From Lachnospiraceae bacterium MD329 (GTDB lineage: Bacteria > Bacillota > Clostridia > UBA1381): a stretch of 64,000 nt of DNA. The notes under the pieces were generated by a model. The model searched no databases, was not told the DNA's origin, and saw only the letters and a list, made by a program, of their open reading frames with translations. Positions 1-64,000 of this stretch are shown here, one piece after another. The position numbers and the translations under genes were made by a program. Positions within the stretch are counted from its first letter, which is position 1; every line of letters begins with the position of its first letter. The stretch is from assembly GCA_010206265.1 (NCBI GenBank), contig VIQV01000029.1, positions 124,001 through 188,000 of the forward strand, given 5' to 3'.

Positions 1-1
1 T

Positions 2-289
2 AGAGAACTGTCACAAAATCATAAATTCGACAGACTGACGGCAGTAGAAGTTCTGGAAGGCAGATATAACAAAATCCGCGCACCTGTCAAACAAAAGCTG
101 AAAGCGGTTACAATAAAGCCTAAATTCCTGTCAAAGTATTATAATACAACGATTTCTCAAGATACAATCACGGCAGAAATTGAAACAAGTATTGATATAT
201 GGCAGGAAATTAAAGGCTTTTATCCTAATCAATCAGCTACTTTTATCAAAGAAAAGCTCTTAGAGGTATTAGAACAACAGCAAAAATAG
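2..289 (+). CDS. C-terminal part of an unidentified protein (cut by window edge)
   Basis: An open frame runs in from the left edge and stops with TAG at 287-289, giving 95 residues of a charged, Lys/Glu-rich C-terminus that ends LLEVLEQQQK. There is no start codon, so the gene begins upstream of the window. I do not recognise the family. Its place just before a putative transfer origin and a MobC-type gene suggests a backbone gene of an integrative or mobilizable element, perhaps partition-related, but that is inference from context only. Confidence 0.55.
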   Translation, partial: RELSQNHKFDRLTAVEVLEGRYNKIRAPVKQKLKAVTIKPKFLSKYYNTTISQDTITAEIETSIDIWQEIKGFYPNQSATFIKEKLLEVLEQQQK

Positions 290-329
290 CATAATTGCAC
301 TATTTTATTTTCTGCTATTTTTCATAGCG

Positions 330-429
330 TTTTTTACTCTGTCGGAGTAAAAAAGGGATGGCAAGATACGCCTAAGTATATACCTTAGGCAGGCACGCGC
401 CGAGTGAGCGTGCATTGGGCTCCGCCCAA
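330..429. other. Candidate origin of transfer (four consecutive inverted repeats)
   Basis: Four perfect inverted repeats follow one another within 100 bases: TTTTTTACTC/GAGTAAAAAA (330-354), GCCTAAG/CTTAGGC (370-390), GCACGC/GCGTGC (393-413) and TTGGGC/GCCCAA (415-429). They lie directly before a MobC-type gene. Transfer origins of mobilizable elements typically consist of such hairpins beside the accessory protein gene. No nic site can be identified by eye, so the call rests on structure and position. Confidence 0.45.
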
Positions 430-458
430 ACCCATAATACGGAAAGGAGATGATTATA

Positions 459-824
459 ATGGTTAAAAGAAAAAAACATTGCAACACGGCTGTATATTTC
501 AGATTGGACGATAAGGAACTTGCAGAAATCGACAGAAAAGCTCAAGCTCTTAATCTAACACGAAGTGAATTTATACGGCAATCCACAGAAAGAGAAAGAA
601 CAGTTATTATAGGACGTGATGAATTACGAGAAGTGAAGGCAGAACTCCGAAAAATTGGTATCAATGTTAATCAGATTGCAACCCTATGCAATATGGGCAA
701 AATTCAAAATGCAGACCTGTCAGAAACAAACGAGGCTCTTAATAAAATCTGGGAAAAAATATACGAGTTAAGAAAGCAAGTAAAAAGAATAAATGAGCAG
801 GACGGTGACAGCAGTGAAATATAA
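459..824 (+). CDS. mobC: MobC-like mobilisation accessory protein (ribbon-helix-helix)
   Basis: A 121-residue protein with an N-terminal ribbon-helix-helix region (VYFRLDDKELAEIDRKA, then LTRSEFIRQS) followed by the segment INVNQIATLCN, which matches the 'N-x-NQIA' signature of bacterial MobC proteins, and a helical C-terminus. MobC proteins bind the transfer origin and help the relaxase nick it. The start is set at 459 because AGGAG at 445-449 lies nine bases before it; an in-frame ATG at 450 directly abuts that site. The inverted-repeat cluster lies just upstream. A relaxase gene would normally follow, but none is seen here. Confidence 0.75.
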   Translation: MVKRKKHCNTAVYFRLDDKELAEIDRKAQALNLTRSEFIRQSTERERTVIIGRDELREVKAELRKIGINVNQIATLCNMGKIQNADLSETNEALNKIWEKIYELRKQVKRINEQDGDSSEI

Positions 825-1296
825 ATTTAATATCAAACAAAAAAAATCAGCTTTTTCACAAATTGGTTTTGTTGTTTTTATATTTGTCTTTGCTTGTGTG
901 GCTTGTCTTTCTCTGGAATATTACCACATTTTCACTTTAACGGAGAGCGTAGAAACCGAAGTTTCCCGAGCCTTAAATATATCCGTCATTATGGCTACTC
1001 AAGATGTTGATTGGGTTGAGCATACTTCGGTAATGGATACTGATACTGCAAAAAGAGAATTTAAAAAATATTTGATGGACGAAATGGAATTAAATAATAA
1101 CTATGAGAAATTTGACGATGACGGAAAATTTCTATATCAGCTTATCATTGAAAATTCCGATATTCATAAGTCCCCTGCTAAATATGAGGTTGACGGTCAA
1201 ATACAAATGTCCACCGTTACTCTTAAGAATATTTTACCTGCAAAGTTTAAAGTGCCGTTTAAGGCAAGCTCGAATAATATTAGAACTGATGATTAA
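793..1296 (+). CDS. Single-pass membrane protein of the mobile element
   Basis: 167 residues: a short basic N-terminus, one strong hydrophobic helix at about residues 24-45 (FVVFIFVFACVACLSL), then a polar extracytoplasmic domain of about 120 residues. The layout resembles a pseudopilin or TadE-like protein, but no processing motif is clear. It overlaps the end of the MobC-like gene by 32 bases in another frame, so the two are probably co-translated. An in-frame GTG at 814 is an alternative start; neither has a good ribosome site. It sits where a relaxase gene is usually found. Function unknown. Confidence 0.55.
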   Translation: MSRTVTAVKYKFNIKQKKSAFSQIGFVVFIFVFACVACLSLEYYHIFTLTESVETEVSRALNISVIMATQDVDWVEHTSVMDTDTAKREFKKYLMDEMELNNNYEKFDDDGKFLYQLIIENSDIHKSPAKYEVDGQIQMSTVTLKNILPAKFKVPFKASSNNIRTDD

Positions 1297-1377
1297 AACT
1301 GTAAAAAATATATCAGAAAAAGAAGTCAAAAATGGCTTGAATATGCGAAAAAACAGCAAAAAATGTTGAGAAATGCC

Positions 1378-1406
1378 TTGACAAAATACACCAAATATGG
1401 TATAAT
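1378..1406 (+). promoter_or_regulatory. Consensus promoter for the SLH protein gene
   Basis: TTGACA (1378-1383), a 17-base spacer and TATAAT (1401-1406) with an extended -10 (TGG before it). AGGAG follows at about 1432, before the ATG at 1447. All elements match the housekeeping sigma factor consensus exactly. Confidence 0.85.
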
Positions 1407-1446
1407 ATAACTAATAAAAGATAGGACTTGAAAGGAGAAAAGAACT

Positions 1447-2739
1447 ATGAAAAAGCGACTTTTAGCAATAATTTTATCAACAGTAACATTACTGTCCTGT
1501 ACCTCAGCTCTGGCGGCTGATTACTCAGATATCAATAAATCTGCTTGGTATTATAACTATGTCAATAAAATATCAGAGCTTAAAGCATTTGCAGGATATG
1601 AGGACGGCACGTTCAGACCAGATAATCAGATAACACAGGAAGAATTTATAAAAACAGTTGTTTGTCTTGTCAGCGGAGAGCTTACTGAGGACAATATCTC
1701 AGAAACAAAAAACCCTTGGGGTGACCGTTGGGACGCGTGGGCTGTACCCTATCTTGATAAAGCATTCGAGCTTGGATTGCTAACGGAACAGGATATAATG
1801 TTTAAGCTCAACGGTATTCCTTGTAATCGTGGCGAAATGGCTAAAGTTATTACCAGAGCCGTTAATTATCTCAAGGAGGAGCCTGTAAGCGATACATCTA
1901 CTTACACAAGTAAGCTCAAGGACTATAACAGAATGAAAGAAGAATACAAGCCGTATGTTCTGCAGGCATACGCAAAAGGTATTATAAGCGGTTATGATGA
2001 CGGTACTTTCCGTGATGACGGACTTCTGACGCGAGCTGAAGCGTCATCTGTACTTGTCAGACTTGTTGATAAAAATGAGCGTGTCATCGAGTCAAGCCCA
2101 AGCGAAAAGCTATATGATTATTTCGGCAGAAAGGTAACGTGGACCGAGCCGTTAAGAACAGATATTCCGTCACAGTATCAAGTAAGTATTGCAGACCACG
2201 ATGTAATATCACAAGCTAACTATGACGAATCGGTATCATTGGGCGGTAGTGCTGAAGATTATTCATTAAATCGCTCAAAGGCTATGATGTTCGAGGACTT
2301 AGTTTTACAATCAATTACTTATGAGAACGAAACATTAAAGCTCTCTGTTCCCGACTATCTGCCACAAAGCCAGAGATGGGAAATCGGTATTGGCTATTGG
2401 GAAATAAATAAAGATTATGATATGTCCAATATTAAAAACGTAAAAATCACTGAATCAGGAGACTATTCGTATTCTGGAATAAAACTATTAGCTAATATTG
2501 CAATCACTGTTAAACCTCAAAACTCTGGCAGTTTTATTTCGACAATCCAAGTTACTTATCAAAAACCATTATCCTTAGAGCGTCTTGAAAATCCAGAAGT
2601 TAGCTTTAATAACCTTCGTGGGACAACAAACAAATTAACAGGTGAAGATAAAGATTTTATATGGATACAGGGACAGGGATATAAGGATTATATAAAAAAT
2701 TATCAGTTTGATGAAAATGACATTGAAATAGCTTGGTAA
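1447..2739 (+). CDS. Secreted SLH-domain surface protein
   Basis: 430 residues. A signal peptide (MKKRLLAIILS... ending ALAA) is followed by three S-layer homology repeats: about residues 25-75 (with GYEDGTFRPDNQITQEEF), 95-140 and 155-205 (with GYDDGTFRDDGLLTRAEA). SLH repeats bind secondary cell-wall polymers and hold proteins at the surface. The remaining 220 residues show no family I recognise. The gene has its own consensus promoter and lies between mobile-element genes, so it looks like cargo that changes the host surface. SLH assignment is firm; the function of the C-terminal half is unknown. Confidence 0.85.
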   Translation: MKKRLLAIILSTVTLLSCTSALAADYSDINKSAWYYNYVNKISELKAFAGYEDGTFRPDNQITQEEFIKTVVCLVSGELTEDNISETKNPWGDRWDAWAVPYLDKAFELGLLTEQDIMFKLNGIPCNRGEMAKVITRAVNYLKEEPVSDTSTYTSKLKDYNRMKEEYKPYVLQAYAKGIISGYDDGTFRDDGLLTRAEASSVLVRLVDKNERVIESSPSEKLYDYFGRKVTWTEPLRTDIPSQYQVSIADHDVISQANYDESVSLGGSAEDYSLNRSKAMMFEDLVLQSITYENETLKLSVPDYLPQSQRWEIGIGYWEINKDYDMSNIKNVKITESGDYSYSGIKLLANIAITVKPQNSGSFISTIQVTYQKPLSLERLENPEVSFNNLRGTTNKLTGEDKDFIWIQGQGYKDYIKNYQFDENDIEIAW

Positions 2740-2754
2740 AAATAAAAAAACGTA

Positions 2755-2783
2755 TTGACAAAACCGTACAGCAGATATATAAT
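2755..2783 (+). promoter_or_regulatory. Consensus promoter of a putative antisense RNA
   Basis: TTGACA (2755-2760), 17-base spacer, TATAAT (2778-2783). No ORF follows; transcription from here runs into the 3' end of the small toxin-like gene on the opposite strand. Confidence 0.75.
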
Positions 2784-2789
2784 AGACAT

Positions 2790-2885
2790 AGAAAAAGGCA
2801 AGACCTCAAACGGTTAGCCAAAAAATATTAGTTACAGAGTAACCGCATTCCTTAAGCTACTGGAGCGGTTACTTTGCATTTATAG
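2790..2885 (+). ncRNA. Candidate antisense (antitoxin) RNA, RatA-like arrangement
   Basis: Transcription from the promoter at 2755-2783 would start near 2790 and meet a hairpin AGTAACCGC/GCGGTTACT (2838-2873), a likely bidirectional terminator. The RNA would be roughly 90 bases, has no ORF, and overlaps tail-to-tail with the 3' end of the small hydrophobic peptide gene on the minus strand. Convergent overlap of this sort is known from TxpA/RatA in Bacillus. Part of its leader (about 2790-2820) recurs, in the same RNA sense, in the toxin mRNA leader. Confidence 0.5.
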
Positions 2886-2952
2886 CAAAGGCTATTAAAA
2901 TAATAATAACATACAATGTTATTGCTAACACTTTTGAAATTACTTTTTTCAT
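2869..2952 (-). CDS. 27-residue hydrophobic peptide, candidate type I toxin
   Basis: A short ORF encodes a peptide that starts MKKVISKVLAITLYV, continues with an Ile/Leu/Ala-rich helix and ends INAK: a basic N-terminus and one membrane span. AAAGGAGGT lies eight bases before the ATG, a perfect ribosome site for so short a frame. A promoter (TTGAAA-17-TATAAT, 3141-3118) lies about 160 bases upstream, leaving a long structured leader with a hairpin TGTCGGAA/TTCCGACA (3096-3113). Size, hydrophobicity, strong ribosome site, long leader and a convergent RNA match type I toxins such as TxpA. The exact sequence family is not one I recognise. Confidence 0.6.
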   Translation of the reverse strand: MKKVISKVLAITLYVIIILIAFAINAK

Positions 2953-3117
2953 AGCAGACCACCTCCTTTGAGCATTTCATATTGACTATTCGTCATATGC
3001 TCTTAGGTGTATGTAATACATAGGTGGCTAACCGTCCGATTATAAATCGTTTTCAGTCTTACCCTTTTCTGCCTTGCATAAGCAAGGAAAAAGATGTCGG
3101 AAAATTCCGACATTGAT

Positions 3118-3146
3118 ATTATATATCAGCATTGTACAATTTTCAA
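3118..3146 (-). promoter_or_regulatory. Promoter of the small toxin-like gene
   Basis: On the minus strand TTGAAA (3146-3141), a 17-base spacer and TATAAT (3123-3118). The transcript would begin near 3111 and carry a leader of about 160 bases before the peptide start at 2952. Confidence 0.65.
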
Positions 3147-3188
3147 CATTTTTTTGCCAAATGTAATATAAATATAATAAAATCAGCT

Positions 3189-3214
3189 AAGAGAGTAGTT
3201 TTACTGCTCTCTTT
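3189..3214 (+). terminator. Small hairpin with T-run just upstream of a start codon
   Basis: AAGAGAG...CTCTCTT followed by TTTTC ends about 10 bases before the ribosome site (AGAAAGGA) of the gene at 3241. It could terminate read-through from the left or act as a leader attenuator for that gene. No promoter downstream of it is visible. Confidence 0.4.
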
Positions 3215-3240
3215 TTCATTGCAGAAAGGAAAATTTAAAA

Positions 3241-5226
3241 ATGAAAAATAAAATAATAAATATAAAAGCAATAGCAATAATTTTAACTGTAATATCCACT
3301 GTATTTTCATTCGCACTCTCAAGCCGAACGGTCAGAGCAGATGAGCTTGACGGATATACCACTGTGGATTGGTCTTGGAATCGGGACATAGAAAGCTCAG
3401 ACAGCAATTCTGTTATTATCGGCGGTAATATTGTTTTCTGGAGATATGTCAATGCTGATAACCCTGCAAGCGGTGCAATATGGAAAAGTGCGTTTGGTGA
3501 TGAGCTTACTGATGACGAGGTTACTCTCATCTGGAACAATAAATTACCGCCTAAATATATTTCTGCAAGCGTTGATATTGATGATATACCAGATGAAAAT
3601 ATACGAAGTTATATATATAATCATATTGATGAGGGTGTTCCTGCACTCAAACTGAAGTTTGATATTGACGCTGATATTGAGGGTAATGACAATGAAAAAA
3701 AAGCAACTTATCTATTCAATGATGATGTAGGATACCGCATTTATCGTGATAATAACGGCTCGGACAGAATAGAGCTTAAATTTAGTCCAAAATTTTATTT
3801 GATTGATGGAAATATCAAAGATGAAACAAATCAATTGCCTTATATGCCGTATAAACCGCTCCCTAAAGCACGTTATCCGTACAGCTCCGTTATATTCTCT
3901 ATGTGGGGCTTTGAGGGTGGAAATAACGACCATTACGGCGCGCTCGAGGTTGTAGAAGGCAATGACCCGAAATATATTTACGGTCAGAGCTTTAGCTATG
4001 GCGATATATTAGAAAAAGGAAAAATACCAAACAATATGATATATCCGAACTTCGAGGCAGGACAAGTCAATCCAGAGGGAAATTGGACGGGAACAATTGA
4101 GGCTGATACTCTTGACAGTAATCTTATTCGCATAGGTCAGCAATACAAATCTAAGGGCGATTTATGGTATTACTCATACGGCGGAGCAGTCGGATATGAT
4201 TTTAAATTTCCGTTTAAGGTGTCGCTTGCAGTTGATGAACACGCAGCAGTTACAAAACGTTTCATCAATAGCGCAACAGGCGAATTAGTTTTTACAAATA
4301 CTGAAACAATACCTTTTGAAGACAATAACAGTATATCAAAAACATATATTTTTGCTGATAAATCAAGAAAAGCTATTATTGATAACATAGAGAGCGAATA
4401 CATATATGAGCGTTACGAGCTCAAAAACAGCTCAAATAACGAAAATTTAGACAGTGGCGAGGAATTACACGCTGATGTACTTTTAACGCGAAATATCCCC
4501 TTTAAAACGCTTGATATTTATGTCAGACCAAATACACCTATTGAAACACCAAAGCCAGATGACAATAATAACGATAAAATACCCTCTGATGAAATCGAAA
4601 CAGTACCCATTGACCCCTCTATTTGTGATAGTGATACAAGTACAATAACGTGGCAGGAACAAACAAATCATAGTATTACTGATGATGACGGACGTAGCTA
4701 TACCTGTTATCATACATACACATATCAAGCCAAATTAAATGTTGACGGCGTTTCTCTTTCGCCAGACCCTATTAAAAGCGGTTACGGTTTAGAAGCAGAA
4801 ATCAAAACAAGCATAAGCTATAAACAGATTGACGCTGAAAAAAGTCATTCCTGCTCAAGAGGCTTAGGCTCAAGAACTCCTTCCGAAAAACCTGTACCGC
4901 CTACTAAGGTAACTGCACGTCTGGGGTGGACTTCTAAAACCTTCGGAGGTATCTTTATTCAGGGAAGTATGGTAGATATGATTAGAACATCAAGCAATAA
5001 TACATCAGCTACATTCTCTGCCCCCTATAACGACGTTACAAACGCAAGTAAACTATATACCGACCTATGGCTCAGCGGAACAAAAGAAGAGCCGAGAAAG
5101 CATAAAATTGCGTTCGACATATACGGCGGTGGCGTGGACGGTACAGAATGGTGTACAACCATAGAAAAAATATTCACAATAAACGGCGATATGTACGAGG
5201 ACGCATATACCGTAGAAGGCTTTTAA
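3241..5226 (+). CDS. Large secreted protein of unknown function
   Basis: 661 residues with a signal peptide (hydrophobic residues about 9-27, likely cleavage near VRADEL). The mature protein is acidic and rich in Asp, Asn, Thr and Tyr, with a Pro/Asp linker (PIETPKPDDNNNDKIP) around residues 435-455. No transmembrane anchor, LPXTG motif or SLH repeat is evident, so it is secreted or held non-covalently. AGAAAGGA precedes the ATG. It ends at a strong terminator. It lies inside the mobile element between the toxin-like locus and the recombinase and is probably cargo. I do not recognise its family. Confidence 0.7.
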   Translation: MKNKIINIKAIAIILTVISTVFSFALSSRTVRADELDGYTTVDWSWNRDIESSDSNSVIIGGNIVFWRYVNADNPASGAIWKSAFGDELTDDEVTLIWNNKLPPKYISASVDIDDIPDENIRSYIYNHIDEGVPALKLKFDIDADIEGNDNEKKATYLFNDDVGYRIYRDNNGSDRIELKFSPKFYLIDGNIKDETNQLPYMPYKPLPKARYPYSSVIFSMWGFEGGNNDHYGALEVVEGNDPKYIYGQSFSYGDILEKGKIPNNMIYPNFEAGQVNPEGNWTGTIEADTLDSNLIRIGQQYKSKGDLWYYSYGGAVGYDFKFPFKVSLAVDEHAAVTKRFINSATGELVFTNTETIPFEDNNSISKTYIFADKSRKAIIDNIESEYIYERYELKNSSNNENLDSGEELHADVLLTRNIPFKTLDIYVRPNTPIETPKPDDNNNDKIPSDEIETVPIDPSICDSDTSTITWQEQTNHSITDDDGRSYTCYHTYTYQAKLNVDGVSLSPDPIKSGYGLEAEIKTSISYKQIDAEKSHSCSRGLGSRTPSEKPVPPTKVTARLGWTSKTFGGIFIQGSMVDMIRTSSNNTSATFSAPYNDVTNASKLYTDLWLSGTKEEPRKHKIAFDIYGGGVDGTEWCTTIEKIFTINGDMYEDAYTVEGF

Positions 5227-5236
5227 TTTATACATC

Positions 5237-5270
5237 AAAATGAGGACAGCATATGCGCTGTCCTCATTTT
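5237..5270. terminator. Strong terminator after the secreted protein gene
   Basis: Perfect 14-base inverted repeat AAAATGAGGACAGC / GCTGTCCTCATTTT with a six-base loop, ten bases beyond the stop codon. Confidence 0.85.
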
Positions 5271-5301
5271 ATAAAATACATCTCAAGAGGAGGAAAATAA
5301 A

Positions 5302-5424
5302 ATGAAAAAAACAAGAGAAATATCTATACAGACAGAGGAACTTAACGAGAAAACAATTTGTTATGAACAGAAATTCATTCTTCTTATGTCAAAAATATTA
5401 AAAGAATTAGAACAACAAAAATAA
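5302..5424 (+). CDS. Small protein of 40 residues before the recombinase
   Basis: AGAGGAGG lies about eight bases before an ATG that opens a 40-codon frame (MKKTREISIQTEELNEKTIC...), ending LKELEQQK. The product is charged and mostly helical, with no membrane segment. Small basic or charged proteins often precede large serine recombinases in mobile elements and can act as directionality factors, but nothing in this sequence proves that. The strong ribosome site and position support it as a real gene. Confidence 0.55.
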   Translation: MKKTREISIQTEELNEKTICYEQKFILLMSKILKELEQQK

Positions 5425-5431
5425 TTTTTTA

Positions 5432-5460
5432 TTGACAATGATTATTTTTCCGTATATACT
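5432..5460 (+). promoter_or_regulatory. Promoter of the serine recombinase gene
   Basis: TTGACA (5432-5437), a 17-base spacer and TATACT (5455-5460), followed by AAGGAG at about 5499 and the ATG at 5514. Confidence 0.75.
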
Positions 5461-5513
5461 ATTGGCAAGGGAATAATAGTGAGTCAGATGCACACCCATA
5501 AGGAGTGTGAATT

Positions 5514-7076
5514 ATGATTCAAGATTATTTAGAAAAAATCAAACAACAGCTTGGTGTAATATGTCTGTATGCCGTTATTTATGTCAGATATTCCTCTGAT
5601 AATCAAAGAGGCGAAAGTATAGACGCACAGGTAAGACTTATTAAAGAATGGGCAAAAAATCATAATATTATTATTGTTGCAACCTATGCGGACGAAGCAC
5701 AAAGCGCAAAGCGAGATGACAGAAAGCAATTCCAACAAATGATAGCAGACGCTAAAACACAAAAAGATTGGCAACTTGTTCTGGTGCATAAATTAGACCG
5801 ATTTGCTCGTAATCGTTTTGATAGTGCCGCATACCGTGTGGAATTGCGAAAAAGCAAAAAGTTTCTCATAAGTACTACCGAACAATTTGATGATAGTCCC
5901 GAAAGCAGTATGATGGAGGGTATCATTGAGGCTATGGCAGAATTTTATTCAAAAAATCTTGCCAGAGAAGTTATGAAAGGCTTAACGGAAAATGCACTTA
6001 ATGCCAAATTCTGCGGAGGAATACCACCGTTAGGATATGACATTCAAAATTCATCTTATGTTATAAACGATTTTGAGGCACAAGCCGTAAAGCTTATATT
6101 TTCATTGTTTCTTGACGGTAAGGGATATAATGAAATTATATTAGCCCTAAATTGTGATGGTTTTAAAACAAAAAGAAATGCAATGTTTACAAAAAACAGT
6201 TTATATGAAATATTGAGAAACGAAAGATACACTGGTACTTTTATTTATAATAAAACTGCTGAACGTGACCCATTTACAGGTTCGCGCAGCCGTCATCGAT
6301 ATAAAAGAGATGATGAAGTAATACGAGTAGAAAATGCAATACCGTCAATTATTTCTTTAGAAGATTTTAGAAAAGTCCAAAAAATATTGAATAGCAGAAA
6401 AAGAAAATATTCCAATAACGCGAAAGAAATATATCTTTTAACTGGTAAAATTCAATGTGGTCATTGTGGTGGTAGCTATGTCGGAACGAGAAAGTTTAAT
6501 AGCCAAAGTAAAAAATATGTAACTTATCAATGTAATATCAAACAGCGTAGTGCAAATCAAAGGTGTTCTAATTCTTGTATAAGCCGTGATTGGCTTGAGG
6601 AACACGTTCTAAATGCTATTGATGAATATGTTATGCAGTTTGATGATGATAAAATACATAGTATTTATCAGGTTTATGCTGATAGTGTTAATGCTTGTAA
6701 TAAATCTGAAATTGATACCTTACATAAAGAGATAGCCAATATCGACAAAGAACTTGCACGAATTGCAGATGTCATTACAATTACCAGTTCTCCAACTCTT
6801 ATAGAGAAACTTACCAACTTAGAACAGCAAAAAGCAAACATTTTAGCCAGAGCAAAAAAATTATCTCGCACTAAAAATAATGCTTTATCCGAAAAAGATA
6901 TTAAATCTTTACTTAGTAAAGCAAAAGAAATGTTAAAAGGAAAATCAGTCCCACACCTAAGAGAGCTGATTGACCTCATAGTAAAAAAAATAGTTATAAA
7001 TGAAACCACTGTCATTGTTTACTTAAACTTTTCTAATAACAAAGTATTAGAAAAACAACTACACATTCAAAAATAA
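5514..7076 (+). CDS. Large serine recombinase (site-specific integrase)
   Basis: 520 residues. The resolvase catalytic domain (about 18-160) carries Y-x-R-x-S with nucleophile Ser27 (VRYSSDNQ) and the arginines of KLDRFARNRFDS. A recombinase domain follows (about 165-290, FCGGIPPLGYD), then a zinc ribbon (about 312-370, CGHCGGSY with later Cys pairs) and a coiled coil (about 395-460). This is the standard layout of TnpX/TndX and phage-type large serine integrases, which join an element's attachment site to a chromosomal site. It is the last element gene before chromosome-like sequence, so the right end of the element probably lies just beyond it. Confidence 0.93.
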   Translation: MIQDYLEKIKQQLGVICLYAVIYVRYSSDNQRGESIDAQVRLIKEWAKNHNIIIVATYADEAQSAKRDDRKQFQQMIADAKTQKDWQLVLVHKLDRFARNRFDSAAYRVELRKSKKFLISTTEQFDDSPESSMMEGIIEAMAEFYSKNLAREVMKGLTENALNAKFCGGIPPLGYDIQNSSYVINDFEAQAVKLIFSLFLDGKGYNEIILALNCDGFKTKRNAMFTKNSLYEILRNERYTGTFIYNKTAERDPFTGSRSRHRYKRDDEVIRVENAIPSIISLEDFRKVQKILNSRKRKYSNNAKEIYLLTGKIQCGHCGGSYVGTRKFNSQSKKYVTYQCNIKQRSANQRCSNSCISRDWLEEHVLNAIDEYVMQFDDDKIHSIYQVYADSVNACNKSEIDTLHKEIANIDKELARIADVITITSSPTLIEKLTNLEQQKANILARAKKLSRTKNNALSEKDIKSLLSKAKEMLKGKSVPHLRELIDLIVKKIVINETTVIVYLNFSNNKVLEKQLHIQK

Positions 7077-7120
7077 GTTTGTGTAGGTTATAAGGGCGCC
7101 CCCCCATCGGCACCAAAAAA
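7077..7120. other. Possible right attachment-site region of the mobile element
   Basis: Between the recombinase stop and the next terminator is a short stretch containing GGGCGCCCCCCCATCGGCAC, unlike the AT-rich DNA on either side. Large serine integrases usually lie next to one attachment site. The left end is outside the window, so the crossover core cannot be read by comparison. Confidence 0.3.
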
Positions 7121-7155
7121 GGGCAGCAATTTTGATACAAAGTTGCAATCCTTTT
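7121..7155 (+). terminator. Terminator hairpin, cassette repeat 1
   Basis: GG-GCAA-TT / AA-TTGC-CC type hairpin with the loop TTGATACA, then CTTTTTCTATG. It is the most degraded of three related hairpins (also 8129-8165 and 8761-8799). Confidence 0.5.
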
Positions 7156-7185
7156 TCTATGTTTGAAATGATATTGGTTCAAGAG

Positions 7186-7214
7186 TTGCTTGCCTTTATT
7201 TTTTGTGGTATAAT
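7186..7214 (+). promoter_or_regulatory. Promoter of the nucleotidyltransferase gene
   Basis: TTGCTT (7186-7191), 17-base spacer, TATAAT (7209-7214) with an extended -10 (TGG). Confidence 0.65.
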
Positions 7215-7266
7215 AGATTAAAATACTACACAAAACTCCGCACATTGTTATAAGGAAGGTATTATA

Positions 7267-8013
7267 ATGCAAAAAGAATTTCAGCCTTTAGTTGATAACG
7301 CGATGGCATGCGTTAAAGAATATTTTAGCAAAAGATTTTTGGCCGCATATTTGCATGGGAGTCTTAACTACGGTGACGCAATCCCGAACATATCGGATAT
7401 GGATTGCTATATTGTTATAAAGGACGATTTAAACGATGATGATAAAGCATGGATAAGCGACACTGAAAACAACCTGCAAAATAAATATCCGATTATTAAC
7501 GGTATTCATTTGTCCACACATTCCGCAGAGGAAGTAAAAAAAGATGCTTATACTCGCTTTATGCTCAAATATAATTCCTCTCTTTATAATGGTGTTGACG
7601 TTGTGGAGCTTTTCAATACAGAAGAATTTGGAGTAATCAATCCGGATAAGATTGTAGCAAAGTCAAGATTAAAGTTTGCCAAACAATGCTTTTCCGATGC
7701 TTTAGATGGCAAGCAGCCTGCATGCACAGGAGAATTACCTAAAAATACATACTATACTGCCAGAAAATTTGCAAGATATTTTGTGATAATAGAGGGCGCG
7801 TACTGGCTTATGTCAATTAACAAGTTTAACTCGTTTAAAAAAGAGCAGGTATTGATGGATTTGAGAGAAAATTGTTCTGGATTTAATGATGTGCTCAACT
7901 TGGTAGAAAAGGTTTTACTAAATCCTGTCGAGGCAGGAATATCGCACGAGGAATTTTTGGTAAAAATCAGCCCGTTTATGTTAATGATATTTGAAAGCAT
8001 TTCAAATATTTAA
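7267..8013 (+). CDS. Nucleotidyltransferase, aminoglycoside adenylyltransferase-like
   Basis: 248 residues. The N-terminal nucleotidyltransferase fold shows the hallmark G-S ... D-x-D (LHGSLNYGDAIPNISDMDCY, about residues 30-49), whose acidic residues bind the two metal ions. The C-terminal half is helical, as in ANT/AadA-type enzymes that attach AMP to aminoglycosides. Length fits that family (about 250-260). The substrate cannot be told from sequence, so resistance is possible but not shown. AAGGAAGG precedes the ATG. It has its own promoter and stands alone in a row of single-gene units. Confidence 0.7.
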   Translation: MQKEFQPLVDNAMACVKEYFSKRFLAAYLHGSLNYGDAIPNISDMDCYIVIKDDLNDDDKAWISDTENNLQNKYPIINGIHLSTHSAEEVKKDAYTRFMLKYNSSLYNGVDVVELFNTEEFGVINPDKIVAKSRLKFAKQCFSDALDGKQPACTGELPKNTYYTARKFARYFVIIEGAYWLMSINKFNSFKKEQVLMDLRENCSGFNDVLNLVEKVLLNPVEAGISHEEFLVKISPFMLMIFESISNI

Positions 8014-8128
8014 ATTGTAAAATTATAGATATTAGAAATTTTATATAATCAAATCCTCAATTTAAGAGGGGGTGCAAATTTCTATCACAGGGATGCATTG
8101 TATTAATATTATAGTTATTTGCCGATAA

Positions 8129-8165
8129 GGACCGCAATTTTATTATAAAATTGCAGTCTTTTTTC
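8129..8165 (+). terminator. Terminator hairpin, cassette repeat 2
   Basis: GGACCGCAATTTTA / TAAAATTGCAGTCTT with a T-run continuing TTTTTTCTATATT; closely related to the hairpins at 7121 and 8761. The stretch 8014-8128 before it shows no ORF. Confidence 0.7.
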
Positions 8166-8188
8166 TATATTTATAAAAGATTAAACTA

Positions 8189-8217
8189 TTGACAAACAAA
8201 TAGGTATATGTTATAAT
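8189..8217 (+). promoter_or_regulatory. Consensus promoter of the NUDIX gene
   Basis: TTGACA (8189-8194), 17-base spacer, TATAAT (8212-8217). Confidence 0.8.
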
Positions 8218-8264
8218 AATTTTGTTAGCAAGATAACATAATATTATACTGGGAGGAATAATCT

Positions 8265-8756
8265 ATGGGCAGAGATATTCTTTTTAATGCGGAAGATTTT
8301 ATTTTTTCGTACAGAGTTGGCGGTTTACTTATACAAAATAACAAAATATTACTTCAAAAACCTAAAAACGATAATTTTGCTATTATTGGAGGTCACGTAT
8401 CAAGCCTCGAAACAACCACTGAAACATTGAAAAGAGAATTTGAAGAAGAACTTCACGCAAAAATCGAAATAGACAGTTTATTTGCTGTTGGTGAAGTATT
8501 TTTCCCTTGGGGACAAAAACCCTGCCATCAAATTTGTCTGTATTATAAAGTACATTTACTAAATGATAACGATATACCGTTATACGGTTCTTTTCACGGA
8601 TATGATAATTTAGATAATGAAAGAATTGATTTAGATTTTTGTTGGGTGCCGTTAGAGGATTTAAAGAATGGATTAAAGGTATATCCGTTGGAATTGACAT
8701 CTCACATTGTGAATGATAGTAATGAAATTGTACATTTCATTTCAAAACAGATTTAA
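8265..8756 (+). CDS. NUDIX hydrolase
   Basis: 163 residues with a NUDIX box at about residues 45-68: G-x5-E-x7-REFEEEL, the metal-binding helix that supports hydrolysis of nucleoside diphosphates linked to another group. The conserved Gly near the end of the box is His here (EELHA), a modest deviation. GGGAGG precedes the ATG. The substrate is unknown; NUDIX proteins in resistance-like gene strings may act on modified nucleotides, but no such role can be claimed. It is the second single-gene unit, bounded by sibling terminators. Confidence 0.85.
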   Translation: MGRDILFNAEDFIFSYRVGGLLIQNNKILLQKPKNDNFAIIGGHVSSLETTTETLKREFEEELHAKIEIDSLFAVGEVFFPWGQKPCHQICLYYKVHLLNDNDIPLYGSFHGYDNLDNERIDLDFCWVPLEDLKNGLKVYPLELTSHIVNDSNEIVHFISKQI

Positions 8757-8760
8757 TTGA

Positions 8761-8799
8761 AGGACTGCAATTCTGATACAAGATTGCAGTCCTTTTTTA
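8761..8799 (+). terminator. Terminator hairpin, cassette repeat 3
   Basis: AGGACTGCAAT ... ATTGCAGTCCT, loop about eight bases including GATACA, followed by TTTTTTATG. It starts five bases after the NUDIX stop codon. Confidence 0.85.
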
Positions 8800-8831
8800 T
8801 GTCCGAAACGGCTTAAAATATGATATTTATA

Positions 8832-8860
8832 TTGAAAACATATACTGTTTCTGCTATAAT
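8832..8860 (+). promoter_or_regulatory. Promoter of the acetyltransferase gene
   Basis: TTGAAA (8832-8837), 17-base spacer, TATAAT (8855-8860) with extended -10 (TGC). Confidence 0.75.
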
Positions 8861-8896
8861 TGTTCTAAATATAATAAAATTATAAGGAGAAACAAT

Positions 8897-9382
8897 ATGG
8901 TATCAATAAGAAAAACCGTAAAGGAAGATGCAAGTATACTCAGTAAGATACAAAAAGAGGCATTCAAATCGTTATACGAAAAATACCACGATGAAGGAAA
9001 TCCATATCTTCGAGATGAGAACGATATTTTAAGCAGACTTGACCGTGAAGATTCGGTATACTATACAATTATGGATAATGAACAGATTGTTGGAGGAATT
9101 TTATATAAGTACAATTGTTCTACACCATTTTGTAAAATGTTAAATGATGGAGAATACTACTTATGTCGTGTATATATAAAACCTGATGTACAGGGAAAAC
9201 AAATTGCCCGTACTGCAATCAAGTTGTGCGAAGAAAATTTTACTGACGCAACCAAGTATTTTGTTGATTTCCCTGAAGATTTAGAAATGAACAGAAGATG
9301 TTACGAAAGTGCAGGATATGTTGACACAGGCAAAAGATTAAAGGTAGAAGAAAATCTCACGCTTGCTTGTTTTACAAAGTGA
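8897..9382 (+). CDS. GNAT family N-acetyltransferase
   Basis: 161 residues with the GNAT fold: an N-terminal sensing segment, a central strand (EYYLCRVYIKPDVQGKQIA, about residues 92-110) that supplies the acetyl-CoA pyrophosphate loop (V-x-x-x-Q-G-K-x-I-A), and a closing ESAGYVDTGKRL motif. It would transfer an acetyl group from acetyl-CoA to an amine; the acceptor is unknown. Third unit of the gene string. The kinase gene follows after 32 bases without its own obvious promoter, so the two are probably co-transcribed. Confidence 0.8.
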   Translation: MVSIRKTVKEDASILSKIQKEAFKSLYEKYHDEGNPYLRDENDILSRLDREDSVYYTIMDNEQIVGGILYKYNCSTPFCKMLNDGEYYLCRVYIKPDVQGKQIARTAIKLCEENFTDATKYFVDFPEDLEMNRRCYESAGYVDTGKRLKVEENLTLACFTK

Positions 9383-9414
9383 TATTATATATTAAATTTT
9401 TAGGAGAAGTACAG

Positions 9415-9789
9415 ATGTCAAAACAAAAATTAATTATTATAGCAGGCTCTCCCTGTGTGGGGAAAACAACAGTGACACAGAAACTTTTCACTTCTTATGA
9501 AAACAGCGCTTTTTTTGATGGTGATTGGGCTTGGTGTGTCAACCCATTTTCAGTTGATGATCCAAGATTACGAAATGGTGATAAAACAATGTCATTTGCC
9601 TTGTCTACATATTTAAATTCAAGTTTTGATTATGTCTTTTTTTCGTCTGTAGTTGTTGTGAATAAAACCATTCGTGAAACGATATTAAAAGACATAACTG
9701 CAAAAGATTATTCTGTTATAGGTATTACATTGACCTGTTCAGAAGAAACTTTGCTTGAACGTCATAAAAGACGCGGAGACGCAAAATAA
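9415..9789 (+). CDS. P-loop kinase-like protein, probably C-terminally truncated
   Basis: 124 residues starting at ATG 9415 (AGGAG at 9403). An upstream in-frame start at 9367 lies inside the end of the GNAT gene and has no ribosome site. The Walker A loop is GSPCVGKTT (about residues 10-18), followed by FDGDWAWCVNPF, typical of small AAA_33-like nucleotide or antibiotic kinases. The frame stops right after ERHKRRGDAK, where relatives I know of continue for about 50 more residues including a nucleotide-binding lid. It is therefore probably a decaying gene, although the fold core is intact. Confidence 0.6.
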   Translation: MSKQKLIIIAGSPCVGKTTVTQKLFTSYENSAFFDGDWAWCVNPFSVDDPRLRNGDKTMSFALSTYLNSSFDYVFFSSVVVVNKTIRETILKDITAKDYSVIGITLTCSEETLLERHKRRGDAK

Positions 9790-9830
9790 TCGCCATTATA
9801 TAATATACTATATAAATTACAATTTTAACC

Positions 9831-9859
9831 TTTACATCTTCAAAGTAATATGATAGAAT
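9831..9859 (+). promoter_or_regulatory. Promoter of the CorC/HlyC-like gene
   Basis: TTTACA (9831-9836), 17-base spacer, TAGAAT (9854-9859); GGAGG follows before the ATG at 9884. Confidence 0.65.
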
Positions 9860-9883
9860 AATCTGCGGAGGTAGATTTAATTT

Positions 9884-11134
9884 ATGGATAGTGACAGTAT
9901 AGGACAAATTTTATTTATAGCTATGCTGATTTTGATGTCGGCATATTTCTCGGCGTCAGAAACAGCGTTTTTCTCAATGAACAAAATCAGAATGAAAAAT
10001 ATGGCGTCCAACGGCAGCAAGCGTGCAGAATTGGTTTTAAAACTTGCAGAAAATTATGATAAGTTATTGTCATCAATACTTATCGGAAACAATATTGTAA
10101 ACATTGCAAGTTCATCAATTGCAACGGTTTTATTTGTAAAATGGCTCGGTAACACGGGTGTTTCCGTTTCTACTGCCGCAATGACCGTAATTGTGCTTAT
10201 CTTCGGTGAGATTACACCTAAAAGTCTTGCCAAGAATATGCCTGAACGATTCGCATTGTTTTCAGCCCCGATTTTAAGAGTGATAAATATAATTCTATCA
10301 CCGCTTAATCTCATATTTTCATTATGGCAGAAACTTGTCTATAAGGTTGTTAAACCGCCGAAGGACAGGGGCGTTACTGAAGAAGAGCTTTTGACAATGG
10401 TCGAAGAGGCTCAGAATGACGGTGAAATAAACCCTTATGAAAGTGAATTGATAAGAAACGCAATAGAATTTAACGACATAGAAGTTATTGACATACATAC
10501 CAACAGAGTAGATGTAATAGCTGTTGATTTAAACACAAGCAATGAAGAAATTGAACGCATTTTCCGTGAACACGGCTATTCAAGACTGCCTGTTTACAAA
10601 GATTCGATTGACAATATTGTCGGAATATTAAATCAAAAGGATTTTAATAACGCCTCAAAAGACGATTTTAAAATCAAAAAAATAATGAATACTCCTGTAT
10701 TTGTAGTGCCTGCTATGAAAATCTCTCAGCTGCTTACACTGCTGCAAAAGAAAAAATCACATATGGCTGTAATCATTGACGAATACGGCGGCACGGTAGG
10801 TATTGTTACGCTTGAAGATATTCTTGAAGAGCTTGTCGGAGAAATATGGGATGAACACGATGAAGTAATTGAAAATATAAAGAAAATCGGAGATAACAAA
10901 TACAAAGTTTTATGCAGTTCCGATTTGGATAATATGTTTGAAACCTTCAATGTTGAAAATGAATTTGACATTGCCACGGTAGGGGGCTGGGTAATACAGA
11001 CCTTTGAACGCATACCTGAATTCGGTGAAAGCTTTGACTATAAAAACCTGCATATAACGGTATCTAAACGTGATAACAGACACATTATTGAAATCACCGT
11101 AGAAATTATTGAAAATCAATCAACGGACGAATAA
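9884..11134 (+). CDS. CNNM/CorC (HlyC) family membrane protein with CBS pair
   Basis: 416 residues. The N-terminal DUF21/CNNM domain (about 1-180) has the motif [13 protein letters not shown] and several membrane helices. Two CBS domains follow (about 200-320), then a CorC_HlyC domain at the C-terminus (about 335-410). Family members act in magnesium or cobalt transport or export and sense adenine nucleotides through the CBS pair; the 'hemolysin' name is historical. Complete by length. It is monocistronic, with its own promoter and a bidirectional terminator shared with the convergent pectin operon. Confidence 0.9.
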
Positions 11135-11136
11135 AC

Positions 11137-11170
11137 AAAGCCTTGTAAACTTTGATGTTTACAAGGCTTT
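11137..11170. terminator. Bidirectional terminator between convergent genes
   Basis: AAAGCCTTGTAAAC / GTTTACAAGGCTTT with loop TTTGAT, lying between the CorC-like stop (11134) and the GH106-like stop (11175). Confidence 0.88.
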
Positions 11171-11174
11171 ATTA

Positions 11175-13247
11175 TTACTGTCTTAATCCGAAAGGTATAT
11201 AACTATCTGAATATTTGTTTGCTATATTACCCGTAACAATAAGCTTTATTTCATTCTTACCGCGGCGAAGATACCGACCCACATTAAATCTGCGCCTGTA
11301 AAAGCCGACGGAACAAAATTCACCGTTCACATAACATTCCGCCATCTCCTCATACTCCGCCTCAAAATACTCATTTCCCGTATTGTAGTTCTTTTCGTAA
11401 TATGCGGTGTACGTCTTTGTAAGACTGTCCTCTTTAATCAGCTTAAAATCAAGTCCGTTTATTTTTGTTCCGACAGTCTGTTCCGCATATGAACCGTTTT
11501 TGCAGTCAAACAGTATCAGCGCGCTTTCACGACATCCGATTGATATATTTATATGTGTTCTCTGACCGTCATAACAATATGGTATCCCATAATATTCTCC
11601 GCTCCATAAATCAAATATTACAGGTGTTCCGTCAATCGGCATATCAGCCTCAAAGCAAAGTGTGGTTTCACCTTCATTCACAACAAAATACATATGAACA
11701 CCGTTTTTCACAATATGACTGACGCGCAGCTCCTTTACAGGTATTGATGTATGGAAATCAAAATCCACCACTTCATCTGCACCGCAGACATTTTTTATAT
11801 TCAAGTCTGTATCTCCGACAATATATTCGTATTCATATTCTGCAATGCATAGCTTGCCGTCCTTTACCGACGCTTTATCCAACAACGAATACGGCAGATA
11901 ATTAAACTCCTTTTGATTCTCATAAAATCCTCTGGCAATATCAGGTTTCATATCGCCGCTTTTACAAAGAACCGCTGTCTTGGCGCAGTTTTTTGAATCG
12001 GTCATAATGTATGATATTCTTTTTATATAATCGGAAAACAGTTTATAATGTTTCCACCATATATTATTCGGTCCGACGTCGGGCGGACGTTCGTCCTTCC
12101 GTTTTCCCTCTATGCTGTAATAAAATGCGTGAGGAATAAACATATTAACTCCTCTTACACCAAGCCAGTCAATATACCATTTCATATCGTCGGCCGTAAA
12201 GTACCACGGTATTTCATTTCTGGAACACACTCCAAAGCACTCGTTTGAATTTCTGCGTTTTTTCATATGGCGCGCCGCGTCAGAAGTACACTTCGCCTGA
12301 ACCGAATGCACGCCGTCTACACTGCCTTTTTCGGGTGATACCCAGCGAAAAACCAAGTCTTGACCTGCTATGTGAAAATACATTTCCTCGTCAATATCGT
12401 CGCTTTCCTTCGGGTGTCCCATAAGCGCTATATTATGCGCTCCGCACCAGTCAGACAGCTTTTTATAATACACGTTATTCAGCCTTTGCCTGACTATATT
12501 TTTGTATAATTCTGTCGTTGTGTTCGGTTTGTTTTCAAACAGACCTTCAAGCTCGGAAAGCTCTCCGCCTGCTGAGGTTATGTCATTTTCAAGTCCGTTT
12601 GTCCATTCAAAATATCTGCCTGCGCACCTTCCGAGTATACACGGCTCGTCAGTAAAAAATCCTATAACAGTATTACCGAAAAACTTACTTAAATGTTTAT
12701 AATACTGTTCGTGAGTAAGTTCAATAAACTTATCAACCGCGTCACCGTTTAAAATATCCGCCGATGGTGGGGCATTATTTTCTCCGTCGTCCTCACCGAA
12801 ATGTATACCGCGGATAGTACCGCCGCATTTTTTACTTACGATATATTTACCGCCGCTTAATTTAACGATTACATTTCCGTCAGACGGGTTATCGGTAAGC
12901 GTAATACCAACCGACGAAAATTCGGGATTTGATTTTACAACAAGCCCGTGAGCACTGCCCGACGGATACATAGCCTCGTCATACAAAACTATTTTCATAT
13001 CCAGTTCTGCCGCCGATTCAACAATGAAACGTATGATTTCAAAATACTCCTCCGACAGATAAACAAAATCCTCCGGCAGACCGATTCTTGGGTGAAGAAC
13101 AACACCATTTACGCCCTTTTCATTAAAATCCTCAAGCTGACGTTTCAGCTCTGTCCTGTCAAGTCTGTCGTTTAAAAACCAGAACGGTATAGGTGAAAAT
13201 TCCTTAATTGGATTTTTCAGTGAGTCAATCATTTCTCTGACCGTCAT
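11175..13247 (-). CDS. GH106-like alpha-L-rhamnosidase family protein
   Basis: 690 residues without a signal peptide. The N-terminus (PFWFLNDRLDRTELKRQLED, then GVVLHPRIGL) and the segment LYDEAMYPSGSAHG match the barrel start of GH106 alpha-L-rhamnosidases and related proteins. A C-terminal beta-sandwich (VNGEFCSVGFYRRRF...) resembles the sugar-binding domain of GH2/GH106. It is shorter than typical secreted GH106 enzymes (often over 900 residues). Last gene of the rhamnogalacturonan operon, overlapping the GH28 gene by four bases. A cytoplasmic enzyme removing rhamnose from oligosaccharides taken up by the cell is the likely role; the exact family number is not certain. Confidence 0.6.
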   Translation of the reverse strand: MTVREMIDSLKNPIKEFSPIPFWFLNDRLDRTELKRQLEDFNEKGVNGVVLHPRIGLPEDFVYLSEEYFEIIRFIVESAAELDMKIVLYDEAMYPSGSAHGLVVKSNPEFSSVGITLTDNPSDGNVIVKLSGGKYIVSKKCGGTIRGIHFGEDDGENNAPPSADILNGDAVDKFIELTHEQYYKHLSKFFGNTVIGFFTDEPCILGRCAGRYFEWTNGLENDITSAGGELSELEGLFENKPNTTTELYKNIVRQRLNNVYYKKLSDWCGAHNIALMGHPKESDDIDEEMYFHIAGQDLVFRWVSPEKGSVDGVHSVQAKCTSDAARHMKKRRNSNECFGVCSRNEIPWYFTADDMKWYIDWLGVRGVNMFIPHAFYYSIEGKRKDERPPDVGPNNIWWKHYKLFSDYIKRISYIMTDSKNCAKTAVLCKSGDMKPDIARGFYENQKEFNYLPYSLLDKASVKDGKLCIAEYEYEYIVGDTDLNIKNVCGADEVVDFDFHTSIPVKELRVSHIVKNGVHMYFVVNEGETTLCFEADMPIDGTPVIFDLWSGEYYGIPYCYDGQRTHINISIGCRESALILFDCKNGSYAEQTVGTKINGLDFKLIKEDSLTKTYTAYYEKNYNTGNEYFEAEYEEMAECYVNGEFCSVGFYRRRFNVGRYLRRGKNEIKLIVTGNIANKYSDSYIPFGLRQ

Positions 13248-14497
13248 TTAATTTCCTCCCGTGTTGTTTCCTCAAAAACGTAATTCTCGCCTTCGTCCGC
13301 CGACACTGTTACATTTTTCATCTTCAGTCTGTCCGTAAAATATGCCTTCATTCCGTACTTACCTACAGCTGAAACATTTTCAAGCGTTATATCGGCGCAG
13401 TGCATTTCAGGCAAGCCCGAAATATAAATTGCATTGCCGCCGCAGGTATGCACTTTTGCATTACGGAAAGTAACATTCCTTATAACAGGCGTTTCTTCGC
13501 TTACAGGCTGAAGCTCTTTTGAAATCTCGTCATTGCTGTAATAGCTGTCAACATAAATACCGCCCCTGAACCATTTACAGTCGCTATGCTCTGTATCGGT
13601 GTTGCAAAGCTCGGTATTTTCAAATAGAATATCTTCTATCACTCCGCCTCTGCCGCGGCATGTTTTAACACTGCCTATACTAAACGTGTTATTAAATAAA
13701 CAATCACGCACAGTCACATTACGCACACCGCCCGACATCTCACTGCCTACAGCAACTCCGAATCCGCTCTCAAAACGACAGTTTGAAATATGTATATTTT
13801 CACTTATCATTGCAGCGGCTCTGCCCTCGGCGTCTTTGCCCGATTTTATTGCTATGCAGTCGTCCTGACTTGCAATCAGTGAATTTGTAATGAATACGTT
13901 TCTGCACGAATCACAGTCTATACCGTCGCCGTTAAATATATCCTCATAACGCCGTCCGTGCTCGTCGTACTTCGTATAGATTTTCACACCGTCTATTTTA
14001 ACGTCGGTACAGTTAATCAGGTGCAGGCACCACGCAGGCGACTGCCTTACCGTCACATTTCGTATACATATTTCCGACGAATTTCTGATACACACTGCGC
14101 GTCCGCGCGCGCCCTTTCTTTCACTCATTTCCTTACGAAACAGTTCAACACCGTTTGCGTCGATTGTGCCTTTACCGTCGATTGTAAGACCGCGTACACC
14201 GCCTTCGTCCATACCCGCATTTATCAGCGAAGAATAGCACTCCGTTTCCCTGCCCTCCCAGCGGTAGGTTTTTATCGGAAAATCATCAGTATTTCCGCTG
14301 CCTTTTATCACAGCGTCCTGTTCTATAAAAAATGTCATATTGCTTTTTAAAAATAACGCTCCGCTGACATATGTTCCCTGCGGTATATATACCCTGCCTC
14401 CTTCGGGGCATTGGTCAATTGCTTTCTGCATAGCTTTCGTGCTAACCGTAATACCGTTTTTATCAGCTCCGAAATCAAGAATATTAAGCTCCTGCAT
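13244..14497 (-). CDS. GH28 family glycoside hydrolase (polygalacturonase-like)
   Basis: 417 residues forming a parallel beta-helix. GH28 catalytic segments are recognisable: NGDGID (about residue 228) and SQDDCIAIKSG (about 250), which supply the acidic residues. The usual GHG histidine position reads SGFGVAVGSEMSGG, so His is replaced by Phe, and the RIK site reads SVKTCRGRGG, so Arg is lost. No signal peptide: it would act inside the cell on galacturonic-acid-containing oligosaccharides. It sits between the GH127 and GH106-like genes in one operon. The altered motifs suggest a GH28 subgroup with another specificity rather than a classic polygalacturonase. Confidence 0.85.
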   Translation of the reverse strand: MQELNILDFGADKNGITVSTKAMQKAIDQCPEGGRVYIPQGTYVSGALFLKSNMTFFIEQDAVIKGSGNTDDFPIKTYRWEGRETECYSSLINAGMDEGGVRGLTIDGKGTIDANGVELFRKEMSERKGARGRAVCIRNSSEICIRNVTVRQSPAWCLHLINCTDVKIDGVKIYTKYDEHGRRYEDIFNGDGIDCDSCRNVFITNSLIASQDDCIAIKSGKDAEGRAAAMISENIHISNCRFESGFGVAVGSEMSGGVRNVTVRDCLFNNTFSIGSVKTCRGRGGVIEDILFENTELCNTDTEHSDCKWFRGGIYVDSYYSNDEISKELQPVSEETPVIRNVTFRNAKVHTCGGNAIYISGLPEMHCADITLENVSAVGKYGMKAYFTDRLKMKNVTVSADEGENYVFEETTREEIK

Positions 14498-14498
14498 A

Positions 14499-16778
14499 TT
14501 ATATCTCCTTTTTTGTACGGCATATTTTCAACTCAAAAACCCTTCCTGCCGCCTTACCTTCACCCGTCGGACGGAATTTAACCGTTATCTTTTCTTTATT
14601 CTCCGTCAACTTACGGGGAATTTCATAGTAAACATAAAACAGCTTTTCCTGCGAATTGTTTTCAAGCTTTTGCACACCGATTACCTCATTATCAGCAAGA
14701 ATTTCAAACTCACGCTCATACTCCCCGTCATTTCCGCTGTACAGCGCCGCCAGACAGTTATCCCCACCGCAAACCTTCATTTCATAGCTGAAATAACCGT
14801 CACTGCCCCTTGCCTCACGCCAGCCTCTTGCGGCAGTATCGGAATATCCCGAATACGAGTTATTCTTCTTCATAGCGTGGTCAACCTCAGGCTGCTGCTC
14901 ATTCGGGCGCACAATATCTATTATTACGCTTTCAGGCTCATATACGGTTTTTTCGGATTTTTCATCTGTACCGTAAACATTCCAGTAGAGCGAATAACGC
15001 TGATGGTGCAGGTCAAAATACGGAATAAGTTTTATCTTGTTTCCCTGCGAGGTCATTTCAAATTCAAGCCTTGACAGGTCAATTGGCTTAATAAACGTAT
15101 CCGGATTTTTGTCCGATACCACAATATCATTTACAATAATATCCCCGTGCAAGTCAAGCGAGGTATGGTCGCTGACAATATCACACGCAGGAAAATTCTC
15201 CGTACCGAGCGCACCTGCAAGCACTGTGGGACCGTACATAAACGCCGTCTTATGACTGTCGTCACGCGCAGTATAAATATGAAGTCCCATCGGAAACATT
15301 ACCGTTATTGTATCGCCTGCGTTCCAGTGACGTTCAATTGTATAATAACCCGTCTTTGAAACGTTTAGCGCCTCACCGTCGTTTACCTTAACTGCCGCCG
15401 CGCCTTTTATCCACGCAGGTATTCTGATTTTAACCGACGCGTCTGCATTTCCCTCTTCAACTTTTATAACAACGTTTTCTTCATACGGATAATTTGTAGT
15501 CTGAGAAAGCTTTAACCCCTTTTCACTCCAATTAACCAATGACGAAATAAACTGATTTATATAAATGTCATTTCCGTCCTTGTAATATATGTTTCTTGTA
15601 TAGCGCGCAGGGTTTTCCATACCGCTGCCGACACAGCACCAAAAAGAATCCTCCTTTGTGGAGTATACCTTAAAATGTCCCTGCTTTGTTGCCATAAAAT
15701 ATGTTTTCATACCGCTTTGAGGGTCCTGCGAGGCAAGTATATGGTTAAATAATGCTTTTTCATAATAGTCCATATATTCCGCCTTGTGCTCCCAGTTGTA
15801 AAGGTATTCCGCAAGTTTCATCATATTGTATGTGTTGCAGGTTTCGCAGGTCTGCGTACTGAGCGTTTCCTCGGCAACAGACCCGAAATGTTCGTGGTCT
15901 GAATTTCCGCCGATACAGTAGGAACGGTGATTGACTACAGTATTATAAAAAAACTCTGCCGCCCTGCGATAATTCTCTTTGTTTTTATCTATATCATAAA
16001 TCGCCGCCGCGCCTAAAATTTTCGGTATCTGCGTATTGGCGTGCTTACCCTGAAGTTCGTCCCTGCCCTCGGACAGAGGCTCTATAACGGCGGACTGCGA
16101 AAACCGCACCGCCAAATTAAAATACTTTCTGTCACCTGTAATAACATAAAGTTCCGCCATTGCCTCATTCATTCCGCCGTACTCACAGGTAAGCATTTTA
16201 CTGAACTTTTCCTCCGACATACCGCCTGTAACGTTTACAGCCCAGTCGGCGAAACTGCGCACAACCTCTAAGGCGGTTTCATTATCCGCCAGCTTGTACG
16301 CGTCGATAAGTCCCTGATAAATTTTATGCAGTGAATACCACGGCACCCAATAGCCGTTTAAGTCAAACGCGCTCACTTCAAATTCTCCCGAAAGCGCATT
16401 TTCAAAGCCTGTCTTTTCAAAACCGCCGATATAACCGCTGCCGTCAAGCCGCTGATATTCTGCTAATTTAGAAACTGTATAATCAAGCTTGGCCTTGATT
16501 TTTTCATCACCTGTAACGGCGTACATATCAGCCGCCGCGCTTAACCAGTGACCTAGCGAATGACCTGCTATTCCCCTGTCCTGATAGCCTCGGTAATTGT
16601 AAGCCTCCCAGCCGCCGTAGAATTTTGAAGTATCTGTCATTGCGCCTGCCGAATAGGCTATCGGCGCAAGAAGTCTGTCGGGGTCAAGCGAAAGCACAAA
16701 CGCTTTTCCCGTGTCCTGCGAGGTTTTGAATATTCCGTCGGTCAGCAAAACCTCTCCTGCTTTAAATGGATTTCCCAT
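14499..16778 (-). CDS. GH127 beta-L-arabinofuranosidase (DUF1680 family)
   Basis: About 759 residues. The (alpha/alpha)6 barrel region includes GHSLGHWLSAAA, and the Cys-rich active-site segments TCETCNTYNMMKL and CCVGSGMENP match the zinc-binding cysteines and the cysteine nucleophile region of GH127. It removes beta-linked L-arabinofuranose, found on pectin side chains and plant glycoproteins. The start is ATG 16778 because GAGGAG lies five bases before it; an in-frame ATG at 16817 would run into the preceding gene and lacks a site. No signal peptide. Two bases separate its stop from the GH28 gene. Confidence 0.88.
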   Translation of the reverse strand: MGNPFKAGEVLLTDGIFKTSQDTGKAFVLSLDPDRLLAPIAYSAGAMTDTSKFYGGWEAYNYRGYQDRGIAGHSLGHWLSAAADMYAVTGDEKIKAKLDYTVSKLAEYQRLDGSGYIGGFEKTGFENALSGEFEVSAFDLNGYWVPWYSLHKIYQGLIDAYKLADNETALEVVRSFADWAVNVTGGMSEEKFSKMLTCEYGGMNEAMAELYVITGDRKYFNLAVRFSQSAVIEPLSEGRDELQGKHANTQIPKILGAAAIYDIDKNKENYRRAAEFFYNTVVNHRSYCIGGNSDHEHFGSVAEETLSTQTCETCNTYNMMKLAEYLYNWEHKAEYMDYYEKALFNHILASQDPQSGMKTYFMATKQGHFKVYSTKEDSFWCCVGSGMENPARYTRNIYYKDGNDIYINQFISSLVNWSEKGLKLSQTTNYPYEENVVIKVEEGNADASVKIRIPAWIKGAAAVKVNDGEALNVSKTGYYTIERHWNAGDTITVMFPMGLHIYTARDDSHKTAFMYGPTVLAGALGTENFPACDIVSDHTSLDLHGDIIVNDIVVSDKNPDTFIKPIDLSRLEFEMTSQGNKIKLIPYFDLHHQRYSLYWNVYGTDEKSEKTVYEPESVIIDIVRPNEQQPEVDHAMKKNNSYSGYSDTAARGWREARGSDGYFSYEMKVCGGDNCLAALYSGNDGEYEREFEILADNEVIGVQKLENNSQEKLFYVYYEIPRKLTENKEKITVKFRPTGEGKAAGRVFELKICRTKKEI

Positions 16779-16791
16779 ATTTTCTCCTCGC

Positions 16792-19773
16792 TTAATTTCC
16801 CAGAACCGCAATTTCACTTATATGACAGTAATTCTTCTGCGGGTCTGTCGCGCCGTCGCCGCTGTAACGGATATAACGCGCCTTTATCATTTCAGGGAAC
16901 ATATACTTTTCAAACTCCTCGGTTTCACCACTGTTTTGAGTTTTCGGCAATGCAGTTTTCCAAGTTATTTCGTCTTCCGAATATTCAATGCTGAACGGAT
17001 AAATTCTTTCGTGTCCCTTCCACATTGCAATTGCAACGCCCGAAACGTCCTTGCTTTCGCCCAAATCAAGCGTCAGCGTATTTGCACCGAATGCCGACCA
17101 GCGTGTTTTTATGTCAAGGTCAACCGCGCCTGTTTCGATATTTCCGTCATTGTCGCTCGCGTCGACCGCGAAAACATCAAGCTGATTTTCGTAATACTTC
17201 TCGCCTGTACCGTTTATGGCTACAATTTCAATCTTTTCAGGTACGGGAGCAGTTTTAATTTCTGCCTTTCTTTTCTCAGCATTTTCGGCAGTCATTGTCG
17301 GGTCAAGGTCGCATATCGCGATAAGTCCGTCATTGTAATAAACCTGCTTGCCGAGCACCTCAGCGATTACGCGTAAGGGAACCATTGTGCGGTCGTTCAT
17401 AATAACGGGCGCAGTGTCCATTGTCTTTTTTTCGACTGCGCTCGATACTCCGCCTGCGGCAACAGTATAATCCGAGCTTCCGATTTTCATTGTAATGAAA
17501 TCGCCGTTGATTTTAACCTCCTGCGTATCGCCTTTCCATTCAACCTCCGCGCCGAATGCCTCGGCAATAAATCTGAGCGGTACAAGAGTACGGTCGTTTT
17601 CATCAAGGTACGGCGTAACGTCCGTACTGTCGTTGTCCACGCGTTTCGGGACGCCGTTTACAATTGCTGTCGGACAGTCAAGCGCCAATTCAACCTTCTC
17701 GCCCGAATACAATTCCTCAATGTCCCAAGCCTTGTTTGCAAGGTCGGGATTTTTCTCGCCTCCTGCCGTAATCTGCGGCACGGGAACAGTTTTCGTATCG
17801 TAGCCAAGATAGTAGCTCAAATGCGCCGGCTGATTATAACAGTCATTCTGATAGGCGACGTGCATTCTGTACTGAATGTCGTGCATAAGCGTTGGCAGCC
17901 TGTAGCTTGTCGGAGTAGTTGTCGTATAGATTCTGAGCGCGCTGCCGTCCTTTAGCGGATACATAATCTCCTCGCGCCAGTCACCGAACAGGTCAGCTGT
18001 CAGCGACGGATTCGCTTTCGTACTGTTTATCGAGGTACAGCCCGACGCGGTAAATATTGTTTCCGTTTTGCTCTTTGCTCCGTTCCATTTACTTATATAA
18101 ATGTCATTCTGAACTTCACGTCCCAAGTCGCCGTCCCACCAGCAAAGGAAATTTGCAGGCATTGTATAGTTCGTTGAAATAACGGTACCGTCGGCGGCTG
18201 TAAGCACGCCAGCCGCAGACCAGCCCTCGCAGCCCTCATAATTCGGGTCAATGTCAGCCGCGGTTCCGCGTCCGTTGTCATTACCTGTCTTTGCGCCGTA
18301 GAGAATTTCTCCCGTGCGCGCGTCACGCATTTCATAGCCGTAATCGGAACCCGAATCTTCGTGACACGAATATACTTCAAGACCCGCTCTTGACGGGTCA
18401 AGGTCTGCAACGTGCTGAGCGTCGCCGTGTCCAAGCCCTGTCGAATACATTGGCTTACCGTCATTATCAACTGCCAGTGAACCGTAAATAATCTCGTCAC
18501 AGCCGTCATAGTCAACGTCCGCCGCAGACATTGAATGATTTCCCTGTCCTATGTACTGATTATTGTAATCCATTGTGTCAAAACGCCACTTCTGAACTAT
18601 TTTACCGTCTATAAGGTCATAAGCCGCCATAACGGTTCTTCCGCCCGTATCACCGTCAGGACCCGTATAATAACCGCGGCAAAAAACCATACTCGGACGT
18701 GTGCCGTCAAGATACGCTACAGCCGCAAGATAACGCTCAGAGCGATTACCCGTTTTATCGCCCCAAGTGCTTACGTCCCATTTTCTGCCGTCCTCTGTCT
18801 TACCTGTAGTCTGAGGGTCATAAGGAACAGTGTCGATAACGCTGCCGTCCTCGCCCTTGAATACTGTAAGATACAGCGGACCCTGTAGGTTTTTTCCATC
18901 ATTTAATACAGCGTAATTTTTGTCCTTTTCACCGATTACAGTTCCGTCACCAGCAATTGTACCGTCCGCTGTACGGCAAGCCATTTCCGCCTTGCCGTCG
19001 CCGTCATAGTCGTATACCATAAATTGCGTGTCGTGCTGACCTGCGCGTATATTCGGACCCATATTTACCCGCCACATACGAGTACCATCCATTTTATACG
19101 CGTCGATTATACATTCGCCCGTAAAGCCTGCAAAAGCCGCATCTTTAGCGTTTGACGGGTCCCATTTTAGAACAATTTCATATTCCCCGTCGCCGTCAAG
19201 GTCGCCGACTGACGCGTCACCCGGTGTATATGTGTACTTTTCACCGTTTACCTCGTTGTCGTCGGGCTTTTGTATGGGAATGTCAAGGTAGTTATTGTCC
19301 CAAATTTGTGCCGATTCAGCTTTATCAAACTGTTCAACACCATCTATAACCGGAACAATTGTATATTGTACATATTGATATGTTTTTTTATGATTTATAT
19401 ACGTTATGCCTGAAATGTCTGAAAAATTTGTTGAACTTAACGGTTCGCTATTCAGTTTATTCCATAAATTACTATCAAACATATCTGATATAATATGATT
19501 ACCATATACATTATACTTCGTATCCGCGCTTTCCGTGCCGAGCCACCGCCACGAAATGTATGTATAGCCGTCCATTCTTACCGCAGCCGCGCCGCGTCCG
19601 AGCTTTTCCATAGGACGCTGTATATCGGGGCGCGCATCAATAAGAGCTTGTGTTTCGGCGGCTGATTTTGAATGGTCGCCCGTACTCAGGCTCTCGCCGA
19701 CCTCCGCCGCAAACGCGCTTGTACCGAGCAGCATTGCCGCAGCTAAAAACGCTGAAATAAATTTTTTCTTCAT
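16792..19773 (-). CDS. Secreted PL11 rhamnogalacturonan lyase with stalk and discoidin-like domains
   Basis: 993 residues from ATG 19773 (AGGAAG upstream; the ATG at 19803 would put a charged stretch before the signal peptide). Signal peptide at about 1-23. The catalytic eight-bladed propeller of PL11 (about 35-640) is recognisable from GDLDGDGEYEIVLKWDPSN and many calcium-type DxDGDG loops. Two copper-amine-oxidase-type stalk units follow (about 680-800, RTLVPLRFIAEAFGAEVEWK, then RTMVPLRVIAEVLGKQV), then a C-terminal F5/8 discoidin-like domain. It cleaves the rhamnogalacturonan I backbone outside the cell and starts the operon, which supplies intracellular trimming enzymes. Confidence 0.92.
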   Translation of the reverse strand: MKKKFISAFLAAAMLLGTSAFAAEVGESLSTGDHSKSAAETQALIDARPDIQRPMEKLGRGAAAVRMDGYTYISWRWLGTESADTKYNVYGNHIISDMFDSNLWNKLNSEPLSSTNFSDISGITYINHKKTYQYVQYTIVPVIDGVEQFDKAESAQIWDNNYLDIPIQKPDDNEVNGEKYTYTPGDASVGDLDGDGEYEIVLKWDPSNAKDAAFAGFTGECIIDAYKMDGTRMWRVNMGPNIRAGQHDTQFMVYDYDGDGKAEMACRTADGTIAGDGTVIGEKDKNYAVLNDGKNLQGPLYLTVFKGEDGSVIDTVPYDPQTTGKTEDGRKWDVSTWGDKTGNRSERYLAAVAYLDGTRPSMVFCRGYYTGPDGDTGGRTVMAAYDLIDGKIVQKWRFDTMDYNNQYIGQGNHSMSAADVDYDGCDEIIYGSLAVDNDGKPMYSTGLGHGDAQHVADLDPSRAGLEVYSCHEDSGSDYGYEMRDARTGEILYGAKTGNDNGRGTAADIDPNYEGCEGWSAAGVLTAADGTVISTNYTMPANFLCWWDGDLGREVQNDIYISKWNGAKSKTETIFTASGCTSINSTKANPSLTADLFGDWREEIMYPLKDGSALRIYTTTTPTSYRLPTLMHDIQYRMHVAYQNDCYNQPAHLSYYLGYDTKTVPVPQITAGGEKNPDLANKAWDIEELYSGEKVELALDCPTAIVNGVPKRVDNDSTDVTPYLDENDRTLVPLRFIAEAFGAEVEWKGDTQEVKINGDFITMKIGSSDYTVAAGGVSSAVEKKTMDTAPVIMNDRTMVPLRVIAEVLGKQVYYNDGLIAICDLDPTMTAENAEKRKAEIKTAPVPEKIEIVAINGTGEKYYENQLDVFAVDASDNDGNIETGAVDLDIKTRWSAFGANTLTLDLGESKDVSGVAIAMWKGHERIYPFSIEYSEDEITWKTALPKTQNSGETEEFEKYMFPEMIKARYIRYSGDGATDPQKNYCHISEIAVLGN

Positions 19774-19836
19774 ATATTTTTCTTCCTTTCTGTCTGTATT
19801 CATTCAGCAATATTTTATCATACTTACCGTAAAAAG

Positions 19837-19844
19837 TGACGTCA
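19837..19844. promoter_or_regulatory. Palindrome TGACGTCA upstream of the PL11 operon
   Basis: A perfect eight-base palindrome in the divergent promoter region between the pectin operon (minus) and the ArsR gene (plus), about 65 bases upstream of the PL11 start. It could be a regulator site; no strong minus-strand promoter is evident next to it. Confidence 0.3.
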
Positions 19845-19896
19845 TTTAAAAATAATTTCTGATTTTTATAATTTTTCAACTGTTTTTTATGTGAAT

Positions 19897-19925
19897 TTGA
19901 CAAATCGCTTTAAAAATAGTATAAT
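19897..19925 (+). promoter_or_regulatory. Promoter and possible operator of the ArsR gene
   Basis: TTGACA (19897-19902), 17-base spacer, TATAAT (19920-19925). Directly after the -10 lies the direct repeat ATATGAAC ATATGAAT (19930-19945), a plausible site for self-repression by the ArsR-type product. Confidence 0.7.
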
Positions 19926-19959
19926 TGAATATATGAACATATGAATGGAGTGAAATAAA

Positions 19960-20307
19960 ATGGATAAGTGCAGCTCGTGTCAGTATAATCCGCAGATTGT
20001 TGACAGGCTCAAAAATCATCTTCCCGACGAGGAAACAACAAACAGTCTTGCAGAAATGTTTAAGGTGTTTGGCGACAACACGCGCATACGGATTTTATGG
20101 ACGCTTTTTGATAAGGAATTATGCGTATACGATATTGCCGATACTCTCGGAATGAGTCAGTCTGCTATAAGCCATCAGTTAAAGACTCTGAAACAGGCGC
20201 GCCTCATCAAATCACGCCGTGACGGCAAGAACGCTTTTTACTCCATTGACGACGACCACGTTAAAAAAATTATTGAACAAATGCTTATCCACGTCGAGGA
20301 GAATTAG
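19960..20307 (+). CDS. ArsR/SmtB-family metal-responsive repressor
   Basis: 115 residues with a winged helix-turn-helix (about 30-95, including ELCVYDIADTLGMSQSAIS). Two metal-site signatures are visible. The alpha-5 site is complete: Asp98-x-His100-x10-His111-x2-Glu114, as in SmtB/CzrA zinc sensors. An N-terminal CSSC (Cys4, Cys7) plus Cys55 in the recognition helix resembles the alpha-3N site of CadC. No efflux pump or metallothionein gene is adjacent, so its target is itself or lies elsewhere. GGAGTG precedes the ATG. A short AT-rich inverted repeat follows its stop. Confidence 0.9.
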   Translation: MDKCSSCQYNPQIVDRLKNHLPDEETTNSLAEMFKVFGDNTRIRILWTLFDKELCVYDIADTLGMSQSAISHQLKTLKQARLIKSRRDGKNAFYSIDDDHVKKIIEQMLIHVEEN

Positions 20308-20309
20308 AA

Positions 20310-20333
20310 AATTTACTAAAAAAATTAGTAAAA
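20310..20333. terminator. AT-rich inverted repeat after arsR-type gene
   Basis: TTTACTAA/TTAGTAAA with a five-base A loop, four bases after the ArsR stop and just upstream of the rpsU promoter. It may be a weak terminator or an operator; it has no GC-rich stem. Confidence 0.35.
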
Positions 20334-20337
20334 TAGC

Positions 20338-20367
20338 TTGACATATATATGTAAAATAAGGTATAAT
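20338..20367 (+). promoter_or_regulatory. Promoter of rpsU-yqeY
   Basis: TTGACA (20338-20343), 18-base spacer, TATAAT (20362-20367). A leader of about 75 bases follows before rpsU. Confidence 0.75.
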
Positions 20368-20450
20368 AGTATAAGTTGTATAGAATATATACAGCGTATG
20401 TCCATCAAGTTCATTTTTGAGAATTGACTTGCCGGAGGGAGGGATACAAT

Positions 20451-20624
20451 ATGTCTGAAGTAAGAGTAAAAGATAACGAATCATTAGACAGCGCACTTCG
20501 CAGATTTAAACGTCAATGCGCAAAGTCGGGCGTAATGTCTGAAATCAGAAAGCGCGAGCACTACGAAAAGCCGAGTGTTAAACGTAAAAAGAAGTCTGAA
20601 GCAGCAAGAAAAAGAAAGTTCTAA
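20451..20624 (+). CDS. rpsU: Ribosomal protein bS21
   Basis: 57 residues: [20 protein letters not shown] followed by a strongly basic tail ([14 protein letters not shown]), the standard bS21 form in Firmicutes. It is part of the small ribosomal subunit near the mRNA exit. The start at 20451 follows GGAGGGAGG; the earlier in-frame start at 20424 has no ribosome site. The yqeY gene follows after 27 bases, a widely conserved pair. Confidence 0.96.
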
Positions 20625-20651
20625 TTTTTGAACGTAAGGAGATGACTTTTG

Positions 20652-21095
20652 ATGTCTTTAAAGGATAGATTGGCAGAGGATTTAAAGTCGTCAATGAAAA
20701 ATAAAGATACTGTCCGTAAGAATACTGTACAGCTCGTGAGAACGGCAATTTTACAGGTCGAAAAGGACAATAAGGTAACTCTTGAAGATGAGGATATTTT
20801 AGAAGTCATTGCGAAACAGCTTAAACAGCGCAAAGACTCACTCCCTGAATATGAAAAGAGTGGCAGAGAGGATTTAATCTCTCAGTTAAAACAGGAAATG
20901 GAAGTTTTGATGGAATACCTTCCTGAACAGCTTACTGAGGACGAGCTTCGTCCTATAGTTGAAGAGGCTGTTCAGGCTGTCGGTGCGTCAGGTATGAAGG
21001 ATATGGGCAAGGTTATGGAATATGTTATGCCCAAAGTTAAAGGCAGAGCCGACGGAAAGGCTGTAAGCGCTATAGCTAAAAGCCTGTTTAATTAA
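20652..21095 (+). CDS. yqeY: GatB/YqeY domain protein
   Basis: 147 residues, complete. It matches the YqeY family (LKDRLAEDLKSSMKNKD, then LPEQLTEDELRPIVEEA and GRADGKAVS near the end), which resembles the tail domain of the GatB amidotransferase subunit and probably contacts tRNA. Exact cellular role is not established. ATG 20652 is used because AAGGAG lies ten bases before it. Co-transcribed with rpsU. Confidence 0.93.
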   Translation: MSLKDRLAEDLKSSMKNKDTVRKNTVQLVRTAILQVEKDNKVTLEDEDILEVIAKQLKQRKDSLPEYEKSGREDLISQLKQEMEVLMEYLPEQLTEDELRPIVEEAVQAVGASGMKDMGKVMEYVMPKVKGRADGKAVSAIAKSLFN

Positions 21096-21122
21096 AAAGA
21101 ATATTGTAAAAACGTACAGAGG

Positions 21123-21149
21123 TTCAATGGCTAACCAATAGCCATTGAA
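21123..21149 (+). terminator. Hairpin between yqeY and tRNA-Thr
   Basis: Perfect 11-base inverted repeat TTCAATGGCTA / TAGCCATTGAA with loop ACCAA. The T-run comes only 10 bases later (ATTTTTG), so it may be a terminator or a processing hairpin before the tRNA. Confidence 0.6.
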
Positions 21150-21165
21150 TAGTCTGTGCATTTTT

Positions 21166-21241
21166 GCTGGTATAGCTCAGTTGGTAGAGCAGCTCATTCG
21201 TAATGAGCAGGCCGCGGGTTCGAGTCCCATTACCAGCTCCA
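21166..21241 (+). tRNA. tRNA-Thr (anticodon CGT)
   Basis: A complete 76-base cloverleaf. The acceptor arm GCTGGTA pairs with TACCAGC. The anticodon stem GCTCA/TGAGC encloses loop TTCGTAA with anticodon CGT, and the T loop is GGTTCGAGTCCC-like. CCA is encoded at 21239-21241. A terminator follows at once. Confidence 0.96.
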
Positions 21242-21244
21242 CGT

Positions 21245-21275
21245 CACGGCAAGCCTTTTGGCTTGTCGTGTTTTT
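21245..21275 (+). terminator. Terminator of tRNA-Thr
   Basis: CACGGCAAGCC / GGCTTGTCGTG hairpin with TTTT loop and TTTTT tail, starting three bases after the tRNA CCA. The 170 bases beyond it hold no gene that I can support. Confidence 0.85.
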
Positions 21276-21443
21276 ATGCAATAAAAACACGCCTGCGCTT
21301 TGTCTGCTGCCGCTCCTCTTTCGCAAAAAGGCACGTTTGCTGCGGCTGTGTCTTTGTGAACGCAGACACAACGCCTCTGCAGAACTACCACCTTTTTGCG
21401 ATAATGCTTAGGCTGACAGCAAAATCGTTACAGCACTCCAACA

Positions 21444-21471
21444 AAAACCGCTTGGAAATCCAAGCGGTTTT
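21444..21471. terminator. Terminator at the 3' end of the particle operon
   Basis: AAAACCGCTTGG / CCAAGCGGTTTT with a four-base loop, directly beyond the stop of the endolysin gene on the minus strand, where it is followed by a T-run. Confidence 0.85.
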
Positions 21472-21474
21472 CTT

Positions 21475-22272
21475 TTACTCCAGTGACATTGCGAGCCTGT
21501 AAATAACAACACAAGTCCATAACTTTGTATCATCAAGGTTAAGTCCGTCCCCTGTACCGACAATTATACCATTATCTACGCACCACTTCACCGCAGTACG
21601 TGCCCATTCAGGCATATTATTATCAATATAATTATAAATCATTGGATTTTGCAGCTTATAAACCTCATTCTGCAAAACGTCTACACGCGCTGTCTGGTCA
21701 GCTATCAGCTTTTTAAGTTCTTCATATTGAGCCATAGTCAATTCCTCCTCAAAATCCTCACCGAGTATTGCATCGCCAATCGCTTGAGCAACTCCCTGTG
21801 CGGTTACTTTTTTATACAAATCCACATCTGAACGCGTATCGACAAAACACACCTCTACAAGCATTGCTCGCGCGTTTGTACGTCGTATAACATACAAATT
21901 CGAACCGTTTTTTATACCTCGGTTTATAAATCCCAACTTCTCCATATTCTCGCAGACAAGTTCTGCCTGACGGAATCTTTCACCGTTATAAGTATACACC
22001 TCCGTACCTCTGCCGCCGCCTGAATTAAAGTGAATTGACACAAACAAATCAAGCGGCTGTCTGTTCGCCATATCGACTATTTCACGCAGATTCTCCTGAG
22101 TACTTGACGCGCGGTCATTCGTACAGTCTATAACTGTAACGCCTCTTTCCCTGAGATAATACATAAGGCTGTACCCAACCGCTCGCGTTTCGCTGCTTTC
22201 ACTTATATAACCGACCGCTCCGCTGCCGGGCTGACCGCTTATCGTATGTCCGCAGTTTATTCCGACTATCAT
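21475..22272 (-). CDS. N-acetylmuramoyl-L-alanine amidase (endolysin)
   Basis: 265 residues. An Amidase_3 catalytic domain (about 1-175) carries the zinc ligands of CGH (residue 9), a Glu near SESSETRA, SIHFNS and the catalytic Glu of LVEVCFVD. The C-terminal part (about 180-265) has a helical linker and a small domain with MPEWARTAVKWCVDNG, common in clostridial phage endolysins and probably for wall binding. It would cut peptidoglycan to release particles. Last gene of the particle cluster, directly after the holin gene, with no secretion signal of its own. Confidence 0.9.
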   Translation of the reverse strand: MIVGINCGHTISGQPGSGAVGYISESSETRAVGYSLMYYLRERGVTVIDCTNDRASSTQENLREIVDMANRQPLDLFVSIHFNSGGGRGTEVYTYNGERFRQAELVCENMEKLGFINRGIKNGSNLYVIRRTNARAMLVEVCFVDTRSDVDLYKKVTAQGVAQAIGDAILGEDFEEELTMAQYEELKKLIADQTARVDVLQNEVYKLQNPMIYNYIDNNMPEWARTAVKWCVDNGIIVGTGDGLNLDDTKLWTCVVIYRLAMSLE

Positions 22273-22317
22273 ACTCTCACCTCACATAATAATTGTAAGT
22301 CTGTTTATTATATATAT

Positions 22318-22719
22318 TCACTGCTGTTTGTCCCTATCACGAATTTGCAGTAAAATATTTTTCATCCCGTCCGGCATATCGGGCAGTATTTCCGCGGCAT
22401 TTTCAAGTATGGAAATACTCTCGTTTGCTATGTAAAACATAATAACCATTTCACGTATTGCAGTACCGCCCGTAAGCACCTGTATAACATTTGCAAGCGC
22501 CACAACCGTAAGCACCGTAATTTTTTTAAGTATACCCTTAAACCCGATTTCACTCGACATCTGTTTTGTGTACACCGCTTTTATGACACCCGTAATATAG
22601 TCCATTACCATCAATATGACAAGCGTATATAAAACCGTATCCCACTTACCGAAAACACCTGCCAGTATTCCGCCTGCTATACCGAAAAATACACTTATTG
22701 AATTAAAAATCTTATCCAC
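22318..22719 (-). CDS. Phage holin family protein
   Basis: 133 residues with three or four membrane helices (about 10-28, 32-55 with VMDYITGVIKAV, 72-92). The segment MDYITGVIKAVYTK...GFKGILKKI is the signature of the phage holin 4 / phi-Cp-type family. Holins make pores that let the endolysin reach the wall. It lies between the tail tip gene and the endolysin gene, the usual place. Confidence 0.9.
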   Translation of the reverse strand: MDKIFNSISVFFGIAGGILAGVFGKWDTVLYTLVILMVMDYITGVIKAVYTKQMSSEIGFKGILKKITVLTVVALANVIQVLTGGTAIREMVIMFYIANESISILENAAEILPDMPDGMKNILLQIRDRDKQQ

Positions 22720-22733
22720 CTCTGTCCCCTCCT

Positions 22734-24149
22734 TTACTCCGTTAAAATTTTCTTACCGTTTATACATAAATATCCCGCCTCATTTTTCGTAATCGTGTTT
22801 GTACCGATAATAATTTTCTCGGCGGTCAAATCTCCTTTAAAATCCATTTTTCCGTCCGTACCCGTATCTATCGCAATATTGCCTGCATTGTCGCGTATTT
22901 TACATATAAATTTACCGTTCATATTGCCAATCTGAACCTTTGTAATACTGCCGTTTGAGATTTTCAGCAGGTCTGACAGAATCGATAAATCACCCGAATC
23001 CGACGTAAGGCGCACACCGCTGTTTGAAATCACCCCTGCAACTGCCTGCGCCTTAACCTTACCTGTTTCCGTAGAAATTTTGCTGTAACGCCGCGTAAGC
23101 GTTCCCATCTGTTCCAGATAAAAGAATAAATCACGCTTCACTCTGCCGATTGAAATAACAGTTCCGTCATTCTGATACGGATAATATTCAAGCTTAATAA
23201 CACGCTCTCTAATTTCGTTTCCGCTGTCTATCACTACAACCTCGTCGCCCAATTCAAGATGTTCGCTGCTGCCGCTTTCCTCCAGCTTTGAAATATCGGC
23301 AAACGTGCCTGTAATATTAATACTCGGCACATCGATTCTTTCTTCGTTCGCGCTGTCGAATTCCCATAGCGCGCGGCGTTTTATCTTGTCAGGCTCCATA
23401 TAATCGCTGTAATCGCGGTAACCCTCGCGCACACCGTAAACACCTGCGTTTGCGCTCTGAATATACTGCACTCCACCGTTCACACTGCCAATATGCGCGT
23501 CGTCCTTACCGTACGGATACAAACGTGTAACCATATCCGTTATATCACGTTCAACCGATATATTATGCATATTCTTTGTAAGGTCAAGACGCATATTATT
23601 GTTATGTCCTATTTTTTCAACAAGCGCAATACTGTAGTTATCCGAATAAATCTCACCCTTACCGCAGCTCTCAATAACTGCGCGTACCACGTCAAACGGA
23701 TTTGTCTTATCGGTTGAAAAAAAGTCAATCAGAAATCCGTCGTAATCAACCCGTTTCATTCCAAGTTCAGACAGTTTACTGTCGGAAATAAGAGTAAACT
23801 TGCTCCCTGAAAAAACCTTTGCTAAGATATTTGACGGACTTACTCCCATCATATCAGGAACATTCTGCAAGTGAATATTCGGAGCGTCGGCATTATAGAC
23901 ATGATGACATTCCGCCTCCAATACCGCCTCACCGCCCTTACTCCTTGCGACGCGTATTATTCTGTACGCCTGACCCTCACAGACCACAATTTTATTTTCT
24001 TCAATCATTTCCGATTTATCATTAATAGGATTTGTAAATTCCAGCATACGCGTACCGTTGATTTCGTGTGTGACGCGTACATTGTACGCGTCACCAAGCG
24101 TTATACCTTTTGTAAAATCCTCGGCATTGTATGGTAAAAGCTTTAACAT
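22734..24149 (-). CDS. Tail-associated (tail tip) structural protein
   Basis: 471 residues. The N-terminal part (about 1-330) matches the prophage tail / minor structural protein family found in siphophage baseplates (Tal-like). The C-terminal part (about 380-471) has the short repeat style NMNGKFICKIRDNAGNIAIDTGT, as in tail-tip extensions. It is short for a Tal protein that carries peptidase or receptor domains. No separate tail fibre gene follows, so this may be the only protein that could contact a host cell. Confidence 0.78.
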   Translation of the reverse strand: MLKLLPYNAEDFTKGITLGDAYNVRVTHEINGTRMLEFTNPINDKSEMIEENKIVVCEGQAYRIIRVARSKGGEAVLEAECHHVYNADAPNIHLQNVPDMMGVSPSNILAKVFSGSKFTLISDSKLSELGMKRVDYDGFLIDFFSTDKTNPFDVVRAVIESCGKGEIYSDNYSIALVEKIGHNNNMRLDLTKNMHNISVERDITDMVTRLYPYGKDDAHIGSVNGGVQYIQSANAGVYGVREGYRDYSDYMEPDKIKRRALWEFDSANEERIDVPSINITGTFADISKLEESGSSEHLELGDEVVVIDSGNEIRERVIKLEYYPYQNDGTVISIGRVKRDLFFYLEQMGTLTRRYSKISTETGKVKAQAVAGVISNSGVRLTSDSGDLSILSDLLKISNGSITKVQIGNMNGKFICKIRDNAGNIAIDTGTDGKMDFKGDLTAEKIIIGTNTITKNEAGYLCINGKKILTE

Positions 24150-24161
24150 TCTTCTTCCTCC

Positions 24162-25001
24162 TTATTCGGCGCCCCAGTTTATTGAATTAAAATCCACCCC
24201 GTATGTAAATTCGGGAGAATATTTTACTTCTATGTTAATTGCAGATGTGTTTGAATTTTCAATATGAATTACATTTACACCTGCCGCCAATTCAAAAAAT
24301 TCACCGCTTACCGATATATCCCCGTCAACATCTGTCACACTCTGATTTTCACAATCCACCGTCACTCTGCCAAACGCGTCAAACGACAGCTTTTTATCCC
24401 CTGCCGTTATTATAATTTCATCAGCGCTGCCGCTCATTTCAAGAACCGGTCTTACGGGTCTTTCACCAAAATTAAGAATTTCTATATCTCCGCTGCCATA
24501 TACAGTGCCCTTAAGATATGCGTCAATACCAATCGGAATATTTGTATCAAGAGGTACCGCAAAATCAAGCGTCGGACCTTCACTTGAAAATGCACAGGTG
24601 CTGAACGGTTTAACTCGGAATGCAACGTCCAGTACTGCGCACTTACCCGCGTGTTCGGGAAGATATACAATTTCGTCAAGAATACGTCCCTCCCATACCG
24701 TGTACGGCATATCGTCAAATACCAGTTCGCCTCTGCCCATCAGCCACATTGACAATGCCGACAGTTTATTCTGCATTTCAATAAGACTGTCCGCCTGTAT
24801 GCTGATTGACACGCTTATAACGCGTTCATAAAAAAATTCACGTCCCATAGGATTCGACCTTGAAAAATCATACACGCCGTCGCGGCACGGAATATCGACT
24901 GTAAAACTTTTTGTTTCGGGACGTATGGGACGCGACTTTGTTTTTACCGTAACACCGAATTCAGATGAATGTCTGCCATTAAAACTAAAACCGTTTCTCA
25001 T
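24162..25001 (-). CDS. Distal tail protein (Dit, Sipho_tail family)
   Basis: 279 residues beginning MRNGFSFNGRHSSEFGVTVK, the usual start of distal tail proteins in Gram-positive siphophages, which form a hexameric ring joining tail tube and tip. A galectin-like C-terminal half is plausible. Gene order tape measure, Dit, Tal is standard for siphovirus tails. Tight spacing to both neighbours (15 and 12 bases). Confidence 0.85.
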   Translation of the reverse strand: MRNGFSFNGRHSSEFGVTVKTKSRPIRPETKSFTVDIPCRDGVYDFSRSNPMGREFFYERVISVSISIQADSLIEMQNKLSALSMWLMGRGELVFDDMPYTVWEGRILDEIVYLPEHAGKCAVLDVAFRVKPFSTCAFSSEGPTLDFAVPLDTNIPIGIDAYLKGTVYGSGDIEILNFGERPVRPVLEMSGSADEIIITAGDKKLSFDAFGRVTVDCENQSVTDVDGDISVSGEFFELAAGVNVIHIENSNTSAINIEVKYSPEFTYGVDFNSINWGAE

Positions 25002-25016
25002 TTGTAATTCCCTCCA

Positions 25017-26747
25017 TCAATAATACTTGCTATGCGCTATGCTAAGTCCGACCTTGTTTTTAAGCGCGTCAATAATATCTGAGCTGTTCGAGGAAATGCT
25101 TATTTTTCTGTTATCGGAATACGAACTGGACGAAACACGTATTGACTTTATCGCGCTTATTGTTTCGGCAAACAGTCCTGAAATCACATTCTGCATACCC
25201 TTCATATCATTATTTACACTCCGTACAATTCCCTCAATGTTAATACCTGATTTTTCAATAGTGTATAAAAGATATTTTTTGTTTGCCTCAATAACTTCAT
25301 AATCTTCTTCAAGCTTGTTGAGTGTTTCCGTATGTGTTTTTTGAAGCGCGTACATTTCCTCCTCACGCCGTATTTTTTTCATTTGTTCCTGCAGTGATTT
25401 GTACTTATCCATACCGCGTTCGGTCACAGCGCCTGCGTAAATTTTAAGCTCGTGCGCTATTCTTGCCTTATCCGCCTGCCTGTCCTCTGCCGCCCATTTT
25501 TCCGAAAGCGAGTTTTCCTCGTTCGCAAAGCGTTCTTTTGTATTTTTTATGTATTCCTTTTGCCTTGACAGCAGCTCGTCAACCTCGTCCATTTTTGCTT
25601 TATATAAATCAAGCTTTGCAATCATCGTATCATCACGGTATTCCTGCCAGCCGACATAACCGCCGTCGTACATCTGCTGTATACGCTCTATACTGCGTTC
25701 ATAAAACTGAACTGGAGAATCGCCCCATTCCTCCCAGTCGTCATAGGTGTCACGGATATTTTTCCAGTTTTTCGCGTCGCTCTGCCATTTTGTGTACACC
25801 GCATAATTTTTCTGCTCCGTAAGTTTGCCTATTTTTAAATCTACGCCTGCCTTGTACTCATAAAAATCGTCCCAGATTTCCTTCATTTCATCTGATGAAT
25901 ACATAGTTGACGCGACCATTTTCGACACCATCTCATTATATGACTCTAACTGACGTTTATAAGCCTCTATCTGACCGTCAACGCCCATTCCGCCAACCTC
26001 GGTCTGGTATTTTATCCACGCGTCAGAATGTTTTTTGTAGTCTGCGAGCGCGGCAGAGCTCTCTTTTTTCTGCGCGCTCCAAATTTTCTGCTGCGCCGCA
26101 AAAATCTCCTCTTGACATTCCTTTACCGCCTCGCTGTCATACATAAACTGCTCCATAAGCTCGTTCCACCATTCAAGCTCCTGCGCCGCAGACATATTAT
26201 GCGTTTTCTTATAATGCGTAAAATCCGCTTTTGCGGATTCAAACATCTCATTGTTTTTTCCGCGCGCATAATGAGGAATACCGAGCCCCTTCATAATTGC
26301 CTTTGTTTCATCTGCCGTGTAAACCTTATCGCCTTTTGAAAGCGGTACAATTACGTCACGTCCCGAAAACATCATCAGCCGTCCGTTATGCTCCACCAGT
26401 TCTCTCGGGTCGCTTACGCCGCGTTCATCATTTATTACGCCCAAACCTTCACGGGCATTTTTTGTACCGCCTGCCAGACGCGGAATCCCCGACACTGCAT
26501 AACGCAAAGATATAGTAACCGTCTTATCCGACAAACTGTTAATACTCCTCTTTGCCGCCGCCACACCCTCCGCCGTGTTATCTACGGCAGTCAGCTTAAA
26601 GGACGCCTCCTTACCTGCAAAATCATTCATTATTTTGCCTGCGGACGAATTTAAAGTGCCGATTGCCGCCTCCGCCGCGTTCAATGAGCTTATAAGCCCA
26701 GACGCGTCGCCCGTTATACTGACCGAAAGATTTGCAGCCTCTGCCAT
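25017..26747 (-). CDS. Short tail tape measure protein
   Basis: 576 residues, mostly alpha-helical and coiled coil with many charged heptads (about 150-500). The N-terminus (SVSITGDASGLISSLNAAEA) and central GGxxNAREG region resemble tape measure starts. It lies after the gpG/gpGT chaperone genes and before Dit, the fixed place of the tape measure. It is short (phages often have 700-1500 residues) and shows no clear membrane helices or peptidase domain, implying a short tail. Confidence 0.78.
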   Translation of the reverse strand: MAEAANLSVSITGDASGLISSLNAAEAAIGTLNSSAGKIMNDFAGKEASFKLTAVDNTAEGVAAAKRSINSLSDKTVTISLRYAVSGIPRLAGGTKNAREGLGVINDERGVSDPRELVEHNGRLMMFSGRDVIVPLSKGDKVYTADETKAIMKGLGIPHYARGKNNEMFESAKADFTHYKKTHNMSAAQELEWWNELMEQFMYDSEAVKECQEEIFAAQQKIWSAQKKESSAALADYKKHSDAWIKYQTEVGGMGVDGQIEAYKRQLESYNEMVSKMVASTMYSSDEMKEIWDDFYEYKAGVDLKIGKLTEQKNYAVYTKWQSDAKNWKNIRDTYDDWEEWGDSPVQFYERSIERIQQMYDGGYVGWQEYRDDTMIAKLDLYKAKMDEVDELLSRQKEYIKNTKERFANEENSLSEKWAAEDRQADKARIAHELKIYAGAVTERGMDKYKSLQEQMKKIRREEEMYALQKTHTETLNKLEEDYEVIEANKKYLLYTIEKSGINIEGIVRSVNNDMKGMQNVISGLFAETISAIKSIRVSSSSYSDNRKISISSNSSDIIDALKNKVGLSIAHSKYY

Positions 26748-26750
26748 AAA

Positions 26751-27205
26751 CTATACCTCCTTTCCGTAGAACATTTTTAAATGCTCGTCCGTGTATTCTT
26801 CCTCTTCACGCATACTGTCAAGCATACGGAAAAGCACCCACGGATTCTGCCGTCCCACCTCGTCAGGCAGCAGATGATGGCACTCCAGAAATATGATGTA
26901 TATATCTCTGAGAGCACCGCTGCCGCCGCCTGACGTTATTCGTTTTTTGACGAAAGCGCGTCAACATAAAAACCCCATAGGGTTATACACATTTTTGCGC
27001 GTGTGTTTATATCCAGAGAACCAATTATATCATTGGTGGCGTCCGTACCCTCAAACAGGTAATCCACCGCGTCACGGCATATGTTAAGCGGACCTTTTTT
27101 ACCGTCGTCGTTATGTGCGTCGTTTATAATGCACATAGCCTCAAAGTCAAACGGCTTGGATACATATTTAATTTTGTCCTTTGTAAATGTTAATGTATGC
27201 TGCAT
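26751..27205 (-). CDS. gpGT-type tail assembly chaperone made by -1 frameshift
   Basis: The gpG frame (27205-26936) contains the slippery heptamer A AAA AAC at 26948-26942, two codons before its stop. Slipping back one base joins an open frame that continues to TAG at 26753-26751 and adds about 65 residues (KRITSGGGSGALRDIYI..., ending MFYGKEV). That frame has no good start of its own. Tail assembly chaperones of many siphophages are made as a short form and a frameshifted long form; position just before the tape measure gene fits exactly. Confidence 0.8.
26936..27205 (-). CDS. gpG-type tail assembly chaperone, short form
   Basis: 89 residues, MQHTLTFTKDKIKYVSKPFD... ending VDALSSKNE. It lies between the major tail protein and tape measure genes, where the G/GT chaperone pair is found; these keep the tape measure soluble during tail assembly. 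The frameshift site is in its last codons. Confidence 0.82.
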   Translation of the reverse strand: MQHTLTFTKDKIKYVSKPFDFEAMCIINDAHNDDGKKGPLNICRDAVDYLFEGTDATNDIIGSLDINTRAKMCITLWGFYVDALSSKNE

Positions 27206-27217
27206 TTCGTTTCTCCT

Positions 27218-27817
27218 TTACACCGTTTCAGGATAGTAATTCATATCCTTAAACCACTGTTCTTCAAAAGCCTCTCTTGTAACGCCTGACGGTAAATCGC
27301 TCTCGTCAAAATATGCGTAATAATTATTGTCAAAATCACGCTGTACAGCAGTGTAAGTCGCTTTGGCGGTCTGTCTGTCAATAGAACCGCTTGACGGTTT
27401 TGTTTTACCGCCGACATTTGACGCAAAGCTGTATGAGCCTTTATAATATCTGACGTAACGGTATGAACCGTCCGACTTCAATATTCGCCACGCCACACCG
27501 AAATACACTGTCTTTGTGTCATTGCCGACTTCTACAACGCCGTTTTTGCGTTCCAGTCCGCGCCAAATAGCGTCAACCTCAGGCGGAATATCTGCATTTG
27601 TAATATCGTGTCCGATTTTTTCTATATAGCTTGCTGTTTCATACGCGCCGTTATCAGCGTCAAAAATCTCACTGCCTCCCGCGTCTGTAGGCGCAATTTC
27701 AACAGTGCCCTTGAGGTTGTAAGCGTCGCCGTATTCCGTACCCTCTGCGGTATCAGAAACAACGTTAAAGAAAGTATATTTGTCTACACCTATTGTAGGT
27801 AATGGTTTTTTGTTCAT
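27218..27817 (-). CDS. Major tail tube protein
   Basis: 199 residues, soluble, beta-rich. The N-terminus (PTIGVDKYTFFNVV) and TVEIAPTDAGGSEIFDADNG with a following IEKIGHDIT match the phi13/Gram-positive major tail protein family. Copies of it stack into the tail tube. Length and place (after head-tail connectors, before the chaperones) are standard. Confidence 0.87.
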   Translation of the reverse strand: MNKKPLPTIGVDKYTFFNVVSDTAEGTEYGDAYNLKGTVEIAPTDAGGSEIFDADNGAYETASYIEKIGHDITNADIPPEVDAIWRGLERKNGVVEVGNDTKTVYFGVAWRILKSDGSYRYVRYYKGSYSFASNVGGKTKPSSGSIDRQTAKATYTAVQRDFDNNYYAYFDESDLPSGVTREAFEEQWFKDMNYYPETV

Positions 27818-27870
27818 TTTTCATTTGCTCCTTTTTAGATTATTTTGTCTTAAAGTCCGGTTTACCGGTA

Positions 27871-28215
27871 TCATTCTAATATGAAATACTTTTGAAATCT
27901 CATCGTTCTGTGATACAGCTTGTCGTTTCCGCGCGGTACGTCCATTGACATTTCACGCGTCCAGCCGTCAGAGGTCAGCACTTTGTTTACCTCTATTGAA
28001 ATATCGTAACACTCCTTCGGACTGCGTGACCATATATCAATCTGTACATAGCCCTCTTGTATACTCTCGTTATTGTCGGCATAAAACGCGCCCTTTTCCG
28101 ACAGATTGTAATAGCTTATCACAGGCAGACGAGAAAAATGTTCAGGGTATTGGTATACAAGATTGTACCCTGTTTTTTCAAGGCTTTTCTTCGCCTCATT
28201 ATTTATATCAAGCAT
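27871..28215 (-). CDS. Tail terminator / completion protein
   Basis: 114 residues. Sequence such as VISYYNLSEKGAFYADNNES and VQIDIWSRSPKECYDISIEV is typical of the tail-completion (gp17/DUF3168-like) proteins that cap the tail tube before joining the head. It lies between the HK97 gp10-like and the major tail genes, the expected place. Confidence 0.75.
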   Translation of the reverse strand: MLDINNEAKKSLEKTGYNLVYQYPEHFSRLPVISYYNLSEKGAFYADNNESIQEGYVQIDIWSRSPKECYDISIEVNKVLTSDGWTREMSMDVPRGNDKLYHRTMRFQKYFILE

Positions 28216-28226
28216 TGCTTTCCTCC

Positions 28227-28553
28227 TTAAAGTGCCGTCAGCGTTGCGGCTATTGCTTCTGCAACCGCGTCCGAATTATTTATAAGCGACGGCACAAGGT
28301 ACGGCTGCGGAGCTGATTTTGAAGTACCGAATTCCACATACGCGGCATATTCTGTATTTGCTGAAACCACGGCGGTATTACCTTCCCCGCTTACCTCAAT
28401 CGACTCACGCAGTCTGCCCGTATCAACGGGACAGGAATTACGCGCCCTCTGAGCAACGTTCTCCCCTGCCTCCCTGACCGCCTGCGCCATACTCTCTCCA
28501 ATTCTTTCAGCAATCTTTGAAAGACCTCCGTTATATGTAACACTCACTTTCAC
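28227..28553 (-). CDS. HK97 gp10-like tail component
   Basis: 108 residues with the family core ARNSCPVDTGRLRESIE and YAAYVEFGT, seen in HK97 gp10-type proteins of the head-tail joint. Complete by length. Stop and start spacing to both neighbours is very short, as in the rest of the operon. Confidence 0.88.
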   Translation of the reverse strand: MKVSVTYNGGLSKIAERIGESMAQAVREAGENVAQRARNSCPVDTGRLRESIEVSGEGNTAVVSANTEYAAYVEFGTSKSAPQPYLVPSLINNSDAVAEAIAATLTAL

Positions 28554-28554
28554 G

Positions 28555-28857
28555 TTAAATCCCCCTTATCAAAGCGCACATTCCAAGTTTCCATATCTCT
28601 GCACGAACTATTCTGTACCACTCTCCGCCTATTTTTACACGTCTGCCGTTTACAAGCAAATTATTGTGTCCGCAGTACAGCTTATACGCTTTATTATCTG
28701 AAAAACCATAAATATCGTTATCCATATCGCCGTCATAAGGCTGTATGTCGCACAGAACTCTTCCCAGAAACGTATCCTGACCGTCATTACCGTAGTTTTC
28801 GTTCTTTTCTGAATATACGCTTATTTTGGTATCATAAAATCTGTCAAACGGATTCAT
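28555..28857 (-). CDS. Head-tail adaptor (head closure) protein
   Basis: About 100 residues from ATG 28857 (GGAG ten bases upstream); ATG 28863 is an alternative, and the earlier frame to 28896 lies inside the preceding gene. The motif RVKIGGEWYRIVRAEIWK resembles SPP1 gp16-type stoppers that close the head after DNA packaging. It overlaps the end of the connector gene. Confidence 0.78.
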   Translation of the reverse strand: MNPFDRFYDTKISVYSEKNENYGNDGQDTFLGRVLCDIQPYDGDMDNDIYGFSDNKAYKLYCGHNNLLVNGRRVKIGGEWYRIVRAEIWKLGMCALIRGI

Positions 28858-29203
28858 TTTCATCACTCTCCACCTCTGACGGCAGACATACCGCACGGCT
28901 TACGAACGGTTTGAGCCGTTCGTAATATCCGCTTAAAACACTGCCGCTGTCGCTGTATTCAACGCGTCTTTCACCTTCGGAGATTGTCCTTATGCCGTCG
29001 GACACGCCCCTTTTATATTCTGCCGCCGCAATGCGCGGTATAAGTCCTTCAAGCTGACGCGGCAATACATCAATACGGCAGTAGGACAGCACCGCATTTA
29101 TCGTATCTTCAATCAAGAGTAAAAGCAGACCGTCATTGTCCTCGTCATTAAACTCCAAAAGCAATTTTACTGCCTCCAGATATTCAGGTTTAGTGTCCCT
29201 CAT
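28844..29203 (-). CDS. Head-tail connector (gp6/gp15-like)
   Basis: 119 residues, helical, with LLEFNDEDNDGLLLLLIEDTI and VLSYCRIDVLPRQLEGLIPR, matching the phage connector family that docks under the portal. A 12-base repeat (AGGGACACTAAA) forms its second to fifth codons and lies again just before its ATG. Confidence 0.82.
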   Translation of the reverse strand: MRDTKPEYLEAVKLLLEFNDEDNDGLLLLLIEDTINAVLSYCRIDVLPRQLEGLIPRIAAAEYKRGVSDGIRTISEGERRVEYSDSGSVLSGYYERLKPFVSRAVCLPSEVESDENESV

Positions 29204-29218
29204 TTTAGTGTCCCCCTA

Positions 29219-30052
29219 TTAATTGCCTGTCGCCGTACTGCTTTTGAATACATAAATTGCATTCTTTTTCTGACTGAGTACAAATGCGTCATAATATACT
29301 CTGCCTTCAACCAGCCAGCCGTTTATTCCTGGAGGATTATCGTGAATTTTATATTCCGAAAGTTTTACAGGCGCAGTAACTGCCGACTGATTTGTTATAA
29401 TCAGCTCCACACCTTCCGGCAGATATGATGTCGGTACAACAATAACTGGAATACCGTCAATTGAACCAACCTGACCTTTTATAAGCATTTCCTGAGCCAT
29501 ATCACCGTTTCTTATAAAGCTTGCGTCCTCTTTGATGTTCTTGTAAAAGTTTGTCGAAACGAACGCAACACAGCCTGTAAGCGGTACGTTGTTTTCGATA
29601 AGCTCTGACGCGCCCGTCAGAAACGTATCGTATGCGGTAGTTTTGTTTAGTGTCCCTGTAACCGTCTTGCCTGCTCCCGTACAGATTTTCTCGAAACGGT
29701 ATTTGTCGATCTCGGGAACTACTACTTCACGTATTTGTCTTTGCAAAGCCGCACCTGCCGCATTTGACATCTGCGTATCGTTATATGTACCGCGGTCAAT
29801 CGTAAATGTAAAGCTCCTGTCCTTTGACATTGTAAGTTCCTGAACATTGCTCTCCAGTTCCTGCGGCGCGCCGTAACGGCTTGTTCCCGTTACGGAGTAA
29901 TCGTTCATATCCGCCGTCGGCACACTGTAGACATTTACGGTTTTCACGCCTACAAAGTCGTAATCGTTATTTACCGCAGGAGAAGTCATTGACTCCCTTG
30001 CAAATTTTTCATCAATTTTCTGAGCATATTTACTTGCGTAATTTATAGCCAT
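29219..30052 (-). CDS. Major capsid protein
   Basis: 277 residues. MAINYASKYAQKIDEKFARES at the start and TFTIDRGTYNDTQMSNAAGAALQRQ in the middle match HK97-fold major capsid proteins of the Gram-positive type that use a separate scaffold. No N-terminal delta domain, so the scaffold gene upstream provides that role. Complete by length; together with the short tape measure it implies a small siphovirus-like particle. Confidence 0.88.
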   Translation of the reverse strand: MAINYASKYAQKIDEKFARESMTSPAVNNDYDFVGVKTVNVYSVPTADMNDYSVTGTSRYGAPQELESNVQELTMSKDRSFTFTIDRGTYNDTQMSNAAGAALQRQIREVVVPEIDKYRFEKICTGAGKTVTGTLNKTTAYDTFLTGASELIENNVPLTGCVAFVSTNFYKNIKEDASFIRNGDMAQEMLIKGQVGSIDGIPVIVVPTSYLPEGVELIITNQSAVTAPVKLSEYKIHDNPPGINGWLVEGRVYYDAFVLSQKKNAIYVFKSSTATGN

Positions 30053-30075
30053 TATTTATCAATCCTTTCTGTTAA

Positions 30076-30618
30076 TTATATCCCTAACCCGTTTAAAAAC
30101 GGGTCGCTGCCTTCTGGAACTTCTCTTGAAATTTTCGGTGTCTTACCCTTTAATCTTTCGTACAGTCCCGCCTCAATTGCCTTTAAATATTCTGCCTTGA
30201 AAGCGGAAATATTTTTAACCGTCGTTTCCTTGTCAGCGTCGGCAAGCATATGTGCAAACGTTACGGGCAAATTCTGCGCCGCAAGCTCCTTTGCCGCCTC
30301 AAACTCGGCTCTTTCGCTGACATACTGCTGTCTTTCCTCCTCGAAGTCCTTCTGCTTTTTCTCCATTTCAAACTTCGCTCTTTCCTCAGCAGACATTGAG
30401 GCAAGACGCGCGGCGTCCTCTCTTTCGGCAGTAACTCTCGTTTCCATATCCTTTTCCCACGCCTGCTTTGCGCCGGCAAGCTCCTCGCTTATAAGACTTT
30501 TGACAAGCTCTTTAAGCTCATCATTTTTATGTCCTTCATTATTCTTGTCCGATGACTTTTTATGTCCCTCATTTTTGTTTTGAGCATCGTTTTTTAGTGT
30601 CCCTTTTTCTTTATCCAT
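30076..30618 (-). CDS. Capsid scaffolding protein (DUF4355-like)
   Basis: 180 residues, highly charged and helical (Lys/Glu/Asp-rich, coiled coil about 45-120), with a C-terminal KISREVPEGSDPFLNGLG tail typical of DUF4355 scaffolds. These bind capsid subunits and guide shell assembly. It directly precedes the capsid gene. Confidence 0.85.
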   Translation of the reverse strand: MDKEKGTLKNDAQNKNEGHKKSSDKNNEGHKNDELKELVKSLISEELAGAKQAWEKDMETRVTAEREDAARLASMSAEERAKFEMEKKQKDFEEERQQYVSERAEFEAAKELAAQNLPVTFAHMLADADKETTVKNISAFKAEYLKAIEAGLYERLKGKTPKISREVPEGSDPFLNGLGI

Positions 30619-30639
30619 TGTTCTTCCTCCTTTATCATT

Positions 30640-31956
30640 TTAGTGTCCCTGCGGTCTTGCTGATTTTTCCTCCAATAAACGTTCCTTTTGCGCTAACTGC
30701 GCCTCCTCCTTGGCGTCACCGACAAACGAAAGCTGACTTAACAGCGTTTCATTCGTTGCAATACCCGAAAGATTTCTTATCATTTGTGAAACTTCAAGCT
30801 CATTTACAGGCAGATTTCTTGTAAAAACAGCGTCAATCCTATGCAGCGGCACATATTCCATAGCTCCTTTAAGAGATAGAAAATTAATGTACAGCTCCAA
30901 CCGTCTTTTTAACGACTTCGCAAAATAGCGTTCCTTGTTTCTTATGTGCTGTTCAAAACCCATAAGCTTGTACTTTATCGCTACTCCGGATAAATTGGTT
31001 CCGAAGGTCTGGTCGGATAAATCAGGTATCATTGAAAAACGGTGAATATCCGATTTAAGACTGTCACGCAAAACCTCAATATCGCCCTCCGACATAACCT
31101 TTGCAAGATATTCCGCCTCCGCACCGTCATAACCCATAAGAATACGTTCCTCGCGCAGTTTCTTTGCCTGATCACTGTCAATTTCAATATTCCTCAGGAA
31201 CAAAAATGCGTCAACAAACTGCTCCTTATCATTTACACGGTCCGACTGCAAAACATTATACGCGTCAATAAGCGGTATAAGCTGTTCAAAATCACCCTGC
31301 TTTTCTTCGTTGTTTCGGTATTCAATAAGCGGTATGGCGCCAAAATAATGACGGTGTTTTTCACTTAAAGTCATATGCGTAAAACTGTCGGCGCTGTTGG
31401 TATAGGTGTACATATACTCACTGTCGCACACCATACAGCATACGCTTGTTACACTGCCGTCAACATCACGGTTTTTATAGTAATGAATACCATAAATCGG
31501 ATTTTCACCGACGCCCGAACCATACACCACAAATGTATTCATCGGCGGCAGGCACACGCTTTTGGGCTGAGAATACTCATCCACATAAACAAGCTCGTAT
31601 GCTTTGCCGTAAATACTCATCATCTTTTCAAGCTCCGAATCAATACTTGCCATATCCTGAACAATAAAACTGTTTTTAAGCGACTCAATATCGTAGCCAT
31701 CGGAACAGGTGTACGTTATCGGATTTCCGACAAGATAACTCTTTGCAATATCCACAATATATTTTGCGTGATTGCACACAACCCTGTTGTTTGCAACTCC
31801 CTCGCTGTAACGGCGCCGTGAAATAATATCGTGTTTACCCGTATAGTAGTTTCTTAACTGCTCGTAACGCTCGCCCTCAAGCATATGACGCGCAATTAAT
31901 TTTTGAAGTATGACATCATCTAAACCGTCATTTAAGATTTTTTCATCAATTATCAT
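30640..31956 (-). CDS. Portal protein (SPP1 gp6-like)
   Basis: 438 residues. Motifs VDIAKSYLVGNPITYTCSDG and SGVAIKYKLMGFEQHIRNKE are typical of SPP1-type portal proteins, which form the dodecameric ring through which DNA enters the head. Start overlaps the terminase stop by four bases (ATGA). The SPP1-type minor head protein gene that often follows a portal is missing here. Confidence 0.9.
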   Translation of the reverse strand: MIIDEKILNDGLDDVILQKLIARHMLEGERYEQLRNYYTGKHDIISRRRYSEGVANNRVVCNHAKYIVDIAKSYLVGNPITYTCSDGYDIESLKNSFIVQDMASIDSELEKMMSIYGKAYELVYVDEYSQPKSVCLPPMNTFVVYGSGVGENPIYGIHYYKNRDVDGSVTSVCCMVCDSEYMYTYTNSADSFTHMTLSEKHRHYFGAIPLIEYRNNEEKQGDFEQLIPLIDAYNVLQSDRVNDKEQFVDAFLFLRNIEIDSDQAKKLREERILMGYDGAEAEYLAKVMSEGDIEVLRDSLKSDIHRFSMIPDLSDQTFGTNLSGVAIKYKLMGFEQHIRNKERYFAKSLKRRLELYINFLSLKGAMEYVPLHRIDAVFTRNLPVNELEVSQMIRNLSGIATNETLLSQLSFVGDAKEEAQLAQKERLLEEKSARPQGH

Positions 31957-33203
31957 ACATTCAGCTCCTTTCTGTTTATAATCCTCGCTCTTTTGTTTGT
32001 GATATACTCCTCAAGCGCATAACGCACGGCGTCAATACTATGATTGTTCTTATCAGGGTATTCAGCCTTAAATTCACCGTTTTTATCACGTTCCAGCTCG
32101 TACTCCGAAAACTCGCGCGCAGTATTTTTACACCGCTCCGAGTCAATCACAATTTTTCTTAAACCCTGCAAAAACCGTATACCGTATTCAATACTGTCAG
32201 GACCCTTGCGAGCTCCGCGCACACGCAGTCCATATCCTCTCAAATCATTTATACTCTTTGGTTCGGCGCTGTCACAAATAATGAGCCTTTCGGGATAACC
32301 ATACCGATAAATCTCTTCCGCCGCCCTGAAATTCGTCATTCCCGCCGCATATATCTCTCCAAAGATAAATAACACGTCATTATGAAGGTAACAAACGACA
32401 TAAACAAACGGGTCTGACGCAAAACCAAAATCAATACCGCATTTAACGTTATCAAAGCCCTGTATTTCGTCATCGGTAATACGGCGTATTTCGAGATTAT
32501 CAAACACTTCACCGCCCGTACCCGTCACTTCTCCGAGATACTCGTGATTATATTGTGTCGGGTGTAGCTTTTTAAGATACTCAGCCTCCAAAAAAAATTG
32601 TTCACCGAGCCATTCGCGCGGTACGTCAAGATATGTGCTTTTATGTACAAGCGTATCTTTACGCCGCTTTTGTATTTCACGGTTTACCCAGTTACGCCTG
32701 TTTTGCGGCGGGTTGTAGGAATAGAACACGGTAAATTTTTCACCGCCGCGCAGCATTGACTGGTTTATGGAACGGATTTCTTTCATTCCGTGAAACTCGT
32801 CAAGCTCCTCATACCAGACATAACGAATATAACCTTTTGTAACTTTTGTGGATTTAAGCTTTTGCGGCTTGTCAGCGCCCCGAAAAAGAATTTTCTGCCC
32901 TGTTTTTTTATAAATCATTTCGGGAACACTCGCTTTAATTTCCCACATATCGCCTACATTCAGCTTTTCCACTGCCCATATAAGCTGTGACAGCACACTG
33001 TCACGCAAATATGCGCCGACCTTGCGGAGTACAACGGCATTTGCGTCGGGATTCCGCATTATACCGAGGATTATTTCAATACTGATAAAACTTGATTTCG
33101 TCGAACCGCGTCCGCCGCACAGCCAGATGTGAGTGTAATCGTCAAGCGACCTGTGCACACTGTAAAATGACGGTGCGATAAGTTCATTCAGTCTTACCTG
33201 CAT
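31953..33203 (-). CDS. Large terminase subunit (PBSX family)
   Basis: About 416 residues. Walker A is CGGRGSTKSS (about residue 30); the C-terminal RNase H-like nuclease shows KCGIDFGFASDPF, LIICDSAEPKS and HSIDAVRYAL with its acidic metal ligands. It pumps DNA into the head and cuts it. The ATG at 33203 is preferred (GGTGA upstream); a GTG at 33212 is possible. Start overlaps the small terminase gene. All catalytic motifs look intact. Confidence 0.92.
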   Translation of the reverse strand: MQVRLNELIAPSFYSVHRSLDDYTHIWLCGGRGSTKSSFISIEIILGIMRNPDANAVVLRKVGAYLRDSVLSQLIWAVEKLNVGDMWEIKASVPEMIYKKTGQKILFRGADKPQKLKSTKVTKGYIRYVWYEELDEFHGMKEIRSINQSMLRGGEKFTVFYSYNPPQNRRNWVNREIQKRRKDTLVHKSTYLDVPREWLGEQFFLEAEYLKKLHPTQYNHEYLGEVTGTGGEVFDNLEIRRITDDEIQGFDNVKCGIDFGFASDPFVYVVCYLHNDVLFIFGEIYAAGMTNFRAAEEIYRYGYPERLIICDSAEPKSINDLRGYGLRVRGARKGPDSIEYGIRFLQGLRKIVIDSERCKNTAREFSEYELERDKNGEFKAEYPDKNNHSIDAVRYALEEYITNKRARIINRKELNV

Positions 33204-33408
33204 TTTTATCACCTGAAATATTGTCCACGATAATTACCTCACCCGTATCTGCCGCACGGCTTTCGGTAAACAGTCCGTAATGCTTTCCCAGAAGCTCAGC
33301 CGCCTTAAAGGAATCGGAAAACTTTATATTGTCTGTTTCATCAAAGCCGTCGCGCCGCATTACGTCTGTAAGGTATTCAAGAACCTCATTTTCATCTGCC
33401 ACACTCAC
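33184..33408 (-). CDS. Small terminase subunit lacking its DNA-binding domain
   Basis: 74 residues from GTG 33408, seven bases after AGGAGG. The sequence ENEVLEYLTDVMRRDGFDET ... FKAAELLGKHYGLFTE matches the C-terminal half of Terminase_2 family small subunits (the oligomerisation and TerL-contact part). The N-terminal helix-turn-helix region, normally 60-80 residues that recognises pac DNA, is absent. The longer open frame to 33468 overlaps the preceding Zn-ribbon gene, has no ribosome site, and its extra residues do not resemble the domain. See findings: loss of site recognition is expected if the particle packages any DNA. Confidence 0.72.
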   Translation of the reverse strand: MSVADENEVLEYLTDVMRRDGFDETDNIKFSDSFKAAELLGKHYGLFTESRAADTGEVIIVDNISGDKNAGKTE

Positions 33409-33419
33409 AGCGTCACCTC

Positions 33420-33620
33420 CTAAAACAGAACTTCTGTTTTGTAAATACACTCGCTGCAGCCGACACATTCCTCGTCCTCGTCGAGGTAATAATGTTCAGG
33501 CTCATACGCTCCGCACACGGGACATTTCTCATATTCCGCCTCACCGCAGTCACCGTAATTTTCCGTCCGCTCTCTTTCCATTGCCAAGAGCGACATCGGG
33601 TCATCATTTGAATAAATCAT
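33420..33620 (-). CDS. Small zinc-ribbon protein, first gene of the particle operon
   Basis: 66 residues with two CxxC pairs: CPVCGAYEPEHYY and CVGCSECIY, a classic zinc ribbon. It begins MIYSNDDPMSLLAMERERTE. AAAGGAG lies five bases before ATG 33620. Similar small Cys-rich proteins occur beside terminase genes in clostridial prophages, function unknown. A competing frame at 33413-33607 lacks Cys spacing and a ribosome site. Confidence 0.7.
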   Translation of the reverse strand: MIYSNDDPMSLLAMERERTENYGDCGEAEYEKCPVCGAYEPEHYYLDEDEECVGCSECIYKTEVLF

Positions 33621-33633
33621 AAGCACTCCTTTC

Positions 33634-33816
33634 TATCTTTTTAAGATACTATAACATTAAAAATTTTTGCCGGTTTTAAACCGTTCCTTTAAGACACCTC
33701 GATTATATCATAAAAAGATACTCTTGTCAAGCATTTTTGTTTCTTTTTAAGATATTTAATATATTTTACAGATACTTTTCCGCTTAACTGCTTGATTTTT
33801 GTTGATTTTTATGATA
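33634..33816. promoter_or_regulatory. Operator array between repressor and particle operon
   Basis: A 15-base palindrome TATCTTTTTAAGATA is perfect at 33634-33648. Near copies: TATCATAAAAAGATA (33706-33720, inside the spacer of the minus-strand promoter), TTTCTTTTTAAGATA (33740-33754) and a weaker TTGATTTTTATGATA (33802-33816, over the repressor's own start region). Spacing and position are those of a phage repressor operator set. Confidence 0.75.
33702..33730 (-). promoter_or_regulatory. Consensus promoter of the particle operon
   Basis: On the minus strand TTGACA (33730-33725), 17-base spacer, TATAAT (33707-33702). An operator palindrome occupies the spacer, so repressor binding would block polymerase. 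Transcript start near 33695, about 75 bases before the first gene. Confidence 0.85.
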
Positions 33817-33859
33817 CTATTAAAATATACAACTTACACAGATAAAAGGAGGAATTCCA

Positions 33860-34489
33860 ATGACAACGGGCGAAAGAATACGCCGTCTGCGCAAGGAACA
33901 CGGACTGACACAAGAGGAGCTTGGCGCAAAAATCGGTGTACAGAAAGCAGCCATACAAAAATACGAAAAAGGCACAGTAACAAATATTAAGCGCGATTCA
34001 CTTATAAAGCTGGCGCAGATTCTTGATACAACCCCCGAATACCTTCTCGGCTGGGACAATGCCCCTGCCAATGTTGAGGCGGTGGACGAAAGCGAATTTG
34101 TAAATATACCGATTATAGGCAGGGTTGCGGCAGGCGTTACCTGCTTTGCGGAAAACAATATTACAGGTTATGAGCCTGTAATGCGGAGTGACCTCTCACA
34201 CGGTGAGCAGTATGCGTTTTTACGGGTAGTCGGCGACAGTATGTACCCTGTATTTATGGAAGGCGACCTCGTGCTTGTACGCTGTCAGACCTCAGTTGAC
34301 AGCGGCAGTTATGCGGTAGTCACAATTGATGATGAAGACGGTGTTGTAAAAAAAGTAGTTTATGACAGGGACTTTATCGAACTTCAGTCAATTAACCCTA
34401 TGTATCCGCCGCGCAGGTTTGAAGGCGAGGAAGTTTTACGTATACGTGTTTTCGGACTTGTTAAAGAAATAAAGCGAAAATTCCGATAA
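33860..34489 (+). CDS. LexA/CI-like repressor with self-cleavage domain
   Basis: 209 residues. Helix-turn-helix of the XRE type at about 5-60 (LTQEELGAKIGVQKAAIQKY), then an S24 peptidase domain: cleavage site Ala91-Gly92 in GRVAAGVT, nucleophile Ser127 in VVGDSMYP and the general-base Lys at about 164 in GVVKKV. All parts needed for RecA-stimulated self-cleavage are present, so DNA damage should release repression. It faces away from the particle operon with the operator array between them. AAAGGAGG precedes the ATG. Confidence 0.93.
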   Translation: MTTGERIRRLRKEHGLTQEELGAKIGVQKAAIQKYEKGTVTNIKRDSLIKLAQILDTTPEYLLGWDNAPANVEAVDESEFVNIPIIGRVAAGVTCFAENNITGYEPVMRSDLSHGEQYAFLRVVGDSMYPVFMEGDLVLVRCQTSVDSGSYAVVTIDDEDGVVKKVVYDRDFIELQSINPMYPPRRFEGEEVLRIRVFGLVKEIKRKFR

Positions 34490-34553
34490 AATGGAACAAA
34501 ACCGCATAAAATAACGTCTAATTATATATACGGTAAAAAGGAGAAAAACAATA

Positions 34554-35804
34554 TTGTACCAATATAAAACACTTTCAAACGGCATACGTGTTGTTGCAGA
34601 AAAAATCACATATCTTAAATCAATTTCAATCGGTGTATGGGTTGGAAACGGTTCAAGATACGAAAACAAAAATGAAAATGGTATTTCTCATTTTATTGAG
34701 CATATGCTGTTTAAGGGAACACAAATCCGAACCGCGGCACAAATTGCTCACGAGATTGATTCTGTAGGCGGTCAGCTTGACGCGTTTACAACGCGTGAAT
34801 ATACCTGTTTTTACACAAAAACGCTTGACGAGCATATCCCGATTGCGCTAGATGTGCTTTCGGATATGATGTACAATCCGCGTCTTGACGAATCGGATAT
34901 GTCGCTTGAAAGACAGGTTATAAAGGAAGAAATACGAATGTATGAGGACAGTCCCGAAGACCTTGTCTATGACCTTTCTTCATATGCCGTATGGGGTGAT
35001 ACTCCAATGGGCAGAACAATTCTCGGCACATATGAAAGTCTTGACGGAATAACTCCTGATATAATGCGTTCTTTTATGAATAATCATTACACAAGCGCAA
35101 ATACTATAATATCGGTATCCGGCAATTTTGACGATACATTTTTTGATTTGCTTGAAAAGTATTTCGGTACACGGAAAATGCCCGATACACTTCCGCCTCT
35201 TCCCGACGCGCCTTATCTTGCAGGCAGAAATATTGTAAAGAGCAAGGATATTGAGCAAATTCAGCTCGTCGCAACCTTTAAGGGTATAGACGTTATGGAC
35301 GAGAGCGTGTACGACCTGCTTGTATTTAACAATATATTCGGCAGCGGAATGTCGTCACGGCTTTTTCAGAATATCCGTGAAAAGCGCGGACTTGTGTATT
35401 CAATAAACGCAGGGCATAGCGCGTATATCGGTACGGGCGTATTTGATATTGCGGCAGGTATGAGCCCCTCAGGACTGAAAGAGGTCACGTCGCTGATTTC
35501 ACAGGAAATACGGACTGTTAAGCGCGATAAGCTGACGGCAGACGAAATTTCAAAAGCCAAGGAGCAGTTAAAAGGAAATTATATTCTTTCGGGTGAAAGC
35601 ACGGGCGCAAGAATGCAGGGCGCAGGACGTTCACTTCTGCTCGGCAAACCGATTCATACGCAAGAGGAAGTAATCAAAAAAATAGAGGCTGTAAATATCG
35701 ACTCCGTGGGCGATATTATAGACCGTGTACTTGATTCAAGTACATTATGCGTATCAGCCGTAGGACCTGTAGACAATATAGACGGAATATTTGACATAAA
35801 TTAG
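34554..35804 (+). CDS. M16 family (insulinase-type) zinc protease
   Basis: 416 residues from a TTG start, about ten bases after AAGGAG. The inverted zinc motif HFIEHMLFKGT (HxxEH, about residue 48) and the downstream Glu are present. Length and sequence match the YmxG/processing-peptidase subfamily common in Firmicutes, whose substrates are mostly unknown. No signal peptide; cytoplasmic. Monocistronic. Confidence 0.9.
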   Translation: MYQYKTLSNGIRVVAEKITYLKSISIGVWVGNGSRYENKNENGISHFIEHMLFKGTQIRTAAQIAHEIDSVGGQLDAFTTREYTCFYTKTLDEHIPIALDVLSDMMYNPRLDESDMSLERQVIKEEIRMYEDSPEDLVYDLSSYAVWGDTPMGRTILGTYESLDGITPDIMRSFMNNHYTSANTIISVSGNFDDTFFDLLEKYFGTRKMPDTLPPLPDAPYLAGRNIVKSKDIEQIQLVATFKGIDVMDESVYDLLVFNNIFGSGMSSRLFQNIREKRGLVYSINAGHSAYIGTGVFDIAAGMSPSGLKEVTSLISQEIRTVKRDKLTADEISKAKEQLKGNYILSGESTGARMQGAGRSLLLGKPIHTQEEVIKKIEAVNIDSVGDIIDRVLDSSTLCVSAVGPVDNIDGIFDIN

Positions 35805-35934
35805 CAAAAATAATTAAATTTATATAAATTTTTCAAAAAATGCTTGCAATTTACTTACATTTGTAATATCCTATGTTCAGTGGGTTGCTAATTACAATTC
35901 TGAAGGATTTAATTATGGAAAGGGTGAGAGAAAG

Positions 35935-36186
35935 ATGGAATTTAACGAAACAATGAAAATCAACTTAGAATTCGACAAGGCTCAGGAAGTCCGAGAAACA
36001 GTCGCTAAAGTTTACGAGGCTCTGAAAATCAAAGGTTATGACCCAATAAGCCAGATAGTCGGATATATCCTTTCGGGTGACCCGACTTACATAACCAGCT
36101 ATAACGGAGCAAGAGGTCTTATTGTTAAAATCGAACGCGACGAACTTCTGGAGGAGTTTGCAAAAACTTATATAAACACGCTTTAA
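35935..36186 (+). CDS. ireB: IreB family regulatory protein (UPF0297)
   Basis: 83 residues: [13 protein letters not shown] and [20 protein letters not shown] match IreB, a small dimer phosphorylated by PASTA serine/threonine kinases and linked to cephalosporin tolerance in enterococci. AAGGGTGAGAGAAAG precedes the ATG. The usual ruvX and yrzB partners do not follow. A terminator comes five bases after the stop. Confidence 0.94.
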
Positions 36187-36191
36187 AAAAT

Positions 36192-36219
36192 AGGACTGTT
36201 AGCTTACTGCAACAGTCCT
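36192..36219. terminator. Bidirectional terminator after ireB
   Basis: AGGACTGTT / AACAGTCCT with a ten-base loop. TTTGTTTT follows on the plus strand and ATTTTTT on the minus strand, so it can also end minus-strand transcripts from the RNA region to its right. Confidence 0.85.
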
Positions 36220-36227
36220 TTGTTTTG

Positions 36228-36361
36228 TTGTTAAAAGAGGGCAGAATGAGAGAACCCCCGCTGTAAAACGGGGGTTCAATGCAATACATACTTAAATAAA
36301 ATTCCTATATTAAATTGTAATGTAAGCCGACATACTTACGTTCTCTGCCCTCCTTTAACAA
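36228..36361 (-). ncRNA. Structured 134-base element with paired ends (RNA or MITE-like)
   Basis: The ends are inverted repeats: TTGTTAAAAGAGGGCAGA on the left and the complement of TTGTTAAAGGAGGGCAGA on the right. Inside is a strong hairpin GAACCCCCG/CGGGGGTTC (36253-36279, loop about nine bases). Where the arms differ, the minus-strand RNA has a G-U pair and the plus-strand RNA an A-C mismatch, which favours a minus-strand RNA. No ORF. It lies between two terminators. A short inverted-repeat mobile element is the alternative. Confidence 0.4.
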
Positions 36362-36519
36362 TAAAAAATGCGCAGCCGAAGCTACGCATAAAAATACATA
36401 GCTCGACTTTGTTGCGACACAAAATATCGTACAATACATTAAGTATGCAGATTTGAGCCTGTATTTTTAACAAAAAAAATACACACTTAAACGTACTATA
36501 CAATATTCTTTTGTGTCGC
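36362..36519 (-). ncRNA. Candidate noncoding RNA with a long near-perfect stem
   Basis: On the minus strand a promoter (TTTACA-17-TATAAT, 36554-36526) is followed by an RNA starting near GCGACACAAAAG. The first 36 or so bases pair with 36413-36450 in an almost unbroken stem; differences between the arms are G-U pairs on the minus strand. The tip holds small hairpins (TATTTTT/AAAAATA). A terminator ATGCGTAGC-TTCG-GCTGCGCAT (36389-36368) with TTTTTT follows. Length is about 158 bases, no ORF. A rod shape as in 6S RNA is possible, but I do not recognise a known family. Confidence 0.6.
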
Positions 36520-36554
36520 AAATATATTATATCATATAATTTAATATTTGTAAA
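36511..36554. promoter_or_regulatory. Overlapping divergent promoters
   Basis: Minus strand: TTTACA (36554-36549), 17 bases, TATAAT (36531-36526), for the RNA at 36362-36519. Plus strand: TTGTGT (36511-36516), 18 bases, TATAAT (36535-36540), for the gene at 36585. They overlap, so the two transcripts may compete. Confidence 0.65.
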
Positions 36555-36584
36555 GAAAAAAATACCAAGCGAAAGGAATAAACT

Positions 36585-37676
36585 ATGGAAACAACAAAAA
36601 TCAGTGATTACAGCGGTTCAACGCTTTTGGGAATGAACGGCGGTATGGTCGAAAGTCCCGACGGTCAGCATATCATTTACGCTCGCAAGGCGGATTTAAC
36701 AAAACCCGAAACAGAAATATGGATATGTGACCACAATCTCAGTAACCACAAAAAAGTTTTTGACGTTTTATGCGGTAACCATAACGGTCCTTCCGCAACC
36801 TTCATAACCGATTCATTAATCGTATTCCGCGATAATGATAACGGTCTGGCGTGTTTCCGCATTATGGACGCGGACACGGGCGAAATAAGGCATAAAATCA
36901 TTGCAAAAGAAAGTCACTGCGCTCAAAACGGTAAATACCCGTTTTCAATATCGTCGGAATATCTCGGCAAAAATCCCGATTATCCCGAAATCAACTCGTG
37001 CGGAATTTATATTCTCGACGTTAAGACAGGTAAAATCACACTTGCGGCGACCGACAGCGACATTATTGAAATGGTACGTTCCCACGGTCTTACCCCGAAT
37101 GAATACACCGCGTCCGTAAGCCACGTACAGCTTAACCCGTCCGCGACATCGGTTATGATGAGGCTCGGCGTTGAAGAATGTCCCGTATTCGGCGCGCTCG
37201 GCTGTATTGACCTCAATACACGCAAAACATACGTTATTCCCGACAAGCCCGTACACCAGCTCTGGTTTGACGACAACACATATATGGCGACACGTCAGTT
37301 TAATCAGGGTAAGCATATTGAGATGGAAACAAGCTATATCGCGCGTTTTTCAAAGGAGGGCGAAGAACTGGAGATTCTCGGCGGAATATCCAATCATATG
37401 GACGCAAGTTCCGACAGACGTTTTTTTGCAGGCGACCGCTGTTACCCCCACTATGCCCCAAATGTGTATCTCTATAAGCGCGGAAATAAAAACCCAATCG
37501 CAGTATTTGAAATACCGCACGACGAGCATACGACGTGGAAACTACAGGTACACCCAAATCCGTCCTTCTCGCGCGACGGTAAGCGTCTGTATTTTAACCG
37601 CCAGTTAAAATCGGAAAACGGACAGTATAAAACAGAGGCAGTGTTTGCAGATATTAGTTCTATAGTTAAAAATTAA
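36585..37676 (+). CDS. Oligogalacturonate lyase-like (PL22-type) propeller protein
   Basis: 363 residues without a signal peptide. Repeated PD40/WD40-like strands (VESPDGQHIIYAR, VQLNPSATSVMMR, HPNPSFSRDGKRLYF) indicate a seven-bladed propeller. Conserved-looking His/Asp sites (SHVQLNP, SNHMDASSDRR, QVHPNPSFSRDG) resemble the manganese-binding face of PL22 oligogalacturonate lyases, which cut digalacturonate in the cytoplasm. The pectin genes elsewhere in the window support this, but the match is not strong enough to exclude another propeller family. Confidence 0.5.
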   Translation: METTKISDYSGSTLLGMNGGMVESPDGQHIIYARKADLTKPETEIWICDHNLSNHKKVFDVLCGNHNGPSATFITDSLIVFRDNDNGLACFRIMDADTGEIRHKIIAKESHCAQNGKYPFSISSEYLGKNPDYPEINSCGIYILDVKTGKITLAATDSDIIEMVRSHGLTPNEYTASVSHVQLNPSATSVMMRLGVEECPVFGALGCIDLNTRKTYVIPDKPVHQLWFDDNTYMATRQFNQGKHIEMETSYIARFSKEGEELEILGGISNHMDASSDRRFFAGDRCYPHYAPNVYLYKRGNKNPIAVFEIPHDEHTTWKLQVHPNPSFSRDGKRLYFNRQLKSENGQYKTEAVFADISSIVKN

Positions 37677-37677
37677 C

Positions 37678-37706
37678 TTGCAAAAAAATGCTTTTTTTGG
37701 TATACT
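37678..37706 (+). promoter_or_regulatory. Promoter of aroF-pheA-tadA
   Basis: TTGCAA (37678-37683), 17-base spacer, TATACT (37701-37706) with extended -10 (TGG). Confidence 0.7.
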
Positions 37707-37746
37707 AACTGTAATTAGTATTTTATAGGAAAGAGTGTGAGAAACA

Positions 37747-38769
37747 ATGATTATTATAATGAAAGATTCCGCATCAGCTAAGGATATTGACAGCGTTGAA
37801 AGACTGCTCGGCGAATTCGGTTTTCAGACTCACCCTATACAAGGTGAGAAAAAGACGGTAATAGGAGCAATAGGCGATAAACGTCTTTTAAGTATGAATC
37901 AAATTCTTACAATGGACGGCGTTGAAAACGTAGTCCCGATTATGAAACCTTATAAGCTTGCGTCAAAAGAACTGCATAAGGAACAGTCAGTAATTGAAAT
38001 CGGTCACGGAGTTACTGTCGGCGGTAAAGAACTTGCCGTATTTGCAGGTCCGTGCGCTATCGAAAGTCAGGAACAGTTTACTTCCGTTTCTGCCGCAGTA
38101 AAAGCGTCAGGCGCAAATATTCTGCGCGGCGGCGCGTTTAAACCGCGTTCTTCCCCGTATTCGTTTCAGGGACTTGAGGGCGACGGTCTTAAAATTATGT
38201 TTAACAGCGGTCAGGAGCTTGGTATGCCGATATGTACCGAAGTGCTTGATACGCGTGATGTTGAGCTTGTGGCAAAATACGCAGATGTTATGCAAATCGG
38301 CGCAAGAAATATGCAGAACTTTAAACTTCTGCGTGAAGTCGGCAAGTGTAATAAACCTATTTTGTTAAAACGCGGTCTTGCCTGCACTATGGAAGAATGG
38401 CTTATGGCAGCTGAATATATTATGTCTGAAGGCAATGAAAATGTAATACTTTGTGAAAGAGGTATCAGAACTTATGAAACCGCTACACGCAATACGTTTG
38501 ACCTAAGCGCAATCCCTGTATCAAAGGAATTGTCACATCTTCCTATTATTGCCGACCCGAGCCACGCAACAGGCACATATAAGTATGTACCTGCTGTTGC
38601 AAAGGGCGCAATTGCCGCAGGCGCGGACGGTCTTATGATTGAAGTTCACAACTGCCCTGAAAAAGCCGCCTCGGACGGTGAACAGTCGCTTACTCCCGAA
38701 CGCTTTGACAGACTTATGAAAGAACTTGACCCGATTGCAAAAGCTGTCGGTAAGACATTGTTAAAATAA
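37747..38769 (+). CDS. aroF: DAHP synthase (3-deoxy-7-phosphoheptulonate synthase)
   Basis: 340 residues. An N-terminal ferredoxin-like regulatory domain (about 1-70) precedes the barrel (about 85-340), with GAFKPRSSPYSFQG, VILCERGIRTYE and PIIADPSHATGTY as substrate and metal sites. This is the type I-beta DAHP synthase that joins phosphoenolpyruvate and erythrose-4-phosphate, the first step to aromatic amino acids. The regulatory domain usually mediates feedback inhibition. It heads an operon with pheA and tadA. Confidence 0.95.
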   Translation: MIIIMKDSASAKDIDSVERLLGEFGFQTHPIQGEKKTVIGAIGDKRLLSMNQILTMDGVENVVPIMKPYKLASKELHKEQSVIEIGHGVTVGGKELAVFAGPCAIESQEQFTSVSAAVKASGANILRGGAFKPRSSPYSFQGLEGDGLKIMFNSGQELGMPICTEVLDTRDVELVAKYADVMQIGARNMQNFKLLREVGKCNKPILLKRGLACTMEEWLMAAEYIMSEGNENVILCERGIRTYETATRNTFDLSAIPVSKELSHLPIIADPSHATGTYKYVPAVAKGAIAAGADGLMIEVHNCPEKAASDGEQSLTPERFDRLMKELDPIAKAVGKTLLK

Positions 38770-38788
38770 AGAAAGGATTTTTACACGA

Positions 38789-39601
38789 ATGTTAGGATAT
38801 TTAGGTCCAAGCGGTACCTTCTCACAGCAGGCGGCAATTGAATGGTCGCAGGGCCGCGAGGAAATAAAGGAATATTCAACGATTTTTTCCGCTATTCTCG
38901 CGGTTAAAAACGGTGATATAGACAGAGCGATTGTGCCGATTGAAAATTCAATAGACGGCAGTATAAACACAACTCTTGACGCGCTTGCGTTTGATGTTGA
39001 CCTGTTTATAACAGGTGAATATATCCTGCATATATGTGAAAATCTTATGGTTAAAAAGGGAGCAAAAAAAGAGGATATTAAAATTATTACCTCTCACCCT
39101 CAACCTATAGGACAGTGTTCCAGACTGCTTTCCCGTGAATTTGAAGATGTTAAAATCGAGTTTACCGACTCGTCTGCCGCCGCCGCGAAACGTGTCAGCG
39201 AAAGTGATGGTTCGATTGCCTGTATCGGCTCGCCTGCAGGCGCAGAACTTTACGGGCTTGATATTCTCTACCCCGACTGCGGTGACGACGCTAACAATTC
39301 AACCCGTTTTGTTATCATTGAAAAAACACCGGCAACAACTGTTTCTGAGCACGATAAAACTTCCGTTGTATTCGCGGTTGACAATAAGCCGGGGAGTCTT
39401 TACCGCGCGCTTGAACTGCTTGCAAAATCAAAAATAAATATGACAAGCATTGAATCTCGTCCTATGAAGGACAAGCTCGGCAAGTATGTATTTTTCATTG
39501 ACATTGACGGAAATATTGACGACGCGTCAATTTATTTCGCTCTTGACGAACTGCGGAGAAATACATATTTCTATAAATTTTTAGGTTCTTACGGGTATTG
39601 A
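38789..39601 (+). CDS. pheA: Prephenate dehydratase
   Basis: 270 residues. MLGYLGPSGTFSQQAA opens the catalytic domain; the TRF motif is present in NNSTRFVIIEK (about 170-180). An ACT domain follows (about 190-270, ESRPMKDKLGKYVFFIDIDG), which normally binds phenylalanine for feedback control. It converts prephenate to phenylpyruvate. No chorismate mutase domain is fused. It follows aroF after 19 bases. Confidence 0.95.
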   Translation: MLGYLGPSGTFSQQAAIEWSQGREEIKEYSTIFSAILAVKNGDIDRAIVPIENSIDGSINTTLDALAFDVDLFITGEYILHICENLMVKKGAKKEDIKIITSHPQPIGQCSRLLSREFEDVKIEFTDSSAAAAKRVSESDGSIACIGSPAGAELYGLDILYPDCGDDANNSTRFVIIEKTPATTVSEHDKTSVVFAVDNKPGSLYRALELLAKSKINMTSIESRPMKDKLGKYVFFIDIDGNIDDASIYFALDELRRNTYFYKFLGSYGY

Positions 39602-39603
39602 TT

Positions 39604-40056
39604 ATGGACGAACGATTTATGAAAGAGGCACTGAGACAGGCAAAAAAAGCGGCGGATATAGGAGAAACGCCTGTCGGCGCGGTTATTGTGCGCGGCGCTG
39701 AAATTATCTCGCGCGGATATAACAGACGCGAAACGAAAAAAAACGCGCTCGGACACGCTGAAATTATCGCTATAAACAAAGCGTGTAAAAAACTCGGCGG
39801 CTGGCGGCTGCCGAAATGCGATATGTATGTAACGCTTGAGCCGTGCCCAATGTGCGCGGGCGCTATTATAAATTCAAGAATTGAAAATGTGTTTTTCGGC
39901 GCGTTTGATAAAAAATCAGGCTGTGCTGGTTCGGCAGTTGATTTGTTTGAACACGGTTTGTTTAATCATAATGTAAATGTCAGCGGCGGTATTATGGAAA
40001 CAGAATGTTCCCAAATACTTTCATTATTTTTTAAAGAATTACGCAGAAAAAAATGA
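39604..40056 (+). CDS. tadA: tRNA-specific adenosine deaminase
   Basis: 150 residues from ATG 39604, two bases beyond the pheA stop; the TTG at 39598 overlaps that stop. The zinc site HAEIIAINKA and PCPMCAGAII is complete, with the catalytic Glu in HAE. It converts adenosine 34 of tRNA-Arg(ACG) to inosine. Third gene of the aroF operon, ending at a shared terminator. Confidence 0.94.
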   Translation: MDERFMKEALRQAKKAADIGETPVGAVIVRGAEIISRGYNRRETKKNALGHAEIIAINKACKKLGGWRLPKCDMYVTLEPCPMCAGAIINSRIENVFFGAFDKKSGCAGSAVDLFEHGLFNHNVNVSGGIMETECSQILSLFFKELRRKK

Positions 40057-40080
40057 TGTACCTTTGAGGTACATCATTTT
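40050..40080. terminator. Bidirectional terminator between tadA and metY
   Basis: AAAATGATGTACC / GGTACATCATTTT with a short loop, lying between the two convergent stops. Confidence 0.88.
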
Positions 40081-40081
40081 C

Positions 40082-41350
40082 TTATTTACCGATACTTTTT
40101 AACGCATTGTCAAGGTCCTCGATAATATCGTCAATTTTTTCCAGTCCGACAGAAAAACGTATCATTCCTGCCTCAATTCCTGCCGCCGCAAGCTGTTCGT
40201 CCGTAAGCTGTCTGTGTGTTTCACTTGCCGGATGAAGTACGCACGTTCTTATGTCTGCAACGTGAACCTCGTTTGAGGCAAGCTTTAGCGCGTCCATAAA
40301 CTTCGCCGCCGCAGGACGTCCGCCCTTTATAATAAATGAAATTACACCGCTGCAGCCCTTTAAATACTTGTTTGCAAGCTCATAATCAGGACTGGATTTA
40401 AGCGCAGGATAAGAAACGCTCTCGACCATATCCGACTTTTCAAGGTACTCTGCAACCGCAAGTGCATTTTCACAATATTGTTTCATTCTGACTGGCAGTG
40501 TTTCCAAACCAAGATTTAATAAAAATGCCGAATGCGCCGCAGGATATACGCCGAAATCTCTCATAAGCTGCATTCTCGCCTTAATAATATACGCCATATT
40601 TCCATAAGACTTTGTATATGATATGCCGTGATACGATTCGTCAGGCTCGGTCAGTTCAGGGAATTTACCGTTCGTCCAGTCGAATTTTCCGCTGTCTACT
40701 ATTACCCCGCCTATCTGGATAGCGTGACCGTCCATATACTTGCTTGTGGAATGTATAATAATATCCGCGCCAAATTCAAACGGCTTACACAATATCGGAG
40801 TTGCAAATGTATTATCAACTATCATAGGCACACCCATTTCGTGCGCAATATCCGCAAACCTTTGAATGTCAAGCACCTTTAATGCAGGATTTGCAATAGT
40901 TTCACCGAATACAAGCTTTGTGTTCTCCTTAAATGCCGACTTTATCTCCTCATCTGACGAGCTTGGATCAACATAAATACATTCTATTCCAAGCTTTTTC
41001 AGAGTAAATGAGAATAAATTTATAGTACCGCCGTAAATTGTAGGCAGACTTACTATACTGTCGCCGGCGGAACAAATATTAAGTATTGACAATAAAGTCG
41101 CCGCCTGACCCGATGTCGTGCACATTGCTCCGACTCCGCCTTCAAGCTCTGCTATTTTCGTTTCCACTGCCATAACTGTTGGATTACCGAAACGCGAATA
41201 GCACAGCCCTTTTGTCGGGTCGTCAAATATAGCCGCAACCTCCGCGGCAGAATCGTACACATAAGTTGTACTTTGTACTATCGGAAGAACGCGCGGTTCT
41301 CCGTTTGCCGGTGTGTAGCCTGAATGCAGGCATTTTGTTTCATCTTTCAT
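40082..41350 (-). CDS. metY: O-acetylhomoserine sulfhydrylase-type enzyme
   Basis: 422 residues of the Cys/Met metabolism PLP family. The PLP lysine lies in STSKYMDGH (about residue 208), with SRFGNPTV near the N-terminus and TTSGQAATL. The long insert and the C-terminus match O-acetylhomoserine aminocarboxypropyltransferase (MetY), which makes homocysteine or methionine from O-acetylhomoserine and sulfide or methanethiol. Last gene of the long operon that begins with trmB; its start overlaps the NUDIX stop (ATGA). Confidence 0.9.
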   Translation of the reverse strand: MKDETKCLHSGYTPANGEPRVLPIVQSTTYVYDSAAEVAAIFDDPTKGLCYSRFGNPTVMAVETKIAELEGGVGAMCTTSGQAATLLSILNICSAGDSIVSLPTIYGGTINLFSFTLKKLGIECIYVDPSSSDEEIKSAFKENTKLVFGETIANPALKVLDIQRFADIAHEMGVPMIVDNTFATPILCKPFEFGADIIIHSTSKYMDGHAIQIGGVIVDSGKFDWTNGKFPELTEPDESYHGISYTKSYGNMAYIIKARMQLMRDFGVYPAAHSAFLLNLGLETLPVRMKQYCENALAVAEYLEKSDMVESVSYPALKSSPDYELANKYLKGCSGVISFIIKGGRPAAAKFMDALKLASNEVHVADIRTCVLHPASETHRQLTDEQLAAAGIEAGMIRFSVGLEKIDDIIEDLDNALKSIGK

Positions 41351-41892
41351 TTTATTACTTCCTTTCTCATATTATATGCTTTTAATATTGCTATAGCAGT
41401 TTTTGCGTCATATATCTTGTTATCCATAACCATCTGATATAATTCGTCCAGACTGTATTTTTTAACGTTTAAAAACTCACCGTCGTCTAAATTCTGTCCG
41501 ACAAAGCTCAGTCCGCGCGCAAGATAAATATTAAGTTTTTCTTCACAATAACCGGGTGTTGCAAAATACTCGCCCAGATGAATAAACTCTTCCGCTCTGT
41601 ACCCTGTTTCTTCGATAAGCTCACGCTTACCGCACTCCAGCGGGTCCTCACCGTATTCAAGCTTACCTGCAGGAATTTCAAGCATTATACTCCGCGCCGC
41701 AATTCTGTACTGCGACACCATAAACACCTGACCGTCATTATCAACGGCAATTATCCCAACGCCTCCCGAATGTCCGACAAGCTCACGGTCTGCAATCCGT
41801 CCGTCCTGCAATTCAACCTTTTCAAGACGTACATTAATTATTTTACCGTCATAAACCGTTTCACTTGAAATCGTTTTTTCTTCAAACTCCAT
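41347..41892 (-). CDS. nudF: ADP-ribose pyrophosphatase (NUDIX)
   Basis: 181 residues with a full NUDIX box (GKLEYGEDPLECGKRELIEE, about 92-111, then TGY). The N-terminal strand-swap region and the spacing match NudF-type ADP-ribose pyrophosphatases, which split ADP-ribose to AMP and ribose-5-phosphate. Complete. Three bases from the methyltransferase gene before it. Confidence 0.9.
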   Translation of the reverse strand: MEFEEKTISSETVYDGKIINVRLEKVELQDGRIADRELVGHSGGVGIIAVDNDGQVFMVSQYRIAARSIMLEIPAGKLEYGEDPLECGKRELIEETGYRAEEFIHLGEYFATPGYCEEKLNIYLARGLSFVGQNLDDGEFLNVKKYSLDELYQMVMDNKIYDAKTAIAILKAYNMRKEVIK

Positions 41893-41895
41893 ACC

Positions 41896-43041
41896 TTACC
41901 TCCTTAAAAATCTTTCAATCGCAGGATTTACATTAAGCATTTCTTTTAAATTATTATAATCCCTTGCGGACTTCTCATTTTTCCTGTCTGTATAAACTGC
42001 CCTTATCATTATATTTTTCGGCGTTTCAAGCGGCGAAATATACTCAATCATACTAACCTTGTATCCCACACTTTCCAGATATGCGGCGCGTATACCGTCA
42101 GTAAGCGTATCGGCAAGCCGTGCCTTTAATATTCCGTGACGCGTAATAGCCTCGAACGGCGCATAAGCATACTGTTTTAAAATATCCTTGTGACAGCACG
42201 GCACACTGACAATTGCGCGTGACTTGGCGCGGATACCGAGCGCAAGCGCCATATCGGTAGCCGTATCGCACGCGTGCAGTGATATTACAATATCGGGACG
42301 GGCAGACGGAGTATATTCTGTTAAATCCGCCTGAATAAACTCCATATTGTTGTAACCCAGTTTTTCTGCAATACGCTTTGAGGCTGTTATTACGGTTTCG
42401 GAATAGTCCACACCGATAAAACGGCAACGTTTTTTTAATATTTCACGCATATAAAAGTTCAGTACAAACGACAGATAACTTTTTCCGCAGGCGGCATCAA
42501 GTATAACGTATTCGTCACGCTCCCCGATTTCTTTAAGCACTCCCTGCATAAGCTCAACAAAATAATCAATCTGATTATACTTTCGTATTTTATCATTTTT
42601 AATCTTGCCGTTTTTTGCCAGAATACCTATTTCCGTCAGTAAATCCTTGGCAAGCGCGGGATTTACGACATATTCACGACCCGTCTGCACCACACTCGTT
42701 TTACTGACCTCGGCTGTAACGTCCTCGTGACGCATATTAACACGTTTATCGCTTGCATCAATAACGATTTTCGCACCGCGCTCACTGTAGATTATCTGCG
42801 CGGAATCATATTTAAGCATTTCCTCCGCAATTATATCCCATATTTCATCACGCTCTACCGTGCGTTTTACTGCCTGATAGTCAAGCATTATTTCATCACC
42901 GTACAGAATTTTTGCAGGAAAATCCTTTGTTCCCGACTTGAAATTTATTGTAATGTCATTAAAAAACAGTTTGTTTTCTTCCATACGCGATAAAAGCCCC
43001 GTGAAAAACAGGTTTGTTTTTTGCACCGTTTTTTTGTTCAT
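41896..43041 (-). CDS. SAM-dependent methyltransferase (Methyltransf_32 type)
   Basis: 381 residues. An N-terminal domain of about 150 residues precedes a Rossmann methyltransferase with ILDAACGKSYLSF (motif I), GVDYSETVI, SLHACDTATD and VSVPCCHKDI, the pattern of the METTL25/RRNAD1-related family. The PCCH motif is typical. Substrate unknown; related eukaryotic proteins have been linked to RNA modification. Sits in the middle of the operon between GH43 and NUDIX. Confidence 0.8.
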   Translation of the reverse strand: MNKKTVQKTNLFFTGLLSRMEENKLFFNDITINFKSGTKDFPAKILYGDEIMLDYQAVKRTVERDEIWDIIAEEMLKYDSAQIIYSERGAKIVIDASDKRVNMRHEDVTAEVSKTSVVQTGREYVVNPALAKDLLTEIGILAKNGKIKNDKIRKYNQIDYFVELMQGVLKEIGERDEYVILDAACGKSYLSFVLNFYMREILKKRCRFIGVDYSETVITASKRIAEKLGYNNMEFIQADLTEYTPSARPDIVISLHACDTATDMALALGIRAKSRAIVSVPCCHKDILKQYAYAPFEAITRHGILKARLADTLTDGIRAAYLESVGYKVSMIEYISPLETPKNIMIRAVYTDRKNEKSARDYNNLKEMLNVNPAIERFLRR

Positions 43042-43050
43042 AATTCTCTC

Positions 43051-43908
43051 CTATTTTACATATAACATTCCGTTTTTTTCGGTAAGCTCAAAATACGCAG
43101 GACGTTCAAGAGGATTTTTATTCGGTGAGTGTAATAACAAAAGCAGACGTCCGTCGAACGTATTAAAAATCATACCGTGACCGCCGTCCTTTTTAAACAG
43201 CAGTTCATCACGCTGAATCCAGTTACCGTCGATATCGCCGTTATCGGAAATTGCGATAGCCTCAGTATAACCCTCCTTACCCATACTCGACCACAGAAGC
43301 AGCAAAGTACCGTCCTCACATCGGTACGGATAAGGACCGTCGGTTATATAAATACCCTCTCGCCCTTCCACAATCCAGCTTGCCTCACTCGCTTTAAATA
43401 AAGTGAACGGCTCACCTTCAGCGCGCTTTAAATCAGCGCTCATACGAACGGCGCACATTTCACCGTCCTGTACCTGTACCCACTCGTGACAGAAAATCAT
43501 ATACGGTTCACCGCTTTTTGATATGTAAAGCGTACCGTCAAGCGCCTCCCAGTCTGGCGGTGTTATAGTGCCGTCACTCCATACCGTAAATTTACCGTCA
43601 GGAGCGTCTGCACGCAGTACCATTGTACCTCGGCACCTGTCAGCCGACTTAAAGGAAGCAAACATATAGAACGCTCCGTTGTATTCGTATACCTCAGGCG
43701 CCCAGTAATGCCTGTCCGCCCAGAAATCAGGTGTGCGCGTGAATACTTCTTTGGGTTCAGACCAGTTTTCAAGGTCTGTACTTATATACACGTCAAGACC
43801 TGTCGCACTGTCACCCCAGACCTCACTGCCTCGTGAACCGTATAGGTAGTATTTACCACCATACGGCAGAATGAATGGGTCGCGTATGTTTATTTCACTT
43901 CGTTTCAT
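43051..43908 (-). CDS. GH43 family glycoside hydrolase, cytoplasmic
   Basis: 285 residues, five-bladed propeller. INIRDPFIL supplies the first catalytic Asp, WEALDGTLY the second; the general acid region reads ITDGPYPYRCEDGTLLLLWSS. The family removes arabinofuranose or xylose from plant polysaccharides. The protein begins at the catalytic fold and has no signal peptide. An ORF made almost only of a signal peptide ends on its start codon (ATGA overlap), so the secreted form may have been split. Confidence 0.85.
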   Translation of the reverse strand: MKRSEINIRDPFILPYGGKYYLYGSRGSEVWGDSATGLDVYISTDLENWSEPKEVFTRTPDFWADRHYWAPEVYEYNGAFYMFASFKSADRCRGTMVLRADAPDGKFTVWSDGTITPPDWEALDGTLYISKSGEPYMIFCHEWVQVQDGEMCAVRMSADLKRAEGEPFTLFKASEASWIVEGREGIYITDGPYPYRCEDGTLLLLWSSMGKEGYTEAIAISDNGDIDGNWIQRDELLFKKDGGHGMIFNTFDGRLLLLLHSPNKNPLERPAYFELTEKNGMLYVK

Positions 43909-44033
43909 ATTACTGCACCGCCTTTCCCTGTTTCGGTTATCACCTGACCGCCGTCTGCCGCAAGCGTTATTGCAGGCACAGACGTAACCGTCATTGCTAC
44001 AGAGGCAATAATCGCAAAAAATCTTTTTTTCAT
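43905..44033 (-). CDS. 42-residue ORF: signal peptide and short tail
   Basis: MKKRFFAIIASVAMTVTSVP followed by AITLAADGG makes a complete Sec signal peptide (likely cut after LAA); only about 15 residues follow (ending GKGGAVI). AAGGAGAG lies well placed before the ATG. Its TGA stop overlaps the ATG of the GH43 gene, so translation is coupled. Either a decayed secreted protein or a real small secreted peptide. Confidence 0.55.
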   Translation of the reverse strand: MKKRFFAIIASVAMTVTSVPAITLAADGGQVITETGKGGAVI

Positions 44034-44070
44034 AATTATCTCTCCTTTTTTATTATTTATATGTGAACAC

Positions 44071-46494
44071 TTACGGCATACGCCCTATTCCGTATTTATC
44101 CTTAACGCGTCCGAGCTTTTCTATCATCGGCATTGCCGCCGCAAACAGGAAAAATGCCGTACTTAACGCGTAAATCAAATCAAACGGCAAACCCATTGCC
44201 ATTGACGATAATATCATCTGCAAATTCGGTTCCGCCTGATACATAAGAACCGACGACACATTTAAAACCGCGCCGTGCAGTGCTATTACAGCCACAAACC
44301 CAAAAATACACATCGCCAACCTTGTGCGCGGCAAAATTCTTCTGTAAAACAAGACTCCTGCCGCAAAACCGACTACACCCAGCGCAAACATCTGCCACGG
44401 TGTCCAAGGTCCCTGCCCGAAAAAGAAATTGGATACAAACGCTGTAACCACACCGACAAGAAATCCCGTTTCACAGCCGAAACACACACCTGTAATTATC
44501 ACAACCGCCGCGACAGGTTTAAACTGCGGCAACATATAAAACGCAGCGCGTCCGGCAACGCCGACAGCGCATAAGACGCTTATTATCACAAGCTCCCTAG
44601 GCTGAGGTTTTTTATGCTCAAACACCGCTATAAACGGTAACAGAGTTTCTAAAATAATCAATAAACTTATAAAATAATATTTTCTGTCATTTAGAAAATG
44701 AAAACCTGCAAAAATTGTTATAGGAACTGCAATAAGAGTAGTTAAAGCCGCAATAACGGTGCGTTTTGAAACATTCTTATTTTCTGTTTTAACGCCTGCT
44801 GTTTTCTCAATTGCCCTTGTTTTTATATTCGGCTCTGCTTTTTTTAATTCCTTCTTTGGTATTTCTTTTCCGAATACTCTGATAATATCCTCCGCCAAAA
44901 CCATATTGGGAAGTATTCCGCGTGATATACGATTTGCCGAAGTGGTATAAAAGCTCTTTCCTGCAAAAAATTCCCTTGCCGTACCCTCGGACGCAACAAT
45001 TCCATCAAAAAGCATTGCACATCTGTCAGCATATTCTGCACAGAATTCTATATCGTGTGACACCATTATAACTGCCGTTCCCGAAAGTTTCAGATTAATC
45101 AAAATTTGAGCAAGTTTCGCTTTAAAATGCGCGTCCATACCCTTTGTAGGCTCGTCTAAAAGCAGTATTTTGGGTTTTTGCAGCAATATTTTTGCTATCG
45201 CAAGCTTTTGCTGTTCACCGCCCGACAGGTCGTAAGGATGACGTTCAAGCAGATCTTCAAGTCCGCACAATTCAACAACCTCATTCACCGAGCAGTCTTT
45301 TTCTTCGCTGCTCATTTTCCTGCCCGAAAATATTTCATATAAATCAGCCCTGACTGTCTTTTTTAAAAACATCAGCTTAGGGTCCTGCGGAACCGCGCCT
45401 ATACAGCCATTGTACAAATTCTCTATGCACTCCGCTCTGACGCCCCCTATCAAGACCTTGCCCCGATACGGCTTATTAATTCCGCTTATAATATTTAACG
45501 CTGTGGTTTTACCTGTACCGTTACCGCCCATAACAGCATAAATTTCACCTGCATACATCTTTAAATTAAGTCCGTTGAGTACGTCGTCAAGATTTTTTTC
45601 GTATCTGAAATATATATCGCGTAATTCAACTGCCGGCGGTTCGTTATGTACAGCGTCAGCCGTCTTTTTTATTAAATTAATATCATAAATATGTGTTTTG
45701 GCATATGTGTCAAGCCACTTTCTGCCTTCACGTATAGTTACCGGATATTTATCTTCGTCGCACAGTGCGCCGTACACACGAGCAGCGGCAGGCATAGCGT
45801 CAAACATATCGTGTCCGCGTAAACACTTGCATATTTCACTCGGTCTGCCGTCTGCAAAAATTCTTCCGCCGTCCAATACAATAATACGGTCTGATATACT
45901 GAACGCCTCTTCAAGTCTATGCTCACTTAGAATTACCGTCACACCCAATTCACGGTTCACCTTTTTCAAAGCCGCCAGAAACTCCTGCGCCGCTATCGGG
46001 TCAAGCTGGCTTGTCGGTTCATCAAGCACCAGCGCCGACGGCTGAATAACCATTGCAGACGCAAGATTTAACAACTGTTTCTGTCCCCCTGAAAGCTCAG
46101 ACGTACTTTTATGAAACCACGTCTGTATTCCGAAAAACGACGCCATTTCAGCAACGCGCGCACGTATCTGAGGCGTGTCCAATCCCATATTTTCAAGACC
46201 GAAAGCAAGCTCGTGCCAGACCTTATCAGTCACAATCCCATTTTCAGGATTTTGAGGTACAAAGCCTATATTTTCGCACGAAACCTGTCCATTAAAATAT
46301 ATACTTCCCGACCTTTCACCATACGGAGCAACAGACGGTATAAGCTGACGCAAAAGCGTAGATTTGCCCGAACCAGATTTACCGCAAAGGGTCACAAATT
46401 CACCTTCTGTTACAGTAAAGGAAATATCCGAAAGCGCGTAATACGCAGACTGCGGATACCTAAAGGTCAGAGCCTCGATTTTAAACGTTTCCAT
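44071..46494 (-). CDS. Fused ECF transporter: two ATPase domains plus S component
   Basis: 807 residues. The first ATPase (about 1-240) has Walker A GKSGSGKST, signature LSGGQKQ and VLDEPTSQLD. The second (about 285-500) has GGNGTGKTT, LSGGEQQKLAIAKI and LLDEPTKGMD. The C-terminal part (about 570-790) holds six or more membrane helices with GRAAFYMLPQFKP and GCETGFLVG, as in substrate-specific S components. So EcfA, EcfA' and S are one chain. The next gene upstream is EcfT. Substrate is not fixed by sequence; neighbours point to a corrinoid. Confidence 0.88.
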   Translation of the reverse strand: METFKIEALTFRYPQSAYYALSDISFTVTEGEFVTLCGKSGSGKSTLLRQLIPSVAPYGERSGSIYFNGQVSCENIGFVPQNPENGIVTDKVWHELAFGLENMGLDTPQIRARVAEMASFFGIQTWFHKSTSELSGGQKQLLNLASAMVIQPSALVLDEPTSQLDPIAAQEFLAALKKVNRELGVTVILSEHRLEEAFSISDRIIVLDGGRIFADGRPSEICKCLRGHDMFDAMPAAARVYGALCDEDKYPVTIREGRKWLDTYAKTHIYDINLIKKTADAVHNEPPAVELRDIYFRYEKNLDDVLNGLNLKMYAGEIYAVMGGNGTGKTTALNIISGINKPYRGKVLIGGVRAECIENLYNGCIGAVPQDPKLMFLKKTVRADLYEIFSGRKMSSEEKDCSVNEVVELCGLEDLLERHPYDLSGGEQQKLAIAKILLQKPKILLLDEPTKGMDAHFKAKLAQILINLKLSGTAVIMVSHDIEFCAEYADRCAMLFDGIVASEGTAREFFAGKSFYTTSANRISRGILPNMVLAEDIIRVFGKEIPKKELKKAEPNIKTRAIEKTAGVKTENKNVSKRTVIAALTTLIAVPITIFAGFHFLNDRKYYFISLLIILETLLPFIAVFEHKKPQPRELVIISVLCAVGVAGRAAFYMLPQFKPVAAVVIITGVCFGCETGFLVGVVTAFVSNFFFGQGPWTPWQMFALGVVGFAAGVLFYRRILPRTRLAMCIFGFVAVIALHGAVLNVSSVLMYQAEPNLQMILSSMAMGLPFDLIYALSTAFFLFAAAMPMIEKLGRVKDKYGIGRMP

Positions 46495-47354
46495 CGCATT
46501 GCCTCCATAATTTCTATAAATATCGGTTCAGCGCACAGCATAAAATATGCCGTAAACACGCTTACCGAATATGCGTTAAACTCCGACAGTATAACGTTCG
46601 GAAAATAAAGATACTCCGCCGCTCCGAACGCCGTACCCGCAATTACATACACCGACAGAATCAGCGTATACACAAGAGCGGCTTTATCCCGTCCCGAAAA
46701 ACGGTAAAGCGAAAATGAAGTTCTGTTCTTGTGTCCGTAACCGCGGCTTTTCATACAGTCCGCCGTTTCTATTGAATTTTCAAGCGCATATGTCATCATA
46801 ACCGATAAAATTGTTATGCCGTTTTTCACTCGCTGTATAACACTCCCGTTTGCAATACCGCGCCCGATACATTTCTGCGCCGCCGTTATTTTCATAAACT
46901 GCTCCTTAAACCGCGGCACAAATCTCATTGACATTGACAGTATCAGCGACATTGACGGAACGGCCCGACCGAACAAATATATAAATTTATCGCTTGTCAT
47001 AATTTTATTGTACGCCGAAAAATAACATATCACAGCCGCTATCATTACCGCCGCCGCTATTCCGTACACAACAGATTCAAGCGTCAGCGGATTGCCGTTC
47101 GGAAAATAGGCTATTACCGTAACGCCCGCGTGATTAAACAACGGATTCATTGCCGCCGCTATAAACATCATCGGCAAAAGATACAGCAATCCGAATCTGA
47201 CTGCGCGCGCTCCGTTCAAAACCACTGCATACACAGCCGCGCATACAAGCGATATGACAAGCATTATCGGGTTCATCAAAAACATTGAAAACAGAATCAC
47301 CGCAGCAAAATATATAAAATTCACCAGCGGATGATAGTTTTTAAACTCATTCAT
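46467..47354 (-). CDS. ecfT: ECF transporter transmembrane component EcfT
   Basis: 295 residues with five or so membrane helices (beginning HPLVNFIYFAAVILFSMFLM) and the coupling motifs A-R-G-like ADCMKSRGYG (about 205-215), which contact the ATPases. Start overlaps the DUF4430 gene end and its stop overlaps the fused ATPase gene start, showing tight coupling. It is the energy-coupling scaffold of the importer. Confidence 0.9.
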   Translation of the reverse strand: MNEFKNYHPLVNFIYFAAVILFSMFLMNPIMLVISLVCAAVYAVVLNGARAVRFGLLYLLPMMFIAAAMNPLFNHAGVTVIAYFPNGNPLTLESVVYGIAAAVMIAAVICYFSAYNKIMTSDKFIYLFGRAVPSMSLILSMSMRFVPRFKEQFMKITAAQKCIGRGIANGSVIQRVKNGITILSVMMTYALENSIETADCMKSRGYGHKNRTSFSLYRFSGRDKAALVYTLILSVYVIAGTAFGAAEYLYFPNVILSEFNAYSVSVFTAYFMLCAEPIFIEIMEAMRWKRLKSRL

Positions 47355-48094
47355 TATTTTAAATCTTCTCCCATATCACAGGTATACAGCCATTCTATCA
47401 CGTCACCGTCACGAAGAATATACTGTGAACAGCTGTAACTCAGAATATTTCCGTTCACCTTATACTGCCAGCCCGAAAGGTCGCCGCAGTCAAACTCATA
47501 TATGTTGTTTATAGCGTTTATATACACACTGTTAAAAGCAGGTGTATTTGTTGCGTCCATAGGTATTTTAGCTCGTTTCAGCTCACGCGAAAGAACGTTA
47601 AAGGCATTTTCACCCTCGTAAAAGTTAACTGTCTGATTAGGCAGAATAATTCCGTCCGACGGTATAAGACTCTCCTTACCCTTTTTTAAAAGCTGCATAT
47701 TGTCTAATATGGTATCACATCTTACAGCTATGGTACACGTCATTTTGTCGTCCGTATTGCTCGCTTGTTCCGCCGCTGCAGGCTTGCTTTCCGTGGCGTC
47801 GTTTATCTCCTCCCCAATGTCGGATTGCTCTGTAAAATATTCGGCGCTGTCCTCTGTTTCTTCGGGCGCAGGAGCATTTTCCTCCTCTGCCTCCGCCGTC
47901 GGTTCAGCAGTCGGTTCGGAAGTAACTTTTACTTTTTTCTGCTTTTGTTTTTTCGGTTTTACCGTAGATGTAACCTGCGTATCCTCCGTATGCTTTTCCG
48001 GTGTTCTTCCCTCAAGCCAAAACGTCAGCGCAAGCGATACAACCATAATTGCAGCAAAAATTATCTTTATTTTATGTTTCTCAAAAAAACTCAT
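47354..48094 (-). CDS. Membrane-tethered DUF4430 protein
   Basis: 246 residues: an N-terminal membrane helix (about 10-26), then a Lys/Pro/Thr/Glu-rich spacer with TSEPTAEPTAEAEEE (about 35-120) that can span the wall, then a C-terminal DUF4430 domain (about 125-246) with LSGWQYKVNGNI and ILRDGDVIEWLY. DUF4430 is the beta domain of vertebrate intrinsic factor and transcobalamin, where it covers the bound cobalamin. Here it stands as a separate anchored protein just before the EcfT gene. Confidence 0.85.
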   Translation of the reverse strand: MSFFEKHKIKIIFAAIMVVSLALTFWLEGRTPEKHTEDTQVTSTVKPKKQKQKKVKVTSEPTAEPTAEAEEENAPAPEETEDSAEYFTEQSDIGEEINDATESKPAAAEQASNTDDKMTCTIAVRCDTILDNMQLLKKGKESLIPSDGIILPNQTVNFYEGENAFNVLSRELKRAKIPMDATNTPAFNSVYINAINNIYEFDCGDLSGWQYKVNGNILSYSCSQYILRDGDVIEWLYTCDMGEDLK

Positions 48095-49677
48095 ATAATA
48101 AGCTCTGCCCTCTCCATCATACGGAACAGCATTTGAGCTATTTCCGCCCTTAAAACATATTCTTTCGGTTTTACGGTCATTTCACTTCCGTCGGATATAC
48201 CTTCTTTTATGCAATATGCAGCCGATGTCACCGCCCAGTCCGAAACTGTTTTATAATCATCAAAAACAGCAAGCACACTGCGCGCCTCGTTCTCATTTAT
48301 TTCCGCCGTCATTCCTGCAATACCGCTTAACCTCATTACCATAGCCATTGCCTCTTCACGGGTTATTGTTCCGTTGGGGTTAAATTCCGTATCAGACACA
48401 CCTCTTACTATACCGTAGGCATATGCGGTCGAAACATAGTCGTGAAACCAGTCCTGTTCCTTTACGTCATTGAATGGGTTGTCCCTTTTTACGGGAAGTC
48501 CGAGCGCGTTTACAGTAATCGTTGCAAACTCTGCGCGTGTCATTGTCGCGTCAGGCTTAAACTCAGTATCCGTCATACCGCTGATTATTCCGCGTGAGGC
48601 AAGAGCCTCAATTTCGGTCTGATTCTTGTGACCCGAAATATCGGCAAACGTCTTTTGAGCTATTATATTTTTATAGCTTATATCGGCATTTTTATTCGGA
48701 AGTCCGAAAGTGTCCTTCGGCTCGTCCGCAATTTTACCTATATCTGTCATATCATAAAATGTATTCCGCTTTTCCTCGTTTCTTTTTACCGCCGCAAGCG
48801 CGCACATACACTGTTCCGTTGTCATCTGATTGCTTTCTCCGCCGCGTGTATGTGAAAAACCTTTACCTTGACTGTAATATCCCATCAAATTGTCAAGCAG
48901 TGTATTATCATTCTTTACAAAACGACTGTCGTCCACAGGTATTCCAAGCTCACAAATTGCCATTAACACCTGCGCGCCGCTTTCCGGACTTTCACTGCCC
49001 CAGCTTGAAAAACCTCCGCGCTCATTCTGGGATTCGGACAAGTAATCTACCGCCTTATCCACAGCCTCAACAGCACCCATATTATTCTTATACTGCGACA
49101 GCGCAATAACTGCCGAGGCAGTAATATCAGGGTCGGAAACCTCCGCATTACGGTCAAACGACCAACCGCCGTCGCTTAGCTGAGCGTCAATAATATATTG
49201 TATGTACTGTTCGCGCACAGCTGACGATACACTGCCGTAGCTTTTTGAATTAACCGCTATAAGCGCCCAGACAGGACCGTTTATACCCTGACGCGTAACC
49301 GCGTCGTAATCGTCAAGCGGTTTTATCAGATTAACGCCCGCAACGTCGGACGGGTCTTTACCTATTGCACCTACTGAAAGAATAAGACGCGCATACTCCG
49401 TGTATTTGTTATCCGACAGCGAACCGCTGTTTTTTTTCACATATTCCTCAACACGTTTATAATAGTCCTGATAATATGTCTTATTATCTATGCCGGCGCG
49501 CGCAAGTCCGATAACCGCCCATTCACCGCCGATTGAACTTACCTCAGGATTTTTTAGCGTGTCCATAATATAATTTGCCGTATCGTTTAAAACATTGTCA
49601 AGCTCGTCGCTTTGAGCAAAAGCCGTAAGCTGAAATATAAACATAACCGTCATTAAATATGATATAATTTTCTTCAT
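48091..49677 (-). CDS. Surface alpha/alpha-barrel protein with three SLH repeats
   Basis: 528 residues. Signal peptide about 1-21. The barrel (about 25-310) shows terpenoid-cyclase/prenyltransferase-type repeats: SIGGEWAVIGLARAG, LSDGGWSFDRNAEVSD, NERGGFSSWGSESPES, and TTEQCMCALAAVKR. Three SLH repeats (about 340-400, 400-460, 465-528; GMTDTEFKPDATMTRAEF, GVSDTEFNPNGTITREEA) hold it on the wall. The same barrel fold is the alpha domain of intrinsic factor, so with the DUF4430 gene that follows it forms a split version of that protein. Confidence 0.85.
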   Translation of the reverse strand: MKKIISYLMTVMFIFQLTAFAQSDELDNVLNDTANYIMDTLKNPEVSSIGGEWAVIGLARAGIDNKTYYQDYYKRVEEYVKKNSGSLSDNKYTEYARLILSVGAIGKDPSDVAGVNLIKPLDDYDAVTRQGINGPVWALIAVNSKSYGSVSSAVREQYIQYIIDAQLSDGGWSFDRNAEVSDPDITASAVIALSQYKNNMGAVEAVDKAVDYLSESQNERGGFSSWGSESPESGAQVLMAICELGIPVDDSRFVKNDNTLLDNLMGYYSQGKGFSHTRGGESNQMTTEQCMCALAAVKRNEEKRNTFYDMTDIGKIADEPKDTFGLPNKNADISYKNIIAQKTFADISGHKNQTEIEALASRGIISGMTDTEFKPDATMTRAEFATITVNALGLPVKRDNPFNDVKEQDWFHDYVSTAYAYGIVRGVSDTEFNPNGTITREEAMAMVMRLSGIAGMTAEINENEARSVLAVFDDYKTVSDWAVTSAAYCIKEGISDGSEMTVKPKEYVLRAEIAQMLFRMMERAELII

Positions 49678-50345
49678 TTTGTATTCTCCTCTCTGTTATC
49701 CTCCCAGCCGAGATATGTCGCCTCCAAACGGTAAATCGGCATTCCCATACCCGAAAACCGTTTTTCATACTCCGTCATAACGTTGCCTTCAAAATCGGAA
49801 TTATGAAGGTCAAGACTGATATTACTCATTTTAAAATTCTCCTCCGCAAAGGAATTTAACGAAAAATCAAACAGGGCTTTATTGTCGGTTTTAAAGTAAA
49901 TATAATCGCCCTGCAATAGTACCGCCTTGTAACGGTCAAGAAAACGTTTATGAGTCAGACGGCGTTTAGCCTGCTTTTTCTTTTTCCACGGGTCGGAAAA
50001 ATTCAGATAAATCCTGCGTATTTCGCCGCGTTCAAAAATATCCTCAATTTTTTCCGCGTCCATATCGGTAAACAATACGTTTGTAAGCTCAGCCTCCTTC
50101 GCCTTTTCCATTGCCATAACGATTACGTCCTCTACTTTTTCGATAGCAATAAAATTGACATCAGGATTAAGCTTTGCCATACCTACTACAAAATCGCCCT
50201 TGCCGCAGCCTATTTCAATATGAATATTATTACCGTTGCCAAAACACTCCGCCCATCTGCCCTTTAACTTTTCAGGCTCCTTTATCCATATATCCGCGCA
50301 CTGCTCCATTCTCGCGGAACAGTTCTTCTTTTTTCTCATTCTCAT
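49674..50345 (-). CDS. trmB: tRNA (guanine-N7)-methyltransferase
   Basis: 223 residues with the SAM-binding IHIEIGCGKGDFV and the FSDPWKKKKQAKRRL motif of TrmB, which methylates guanosine 46 of tRNA. Complete. Its stop overlaps the start of the barrel-SLH gene, so trmB heads the whole minus-strand operon. Confidence 0.95.
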   Translation of the reverse strand: MRMRKKKNCSARMEQCADIWIKEPEKLKGRWAECFGNGNNIHIEIGCGKGDFVVGMAKLNPDVNFIAIEKVEDVIVMAMEKAKEAELTNVLFTDMDAEKIEDIFERGEIRRIYLNFSDPWKKKKQAKRRLTHKRFLDRYKAVLLQGDYIYFKTDNKALFDFSLNSFAEENFKMSNISLDLHNSDFEGNVMTEYEKRFSGMGMPIYRLEATYLGWEDNREENTK

Positions 50346-50389
50346 AACTGTACTGTTAATTCCTTTCGTAAAAAATTAAATACATATAT

Positions 50390-50418
50390 ATTGTACTATA
50401 AATGAGATTGTTTTACAA
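50390..50418 (-). promoter_or_regulatory. Promoter of the trmB-to-metY operon
   Basis: Minus strand TTGTAA (50418-50413), 17-base spacer, TACAAT (50395-50390). A plus-strand promoter for the HNH gene (TTGTTT-17-TAAAAT) overlaps it. The leader is only about 40 bases, too short for a cobalamin riboswitch. Confidence 0.6.
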
Positions 50419-50465
50419 TAAGAATTGTGATAAAATAATATCAGTAAATCAAAAGGAGAAGCTCT

Positions 50466-51053
50466 TTGTACATCTTTGAATTAAGAAGTCCGAAAAAACG
50501 AAAAATGAAAGCAAAATACCTTGAACGGCGCGGATTTACAAACCCAAAGCAAGTTAAAACAGGAAAATATGCATTTCATTTTGAAGTTGAAGTAGACGAC
50601 AGTGATTTAAAAAAAACAATACGCCGCTGTAAGCGGCGTAAACTCTCATATTTTTATTACGATAAACAATTTGCCCGTGCGACAAATTACCGCAGGCGTT
50701 TTTTTGACGCGTACAATCCTCCGTACAGATGTCAATATTGTCATAAAAAACTCAATGAAAATACAGTCATTGTAGACCACCTTATCCCTGTTGACCTCGC
50801 AAAAAAATCACCGAAAGTACAAAGACTTATCATAAACAGCGGTCTTGACGGTGTGAACGACGTAATGAACCTAGTTCCGTCGTGTCCGAAATGCAATCTC
50901 AAAAAAGGCAATAAAATGGGGATATGGTATATACGGGGTAAGCTTGGATATTCACGGCTTTACTGGTTTATACGCGGACTTGTCAGGCTTGTATTTGCCG
51001 CCGCAATTCTGCTTCTGCTTGCCTCCGTTTTAAATTTTTTCCTTAATATATAA
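50466..51053 (+). CDS. HNH nuclease-like protein with C-terminal membrane helix
   Basis: 195 residues from a TTG start with AAAGGAG seven bases before it. Basic N-terminal half; then an HNH domain at about 92-150: CQYCHKK, VDHLIPVDLA, NDVMNLVPSCPKCNLKKGNK, with both Cys pairs and the central His. The C-terminus (about 172-193) is a clear membrane helix (LVFAAAILLLLASVLNFF). HNH proteins cut DNA or RNA; a membrane anchor is unusual and could place it at sites of DNA entry. Substrate unknown. Confidence 0.75.
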   Translation: MYIFELRSPKKRKMKAKYLERRGFTNPKQVKTGKYAFHFEVEVDDSDLKKTIRRCKRRKLSYFYYDKQFARATNYRRRFFDAYNPPYRCQYCHKKLNENTVIVDHLIPVDLAKKSPKVQRLIINSGLDGVNDVMNLVPSCPKCNLKKGNKMGIWYIRGKLGYSRLYWFIRGLVRLVFAAAILLLLASVLNFFLNI

Positions 51054-51929
51054 TTACTCGTTCTCGTTCACCATAGAAGTAAGTCTTGCAGGAATTTCAT
51101 TGGTAACGATAAAATCAGCGCCGTATTCGAGATATTTTAACGCTACGTCGTCCTCGTCAATCGACCATACACCACAATAAATATTCTGTCCGTGAAGAAT
51201 GTCTATCGCCTCTTTTTCTACCTGCGGATAGTTGTAGAGAATACCGCGGTTATCCGGAATCTGAGCAATATCAGTTAAATTGTCTGTATATGAGGCCGGC
51301 GTATATCCGATAGTCATTACAGGTATTCTGCTGTTGCGCGCACGTATTTCCATAACGTCGTTTATCGCGCCCGTAATAACACACCTGCTTTCCAGTCCGC
51401 TCGCTATAATCTCATTTAAAAACGCGTCATAATTCCTTATACTCTTAATCTCTATCACGGGCACACTCGCATATTTCGCGCAAATAGCAAGGTATTCTCC
51501 CATTGTAGGAATTTTTAGATTTTCGGTTATTTTTAAATTGCTTCCGAAGTCAATTTTAAATCCGTTTATCTCCTCCAAAGAATAATCGGTCACATTTCCC
51601 GAACCGTCAGTTGTACGGTCAAGCGTTTCATCGTGCATACACACAAACTGACCGTCGGTTGTTTCTGAGATATCCGTTTCTATACCCCAGAATCCCATTC
51701 TTCCTGCAAGCTCAAAGGCAGGAATACTGTTTTCAGGTGCGTAATTCGAGTATCCGCGGTGCGCTACAAATTTTTCACCCGATTCTGCCAGAACCGAAAA
51801 AAACGTCGTACCGTCTGCCGCCGTTGACGCAGGATTTACAATATCCCTGTTTGTCAGTTTTGATACGATTATTCCCGCGGCAAAAAAAAGCACTGCCAAA
51901 AGACAAAGCTTACGCCGTATATTGTACAT
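51054..51929 (-). CDS. Glycerophosphodiester phosphodiesterase, membrane anchored
   Basis: 291 residues. One N-terminal membrane helix (about 7-25), then the GDPD barrel with VAHRGYSNYAPENS, GIETDISETTDG and MHDETLDRTTDG, which carry the catalytic His pair and calcium ligands. It hydrolyses glycerophosphodiesters, outside the membrane given the anchor. Complete and monocistronic or with mntP before it. Confidence 0.92.
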   Translation of the reverse strand: MYNIRRKLCLLAVLFFAAGIIVSKLTNRDIVNPASTAADGTTFFSVLAESGEKFVAHRGYSNYAPENSIPAFELAGRMGFWGIETDISETTDGQFVCMHDETLDRTTDGSGNVTDYSLEEINGFKIDFGSNLKITENLKIPTMGEYLAICAKYASVPVIEIKSIRNYDAFLNEIIASGLESRCVITGAINDVMEIRARNSRIPVMTIGYTPASYTDNLTDIAQIPDNRGILYNYPQVEKEAIDILHGQNIYCGVWSIDEDDVALKYLEYGADFIVTNEIPARLTSMVNENE

Positions 51930-51949
51930 ATCAAAACCACCTTCTCACA

Positions 51950-52489
51950 TTAAAACAACGCTTTTACACCGATAATAATTAATATAATTCCTCCAAGAAT
52001 TTCCGCCTTACTTCCAAGACGTTCACCTGCTTTTTCACCGATAATCACAGCTATAAGACTAAGTAAAAATGTCGTAACAGCAATTATTAACGCACTCATA
52101 AAAATTTCCACTCCCTGCGCGGCAAACGACACGCCGACAGCAAATGCGTCAATACTGGTAGCTACAGCCTGAATAAGCAGTACCTTCAAAGTAAGCGTTT
52201 TTTCTTCTTTCTTTTCGGGCAAAATTCCCTCACGTATCATATTAATACCGATAACTCCGAGAATTACAAGCGATATAACTCCGGCATATTTTTCAATAAA
52301 TCCTGAAAACAGCGCGCCAAGATAAAACCCGAAAATCGGCATAATACCCTGAAACAAACCGAACGCAATCGGCATTGTAAGTCTTTTTGCGCCTTTCAGG
52401 CTTTTATATGACATAGCCGAGGCAATACATACCGCAAAAGCGTCCATACTGAGCGCTATACCGATAAGCAGAATTTCAATAAATGACAT
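51950..52489 (-). CDS. mntP: Manganese efflux pump MntP
   Basis: 179 residues from ATG 52489 (AAGGAGAG before it); the frame open to 52525 starts inside a hairpin region. Six membrane helices in two repeats, each with the conserved Asp motif: LSMDAFAVC near the start and TSIDAFAVG near residue 105. Exports manganese. No yybP-ykoY riboswitch is seen in the short upstream stretch. Confidence 0.93.
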   Translation of the reverse strand: MSFIEILLIGIALSMDAFAVCIASAMSYKSLKGAKRLTMPIAFGLFQGIMPIFGFYLGALFSGFIEKYAGVISLVILGVIGINMIREGILPEKKEEKTLTLKVLLIQAVATSIDAFAVGVSFAAQGVEIFMSALIIAVTTFLLSLIAVIIGEKAGERLGSKAEILGGIILIIIGVKALF

Positions 52490-52530
52490 TTTTTCTCTCC
52501 TTTTGATTATGCCGTCCGCTGACAATATGA

Positions 52531-52555
52531 AAGGCTGTCATATGACAGCCTTTTA
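52531..52555. terminator. Hairpin between the stalk-domain gene and mntP
   Basis: Perfect inverted repeat AAAGGCTGTC / GACAGCCTTT with loop ATAT. On the minus strand it lies just after the stop of the gene at 52570 and before mntP. Confidence 0.65.
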
Positions 52556-52569
52556 TACTGTAAACATTT

Positions 52570-53538
52570 CTATTCAGTCCGCAGAATAATCGACTGCGTT
52601 TCACCGTCCCAATCGACAACAAAACCTACCATATCCGCAATATCTCTTATTTTTACATATGTATTTCCGTTAATATTATAAGACAGAATTTCCTTTTCCT
52701 CACCGTCTACATATACAGGCGCACTGCTTTGAGAAACGTTCAATGCGGCTCCGCTGTCGTCGCTCAATTCACCGCCCACTATCGTATATTTTACTCCGCG
52801 TGAAATTGCTACGGCATTATAGTTCTCGTCCCACGCAACATCAAAACGCACAGGCGTTGTACGAAGTACCATTGCAATATCACGAAGTTTATAATAGTTG
52901 GCGTCATTTACAGTGTAACCGTAAACTTCAACTTCATTTCCGTCAACAAGAAGTTTTGCATTTGAATTTGTCGCGGTAAGAGTGTTAATACCGTCGTACT
53001 GGTTGACAAAGCTTCTGATTTTGTTTCTGTTAGGGTAGCCGTTTGTGAGGAAGTCGTTTCCGCACATATCAACATACGGCAGCGTTGGATAAGAGCTGAC
53101 ATAGCTTTTTAAAATACGTTCCGTCGTAAGCTTCTGACCGTCAAACATAAGCTTGTAGTAATTTACCACAGACGAATATCTCGGCACCTCACAGCCGACG
53201 AATATATATCTTCCCTCTTTTTCATAAACGGTAATATCGGTAAGCGCCATACCCGTTATATTTGAAGGAACTTCAATATCCGTTATTGTAGTACCGTTCA
53301 TTGTAAATGCGGAAATTATACCGCCGTCCATACCGTCGCGCATAACAAACGCCTCAGGAATACCGTTTCTGTCTAAATCCGTCAGTACAACCTCGTTATA
53401 TGAGGGGTCGGACGAAATAACCTTCATAAGACGCGTCACGAATACTTCACGCCAGCTTTCGGGCGCCGCCAAAGCGGATACCGAAAAAACAGTACAGGCT
53501 GTCACAGCGGCAAGCACCGCGGCTATTATCCTTTTCAT
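52570..53538 (-). CDS. Secreted stalk-domain (copper amine oxidase N-type) protein
   Basis: 322 residues. Signal peptide about 1-24 (VSALAA). A middle part with DLDRNGIPEAFVMRDG resembles VCBS/FG-GAP-like calcium loops. The C-terminus (about 190-322) has two stalk-type units: NDANYYKLRDIAMVLRTTPV...DENYNAV and NGNTYVKIRDIADMVGFVVDWD. Such domains are common in clostridial wall proteins. Function not known. It has its own consensus promoter and is divergent from the MATE locus. Confidence 0.8.
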   Translation of the reverse strand: MKRIIAAVLAAVTACTVFSVSALAAPESWREVFVTRLMKVISSDPSYNEVVLTDLDRNGIPEAFVMRDGMDGGIISAFTMNGTTITDIEVPSNITGMALTDITVYEKEGRYIFVGCEVPRYSSVVNYYKLMFDGQKLTTERILKSYVSSYPTLPYVDMCGNDFLTNGYPNRNKIRSFVNQYDGINTLTATNSNAKLLVDGNEVEVYGYTVNDANYYKLRDIAMVLRTTPVRFDVAWDENYNAVAISRGVKYTIVGGELSDDSGAALNVSQSSAPVYVDGEEKEILSYNINGNTYVKIRDIADMVGFVVDWDGETQSIILRTE

Positions 53539-53590
53539 AAATTATTCCTCCTATATAAATACACCTTCTATAATTCTCTTTTATCCTAAC

Positions 53591-53619
53591 ATTATACTAA
53601 ACTTTTACGCAATTGTCAA
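53591..53619 (-). promoter_or_regulatory. Consensus promoter of the stalk-domain gene
   Basis: Minus strand TTGACA (53619-53614), 17-base spacer, TATAAT (53596-53591). Confidence 0.85.
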
Positions 53620-53716
53620 ATTTCATAATTTTTTGCGTATATGCCCGAAAAACCAAGGTTTTTACACAAAAAATATCGTATAAAAAACACATTAAGAAGA
53701 TATTTCCAAAAGATAT

Positions 53717-53745
53717 TGACAAACAAATTATAATAATGTATAATC
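53717..53745 (+). promoter_or_regulatory. Consensus promoter of the riboswitch-MATE unit
   Basis: TTGACA (53717-53722), 17-base spacer, TATAAT (53740-53745). The leader that follows is about 120 bases. The stretch 53620-53716 to its left shows nothing else. Confidence 0.85.
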
Positions 53746-53759
53746 TCTAACACAATAAC

Positions 53760-53850
53760 TTTTGTTCATCGGAGGACTTGCAGCCGCAGCTGTAAAGTCG
53801 GAGAAGATGTCGAGTGCGCTCGGAATAAATTTTCCGTGCGCTTTTTATTT
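53760..53850 (+). promoter_or_regulatory. Candidate guanidine-IV (mepA) riboswitch with terminator
   Basis: A closing stem CATC/GATG (53767-53770 with 53806-53809) holds paired GGAG internal loops and a hairpin CAGC-CGCA-GCTG (53781-53792). A second hairpin CGAG-TGCG-CTCG (53811-53822) follows. The two loops, CGCA and TGCG, are exact complements and could kiss. The second hairpin excludes a terminator formed by GCGC-CGGAA / TTCCG-GCGC and a T-run (53816-53850). The mepA motif (guanidine-IV) is known before MATE pump genes in clostridia and uses such a loop-loop contact. The gene downstream is a MATE pump. Confidence 0.65.
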
Positions 53851-53870
53851 TACACAAAGGAGGGGAAATA

Positions 53871-55199
53871 ATGAACATACAGCTTTCAGACCATTTTTCA
53901 TACACAAAACTAATCCGATTTGTTATATCGTCTGTAATAATGATGATATTCACTTCCGTTTACTGCGTGGTAGACGGTTTATTCGTATCGAATTTTGCAG
54001 GTAAAACAGCATTTGCGGCAGTTAATCTGGTTTTCCCTGCGCTTATGATTTTAGGTACGTTTGGTTTTATGATAGGTACGGGAGGCAGCGCCATTGTCGC
54101 AAAAACACTCGGTGAAGGCGACAAGGAACGAGCAAACAAATATTTTTCAATGCTCATTTACGTTACGATAATAGGCGGAATTATTTTCACCATTGCAGGT
54201 GAACTGTTTATACGTCCTGTTTCCGCTTTGCTCGGAGCGGAGGGCGATATGCTTGACGACTGCGTTCTCTACGGAAGGATTATTTTAGCCGCACTGCCTG
54301 CATATATGCTGCAAAATGTATTCCAGAGTTTTCTTATCACTGCTGAAAAACCGCACCTCGGACTGCTTGTTACTATTGCCGCAGGCTGTACGAATATCGT
54401 GCTTGACTTTCTTTTTGTCGGCGTATTACGTCTTGGACTTGCCGGTGCCGCCTTTGCTACGGCAATAAGTCAGTTTATAGGCGGTCTTGCTCCGCTTTTA
54501 TATTTTTGCGGCAAAAAAAATAAAACACTGTTTCTCACAAAAGCGCGGTTTAGCGGAAAAATATTATTAAAAACGTGTACAAACGGTTCTTCCGAGCTTA
54601 TGACTAACGTATCAATGTCGCTTGTCAATATGCTCTATAATTTTCAGCTTATGAAATTCGCCGGACAGGACGGTATAGCCGCCTTCGGAGTGCTTATGTA
54701 CGCAGGCTTTATATTTGCCGCCGCATTTATCGGGTATTCTATAGGCTGCGCGCCGCTTGTCGGTTACAATTACGGCGCGAAAAATGATTTTGAACTTAAA
54801 AATCTGTTTAAAAAAAGTATGGTTATTATAGGTATATCAGGCGCTGCAATGTTTTTGATTTCTTTATTTACAGCTCATCCGCTTGCAAAAATATTTGTGG
54901 GTTATGACAGCGCTCTGCTTGAAATGACTTCGCGCGGTTTTAAAATATATTCACTTGCGTTTATCATATGGGGCTTTAATATATTCGGTTCGGCATTTTT
55001 CACTGCGCTTAATAACGGTCTTGTTTCAGCAATAATTTCATTTTTAAGAACACTTGTTTTCCAGATTATCGTTGTAATAATACTTCCGATTTTTCTCGGA
55101 CTTGACGGAATATGGTTTTCAAGCGTTGCGGCTGAAATACTGTCGCTTTTTGTTACAACCGCTTTTTTAATCGCAAACAGAAAAAAATATCATTATTAA
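53871..55199 (+). CDS. mepA: MATE family efflux transporter (MepA-like)
   Basis: 442 residues with twelve predicted membrane helices in two halves, starting FVISSVIMMIFTSVYCVVDGLFVSNF, split by a loop near 220; PLVGYNYGAKN in the second half is a MATE hallmark. It exports cationic compounds in exchange for sodium or protons. AAAGGAGGGG precedes the ATG. The riboswitch-like leader suggests control by guanidine, which fits a guanidinium-exporting role, although this is inference. Confidence 0.9.
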   Translation: MNIQLSDHFSYTKLIRFVISSVIMMIFTSVYCVVDGLFVSNFAGKTAFAAVNLVFPALMILGTFGFMIGTGGSAIVAKTLGEGDKERANKYFSMLIYVTIIGGIIFTIAGELFIRPVSALLGAEGDMLDDCVLYGRIILAALPAYMLQNVFQSFLITAEKPHLGLLVTIAAGCTNIVLDFLFVGVLRLGLAGAAFATAISQFIGGLAPLLYFCGKKNKTLFLTKARFSGKILLKTCTNGSSELMTNVSMSLVNMLYNFQLMKFAGQDGIAAFGVLMYAGFIFAAAFIGYSIGCAPLVGYNYGAKNDFELKNLFKKSMVIIGISGAAMFLISLFTAHPLAKIFVGYDSALLEMTSRGFKIYSLAFIIWGFNIFGSAFFTALNNGLVSAIISFLRTLVFQIIVVIILPIFLGLDGIWFSSVAAEILSLFVTTAFLIANRKKYHY

Positions 55200-55200
55200 A

Positions 55201-55225
55201 AAGACGCTGCATTAAGCAGCGTCTT
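55201..55225. terminator. Bidirectional terminator between mepA and the amylase gene
   Basis: AAGACGCTGC / GCAGCGTCTT with loop ATTAA, then AATTTTTA, between convergent stops. Confidence 0.88.
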
Positions 55226-55230
55226 AATTT

Positions 55231-56541
55231 TTATCTTTCCATTTTCCAATACTGTACACTGTACGGCGGCAGTTCACTGCCTCCGCCGAAATCGTGGTCG
55301 TTACCCGTAATCAGGTCAACCGCCATACCACAGCCTGCGTCAAAATGCACAGTCACAGGATTTTCGTCAGCGTTAATTGCCACGAGCACGCGTTCATCCT
55401 CGTACTTTCTTTCAAAAATACAATGCTTATTCTGTAAAACGACAGACTTGAAATCACCGTAACATAACGCCTTACTGTTCTTGTGCGCCTCGGCAAGCTT
55501 ACCTATAAACTTGGTAAGTTCGTTTTCAAGCGGTCTGTCAAAGCACGCCCTTAACGCAGGATCGCCCTCGCTCTTATGCGCCTTCGCGCCCCACTCACTG
55601 CCGTAATATACACACGGAATACCCGGCATACCGAATACCATTCCGTAAACAAGCGGAAGATGATTTTCATTTGTCAGTATACTTGCAATTCTCGATACAT
55701 CGTGATTATCCGCAAAGCTTAAAAGGTGCTTTCCGCGGTAAAGCGTCCAGTTTTCAGGTCCGAACTGACGCAAAAGCGAATGTACTATTTCAAACATATT
55801 CATACTGTTAAAGCTTGAATATATACCTTTGTAACACTCGTAATTGGTACAGCTATGACACATTTCGTCATTTACAAAACGGTTATAATCACCGTGTAAA
55901 AGCTCGCCCAGCAACAGAAAATCCTCCTTGAGCGTACCCGTGAACCATCTAAGACGCTTTAAGAAATCCATATCAAGGCAATATGCAACGTCAAGACGAA
56001 GTCCGTCAATATCAAACTCTTCAATCCAGCCCTTAACAGCGTTCAGAATATGTTCAATAACCTCCTCATTTCGAAGGTTAAGCTTTACAAGGTCATAATT
56101 ACCTTCCCAGCCTTCATACCACAGACCGTCGTCATAATTCGAATTGCCTCCGAAATCAATATGGAACCAGTCACGGTAACGCGAGCCTTCACGGTTTTTA
56201 AGTACGTCCTCAAATGCCCAGAAACCGCGTCCCACGTGATTAAACACACCGTCAAGCACAACCTTTATGCCGTTTTTGTGCAGTTCACCGCAAAGCTCCT
56301 TAAAATCCTCGTTTGTACCGAGCCTGCAATCAATTTTTGTATAATCGCGCGTGTTGTAACCGTGAGTATCCGACTCAAACACGGGCGAAAAATATATCGC
56401 GTCGGCGCCCAGTTGTTTAATATGCGGAATCCATTCCTTAACTTTTTCTATTCTATGCTTTAAAGTACCGTCATTTTCAAACGGCGCGCCGCAAAATCCC
56501 AGCGGGTAAATCTGATAAAATACGCTTTTATATGCCCACAT
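55231..56541 (-). CDS. GH13 alpha-amylase family enzyme
   Basis: 436 residues without a signal peptide. The four GH13 motifs are present: DGVFNHVG, GLRLDVAYCLD (nucleophile Asp), LLGELLHG (acid Glu) and FADNHDVSR. The missing N-terminal domain and compact C-terminal strand domain fit small cytoplasmic cyclomaltodextrinase- or oligosaccharide-type enzymes that split short glucans. Exact product range unknown. A minus-strand promoter-like TTGACG-18-TACAAT lies upstream. Confidence 0.88.
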   Translation of the reverse strand: MWAYKSVFYQIYPLGFCGAPFENDGTLKHRIEKVKEWIPHIKQLGADAIYFSPVFESDTHGYNTRDYTKIDCRLGTNEDFKELCGELHKNGIKVVLDGVFNHVGRGFWAFEDVLKNREGSRYRDWFHIDFGGNSNYDDGLWYEGWEGNYDLVKLNLRNEEVIEHILNAVKGWIEEFDIDGLRLDVAYCLDMDFLKRLRWFTGTLKEDFLLLGELLHGDYNRFVNDEMCHSCTNYECYKGIYSSFNSMNMFEIVHSLLRQFGPENWTLYRGKHLLSFADNHDVSRIASILTNENHLPLVYGMVFGMPGIPCVYYGSEWGAKAHKSEGDPALRACFDRPLENELTKFIGKLAEAHKNSKALCYGDFKSVVLQNKHCIFERKYEDERVLVAINADENPVTVHFDAGCGMAVDLITGNDHDFGGGSELPPYSVQYWKMER

Positions 56542-56633
56542 TTTTCTAACCTGCTTTCAATTAATTTTAATATTTCTAATATTGTACCACTAAATTACAT
56601 AATACGTCAATAGCAATACTCTCTTGACTTGAC

Positions 56634-56660
56634 ATAAAATAAATTATATGTCATAATTTA
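56634..56660 (+). promoter_or_regulatory. Promoter with overlapping inverted repeat before the acyltransferase
   Basis: TTGACA, 17-base spacer and CATAAT; the inverted repeat TGACATA...TATGTCA spans the spacer and could be a repressor site. Confidence 0.45.
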
Positions 56661-56685
56661 TTGTAGAAAAAAAGGAGTGAGTACA

Positions 56686-57750
56686 ATGTACGTCAACAAA
56701 ATAGTTTCCATAACTATATTATTATTTTTTTTGTTTTGTGTGTTTTTCAAGATACGATTCAGTAAAAAAGGCGAATTTTTCGAGAATTATCTGTCTGTAG
56801 AAACAACACGCGCCATAAAGGGCATATGCGCGGTACTTATACTGCTGAGTCATCTTTGTACATATCTTGCGGACTATTTTACATCATTGTTTCTCTTCAA
56901 ATTTATAGGCGCAATGGCTGTAGGCGGATTTTTCTTCGTGTCGGGCTATGGCTTGCAGTACGGCATTATGAATAAGGAAAACTATTTGAAAGGCTTTTTA
57001 AAAAAACGTATTCTTGGTATCGCAGTACCGTATTACATAATCAACATATTTTACATTGTAACAAACAGTATGCCGTATCCCGACATAATAAAATCATTGT
57101 TCGGCTTTAATATGTGGTACGTTATGGCGATAGCGATTTTTTATATAGGCTTTTACCTTTGTAACCGAATATTTCCGCTTAAGTATGTGCCTTTGGCAAT
57201 GACCGTTTTTATTCTGCTGTATATAGCCGTAATGCTTAAACTTGATTTCGGTTACTGGTGGTTTAATTCGTGTCTTGCGTTTGCGGCAGGTATGTGGATA
57301 TGTGTTTTCTATAAACAGTTTACTGAGTATTTTCATAAAAAGTGGTGGCTTAAACTGACAGTTCTTCTTGTATTGTGGGTTTTAGCCTACAGCTATTACC
57401 GCGTCCATATAAACGACAGAACACTTATCTGTCTTGTCGTAACACTTGCAGGCACAACCTTGTTTTCTTTACTGCTTGCGGTCGCTGTAATGAAGATACA
57501 GTTAAAAAGTCCGCTTTTGCGTATATGCGGTGATTTGTCGCTTGAACTGTATCTCACACACGCGCTATGGATAGCGTGGCTGAGAAACGGTACCCTGTAT
57601 AATATGACAGGCACTTTCTTTGATAATAATCTTACATACTTAATAGGAATAATCGTGGGAACATTTATAATGTCAGTTGCCGTATATAAGGTATCGGGTT
57701 TTATTACGGGAAATCGCAGAAAACTACTTGAAAACCGCAGAAAAATGTGA
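56686..57750 (+). CDS. Acyltransferase 3 family membrane protein
   Basis: 354 residues from ATG 56686 (AAGGAG eight bases upstream; a GTG at 56677 overlaps that site). About ten membrane helices. TRAIKGICAVLILLSHL carries the conserved His of acyltransferase 3 proteins, and GFFFVSGYGL follows as usual. The family O-acetylates surface sugars or peptidoglycan from inside the membrane. No polysaccharide genes are adjacent, so the acceptor is unknown. Confidence 0.87.
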   Translation: MYVNKIVSITILLFFLFCVFFKIRFSKKGEFFENYLSVETTRAIKGICAVLILLSHLCTYLADYFTSLFLFKFIGAMAVGGFFFVSGYGLQYGIMNKENYLKGFLKKRILGIAVPYYIINIFYIVTNSMPYPDIIKSLFGFNMWYVMAIAIFYIGFYLCNRIFPLKYVPLAMTVFILLYIAVMLKLDFGYWWFNSCLAFAAGMWICVFYKQFTEYFHKKWWLKLTVLLVLWVLAYSYYRVHINDRTLICLVVTLAGTTLFSLLLAVAVMKIQLKSPLLRICGDLSLELYLTHALWIAWLRNGTLYNMTGTFFDNNLTYLIGIIVGTFIMSVAVYKVSGFITGNRRKLLENRRKM

Positions 57751-57795
57751 TAAACTATATCGGAAAGAGGCTTATAAGAAAGGAATGATTAAAGA

Positions 57796-58527
57796 ATGTC
57801 AGGACATTCAAAGTGGAGTACAATTAAGCGTAAAAAGGGTGCAAATGACGCGCAGAGAGCAAAAATATTTACAAAAATAGCGCGTGAAATTATTGTTGCG
57901 GTTAAAGCAGGCGGACCTGACCCCGACAACAATTCAAGTCTGAAAGACGCAATCGCGAAAGCGCGCTCAAATAATATGCCCAATGATAATATTAACAGAA
58001 CAATAAAAAAGGCTGCCGGCGATACGGACAGTGATAACTATGAAAGCATTACTTATGAGGGTTACGGTCCTGCAGGCGTTGCGGTAATCGTAAACACTCT
58101 TACCGATAACAGAAACAGAACCGCGGCTGACGTACGTCACGCATTTGATAAGAACGGCGGAAATATGGGTCAGACAGGCTGTGTCAGCTTTATGTTTGAC
58201 CGCAAAGGCGTAATCGTTATTGAAAATGACGGTCTTGACGAGGACGAAATTACTATGGACGCTCTTGAGGCAGGTGCGGACGATTTAGAAATAGACGAGG
58301 AATGTGTGGAAATCACTACAGCGCCTGAAAATATGGGAGCAGTACGCGACGTGCTGAGCGAAAAGTATACTGTTTCATCAGCAGAGGTAAGTATGGTTCC
58401 GCAGACAATGACAGAACTTACTGACGAGGCACAGATTACGTCAATGACAAAGCTTTTGGATATGCTTGAAGATAATGATGATGTGCAGGACGTATACCAT
58501 AACTGGGATTATGTTGAAACTGAATAA
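57796..58527 (+). CDS. YebC/PmpR family protein
   Basis: 243 residues: [20 protein letters not shown] at the start and [20 protein letters not shown] in the middle are diagnostic of YebC. The family was first described as transcription regulators; recent work on relatives links it to helping ribosomes at proline-rich stretches. Complete. AAGGAATG before the ATG. Confidence 0.95.
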
Positions 58528-58654
58528 AATCGCCCACAGCACCATTTTTCAAGGCTCGGAGTACCTGCACGCCTTCGCCTTTCAAAACAGCGCCGTGAAC
58601 AATTTTCTTTCAGTTTCAGGGATTGGCTTTTAAATATCTTTTAGAGGAATAAAA

Positions 58655-58960
58655 ATGAAAAACCTAATTTTAAAAATTTTAAAAAATGCTTGGGGCTTGC
58701 TTATATTTGCATTAATAAGCGGTCTGGCATATTTTTCTGTTGTGTACAGATTTATATTGCTGCATACAGAGGTCGGAGGACATCTTCTCGGAATGTTCCT
58801 GCTGCCGCTTATAGTATGCGGCGCGGCGCTGGTGCTTGTAAAGCTGATTAAGCAGTGCCTTATGGACGAACGCGAAGGGACGGCAGTAACCATATTCCTT
58901 CTTCATATATTTTTCATAATCATAGCGGCAATAACCGCCGCAGTAATACTTTTTGTATAG
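58655..58960 (+). CDS. Small membrane protein of unknown function
   Basis: 101 residues with three membrane helices (about 8-32, 42-65, 76-100), and a short basic/acidic loop (KQCLMDEREG). AGAGGAA precedes the ATG. Followed at once by a terminator shared with folE. The 127 bases upstream hold no gene; they contain no clear promoter. Family not recognised. Confidence 0.65.
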   Translation: MKNLILKILKNAWGLLIFALISGLAYFSVVYRFILLHTEVGGHLLGMFLLPLIVCGAALVLVKLIKQCLMDEREGTAVTIFLLHIFFIIIAAITAAVILFV

Positions 58961-58986
58961 AAAAAACCGCCAAATGGCGGTTTTTA
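58961..58986. terminator. Bidirectional terminator
   Basis: AAAAACCGCCA / TGGCGGTTTTT with a two-base loop, between the small membrane protein and folE stops. Confidence 0.88.
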
Positions 58987-59565
58987 ACTTTTTATCAGAT
59001 TATAAAATTCATTTCTCAGCTCGTGGTCGGTATCGAACAGACCCCGTATAGCACTTGTACGCGTTTTTGCGCCGCGTGATTTTATACCGCGCGCGGTCAT
59101 ACAGCTATGCTCGCCCTCCACTACTACGATAACGTCCTCTGTTTCACATACCTTTTGAAGTATCTCTGCAATATCTGAACAAATTCTTTCCTGTAATTGC
59201 AGGCGTTTTGCCACCATATCGCATATACGCGCTATTTTAGACAATCCGATTACCTTTCGGTTTGGTATATACCCGATATGACATTTCATATTATACATCA
59301 GAGCCAGATGATGTTCACAAAAACTGAATACCTCAATATCTTTTACTATTACAAGGTCGTTTGTCCGAACGTCCTCAAAACACTTGTCAAACATTTGAGC
59401 AATTTCATCATTGGTATAGCGCATACCCTCGAAAACCTCGTCATACATACGCGCGACGCGGTCGGGAGTTTCACGCAGACCCTCACGATTCGGGTCGTCG
59501 CCAAGCTCCTCAATAATTGTTCTTATTGCCGCTTTTATTTTTTCGTGATTAAATTCTTTTTTCAA
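58984..59565 (-). CDS. folE: GTP cyclohydrolase I
   Basis: About 193 residues. Zinc and active-site motifs [21 protein letters not shown] and [14 protein letters not shown] are complete. A TTG at 59565 with AAGGGGCG upstream is the best start; the frame to 59595 overlaps the queE end. It makes 7,8-dihydroneopterin triphosphate, first step of queuosine (and folate) synthesis. In this operon with queD, queE, queC and queF it supplies the preQ1 pathway. Confidence 0.94.
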
Positions 59566-59567
59566 TT

Positions 59568-60248
59568 TTATACGCCCCTTTCTTCGGGATTCCATATAAC
59601 CTTATGAATTTGCAATTGAAAAACAACGTCTTTCAGTACAGGTTCATTCATAATGTGTTCTATCAGCTTTTGCGGTTCGTATTCACCAAATACCACACCT
59701 GCGTAAATATGCGGCATTACATCATATTTTTCACTGAGCCTGTCCATTACCGACTTCATCATATTGACGTCCTCGCCCGAACCCACGACAAATTTTACAA
59801 CGTCGCAAGGACGCAGGCTGAGGAAATTGTCCCAAATCATTCTTTCCGACATACCGCTTGACGGCAGTTTATAGTCAATGGTGTAAAACATATTCGATAC
59901 GTCCCCGACCTTGGCGGAAAATTCGGCTATGTCCACTGCGCCGTTGGTTTCAATGTTTACTTCATACCCGTCCTTTAAAAGCCGCGATACAAGCTCGGCG
60001 CTGTCTTTATGTAAAAGCGGTTCACCGCCCGTAAGCGTAATACGTTTGTATTGTTTATTTACGCGCGACAGTATTTCATCAATACTCATTTCCGTGTACT
60101 CGCAGGGCTCGTCCTCGCCGAAAAGCGCGTACAGCGTATCGCAGTACGAACAGCGCAGGTTGCACCCTGCAAGACGGATAAATGTTGCGGTCTGACCTGT
60201 ACGCAGACCCTCGCCGTCAATGCTGTCAAAAATTTCTACTATTTTCAT
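59568..60248 (-). CDS. queE: 7-carboxy-7-deazaguanine synthase
   Basis: 226 residues. Radical SAM cluster site [14 protein letters not shown] (CxxxCxxC, about residue 30) and [11 protein letters not shown] downstream. Converts 6-carboxytetrahydropterin to 7-carboxy-7-deazaguanine. Longer active-site insert absent, as in Gram-positive QueE. Confidence 0.94.
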
Positions 60249-60252
60249 ATTG

Positions 60253-60588
60253 TCAATCCTTTACATACGTTGCCGTATTATCTATACTTTCCTGCACATC
60301 AACCCTATAGCAATACGGCTGTAATTTATCACAAATATACTTTGCCAGATTTTCCGCAGTCGGGTTAAAGTCAACCACCTCATTGATAATTTTATGGTCG
60401 AACTTATCCTGAATCTTTTTCTTGATATGCGTAAAATCCATAACCATACCGTTATTATCAAGCGTTTCACTTCTCAGATATACGTCCACAATCCAGTTAT
60501 GACCGTGCAGATTGGTACACTTTGATTCATAATCAAGCTTTAGCTTGTGTGCCGCGCTTATCTCCAGACGTTTTTTTACTTCGTACAT
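60253..60588 (-). CDS. queD: 6-carboxytetrahydropterin synthase
   Basis: 111 residues with zinc His residues in SAAHKL and NLHGHNW, catalytic Cys in SKCTNLHGH, and PTAENLAKY. Acts on dihydroneopterin triphosphate from FolE. Overlaps the queC end by 13 bases. Confidence 0.94.
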
Positions 60589-61244
60589 TTTTTCATCTCC
60601 ATAAATTCCTCATAACCTCTGCGACGCAGTGTACACGCAGGACAATGACCGCAACCCTCGCCCATAACGCCGTTATAGCAGGTAAGCGTTTTGTTATACA
60701 CAAGGTCAAGCACACCCAGCTTATCCGCCATTTCCCACGTCTGCGCCTTGTTAATCCACATAAGCGGTGTATGTATTACAAAATTATAATCCATTGCAAG
60801 GTTTAACGTTACGTTAAGTGATTTTACAAAAATATCGCGGCAGTCGGGATAACCAGAAAAATCGGTTTCACATACGCCCGTCACCAAATCAGTCGCGCCG
60901 TGAGTTTTTGCGTAAATCGCCGCATAGCTCAAAAACAACAGATTTCTTCCTTCAACAAATGTATTTGGAGGCGCGCCCTCAGGCTTTTCCTCCTCTACGG
61001 GAATATCATCACGGGTAAGTGAATTTGCGCTTAATTGATTTATAATCGGCGTCGGAATCACCTCGTATTCGATACCTGCCTCATCACAAATATTCTGAGC
61101 ACATTCAAGCTCTGTTTTATGACGCTGACCGTAATCAAAACCTACCGCCGCAACATTCTCTTTACCAAAACGTTCTATAGCCCAAAACAGACACGTCGTA
61201 CTGTCCTGACCGCCCGATAAAACCACTATTGCTTTTCTCTCCAT
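60576..61244 (-). CDS. queC: 7-cyano-7-deazaguanine synthase
   Basis: 222 residues. PP-loop [16 protein letters not shown] and C-terminal zinc site [17 protein letters not shown] are complete. Converts 7-carboxy-7-deazaguanine to preQ0 using ATP and ammonia. Confidence 0.95.
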
Positions 61245-61246
61245 TT

Positions 61247-61723
61247 TTATCTCTCCTTTAAGCCTTCAAACAAGCGTGTTTCCGCTATCTTTTCATATTT
61301 CGTACCCTTTTCACCGTAATTTGCAAACGGATAAATCGCGATACCGCCGCGCGGAGTGAAAATACCCTTAACCTCAAGATATTTAGGCTCCATAAGCTTA
61401 ACGAGGTCTTTCATAATGATATTAATACAGTCCTCGTGAAAATCACCCTGATTACGGAAACTGAAAAGGTATAGTTTCAGGGATTTTGACTCAACCATTT
61501 TTTCATTCGGAATATAATTTATCTTTATCCGCGCAAAATCAGGCTGACCCGTAATCGGACAAAGCGACGTAAATTCAGGGCAGTCAAATGTGACCATATA
61601 ATCATTATCCGGATGTTTATTAATAAATGTTTCAAGCACCTCAGGCGCGTAAGTGTCCTTGTATACTGTTTTTTTATTTCCCAGTAAAGTTAGATTTTCA
61701 ACTTCATTTTCATTTCTCGGCAT
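61247..61723 (-). CDS. queF: preQ0 reductase (NADPH-dependent)
   Basis: 158 residues of the short YkvM type. Nucleophile Cys in [14 protein letters not shown] and [14 protein letters not shown] with FHEDC. Reduces preQ0 to preQ1. First gene of the queF-C-D-E-folE operon; no preQ1 riboswitch motif is visible in its short leader. Ribosome site TAGGAGGT lies before the ATG. Confidence 0.95.
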
Positions 61724-61795
61724 TTTATTACCTCCTAAAATTTTATTGAGGAAAATACTCTAAAAAGATATGCATTTAAACGATTGCCTCATATA

Positions 61796-61824
61796 ATTAT
61801 ACGCAAATGTGTAATTTTTCTCAA
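61796..61824 (-). promoter_or_regulatory. Promoter of the queuosine operon
   Basis: Minus strand TTGAGA (61824-61819), 17-base spacer, TATAAT (61801-61796). The -35 lies within the last codons of tyrA. A leader of about 65 bases follows, without a preQ1 aptamer. Confidence 0.7.
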
Positions 61825-62660
61825 TCCAAGAGCCATTTCATTTTTTGTGCTGTTGCGTGTTTCATTATTTCCTCTAATTTGTTTCGGTCGCTATTAGCGG
61901 TTGCCTGCTTTATTTTTTCAAGACTTTCCTGCATTTCTTCAATTCTTGCACAAAGCGAGTCTTTATTTTCTACAAACAATTCGCTCCACATTTCCGCATT
62001 GATTATCGCCACTCGCGTACAGTCGCGCAGTGAACCTGCGCTGAAAAATGTTGAACGTTCAATCATAGGATTGTCACACAAAGCCACAGCAACCACGTGC
62101 ATAAGCTGACTTGTATAAGCAATAACTGCGTCGTGCTCTTCAGGTGTTGTTGTTATAACGTGCTTACAGCCGATATATTCAGCAAGTTCACGGACAAGCG
62201 CAATATTTTCGGGCTTATTGTTTTTTGTCGGCGTGATAAGAAACGACGCCTTGTTGAATAAAGTATCAGTCGAGCTTTTGTAACCGCCCACTTCACGTCC
62301 TGCCATAGGGTGCGCGCCGATAAAATCAACGCTTTGAGGAAGTATTTTTGAAAGCTCGTCCACCATAAACCCCTTTACACCCGAAACATCGGTAATTACC
62401 GCACCGTTTTTTATATGGGCTAAATTATCCTTTACAATATCCACATTCAACTGCGGATAAAGACAAAGAATAATCAAATCCGCGCCGTCCATTACCTCCG
62501 CAGGGTCGGAACTCCCCTCGTCAATTGCGCCATCCTGCTTTGCAAGCAGCAGTGTTTCAGCAGTTCTGTTATAAGCCGCAATCGTGCAGTTACGAAAACC
62601 ACGCAGTCTTCTTGCAATTGAACCCCCGATAAGTCCCAATCCAATTATTGCTATTTTCAT
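61821..62660 (-). CDS. tyrA: Prephenate dehydrogenase
   Basis: 279 residues from ATG 62660; an ATG four codons upstream (62672) is also possible. Rossmann motif IAIIGLGLIGGSIARRL, then SGVKGF and GAHPMAGREVGG as in the TyrA active site. Makes 4-hydroxyphenylpyruvate from prephenate for tyrosine. No fused chorismate mutase or ACT domain. Together with aroF and pheA elsewhere in the window it covers aromatic amino acid synthesis. Confidence 0.94.
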   Translation of the reverse strand: MKIAIIGLGLIGGSIARRLRGFRNCTIAAYNRTAETLLLAKQDGAIDEGSSDPAEVMDGADLIILCLYPQLNVDIVKDNLAHIKNGAVITDVSGVKGFMVDELSKILPQSVDFIGAHPMAGREVGGYKSSTDTLFNKASFLITPTKNNKPENIALVRELAEYIGCKHVITTTPEEHDAVIAYTSQLMHVVAVALCDNPMIERSTFFSAGSLRDCTRVAIINAEMWSELFVENKDSLCARIEEMQESLEKIKQATANSDRNKLEEIMKHATAQKMKWLLD

Positions 62661-62831
62661 AATAATCACCATTTCACATCAATTTATCCACTCTATTCTA
62701 CCACAAAAATCTCCGCTTGTGAATATATATATTAAAATTTGCGTAAATATTTTATTATTATCAGTAGACTAAAAAACGGTTTTGTGATATACTTAGTTAT
62801 ACTGGGAGATTTTATAACTTGATGAAAGGCT

Positions 62832-63689
62832 ATGGTAGAACGTATGAAAAAATTTAAAAACGCAATTCTTGAAATTATACGGTTTATTGACTGCCTTGCA
62901 GGAGATAATGTAAGTATATATGCGGCACAGGCGTCATTTTTTCTTATAATTTCGGTTATTCCGTTTTTAATGCTTTGTTTTAATATAATAAAACTATTCA
63001 TAGTTATCGACGAACAGGCAATAATACATACTATAAATTCCTTTGCGCCTGCTGAGATAAGCCATTTGCTTACTACTGTTATAAATGAGCTTTTCAGCCG
63101 TGCGGCGTCAGCGTCGTTAATCTCAATTTCAGCTGTGACTACGCTTTGGCTTGCCTCACGAGGCATTATGGCTCTGTACACGGGACTTAACCGCGTATAC
63201 AACCTGCCGACACGGAATTATTTTTACAGCCGTTTTATTGCCGTAATTTATACGCTGGCATTTCTTGCAGGACTGATTTTAACTATTATTGTATTCGGTT
63301 TCGGCGGTAAGATAGAAAGCATACTGGGCGGAAGAATTATAATACTGTCAAAAATAATATGGATTCTGATGAAGCTCAGAATATTTATCTTTATAATTCT
63401 GCTGACTCTTATTTTCGCTCTGGCATACAAGGTACTCCCGAAACGCAACAGCAGCTTTAAAAACCAAATCCCCGGCGCGCTTTTCGCGGCTGTCGGCTGG
63501 ATAGCGTTTTCATTTATATACTCGATTTATATAGAAAACTTTTCAAATTATTCATATGTATACGGCTCTCTTGCCGCCGCGGTATTTCTTATGCTATGGC
63601 TGTATTTCTGTATGAACATATTTCTTTACGGCGCCCAATTCAATAAAATGCTTGAATTTGGGTACTTTTCAAAAAAAACTACACTTTAA
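62832..63689 (+). CDS. YihY/BrkB family inner membrane protein
   Basis: 285 residues with about six membrane helices. DNVSIYAAQASFFLIISVIP is the family's opening motif, and IPGALFAAVGWIAFSFIYSIYI the later one. Once called ribonuclease BN; role unknown, perhaps transport. An extended -10 promoter (TGATATACT near 62788) lies upstream. Confidence 0.9.
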   Translation: MVERMKKFKNAILEIIRFIDCLAGDNVSIYAAQASFFLIISVIPFLMLCFNIIKLFIVIDEQAIIHTINSFAPAEISHLLTTVINELFSRAASASLISISAVTTLWLASRGIMALYTGLNRVYNLPTRNYFYSRFIAVIYTLAFLAGLILTIIVFGFGGKIESILGGRIIILSKIIWILMKLRIFIFIILLTLIFALAYKVLPKRNSSFKNQIPGALFAAVGWIAFSFIYSIYIENFSNYSYVYGSLAAAVFLMLWLYFCMNIFLYGAQFNKMLEFGYFSKKTTL

Positions 63690-63732
63690 CGCAAAAGTGT
63701 GGTAAAATAAACTGAGAGAGGAGGAGTCCTAT

Positions 63733-64000
63733 ATGGCTTTTGATGTTATTGTATTCAGTCAGAAAGAACTTGACAGCGCATTAAGCGCGGGCAATAAATC
63801 AATATGTCTGTGCGACGGTGTATTCCTCCTGCCCGATACAGAAGACGTTACTTATACGTCTATCGGAAATGTAAAAATTTTATCTGCTCCTTCCGCATCG
63901 GTTTCAAGCTATATATCATCATATACAACATCATATGTGACCTCATATACGATGTCGTACGTCACCTCTTACAAATATGAATATGAATTTACTTCATCAG
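63733..64000 (+). CDS. Start of a protein with Tyr/Ser/Thr tandem repeats (cut by window edge)
   Basis: GAGGAGG lies about nine bases before ATG 63733; the frame is open to the window end (89 codons). The first 55 residues (MAFDVIVFSQKELDSALSAG...) look globular; then a repeat of roughly four to five residues follows: SSYISSYTTSYVTSYTMSY. Such runs are typical of extended surface stalks or amyloid-like segments. No signal peptide at the N-terminus. Family unknown. Confidence 0.6.
   Translation, partial: MAFDVIVFSQKELDSALSAGNKSICLCDGVFLLPDTEDVTYTSIGNVKILSAPSASVSSYISSYTTSYVTSYTMSYVTSYKYEYEFTSS

Follow-up and report, generated by a model that had tools for sequence, protein, structure and literature searches.

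We found that a 13-kb block of phage-type genes in a gut Clostridia genome is probably, at a chance that we put at roughly three in four, a domesticated siphovirus particle kept by the host lineage as a gene transfer agent (GTA). The block lies in the window, the 64,000-nucleotide stretch of DNA that was analysed (G000:C23:124001-188000, from a genome of 2.74 Mb in 86 contigs), where a minus-strand operon at 33626-21475 holds a complete siphovirus-type particle set together with lysis genes, as assigned by PHROG and Pfam. Since the means of self-copying and of recognising its own DNA appear to be lost, the particle would probably package random host DNA and spread it by delivery to other cells. 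GTAs are defined by six features (PMC9662315); the three that can be assessed from a genome, namely caudoviricete-derived proteins, endogenisation in the host genome and vertical inheritance, were all found here. The other three are packaging of mostly random host DNA, for which the proxy used was solely a small terminase subunit (TerS) devoid of a helix-turn-helix (HTH), a head too small to hold its own gene cluster, which here spans 13 kb, and delivery of DNA to other cells.

The operon, whose genes all lie on the minus strand, opens with a small zinc-ribbon protein of 66-68 aa (33420..33626; CPxCG...CxGCxxC), which alignment showed to be kept in every copy whose contig includes it. The earlier note had recognised the operon and placed its start at 33620; the operon stands, its start moves to 33626, and the zinc-ribbon gene, which the note had left unlabelled, is added as its first gene. 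Packaging and head functions follow: an HTH-less TerS of GTA type (33184..33402; partial match to Pfam Terminase_2, and alignment), an SPP1-type large terminase, TerL (31953..33212; Pfam Terminase_3 plus Terminase_3C; 2wbn, E = 1.5e-33), the portal protein (30640..31956; phrog_64, 1.1e-132), the head scaffold (30076..30618; phrog_172, 2.7e-23) and the major capsid protein (29219..30052; phrog_422, 6.4e-67), the last of which had no sequence match among solved structures. The connector region comprises a head-tail adaptor (28844..29203; phrog_132, 7.2e-21), a second connector or head protein (28555..28896; phrog_939, 2.4e-5), a neck or tail completion protein (28227..28553; phrog_5, 1.2e-21) and a tail terminator (27871..28215; phrog_78, 9e-20). 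The tail is encoded by the major tail (tube) protein (27218..27817; phrog_88, 1.8e-27), the tail assembly chaperones G and G-T (26751..27205), a short tape measure protein of 576 aa (25017..26747; phrog_1293 and phrog_167), the distal tail protein Dit (24162..25001; phrog_33, 1.6e-27; SPP1_Dit) and the tail tip protein Tal, a prophage endopeptidase tail (22734..24149; PF06605, 8.5e-28). In the chaperone gene, an ORF at 26936-27205 is followed by a −1 frameshift at the slippery site A AAA AAC (26948-26942 in the window) and a 63-aa extension to the stop at 26751. A holin (22318..22719; phrog_199, 2.3e-26) and an Amidase_3 endolysin (21475..22272; phrog_435, 2e-57; PF01520) complete the operon. 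Every particle and lysis part named in the earlier note is present and open. The PHROG and Pfam matches of the head, tail and packaging genes point to a caudoviricete origin of the particle proteins.

The cluster TerS lacks the usual N-terminal domain. It starts at a GTG (33402) in the window and is 72-73 aa long, and among the copies examined it measures 53-95 aa, varying with the species and the start codon chosen. The prophages of the family have a TerS of 120-175 aa, and that of phage contigs, where one was identified, spans 126-298 aa. It aligns solely to the C-terminal half of prophage TerS and covers positions 71-134 of the 141 in Pfam Terminase_2 (prophage TerS, 1-138 of 141). In structure models, phage-type TerS folds into an HTH bundle joined to a long helix; the short form, modelled with AlphaFold, comes out as two helices, at a low confidence (pLDDT 59.5) that lets the model serve as support only. 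Length, Pfam coverage and alignment thus agree with the published description of GTA-type TerS, which is 10-50% shorter than its phage counterparts, lacks the N-terminal HTH and is encoded directly upstream of terL (PMC6854486). We read the cluster TerS as having no N-terminal DNA-recognition domain, and packaging-signal recognition as apparently lost. The phage-contig and prophage control led us to reject a short TerS as a general trait of this phage group: the sole short-TerS phage contig with the cluster gene set (L035) is a cluster of genus g16 filed in a virus collection, and two further contigs (L099 and L100) do carry a 71-aa ORF ahead of TerL, but at another locus, beside a spoIVA-like gene. 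The 27 cluster TerLs form one clade (support 98/93.9), and the SPP1 type of TerL agrees with a headful origin, as has been put forward for RcGTA (PMC7947584).

Host genes directly flank the cluster, with tRNA-Thr, yqeY and S21 to the left and an M16 peptidase (34554..35804, plus strand) to the right; the latter marks the right boundary and adjoins the repressor in every copy of the window's genus (g1) whose contig extends there. The interval from the repressor to the lysin has no gene for integration, replication, a minor head protein or fibres, integration and replication functions are likewise missing next to it, and the longest direct repeat across the cluster ends was 11 bp, equal to the shuffled mean of 11, with none above chance. 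The tetranucleotide distance between cluster and host was 0.104, comparable to that of pieces of the host itself (0.096-0.117), compared with 0.298 for the element at 1-7 kb and 0.154 for a prophage elsewhere in the genome. The earlier note had described these absences, the lack of a visible att repeat and a base composition like that of the chromosome and unlike that of the 1-7 kb element, and each of these descriptions held. Given the missing integrase, replication genes and end repeats, a host-like composition and a fixed locus within the genus, the cluster is fully endogenised.

The integration and replication functions that mark a temperate phage are thus missing from the cluster, in contrast to its sibling prophage, a 33-kb element in the same genome (G000:C23:68229-101572) with a serine integrase. 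This prophage and SPP1-type siphophages share with the cluster the class of head-tail module and the chaperone frameshift architecture, and its TerL is ~63% identical to that of the cluster; unlike the cluster, it encodes a full TerS (130 aa, with HTH), a Mu-F-like minor head protein of 506 aa, a long tape measure of 1501 aa and a probable fibre of 771 aa. Prophages of this genome and of G001, G005, G009, G015, G018 and G004 form a clade separate from the cluster, within which a phage of genus 4 groups with a phage of genus 1 (with weaker support in a second tree), so that the prophages do not follow their hosts. Related full prophages occupy other sites and have full-length TerS, and the one fully examined has an integrase. 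These prophages, present in the same genomes, could in principle supply functions to a small, still-mobile phage or satellite that depends on a helper or a distant integrase. We regard such an element as very improbable here given the fixed location, the host-like composition, the lack of end repeats, a tree congruent with that of the hosts and, in G002, a deletion scar instead of an empty site.

We then considered the distribution of the cluster, drawing on relatives that are mostly fragmented assemblies. TerL relatives occurred in 36 of 61 related genomes, and six genera of this Clostridia family carry the cluster. A family-wide search with the first gene gave strong matches in 13/16 genomes of g1, 2/2 of g4, 1/2 of g6, 5/5 of g10, 3/3 of g11 and 1/1 of g16. 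Because zinc-ribbon homologues also occur in other, phage-like regions, we rejected this protein as a pure cluster marker and confirmed by synteny the clusters to which its matches led. The order M16 peptidase, repressor, structural operon is repeated in all ten congeners whose contigs extend there, placing the cluster at the same locus in relatives, and another congener (G013) also carries the cluster on a contig that ends early at this point. On the lysin side the cluster directly borders ordinary host genes that vary between subgroups. Outside g1, the right-hand neighbour is pheA in g4 and other host genes elsewhere; pheA also lies a few genes away from the cluster in the window. The cluster is missing in two congeners, G002 and G004 (the latter assembled in 600 contigs), and no strong marker match appeared in 11 of the family's genera, indicating that it is dispensable, a point against the GTA reading. 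All that G002 retains, between mscL and M16, is a fragment of the head-tail adaptor, 88 aa long; this locus is a deletion scar, and we rejected its reading as a clean empty site.

For 20 species, we compared the RpoB tree with one built from eight cluster proteins joined end to end: 14 of 17 splits were common to both, whereas label shuffling gave a maximum of 3 in 2000 shuffles; the remaining splits involved branches with weaker support. The cluster has been vertically inherited and has co-diversified with its host. Within the window's genus, synonymous divergence was of the same order for the cluster (dS 0.10-0.88) and RpoB (0.13-0.60); the g4 pair showed a cluster dS of 1.47, above the RpoB value of 0.47.

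Selection on the cluster is purifying, with dN/dS of 0.085-0.13 across five close pairs and one broader pair. Nearly all copies in the six genera have all cluster genes open, and the slippery site (A AAA AAC or A AAA AAA) with a −1 extension of 61-66 aa is kept in 18/18 copies. Integration and replication genes are absent, the tape measure gene is frameshifted in one relative (G003) and G002 bears its scar, all of which an ordinary defective prophage in decay would explain; we reject this reading as the least probable of those considered, because dN/dS lies well below 1, inheritance is congruent with the host, and the open genes, frameshift, promoter and operators are conserved. An F-type tailocin, a bacteriocin made from a phage tail, that still carried head genes as leftovers would likewise account for the complete flexible-tail module and the lysis genes. 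Tailocins, however, lose head and packaging genes, and in the cluster the genes for head, portal, scaffold and terminase remain intact, under a constraint as strong as that on the tail genes. Their retention led us to reject this explanation too, which we hold to be highly unlikely. The selection, the shared locus and the lack of a clean empty site, which the earlier note had proposed to examine, all favour its reading of a domesticated particle, as do the short TerS and host-tree congruence, two GTA criteria beyond those that it used.

Divergent from the operon lies a CI/LexA-type repressor (33860..34489, plus strand; HTH_3, PF01381, 1.1e-15; Peptidase_S24, PF00717, 4.5e-26) with the Ala-Gly, GDSM and Lys residues of self-cleavage, as the earlier note had reported; these residues are conserved across 18 species, and the repressor should be able in principle to self-cleave. 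The operon promoter, TTGACA-17-TATAAT (33702..33730, minus strand), holds a repressor-type operator in its spacer, and its hexamers and spacing are kept in 18/18 species, with one of the 18 copies reading TATTAT instead of TATAAT. Two operator-like sites, GTATCTTTTTATGATA in the promoter (33706..33721, minus strand) and GTATCTTAAAAAGATA just 5' of the first gene (33634..33649, minus strand), are the only two occurrences of the pattern in the 2.74-Mb genome, both at the cluster locus; this uniqueness is partly post hoc, as the search pattern was taken from the cluster's own promoter. The strict symmetrical pattern RTATCTTWWWAAGATAY had no site in the same genome. These putative operators may be bound by the cluster repressor, and DNA damage may induce the operon.

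The promoter spacer differs between genera. It carries an operator-like GTATCT...GATAT in g1 and in G024 of g10, and a LexA-box-like site of the CGAAC type, 1-2 mismatches from CGAACN4GTTCG, in g4, g6, g11 and g16. All cluster-bearing genera but g1 yielded a canonical LexA. In most g1 genomes the LexA search matched nothing other than the cluster repressor; it also gave an aberrant LexA-like protein in G014 and G011 and further, weaker matches in G002 and G004. The description of the cluster as SOS-controlled in the earlier note is an inference: repressor self-cleavage is possible in principle, LexA-box-like sites overlap the promoter in four other genera only, and the window's genus is mostly devoid of canonical LexA.

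The main rival to a gene transfer agent is a defensive particle like PBSX, which packages host DNA without delivering it and kills relatives via its tail. PBSX of Bacillus is a contractile-tailed killer. The self-cleaving-type repressor and the lysis genes fit such a particle, conservation alone would equally fit a killing particle, and the lack of any tail-fibre gene found in the cluster counts against the GTA reading. Among Gram-positives, PBSX is also the earlier example of a GTA-like particle, and its action is to kill (PMC12946183). The cluster has a Gram-positive host in common with PBSX of Bacillus subtilis, and the likeness would extend to SOS-type control by a phage-like repressor and packaging of host DNA, properties that in the cluster are inferred only (PMC12946183). 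The cluster is, however, a siphovirus-type set in which we found neither a recognisable gene for killing or immunity nor a variable module of fibre or receptor type; purifying selection acts on Tal (ω 0.06-0.155), and TerL and portal, which killing would not need, are retained (ω 0.013-0.22 where dS is finite). We consider a PBSX-like function unlikely, though less so than the other rivals.

The published gene transfer agent nearest to the cluster is FpGTA of Faecalibacterium (Borodovich et al. 2026, PMC12946183). Like the cluster, it belongs to a gut Clostridia host, is a compact domesticated cluster present throughout a genus, and has no replication genes and a TerS without an obvious DNA-binding domain (PMC12946183). 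FpGTA differs in being podovirus-like, with two operons and with baseplate, fibre and receptor-binding genes, whereas the cluster is siphovirus-type, with one operon, its own repressor and no fibre gene; FpGTA particles are proven and hold 8-9 kb of DNA, whereas those of the cluster are predicted from its genes. The TerL pattern scan had no Faecalibacterium among its matches, and FpGTA was compared by description. RcGTA-like GTAs (Rhodogtaviriformidae) resemble the cluster in their head-tail cluster of about 14 kb, headful-lineage TerL, shortened HTH-less TerS and long vertical inheritance (PMC6854486, PMC7947584, PMC9662315); the cluster differs in its bacterial class, its S24 repressor with dedicated operators and its lysis genes inside the operon.

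Taken as a gene transfer agent, the cluster would work as follows. The dedicated repressor would keep the single promoter off via operators in the promoter spacer until DNA damage led to RecA-stimulated self-cleavage or, in genera with the LexA-box-like site, to release of LexA. A few cells might then produce particles, into which the HTH-less TerS and headful-type TerL would load any host DNA at hand; lysis of the producing cell by holin and amidase would follow, and sibling cells would receive host DNA by injection from the particles and could recombine it. A ComEC-like competence gene lies on the same contig (C23:117642-119948), which suggests, though it is only suggestive, a possible route of DNA uptake.

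Few lineages are known to have GTAs, and according to the authors of the FpGTA study, FpGTA and PBSX are the sole Gram-positive cases (PMC12946183). Our literature search found no report of this cluster among open-licence papers. We think it more likely than not that the cluster is a previously undescribed, multi-genus siphovirus-type GTA of gut Clostridia whose control has had time to be re-wired, with a LexA-box-like site in four genera and an own-repressor operator in the same spacer in the window's genus, mostly without canonical LexA, and in one LexA-bearing genus. If so, this six-genus cluster is a plausible source of host DNA in gut virus-like-particle fractions and gives a gene set to look for in viromes. 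A genome that harbours both a prophage and a domesticated particle of its class would also be a natural experiment in the passage from phage to GTA, in which TerS loses DNA recognition, the tape measure shortens, and the minor head protein and the fibre disappear. On this reading, a further cluster in a sister family, where TerS and TerL appear to be fused, would make the order a hotspot of repeated domestication.

A different compact head-tail cluster was found in stretches L243-L251, which belong to genus g18 of the sister family f2 (genomes G037, G044, G046, G047, G048, G052, G053 and G058). Its gene order is collinear across 8 species, as far as the contigs extend, and MCP identity among the copies is 78-86%. 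The TerL of this cluster carries an N-terminal extension of ~70-100 aa, which looks like an HTH-less TerS fused onto TerL. No integrase was seen within those parts of L243-L251 that were read, and the copy in G058 looks decayed. We consider the g18 cluster a candidate for a second gene transfer agent.

Copies of the window's own cluster also turned up in rearranged form and among virus contigs. In L196, from genome G064, terL is flanked by the genes for the tail terminator and the tube rather than standing at the start of the operon; this stretch is a rearranged copy of the cluster. L035 (IMG/VR 3300026549_002485), catalogued as a virus contig, is the cluster of genus g16, and its TerL is nearly identical to that of genome G030.

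Canonical LexA was not found in most genomes of the window's genus, g1 (G000-G015). Only an aberrant LexA-like protein was present in G014 and G011, adjoining an ImmA-like gene in the former, and canonical LexA is present in the cluster-bearing genera other than g1.

The small zinc-ribbon protein that opens the operon (window 33420-33626, minus strand) is probably of phage origin, since homologues also sit in other, phage-like regions (L188:7898-8104 and further second matches of the family-wide search).

An isolated block of four genes, in which a 71-aa TerS-like ORF and TerL are accompanied by a small ORF and one for a 540-aa protein of portal size, was observed in two Clostridia assemblies from goat and yak (L099:5958-9300 and L100:9784-13126). 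A spoIVA-like gene directly follows it in both, and the block is possibly a phage relic retained next to a sporulation gene.

Elsewhere in the window, the S21-yqeY-tRNA-Thr block adjoining the lysin gene (20451-21241) is reversed in orientation relative to G014 and G010. The AT-rich stretch at 1-7 kb (GC 0.354), within which 5514-7076 encodes a 520-aa serine recombinase, is probably another integrated element.

What the first reader, a model, noticed from the sequence alone, without database searches (positions are those of the whole stretch)
33184..33408. Small terminase without its DNA-recognition domain
Seen: from the only well-placed start (GTG after AGGAGG) the protein is 74 residues and matches only the C-terminal half of Terminase_2 small subunits. 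The preceding 60-80 residue helix-turn-helix is missing; the space upstream is taken by a Zn-ribbon gene. Known: the small terminase normally picks the pac site, and the GTA small terminase of Rhodobacter is reported to lack specific site recognition. Inference: packaging by this cluster is likely non-specific, supporting the transfer-agent idea.
Basis: partly seen in the sequence, partly recalled or inferred. Interest (0 to 1): 0.72.

Follow-up and report, generated by a model that had tools for sequence, protein, structure and literature searches.

The report
Small terminase lacking DNA-recognition domain
In a family of uncultured gut Clostridia, a complete phage-particle gene cluster without integration or replication genes has been kept as a host gene set, and the protein that normally picks which DNA to pack has lost its DNA-reading half in every copy examined, so the particle probably packs bacterial DNA indiscriminately; this resembles known gene transfer agents but has not been tested.

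Summary
The helix-turn-helix (HTH) is absent: there is no room for it (Zn-ribbon gene 11 bp upstream) and no remnant in any frame. It is not a local truncation: all 25 orthologous clusters with a visible terS, in six genera of one Clostridia family, lack it. Full-length TerS genes with HTH sit in ordinary prophages of the same genomes, and their TerLs form the sister group. The ~12-kb cluster (TerS to endolysin, plus a divergent HTH-S24 repressor) has no integrase or replication genes, keeps the same chromosomal neighbour in 12/12 genomes of the genus, is under purifying selection, and is read from a near-perfect sigma-70 promoter. This fits a domesticated, inducible, siphovirus-type, gene-transfer-agent-like particle. 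Non-specific packaging is likely but inferred. HTH loss is not diagnostic: two prophage-like loci also lack it. RcGTA TerS and Faecalibacterium FpGTA I TerS already show the same trait, so this is a new, separately derived case of a known kind. Further HTH-less TerS genes adjoin unrelated TerLs elsewhere in Clostridia.

The parts
33184..33408 (-). terS: HTH-less small terminase, 74 aa (GTG start, SD AGGAGG); two helices plus a C-terminal EVIIVDNI tail
33420..33626 (-). small acidic Zn-ribbon protein (conserved start ATG at 33620; CPxCG...CxGCxxC), first gene of the operon
   Evidence: homologues in prophage early regions
31953..33212 (-). terL: large terminase (Terminase_3 + Terminase_3C); Walker A/B and nuclease Asp residues invariant in 20 orthologues; overlaps terS by 29 nt
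30640..31956 (-). portal, SPP1 gp6 family
30076..30618 (-). scaffold (DUF4355 / gp46-like)
29219..30052 (-). major capsid protein (PHROG 422)
28844..29203 (-). head-tail connector (Phage_connect_1)
28555..28896 (-). head closure/stopper-like protein (PHROG 939)
28227..28553 (-). HK97 gp10-like tail-completion protein
27871..28215 (-). tail terminator (PHROG 78)
27218..27817 (-). major tail protein (PHROG 88)
26936..27205 (-). small tail-region protein (tail chaperone by position only)
   Evidence: conserved in orthologous clusters; no family hit
25017..26747 (-). short tape-measure protein, 576 aa
24162..25001 (-). distal tail protein Dit (Sipho_tail / SPP1_Dit)
22734..24149 (-). tail endopeptidase/Tal-like protein
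22318..22719 (-). holin (Phage_holin_4_1)
21475..22272 (-). endolysin (Amidase_3)
33860..34489 (+). divergent HTH_3 + Peptidase_S24 (CI/LexA-type) repressor
   Evidence: conserved in the orthologous clusters
33702..33730 (-). operon promoter TTGACA-N17-TATAAT (perfect consensus) overlapping a GTATCTTTTTATGATAT element
   Evidence: perfect in 20 and one mismatch in 2 of 22 orthologous intergenic regions
33633..33649 (-). repressor-operator-like palindrome GTATCTTAAAAAGATAG just upstream of the Zn-ribbon gene

Best explanation
The gene is a SPP1/SF6-family small terminase reduced to its oligomerisation helices and TerL-docking tail; the N-terminal HTH that reads or bends the pac region was lost at the base of the domesticated clade. 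It belongs to a vertically kept, integrase-free, repressor-controlled gene set for a siphovirus-like particle. Shown here: domain loss, conservation, selection, gene content, promoter. Inferred: when the S24 repressor is inactivated the operon is expressed; TerS oligomerises and activates TerL and portal without selecting a site; TerL cuts host DNA at effectively random places and fills heads until full; holin and amidase release the particles. In function this would be a gene-transfer-agent-like particle, although delivery into recipients is untested.
For: Short TerS profile matches SF6 G1P 3zqp only at residues 84-160 (E 7e-10), whereas full-length prophage TerSs match 25-159 and the isolated DNA-binding-domain entries 2cmp and 4zc3. 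hhalign places the short family on residues ~57-141 of full TerS (probability 99). AF2 gives two helices (6-18, 30-43), with best Foldseek hit full-length SF6 TerS 3zqq, then its oligomerisation core 3zqm. All 25 orthologous clusters with a visible terS are HTH-less. Of 37 IMG/VR loci with a detectable TerS, 35 have long frames; the 2 short ones are fragments of this same cluster. TerL tree: the cluster rows group together (support 89), sister to prophages of the same host family, nearly all with full TerS. Same M16-peptidase neighbour in 12/12 genus members. dN/dS mostly 0.03-0.3 across the cluster. TerL ATPase and nuclease residues invariant. No PF00589 or PF07508 recombinase inside the cluster in 8 genomes. 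Perfect sigma-70 promoter in 20/22 orthologous intergenic regions. Precedents: RcGTA, FpGTA.
Against: No packaging, particle or DNA-binding data for this organism. HTH-less TerS also occurs in two prophage-like loci (L156, L160). The window's TerS is acidic and has no basic N-terminus, unlike many orthologues. PBSX shows that particles can package host DNA without being gene-delivery agents (PMC12946183 discussion).
Confidence: 0.62

Rival explanations
1. The particle is PBSX-like: it packages host DNA non-specifically but serves mainly as a killing particle and does not deliver genes.
For: Siphovirus-type tail, holin and endolysin, repressor control, no replication module; PBSX is the Gram-positive precedent (discussed in PMC12946183).
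Against: Head, packaging and portal genes are all under purifying selection; a pure killer could lose them, though PBSX has not.
Confidence: 0.2
2. Site recognition is kept but supplied by another protein (the Zn-ribbon protein, the repressor, TerL itself or a host factor), so packaging is still specific.
For: Among the TerL relatives examined, the Zn-ribbon gene was found only in loci with a short TerS, normally directly upstream of it; the CI-type repressor is the only recognised HTH protein in the cluster.
Against: Zn-ribbon homologues sit in prophage early regions away from any TerS; in G064 (L143/L186) the terS-terL pair has moved about 4 kb away from the Zn-ribbon gene and TerS is still HTH-less; the protein is strongly acidic (pI 4.1). 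TerS synonymous rates are not consistently lower than those of neighbouring genes, so there is no clear sign of an embedded pac site.
Confidence: 0.12
3. A decaying defective prophage whose TerS happens to be truncated.
For: No integrase or replication genes.
Against: Retained in 26 genomes of six genera of the family with nearly constant gene order, dN/dS well below 1, conserved promoter; a real broken TerS (L077) looks different, with its HTH preserved out of frame.
Confidence: 0.03
4. Ordinary temperate phage with a TerS type that never needed an HTH.
For: Two prophage-like loci have HTH-less TerS (L156, L160).
Against: No mobility genes within the cluster, fixed locus within the genus, single TerL lineage, and the nearest TerL relatives are prophages with full TerS and a recombinase within roughly 11-17 kb in several cases.
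Confidence: 0.03

Closest known systems
RcGTA gp1 (Rhodobacter capsulatus GTA small terminase; PMC6854486)
   Same: Small terminase beside terL, no N-terminal HTH, helical oligomerisation region kept, in a domesticated phage gene cluster
   Different: RcGTA is alphaproteobacterial with P22-like headful TerL ancestry (PMC7947584); here the terminase is SPP1/SF6-type (PF03592 + PF04466) in Clostridia with a CI/S24 repressor
FpGTA I of Faecalibacterium prausnitzii (PMC12946183)
   Same: Compact Clostridia gut cluster with a TerS lacking an obvious DNA-binding domain, TerL, portal, scaffold and capsid genes; no replication genes
   Different: FpGTA is described as podovirus-like with tail-fibre/baseplate and lysis genes in a second operon; this cluster has a siphovirus tail and lysis genes in one operon.
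Phage SF6/SPP1 small terminase G1P (PDB 3zqp/3zqq/3zqm)
   Same: Same fold family over the oligomerisation core and C-terminal tail
   Different: The window protein lacks the N-terminal DNA-binding domain (PDB 2cmp and 4zc3 are matched only by full-length relatives)
PBSX of Bacillus subtilis
   Same: Repressor-controlled defective phage cluster, described as a GTA-like element
   Different: PBSX packages host DNA but is described as not injecting it; not compared by sequence here

Membership tests
Terminase_2 small terminase (PF03592) | Homology over the oligomerisation and C-terminal region | tested here: met
Terminase_2 small terminase (PF03592) | N-terminal HTH DNA-binding domain | tested here: not met
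   absent in the window and in all 25 orthologous clusters with a visible terS; a positive control detects a hidden HTH
Gene transfer agent | Phage-derived structural, packaging and lysis genes without integrase or replication genes | tested here: met
Gene transfer agent | Vertical inheritance and purifying selection in the host lineage | tested here: met
   (strong within the genus; flanks differ between most other genera)
Gene transfer agent | Particles package essentially random host DNA shorter than the gene cluster | not testable with these tools
   needs capsid DNA sequencing
Gene transfer agent | Delivery of DNA to recipient cells | not testable with these tools
   needs a transfer assay
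GTA-type small terminase (RcGTA gp1 kind) | Lacks N-terminal HTH, keeps helical oligomerisation region | tested here: met
GTA-type small terminase (RcGTA gp1 kind) | Weak sequence-independent DNA binding | not testable with these tools
   window protein is acidic, pI 4.4; many orthologues have a basic N-terminus
RcGTA family proper | Homology of the cluster to the alphaproteobacterial RcGTA genes | not tested
   TerL belongs to Terminase_3 (PF04466) and the portal is SPP1-like; no direct comparison with RcGTA proteins made
FpGTA I | Podovirus-like FpGTA I gene set | not tested
   no FpGTA sequence available; the siphovirus tail genes here argue against it
Active temperate prophage | Integrase, replication genes, variable insertion sites | tested here: not met
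   (integrase and insertion site); no replication gene among the annotated cluster genes

The most novel reading that the evidence does not exclude
Loss of the TerS HTH is a recurrent, perhaps defining, step in independent domestications of phages in Clostridia. HTH-less PF03592-type TerS genes adjoin unrelated TerL and head modules in at least three settings: this SPP1-like cluster, a compact siphovirus-like cluster in a second family (L193, L194, L201), and podovirus-type terminases (L190, L192; L195, L196, L200 in a third family). Non-specific packaging would then have evolved repeatedly by deleting one domain, and a short TerS in a compact cluster would be a usable marker for finding gene transfer agents in gut Firmicutes.
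Probability: 0.35. Interest if true: 0.78.

Novelty: new member of a known kind. Interest (0 to 1): 0.58.

Why it matters
Gene transfer agents outside Alphaproteobacteria are few, and the only Clostridia example found in the literature searched is the podovirus-like FpGTA (2026). A siphovirus-type candidate kept across six genera, with close prophage relatives that still carry the full TerS in the same genomes, gives a natural before-and-after pair for testing how a phage packaging motor loses its sequence specificity.

Tried and rejected
Hidden or frameshifted HTH: rejected by six-frame profile search with a working positive control. Zn-ribbon protein as a split-off recognition domain: disfavoured; its AF2 model is low confidence (pLDDT 67) and was not searched. 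tRNA-Thr at 21166-21241 as an old attachment site: it belongs with a neighbouring S21-GatB/Yqey block that is inverted in two relatives, and no tRNA was found in the other loci scanned; not pursued. The TerS AF2 model has only two helices, so fold search alone is weak (best Foldseek E 0.025); the sequence-profile evidence carries the claim. Direct homology to FpGTA could not be tested because no Faecalibacterium sequence was reached.

Full report
OBSERVATION. The ORF at 33184-33408(-) is real: 74 aa from a GTG 7 nt after AGGAGG. It matches only the C-terminal part of Terminase_2 (profile 73-134 of 141, E 2.6e-4) and PHROG 51 (150-231 of 261, E 4.8e-8). The Zn-ribbon gene ends 11 bp upstream, so there is no room for a HTH; residues gained by reading further upstream are out-of-frame Zn-ribbon sequence. 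A full-length TerS profile run on all six frames finds no HTH here, but does find one out of frame in L077, a frameshifted prophage TerS, which serves as a positive control.

WHAT IT IS. A profile of 19 short TerSs (A3) hits phage SF6 G1P (3zqp) only at residues 84-160, E 7e-10. A profile of full-length TerSs from prophages of the same host family hits 25-159 and also the isolated DNA-binding-domain structures 2cmp and 4zc3. hhalign puts the short family on residues ~57-141 of the 150-residue full form. AF2 (mean pLDDT 76) gives two helices and a loose tail; the best Foldseek hits are full-length SF6 TerS (3zqq, E 0.025) and its oligomerisation core (3zqm). The tail motif (V/I)xI(V/I)D(N/D)I is shared with full-length TerSs and even with a different HTH TerS of the second prophage in this genome, consistent with a TerL-docking segment (inference).

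THE CLUSTER. From the Zn-ribbon gene to the endolysin (33626-21475, ~12 kb): TerS, TerL (Terminase_3), SPP1-type portal, scaffold, capsid, connectors, tail terminator, tail tube, tape measure, Dit, Tal, holin, amidase, with a divergent HTH-S24 repressor at 33860-34489. The gene content and order recur in 26 genomes of one family: 14 of the 16 genomes held of the window's genus, plus genera g4, g6, g10, g11 and g16. One of the 26 starts just before terL at a contig edge (G013), several others are cut by contig ends, and in G064 the terS-terL pair is relocated. In the window's genus the M16 peptidase is the neighbour in 12 of 12 genomes with enough flank; other genera mostly have other neighbours. 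No tyrosine integrase or large serine recombinase lies inside the cluster in eight genomes searched; a serine recombinase at about window 6075 lies 14 kb away beyond host genes. TerL Walker and nuclease residues are invariant. dN/dS is mostly 0.03-0.3 for every gene, including terS (0.05-0.26 in seven of eight pairs; the eighth, 0.67, rests on few changes).

REGULATION. The repressor/Zn-ribbon intergenic region carries TTGACA-N17-TATAAT perfectly in 20 and with one mismatch in 2 of 22 orthologues (0-5.5% of shuffled sequences get that close), with GTATCTTAAAAAGATAC-like palindromes in most. Control by the S24 repressor is inferred.

SHORT VERSUS FULL TerS. All 25 orthologous clusters with a visible terS are HTH-less. 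Among 100 IMG/VR loci, 37 have a detectable TerS: 35 long, and the two short ones are fragments of this same cluster. In a 115-row TerL tree the cluster rows group (support 89) beside prophages of the same hosts, nearly all with full TerS (support 87), implying loss within this lineage. Exceptions matter: L156 (Lachnospiraceae MAG) and L160 (Oscillospiraceae MAG, with an integrase-like gene) are prophage-like and also lack the HTH, so the trait is not proof of a gene transfer agent.

WIDER PATTERN. A class-wide search (391 genomes) found further HTH-less TerSs beside other TerLs: a compact siphovirus-like cluster in family f21, podovirus-like clusters in genera g15 and g13 of the window's own family, and a TerS-TerL pair in family f13, whose TerL is found in 6/6 genomes. 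Whether these correspond to FpGTA could not be tested.

MECHANISM. Shown: domain loss, conservation, selection, gene content, promoter. Inferred: oligomeric TerS activates TerL without choosing a site, and headful filling packs host DNA. RcGTA TerS binds DNA weakly and without preference (PMC6854486); FpGTA I TerS lacks an obvious DNA-binding domain, and Faecalibacterium packages 8.4-8.9 kb of seemingly random host DNA (PMC12946183); [quoted passage not shown] Caution: the SF6 HTH itself has little local specificity (PMC4737164) and the window TerS is acidic (pI 4.4), so TerL may have to bind DNA itself.

VERDICT. Observation confirmed and extended to a family-wide trait; interpretation partly supported. 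The trait is already known from two gene transfer agents, so this is a new, separately derived member of a known kind.

Noticed in passing
L193, L194, L201 (e.g. L193:9497-19957): A second Clostridia family (f21) has a compact siphovirus-like cluster that also begins with a ~60-aa HTH-less TerS; its TerL is found in 3 of 6 genomes held.
   Followed up: partly
L190:267-11299, L192, L191, L199: Podovirus-like compact clusters in other genera of the window's own family, with HTH-less TerS, PHROG 979 TerL, PHROG 156 portal and an internal virion protein; gene content resembles the published description of FpGTA I.
   Followed up: partly
L195, L196, L200: Family f13: ~58-aa HTH-less TerS directly beside a PHROG 979 TerL (TerL in 6/6 genomes), with no capsid genes recognised nearby.
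   Followed up: partly
L064, L065, L067, L068, L069, L182, L183 intergenic: In several other genera the promoter spacer carries CGAAC-N4-GTGTG-like sequence resembling a Bacillus LexA/SOS box instead of the repressor palindrome, suggesting direct SOS control.
   Followed up: no
L051:14113-14382 and L063:6547-6825: Two orthologous short TerSs have gained long basic, AT-hook-like N-termini (RKRRPAR, GRKRGPGR), possibly a non-specific DNA-binding replacement.
   Followed up: partly
window 33420-33626 family; e.g. L174:7897-8103, L178:8002-8205, L179:9203-9454: The Zn-ribbon protein is a recurrent small gene of prophage early regions in this host family (MIYxNDDPxAxxAMExxRTGNYG start); function unknown.
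   Followed up: partly
G000:C23 ~75401-100924 (L076, L082): A second prophage in the same genome, with a different HTH-bearing TerS sharing the same IIDDIP tail and a serine recombinase at about 100.6 kb.
   Followed up: partly
L053, L056, L057, L059, L060 repressor/Zn-ribbon intergenic: Repeated GC-rich palindromic inserts (e.g. GTAGGGGCGACC...) expand this intergenic region in one subclade.
   Followed up: no
L156:9769-10017 and L160:9781-10020: Prophage-like loci (L160 with an integrase-like gene) whose TerS also lacks a HTH, so the trait is not restricted to domesticated clusters.
   Followed up: partly

Follow-up and report, generated by a model that had tools for sequence, protein, structure and literature searches.

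A stretch of 64,000 nucleotides from Lachnospiraceae bacterium MD329 (the window) contains a long, nearly perfect stem on its minus strand, and the question raised by this locus is what kind of RNA the stem belongs to and what that RNA does. A reading made from the sequence alone had noted a good promoter, an almost unbroken stem and a GC-rich TTCG terminator, and had offered a 6S-like regulator of RNA polymerase or a dsRNA-type regulator as identities. Our comparison of related loci points elsewhere: the RNA is probably a member of a multi-copy family of self-contained leaders, each combining a promoter with an attenuator whose terminator would be switched by a pseudoknot.

Architecture of the RNA in the window

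Promoter and terminator searches and folding together recovered the promoter, the stem of about 36 bp and the TTCG terminator, and all three lie on the minus strand. The features of the locus are as follows.

36526..36554, minus strand: promoter, with -35 TTTACA at 36554-36549, a 17-nt spacer and extended -10 TGATATAAT (hexamer 36531-36526)
36363..36525, minus strand: whole RNA as modelled, 163 nt (covariance model R1, 133.6 bits)
36509..36521, minus strand: 5' strand of the outer stem P1, TTGCGACACAAAA (folding and co-variation)
36412..36424, minus strand: 3' strand of P1, TTTTGTGTCGCAA (folding and co-variation)
36472..36482, minus strand: apical U tract, alternative partner for the A5 loop strand (weak co-variation, z 4.4 and 4.7)
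36455..36468, minus strand: loop strand AAAAATACAGGCTC, the 5' strand of the putative pseudoknot (pairing with 36404-36390, -14.0 kcal/mol)
36390..36404, minus strand: linker GAGCTATGTATTTTT, the 3' strand of the putative pseudoknot or the 5' strand of the antiterminator (antiterminator -13.2 kcal/mol)
36368..36389, minus strand: terminator hairpin ATGCGTAGC-TTCG-GCTGCGCAT, followed by a U tract (-12.9 kcal/mol; co-variation)

The promoter agrees with the consensus at 11 of 12 positions, and the 5' start of the RNA, which was not mapped, is an estimate from the promoter and the model. The stem pairs 36519-36484 with 36450-36413 almost completely (duplex -37.2 kcal/mol), with one 3-nt and one 1-nt bulge, both on the 5' side. 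Two terminator-like sites were found in the region against 0.3 expected, the hairpin at 36389-36368 among them. The fold of the 201-nt region reached -73.4 kcal/mol, compared with -39.7 +/- 3.9 kcal/mol in 200 shuffles (z -8.7; 0/200 equal). The assignment of the RNA to the minus strand, which had been argued from the G-U pairs, held: 107 nt of this strand fold at -44.9 kcal/mol with 44 pairs, of which 9 are G-U, whereas the plus strand gives -27.4 kcal/mol and 38 pairs. One overlapping ORF, a 61-aa TTG frame, lacks support.

The earlier statement that the RNA falls in no known family agrees with the Rfam search: at gathering score, Rfam 15 returned only tRNAs in the window and 20 related loci, and the best weak matches for the RNA itself were eukaryotic microRNA hairpins, far under the cut-off. 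We found no description of such an RNA in open-licence PMC papers, their supplements excepted; PMC8040213 reports 3,161 candidates, among which an unnamed entry for this RNA is possible. Apparently, this RNA switch family has not been described so far. As a separate observation, sub-threshold matches to Gut-1 RNA (RF01706) form an opposite-strand pair near a copy of the RNA at two loci, L009 (862-943, plus; 964-1034, minus) and L207 (2082-2162, plus; 2163-2231, minus).

A multi-copy family under selection for pairing

At the DNA level, five more places in the window's own genome matched with 69-79% identity over the aligned parts, and a search of 41 genomes gave matches in 21. The custom covariance model R1, built from 10 copies (169 positions, 40 pairs), gave 25 own-genome matches at E<=0.001 and 31 at E<=0.1. 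With the query genome counted in each tally, matches occurred in 76 of 95 genomes of the order (at most 26 per genome) and in 78 of 291 genomes, about a quarter, of a class sample that also holds relatives from the order. In the phylum sample of 199 genomes, the query genome alone matched (0/198 others at E<=1e-5), which bounds the false-positive rate. Ten of the 60 fetched copies (L182-L191) and the weakest own-genome copies (L052-L056) stayed outside the analyses and L084 was dropped; the own-genome counts in the downstream-gene and single-genome pairing tests refer to 24 copies.

An exact core pattern was present in 47 stretches of named records, which comprised metagenome-assembled Clostridia, Oscillospiraceae, Ruminococcus, Eubacterium, Monoglobus and Avimonoglobus, and one record labelled Bacteroides. 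This last record (L127, JAMPEQ010000012.1, Bacteroides sp.) is likely a mislabelled bin or contamination. Each of two exact patterns had 0 matches in viral contigs, plasmids gave no matches, and the phage records with a match were two unannotated "Bacteriophage sp." scaffolds. In the "Bacteriophage sp." human-faeces scaffold MT835845.1 (L307), a 119.7-bit copy at 1458-1617 precedes a lipoprotein-like gene; we take its neighbour genes to be chromosomal, which makes the phage label doubtful.

The promoter belongs to the unit. Among 155 copies (157 distinct copies minus two with an unrecognisable loop strand or segments too short), the -10 element matched at least 5 of 6 consensus positions in 151 and the TG in 139, and comparison of the sequences places the promoter at a fixed distance from the RNA across the family. 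Some units occur in tandem, two or three in a row and each complete with promoter and terminator; such arrays often precede one gene (L245, L236, L211, L233), and the window's own genome has arrays at C23:246105/246308 and C6:7912/8115.

The arms of the stem vary among homologues and their pairing is kept, in line with the earlier suggestion that selection acts on the RNA. Across an alignment of 114 matches, 111 of them distinct, 93.9% of 4,261 cells were paired, and 39 of 40 pairs had changed on both sides, in 1,072 cells where shuffles gave 320 (0/500); this alignment had been fitted to the modelled structure. Registers slid by 1-3 columns paired in 30-53% of cells (at most 52.8%). A cleaner test comes from the initial alignment, made with MAFFT, which gave 91.0% paired cells and 22 double-change pairs against 11.2 expected (0/500). 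The stem contains a conserved AAUA internal loop, and beyond the switch strands few unpaired bases are conserved.

Two competing pairings of the linker

The loop strand, which reads AAAAAUGCANGCUC in most copies, has its complement in the linker (GAGC..UGCAUUUUU) just under the stem, and this linker has a second complementary partner in the terminator 5' strand. Neither the pseudoknot nor the antiterminator pairing was used in building the covariance model. In 111 copies, the duplex of a loop with its own linker averaged -15.35 kcal/mol compared with -11.1 kcal/mol for swapped partners, and that of a linker with its own terminator 5' strand averaged -11.69 compared with -8.8 kcal/mol (0 of 2,000 permutations in both cases). 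The control pair, loop and terminator 5' strand, had no preference for its own partner in these copies (325/2,000).

The two pairings also stood out when all 45 pairs of ten segments were compared across 155 copies, with swapped sets that may include near relatives. The top five pairs were the P1 helices (z 44 and 43) and the terminator (z 40), all of which the alignment had fitted, followed by the pseudoknot (z 17) and the antiterminator (z 9). The next-ranked pairs (z 4.7 and 4.4) form the apical hairpin containing the loop strand. A further candidate, the P1 3' arm with the terminator 3' strand, pairs in isolated folds; it was rejected, as its z of 2.1 represents no real co-variation.

Permutations within single genomes gave 0 and 0 of 5,000 for the pseudoknot and the antiterminator in the query genome (24 copies), 0 and 6 of 5,000 in G037 (17 copies), and the less strong values of 15 and 86 of 5,000 in G089 (8 copies). 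Within a single genome, common descent of genomes is no explanation, and both pairings are significant there. A copy's own linker was the best or tied partner of its loop in 13/24 copies of the query genome, 3/17 of G037 and 4/8 of G089, and insulation of the pairings between copies is thus incomplete.

On the sequence evidence, these two co-varying pairings exclude each other, in the manner of a transcription attenuator. With the segments as first cut, the antiterminator was weaker than the terminator in 153/157 copies; the window copy is balanced (pseudoknot -14.0, antiterminator -13.2, terminator -12.9 kcal/mol) only with the full linker.

Genes behind the RNA

Of the 155 copies, 67 had, at a distance of 16-114 nt (median 23), a downstream ORF on the same strand with a ribosome site, at least 4 of these 67 ORFs being spurious-looking or redundant products of a simple gene caller. 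The remaining copies were followed by a tiny conserved ORF or element (11), a tandem copy (15), a contig end (2) or nothing recognised (60). Under a strict rule (strong ribosome site, ATG, >=60 aa, <=60 nt), a gene lay downstream in 37/148 cases and upstream in 2/63; under the loose rule, 29 of 46 copies sampled outside the order had a downstream gene. These counts argue for an association between the RNA and the genes behind it.

The genes also share a tendency. Signal-peptide-like starts, called with a crude hydrophobicity rule, were present in 31/40 leader genes of >=80 aa compared with 48/204 other ORFs of the same loci. Pfam searches of 63 leader proteins (the 67 less three spurious-looking frames and one redundant frame) pointed mainly to surface proteins, with LRR_5 in 19, Cu_amine_oxidN1 in 10, and SLH, CHAP and ABC_tran in 2 each; PHROGs and NCBIfam gave nothing useful for ten leader proteins. 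For one family of 77-aa proteins, 9 of 30 loci with a homologue had the RNA just upstream in the same orientation, about 18-68 nt away; these 9 were located in 8 genomes and 6 taxonomic families, and an RNA match was absent at the other 21. Members of this family at L057, L081, L207 and L226 are tied to the leader in several bacterial families, and the L057 protein matched nothing in PHROGs or NCBIfam.

The 60 gene-less copies have the same pairing energies as the others, and read-through control is therefore not obviously the function of every copy. The family might instead consist of free-standing small RNAs that act in trans, with terminator read-through into genes being incidental. The promoter at fixed spacing, the tandem arrays with a promoter and a terminator in each copy, and the intact pairing energies of the orphans are consistent with this explanation. 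However, an RNA already terminated has no evident need of a conserved antiterminator strand, the median of 23 nt before the gene in 67/155 copies leaves scant room for a second promoter, the downstream genes are enriched for surface proteins, and loops on average prefer their own linker over the other linkers of the genome. We regard a trans-acting role for the family as fairly unlikely.

The two identities offered by the sequence-only reading fare less well. The stem seen here, long, imperfect and AT-rich, and the length of about 165 nt would suit a 6S-like RNA that binds RNA polymerase. However, the Rfam 6S (SsrS) model gave no match even at permissive thresholds, and 6S RNA exists in one or two copies per genome, whereas dozens of diverged copies constitute this family, about 25 of them in the window's own genome. 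Its pseudoknot, antiterminator and leader position do not fit a 6S RNA either, and we give this identity next to no chance. A dsRNA-type regulator is likewise not what the family suggests: the stem is only one part of the unit, whose loop, linker and terminator co-vary as a switch, and the RNA leads a gene in many cases.

A model for the switch

We infer from these patterns that the unit is transcribed, in which direction it switches, that its stem bends and that a signal acts on it. The unit of the attenuator leader that we favour would comprise an extended -10 promoter, a long hairpin carrying the switch strand as its apical loop, the linker and an intrinsic terminator. The OFF state would rest on a pseudoknot of about 14 bp between loop and linker that keeps the linker off the terminator 5' strand; this strand, being free, would allow the terminator to form, and transcription would stop. 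In the ON state, the loop strand would be held in the apical hairpin and the linker would pair with the terminator 5' strand, so that polymerase reads on, mostly into a gene for a surface or secreted protein and, in the window's genome, often into a mini-ORF. Where no gene follows, mini-ORFs or read-through in antisense may be under the control of this switch, or the RNA may function in trans.

Since the stem is about 30 bp long and a median of 5 nt separates its base from the 3' strand of the pseudoknot, the OFF state would require a bent stem, with the conserved AAUA internal loop probably serving as the hinge. The signal would be whatever favours or blocks the bend, which may be a protein, a small molecule or folding kinetics alone. 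That few unpaired bases are conserved makes a protein or folding kinetics a better candidate than a metabolite pocket.

A metabolite riboswitch would be a special case of the attenuator leader, in which the pseudoknot forms an aptamer and governs a surface-protein regulon. preQ1 riboswitches use a pseudoknot to select between downstream helices, and the pseudoknot proposed here would likewise decide which of two such helices forms; here, however, its two strands are the loop of a roughly 30-bp stem and the sequence at the base of that stem, an arrangement for which the stem must bend, and a conserved ligand pocket is not seen. A pseudoknot combined with exclusive antiterminator and terminator helices is a common riboswitch platform, and PMC3723493 provides a precedent in the co-varying alternative stems of purine riboswitches. 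However, no complex core of conserved unpaired bases is present, although there may be a simple site, and the targets, surface proteins and small unknown ones, do not make up one metabolic pathway. From the sequences, we consider the riboswitch a possible but rather unlikely form of the leader.

The copy in the window

The copy in the window is atypical, in that no ordinary gene lies behind it. Two features follow at its 3' side, with ireB running towards the RNA.

36223..36362, minus strand: element 2, a conserved mini-element with a Shine-Dalgarno sequence, ATG (MSAYITI...), a C-rich hairpin and paired ends
35935..36186, plus strand: ireB, the convergent neighbour, outside the RNA (Pfam PF06135)

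Element 2 occurs six times in its own genome, not counting one short palindromic self-hit, and each time immediately 3' of a copy of the RNA. Mean identity among these six is 47% for the RNAs, 81% for element 2 and 99% for its 48-nt core, and the ends of element 2 pair in at least 4 of 6 copies. In element 2 (window 36362-36223, minus; L193-L197), the Shine-Dalgarno sequence is located inside a long-range stem and the peptide is MSAYITI(E...) only; such an arrangement recalls type I toxin mRNAs. Five other copies of the RNA are followed by a ribosome site and an ORF of 6-7 codons encoding M(K)RLKIP, MQLKIP or MKKLKIT. In these tiny ORFs, about 30-60 nt behind the RNA (L029, L031, L035, L037, L045), the codons differ and the peptide is kept. 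Element 2, or antisense read-through in the direction of ireB, may be what the window copy controls.

None of 29 relatives with ireB has the RNA beside it, and copies of the RNA thus come and go; the window copy seems to be a recent placement of an old family. A mobile, MITE-like repeat is an alternative, its inverted repeat being transcribed by chance, and up to 26 matches in one genome, a position at ireB that is conserved in none of the 29 relatives, and a degenerate copy of the 5' arm behind many orphan copies are compatible with this origin. However, compensatory changes keep the pairing of highly diverged same-genome copies, and keep it better on one strand; no transposase or target duplication was noticed by eye; and the position of the RNA next to one gene family recurs in 6 taxonomic families. 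We consider such a repeat very unlikely. A transposon inverted repeat was rejected as the main reading, with copies too diverged (47% mean identity among the six linked to element 2; 69-79% over the aligned parts at five other places) and strand-biased pairing.

The degenerate arm copy (TTGCGACACAAA or TTACCACACAAA, often after TGCAGGCTC) lies 40-60 nt behind the terminator and just before the terminator of the convergent gene at L136, L138, L139, L153, L163 and other orphan copies. As a self-pairing element it was rejected (7.7 of 12 with own arms, 7.6 with those of others), and alignment of the reverse-complemented 3' part gave few matches above shuffles. Elsewhere in the window, at 29219-33626 (minus) and 33860-34486 (plus), phage genes beside a Cro/CI-type S24 repressor represent a prophage or remnant, with a terminase large subunit at 31953-33212 and, by position, likely portal and head genes.

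Relation to known systems and biological meaning

The attenuator leader proposed here shares with known attenuator leaders and riboswitch platforms the 5' leader, the intrinsic terminator, the competing antiterminator strand and the upstream sensor hairpin. It differs from them in that a promoter at fixed spacing is part of the unit, in that its many copies have private stem sequences, and in that many of these copies are gene-less. ANTAR-controlled leaders carry paired small hexaloop hairpins, which by eye are absent here. As described in PMC3369931, ANTAR-controlled two-hairpin leaders resemble the present family as antitermination leaders found at several operons.

A structured RNA present in about a quarter of sampled Clostridia genomes has no Rfam family, and its apparent two-state design is linked to the surface proteins by which uncultured gut bacteria meet host and food. 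The private pairings raise the question of why there is selection for insulation between paralogous switches. As a long shot, the unit might be a portable, self-insulated cassette whose two nearly balanced folds, private to each copy through diverging stem and pseudoknot sequences with intact pairing, turn surface proteins and mini-peptides ON or OFF from cell to cell, by co-transcriptional folding alone or through one shared protein. If this is true, gut Clostridia would have in this cassette a way to vary their surfaces that needs RNA only.
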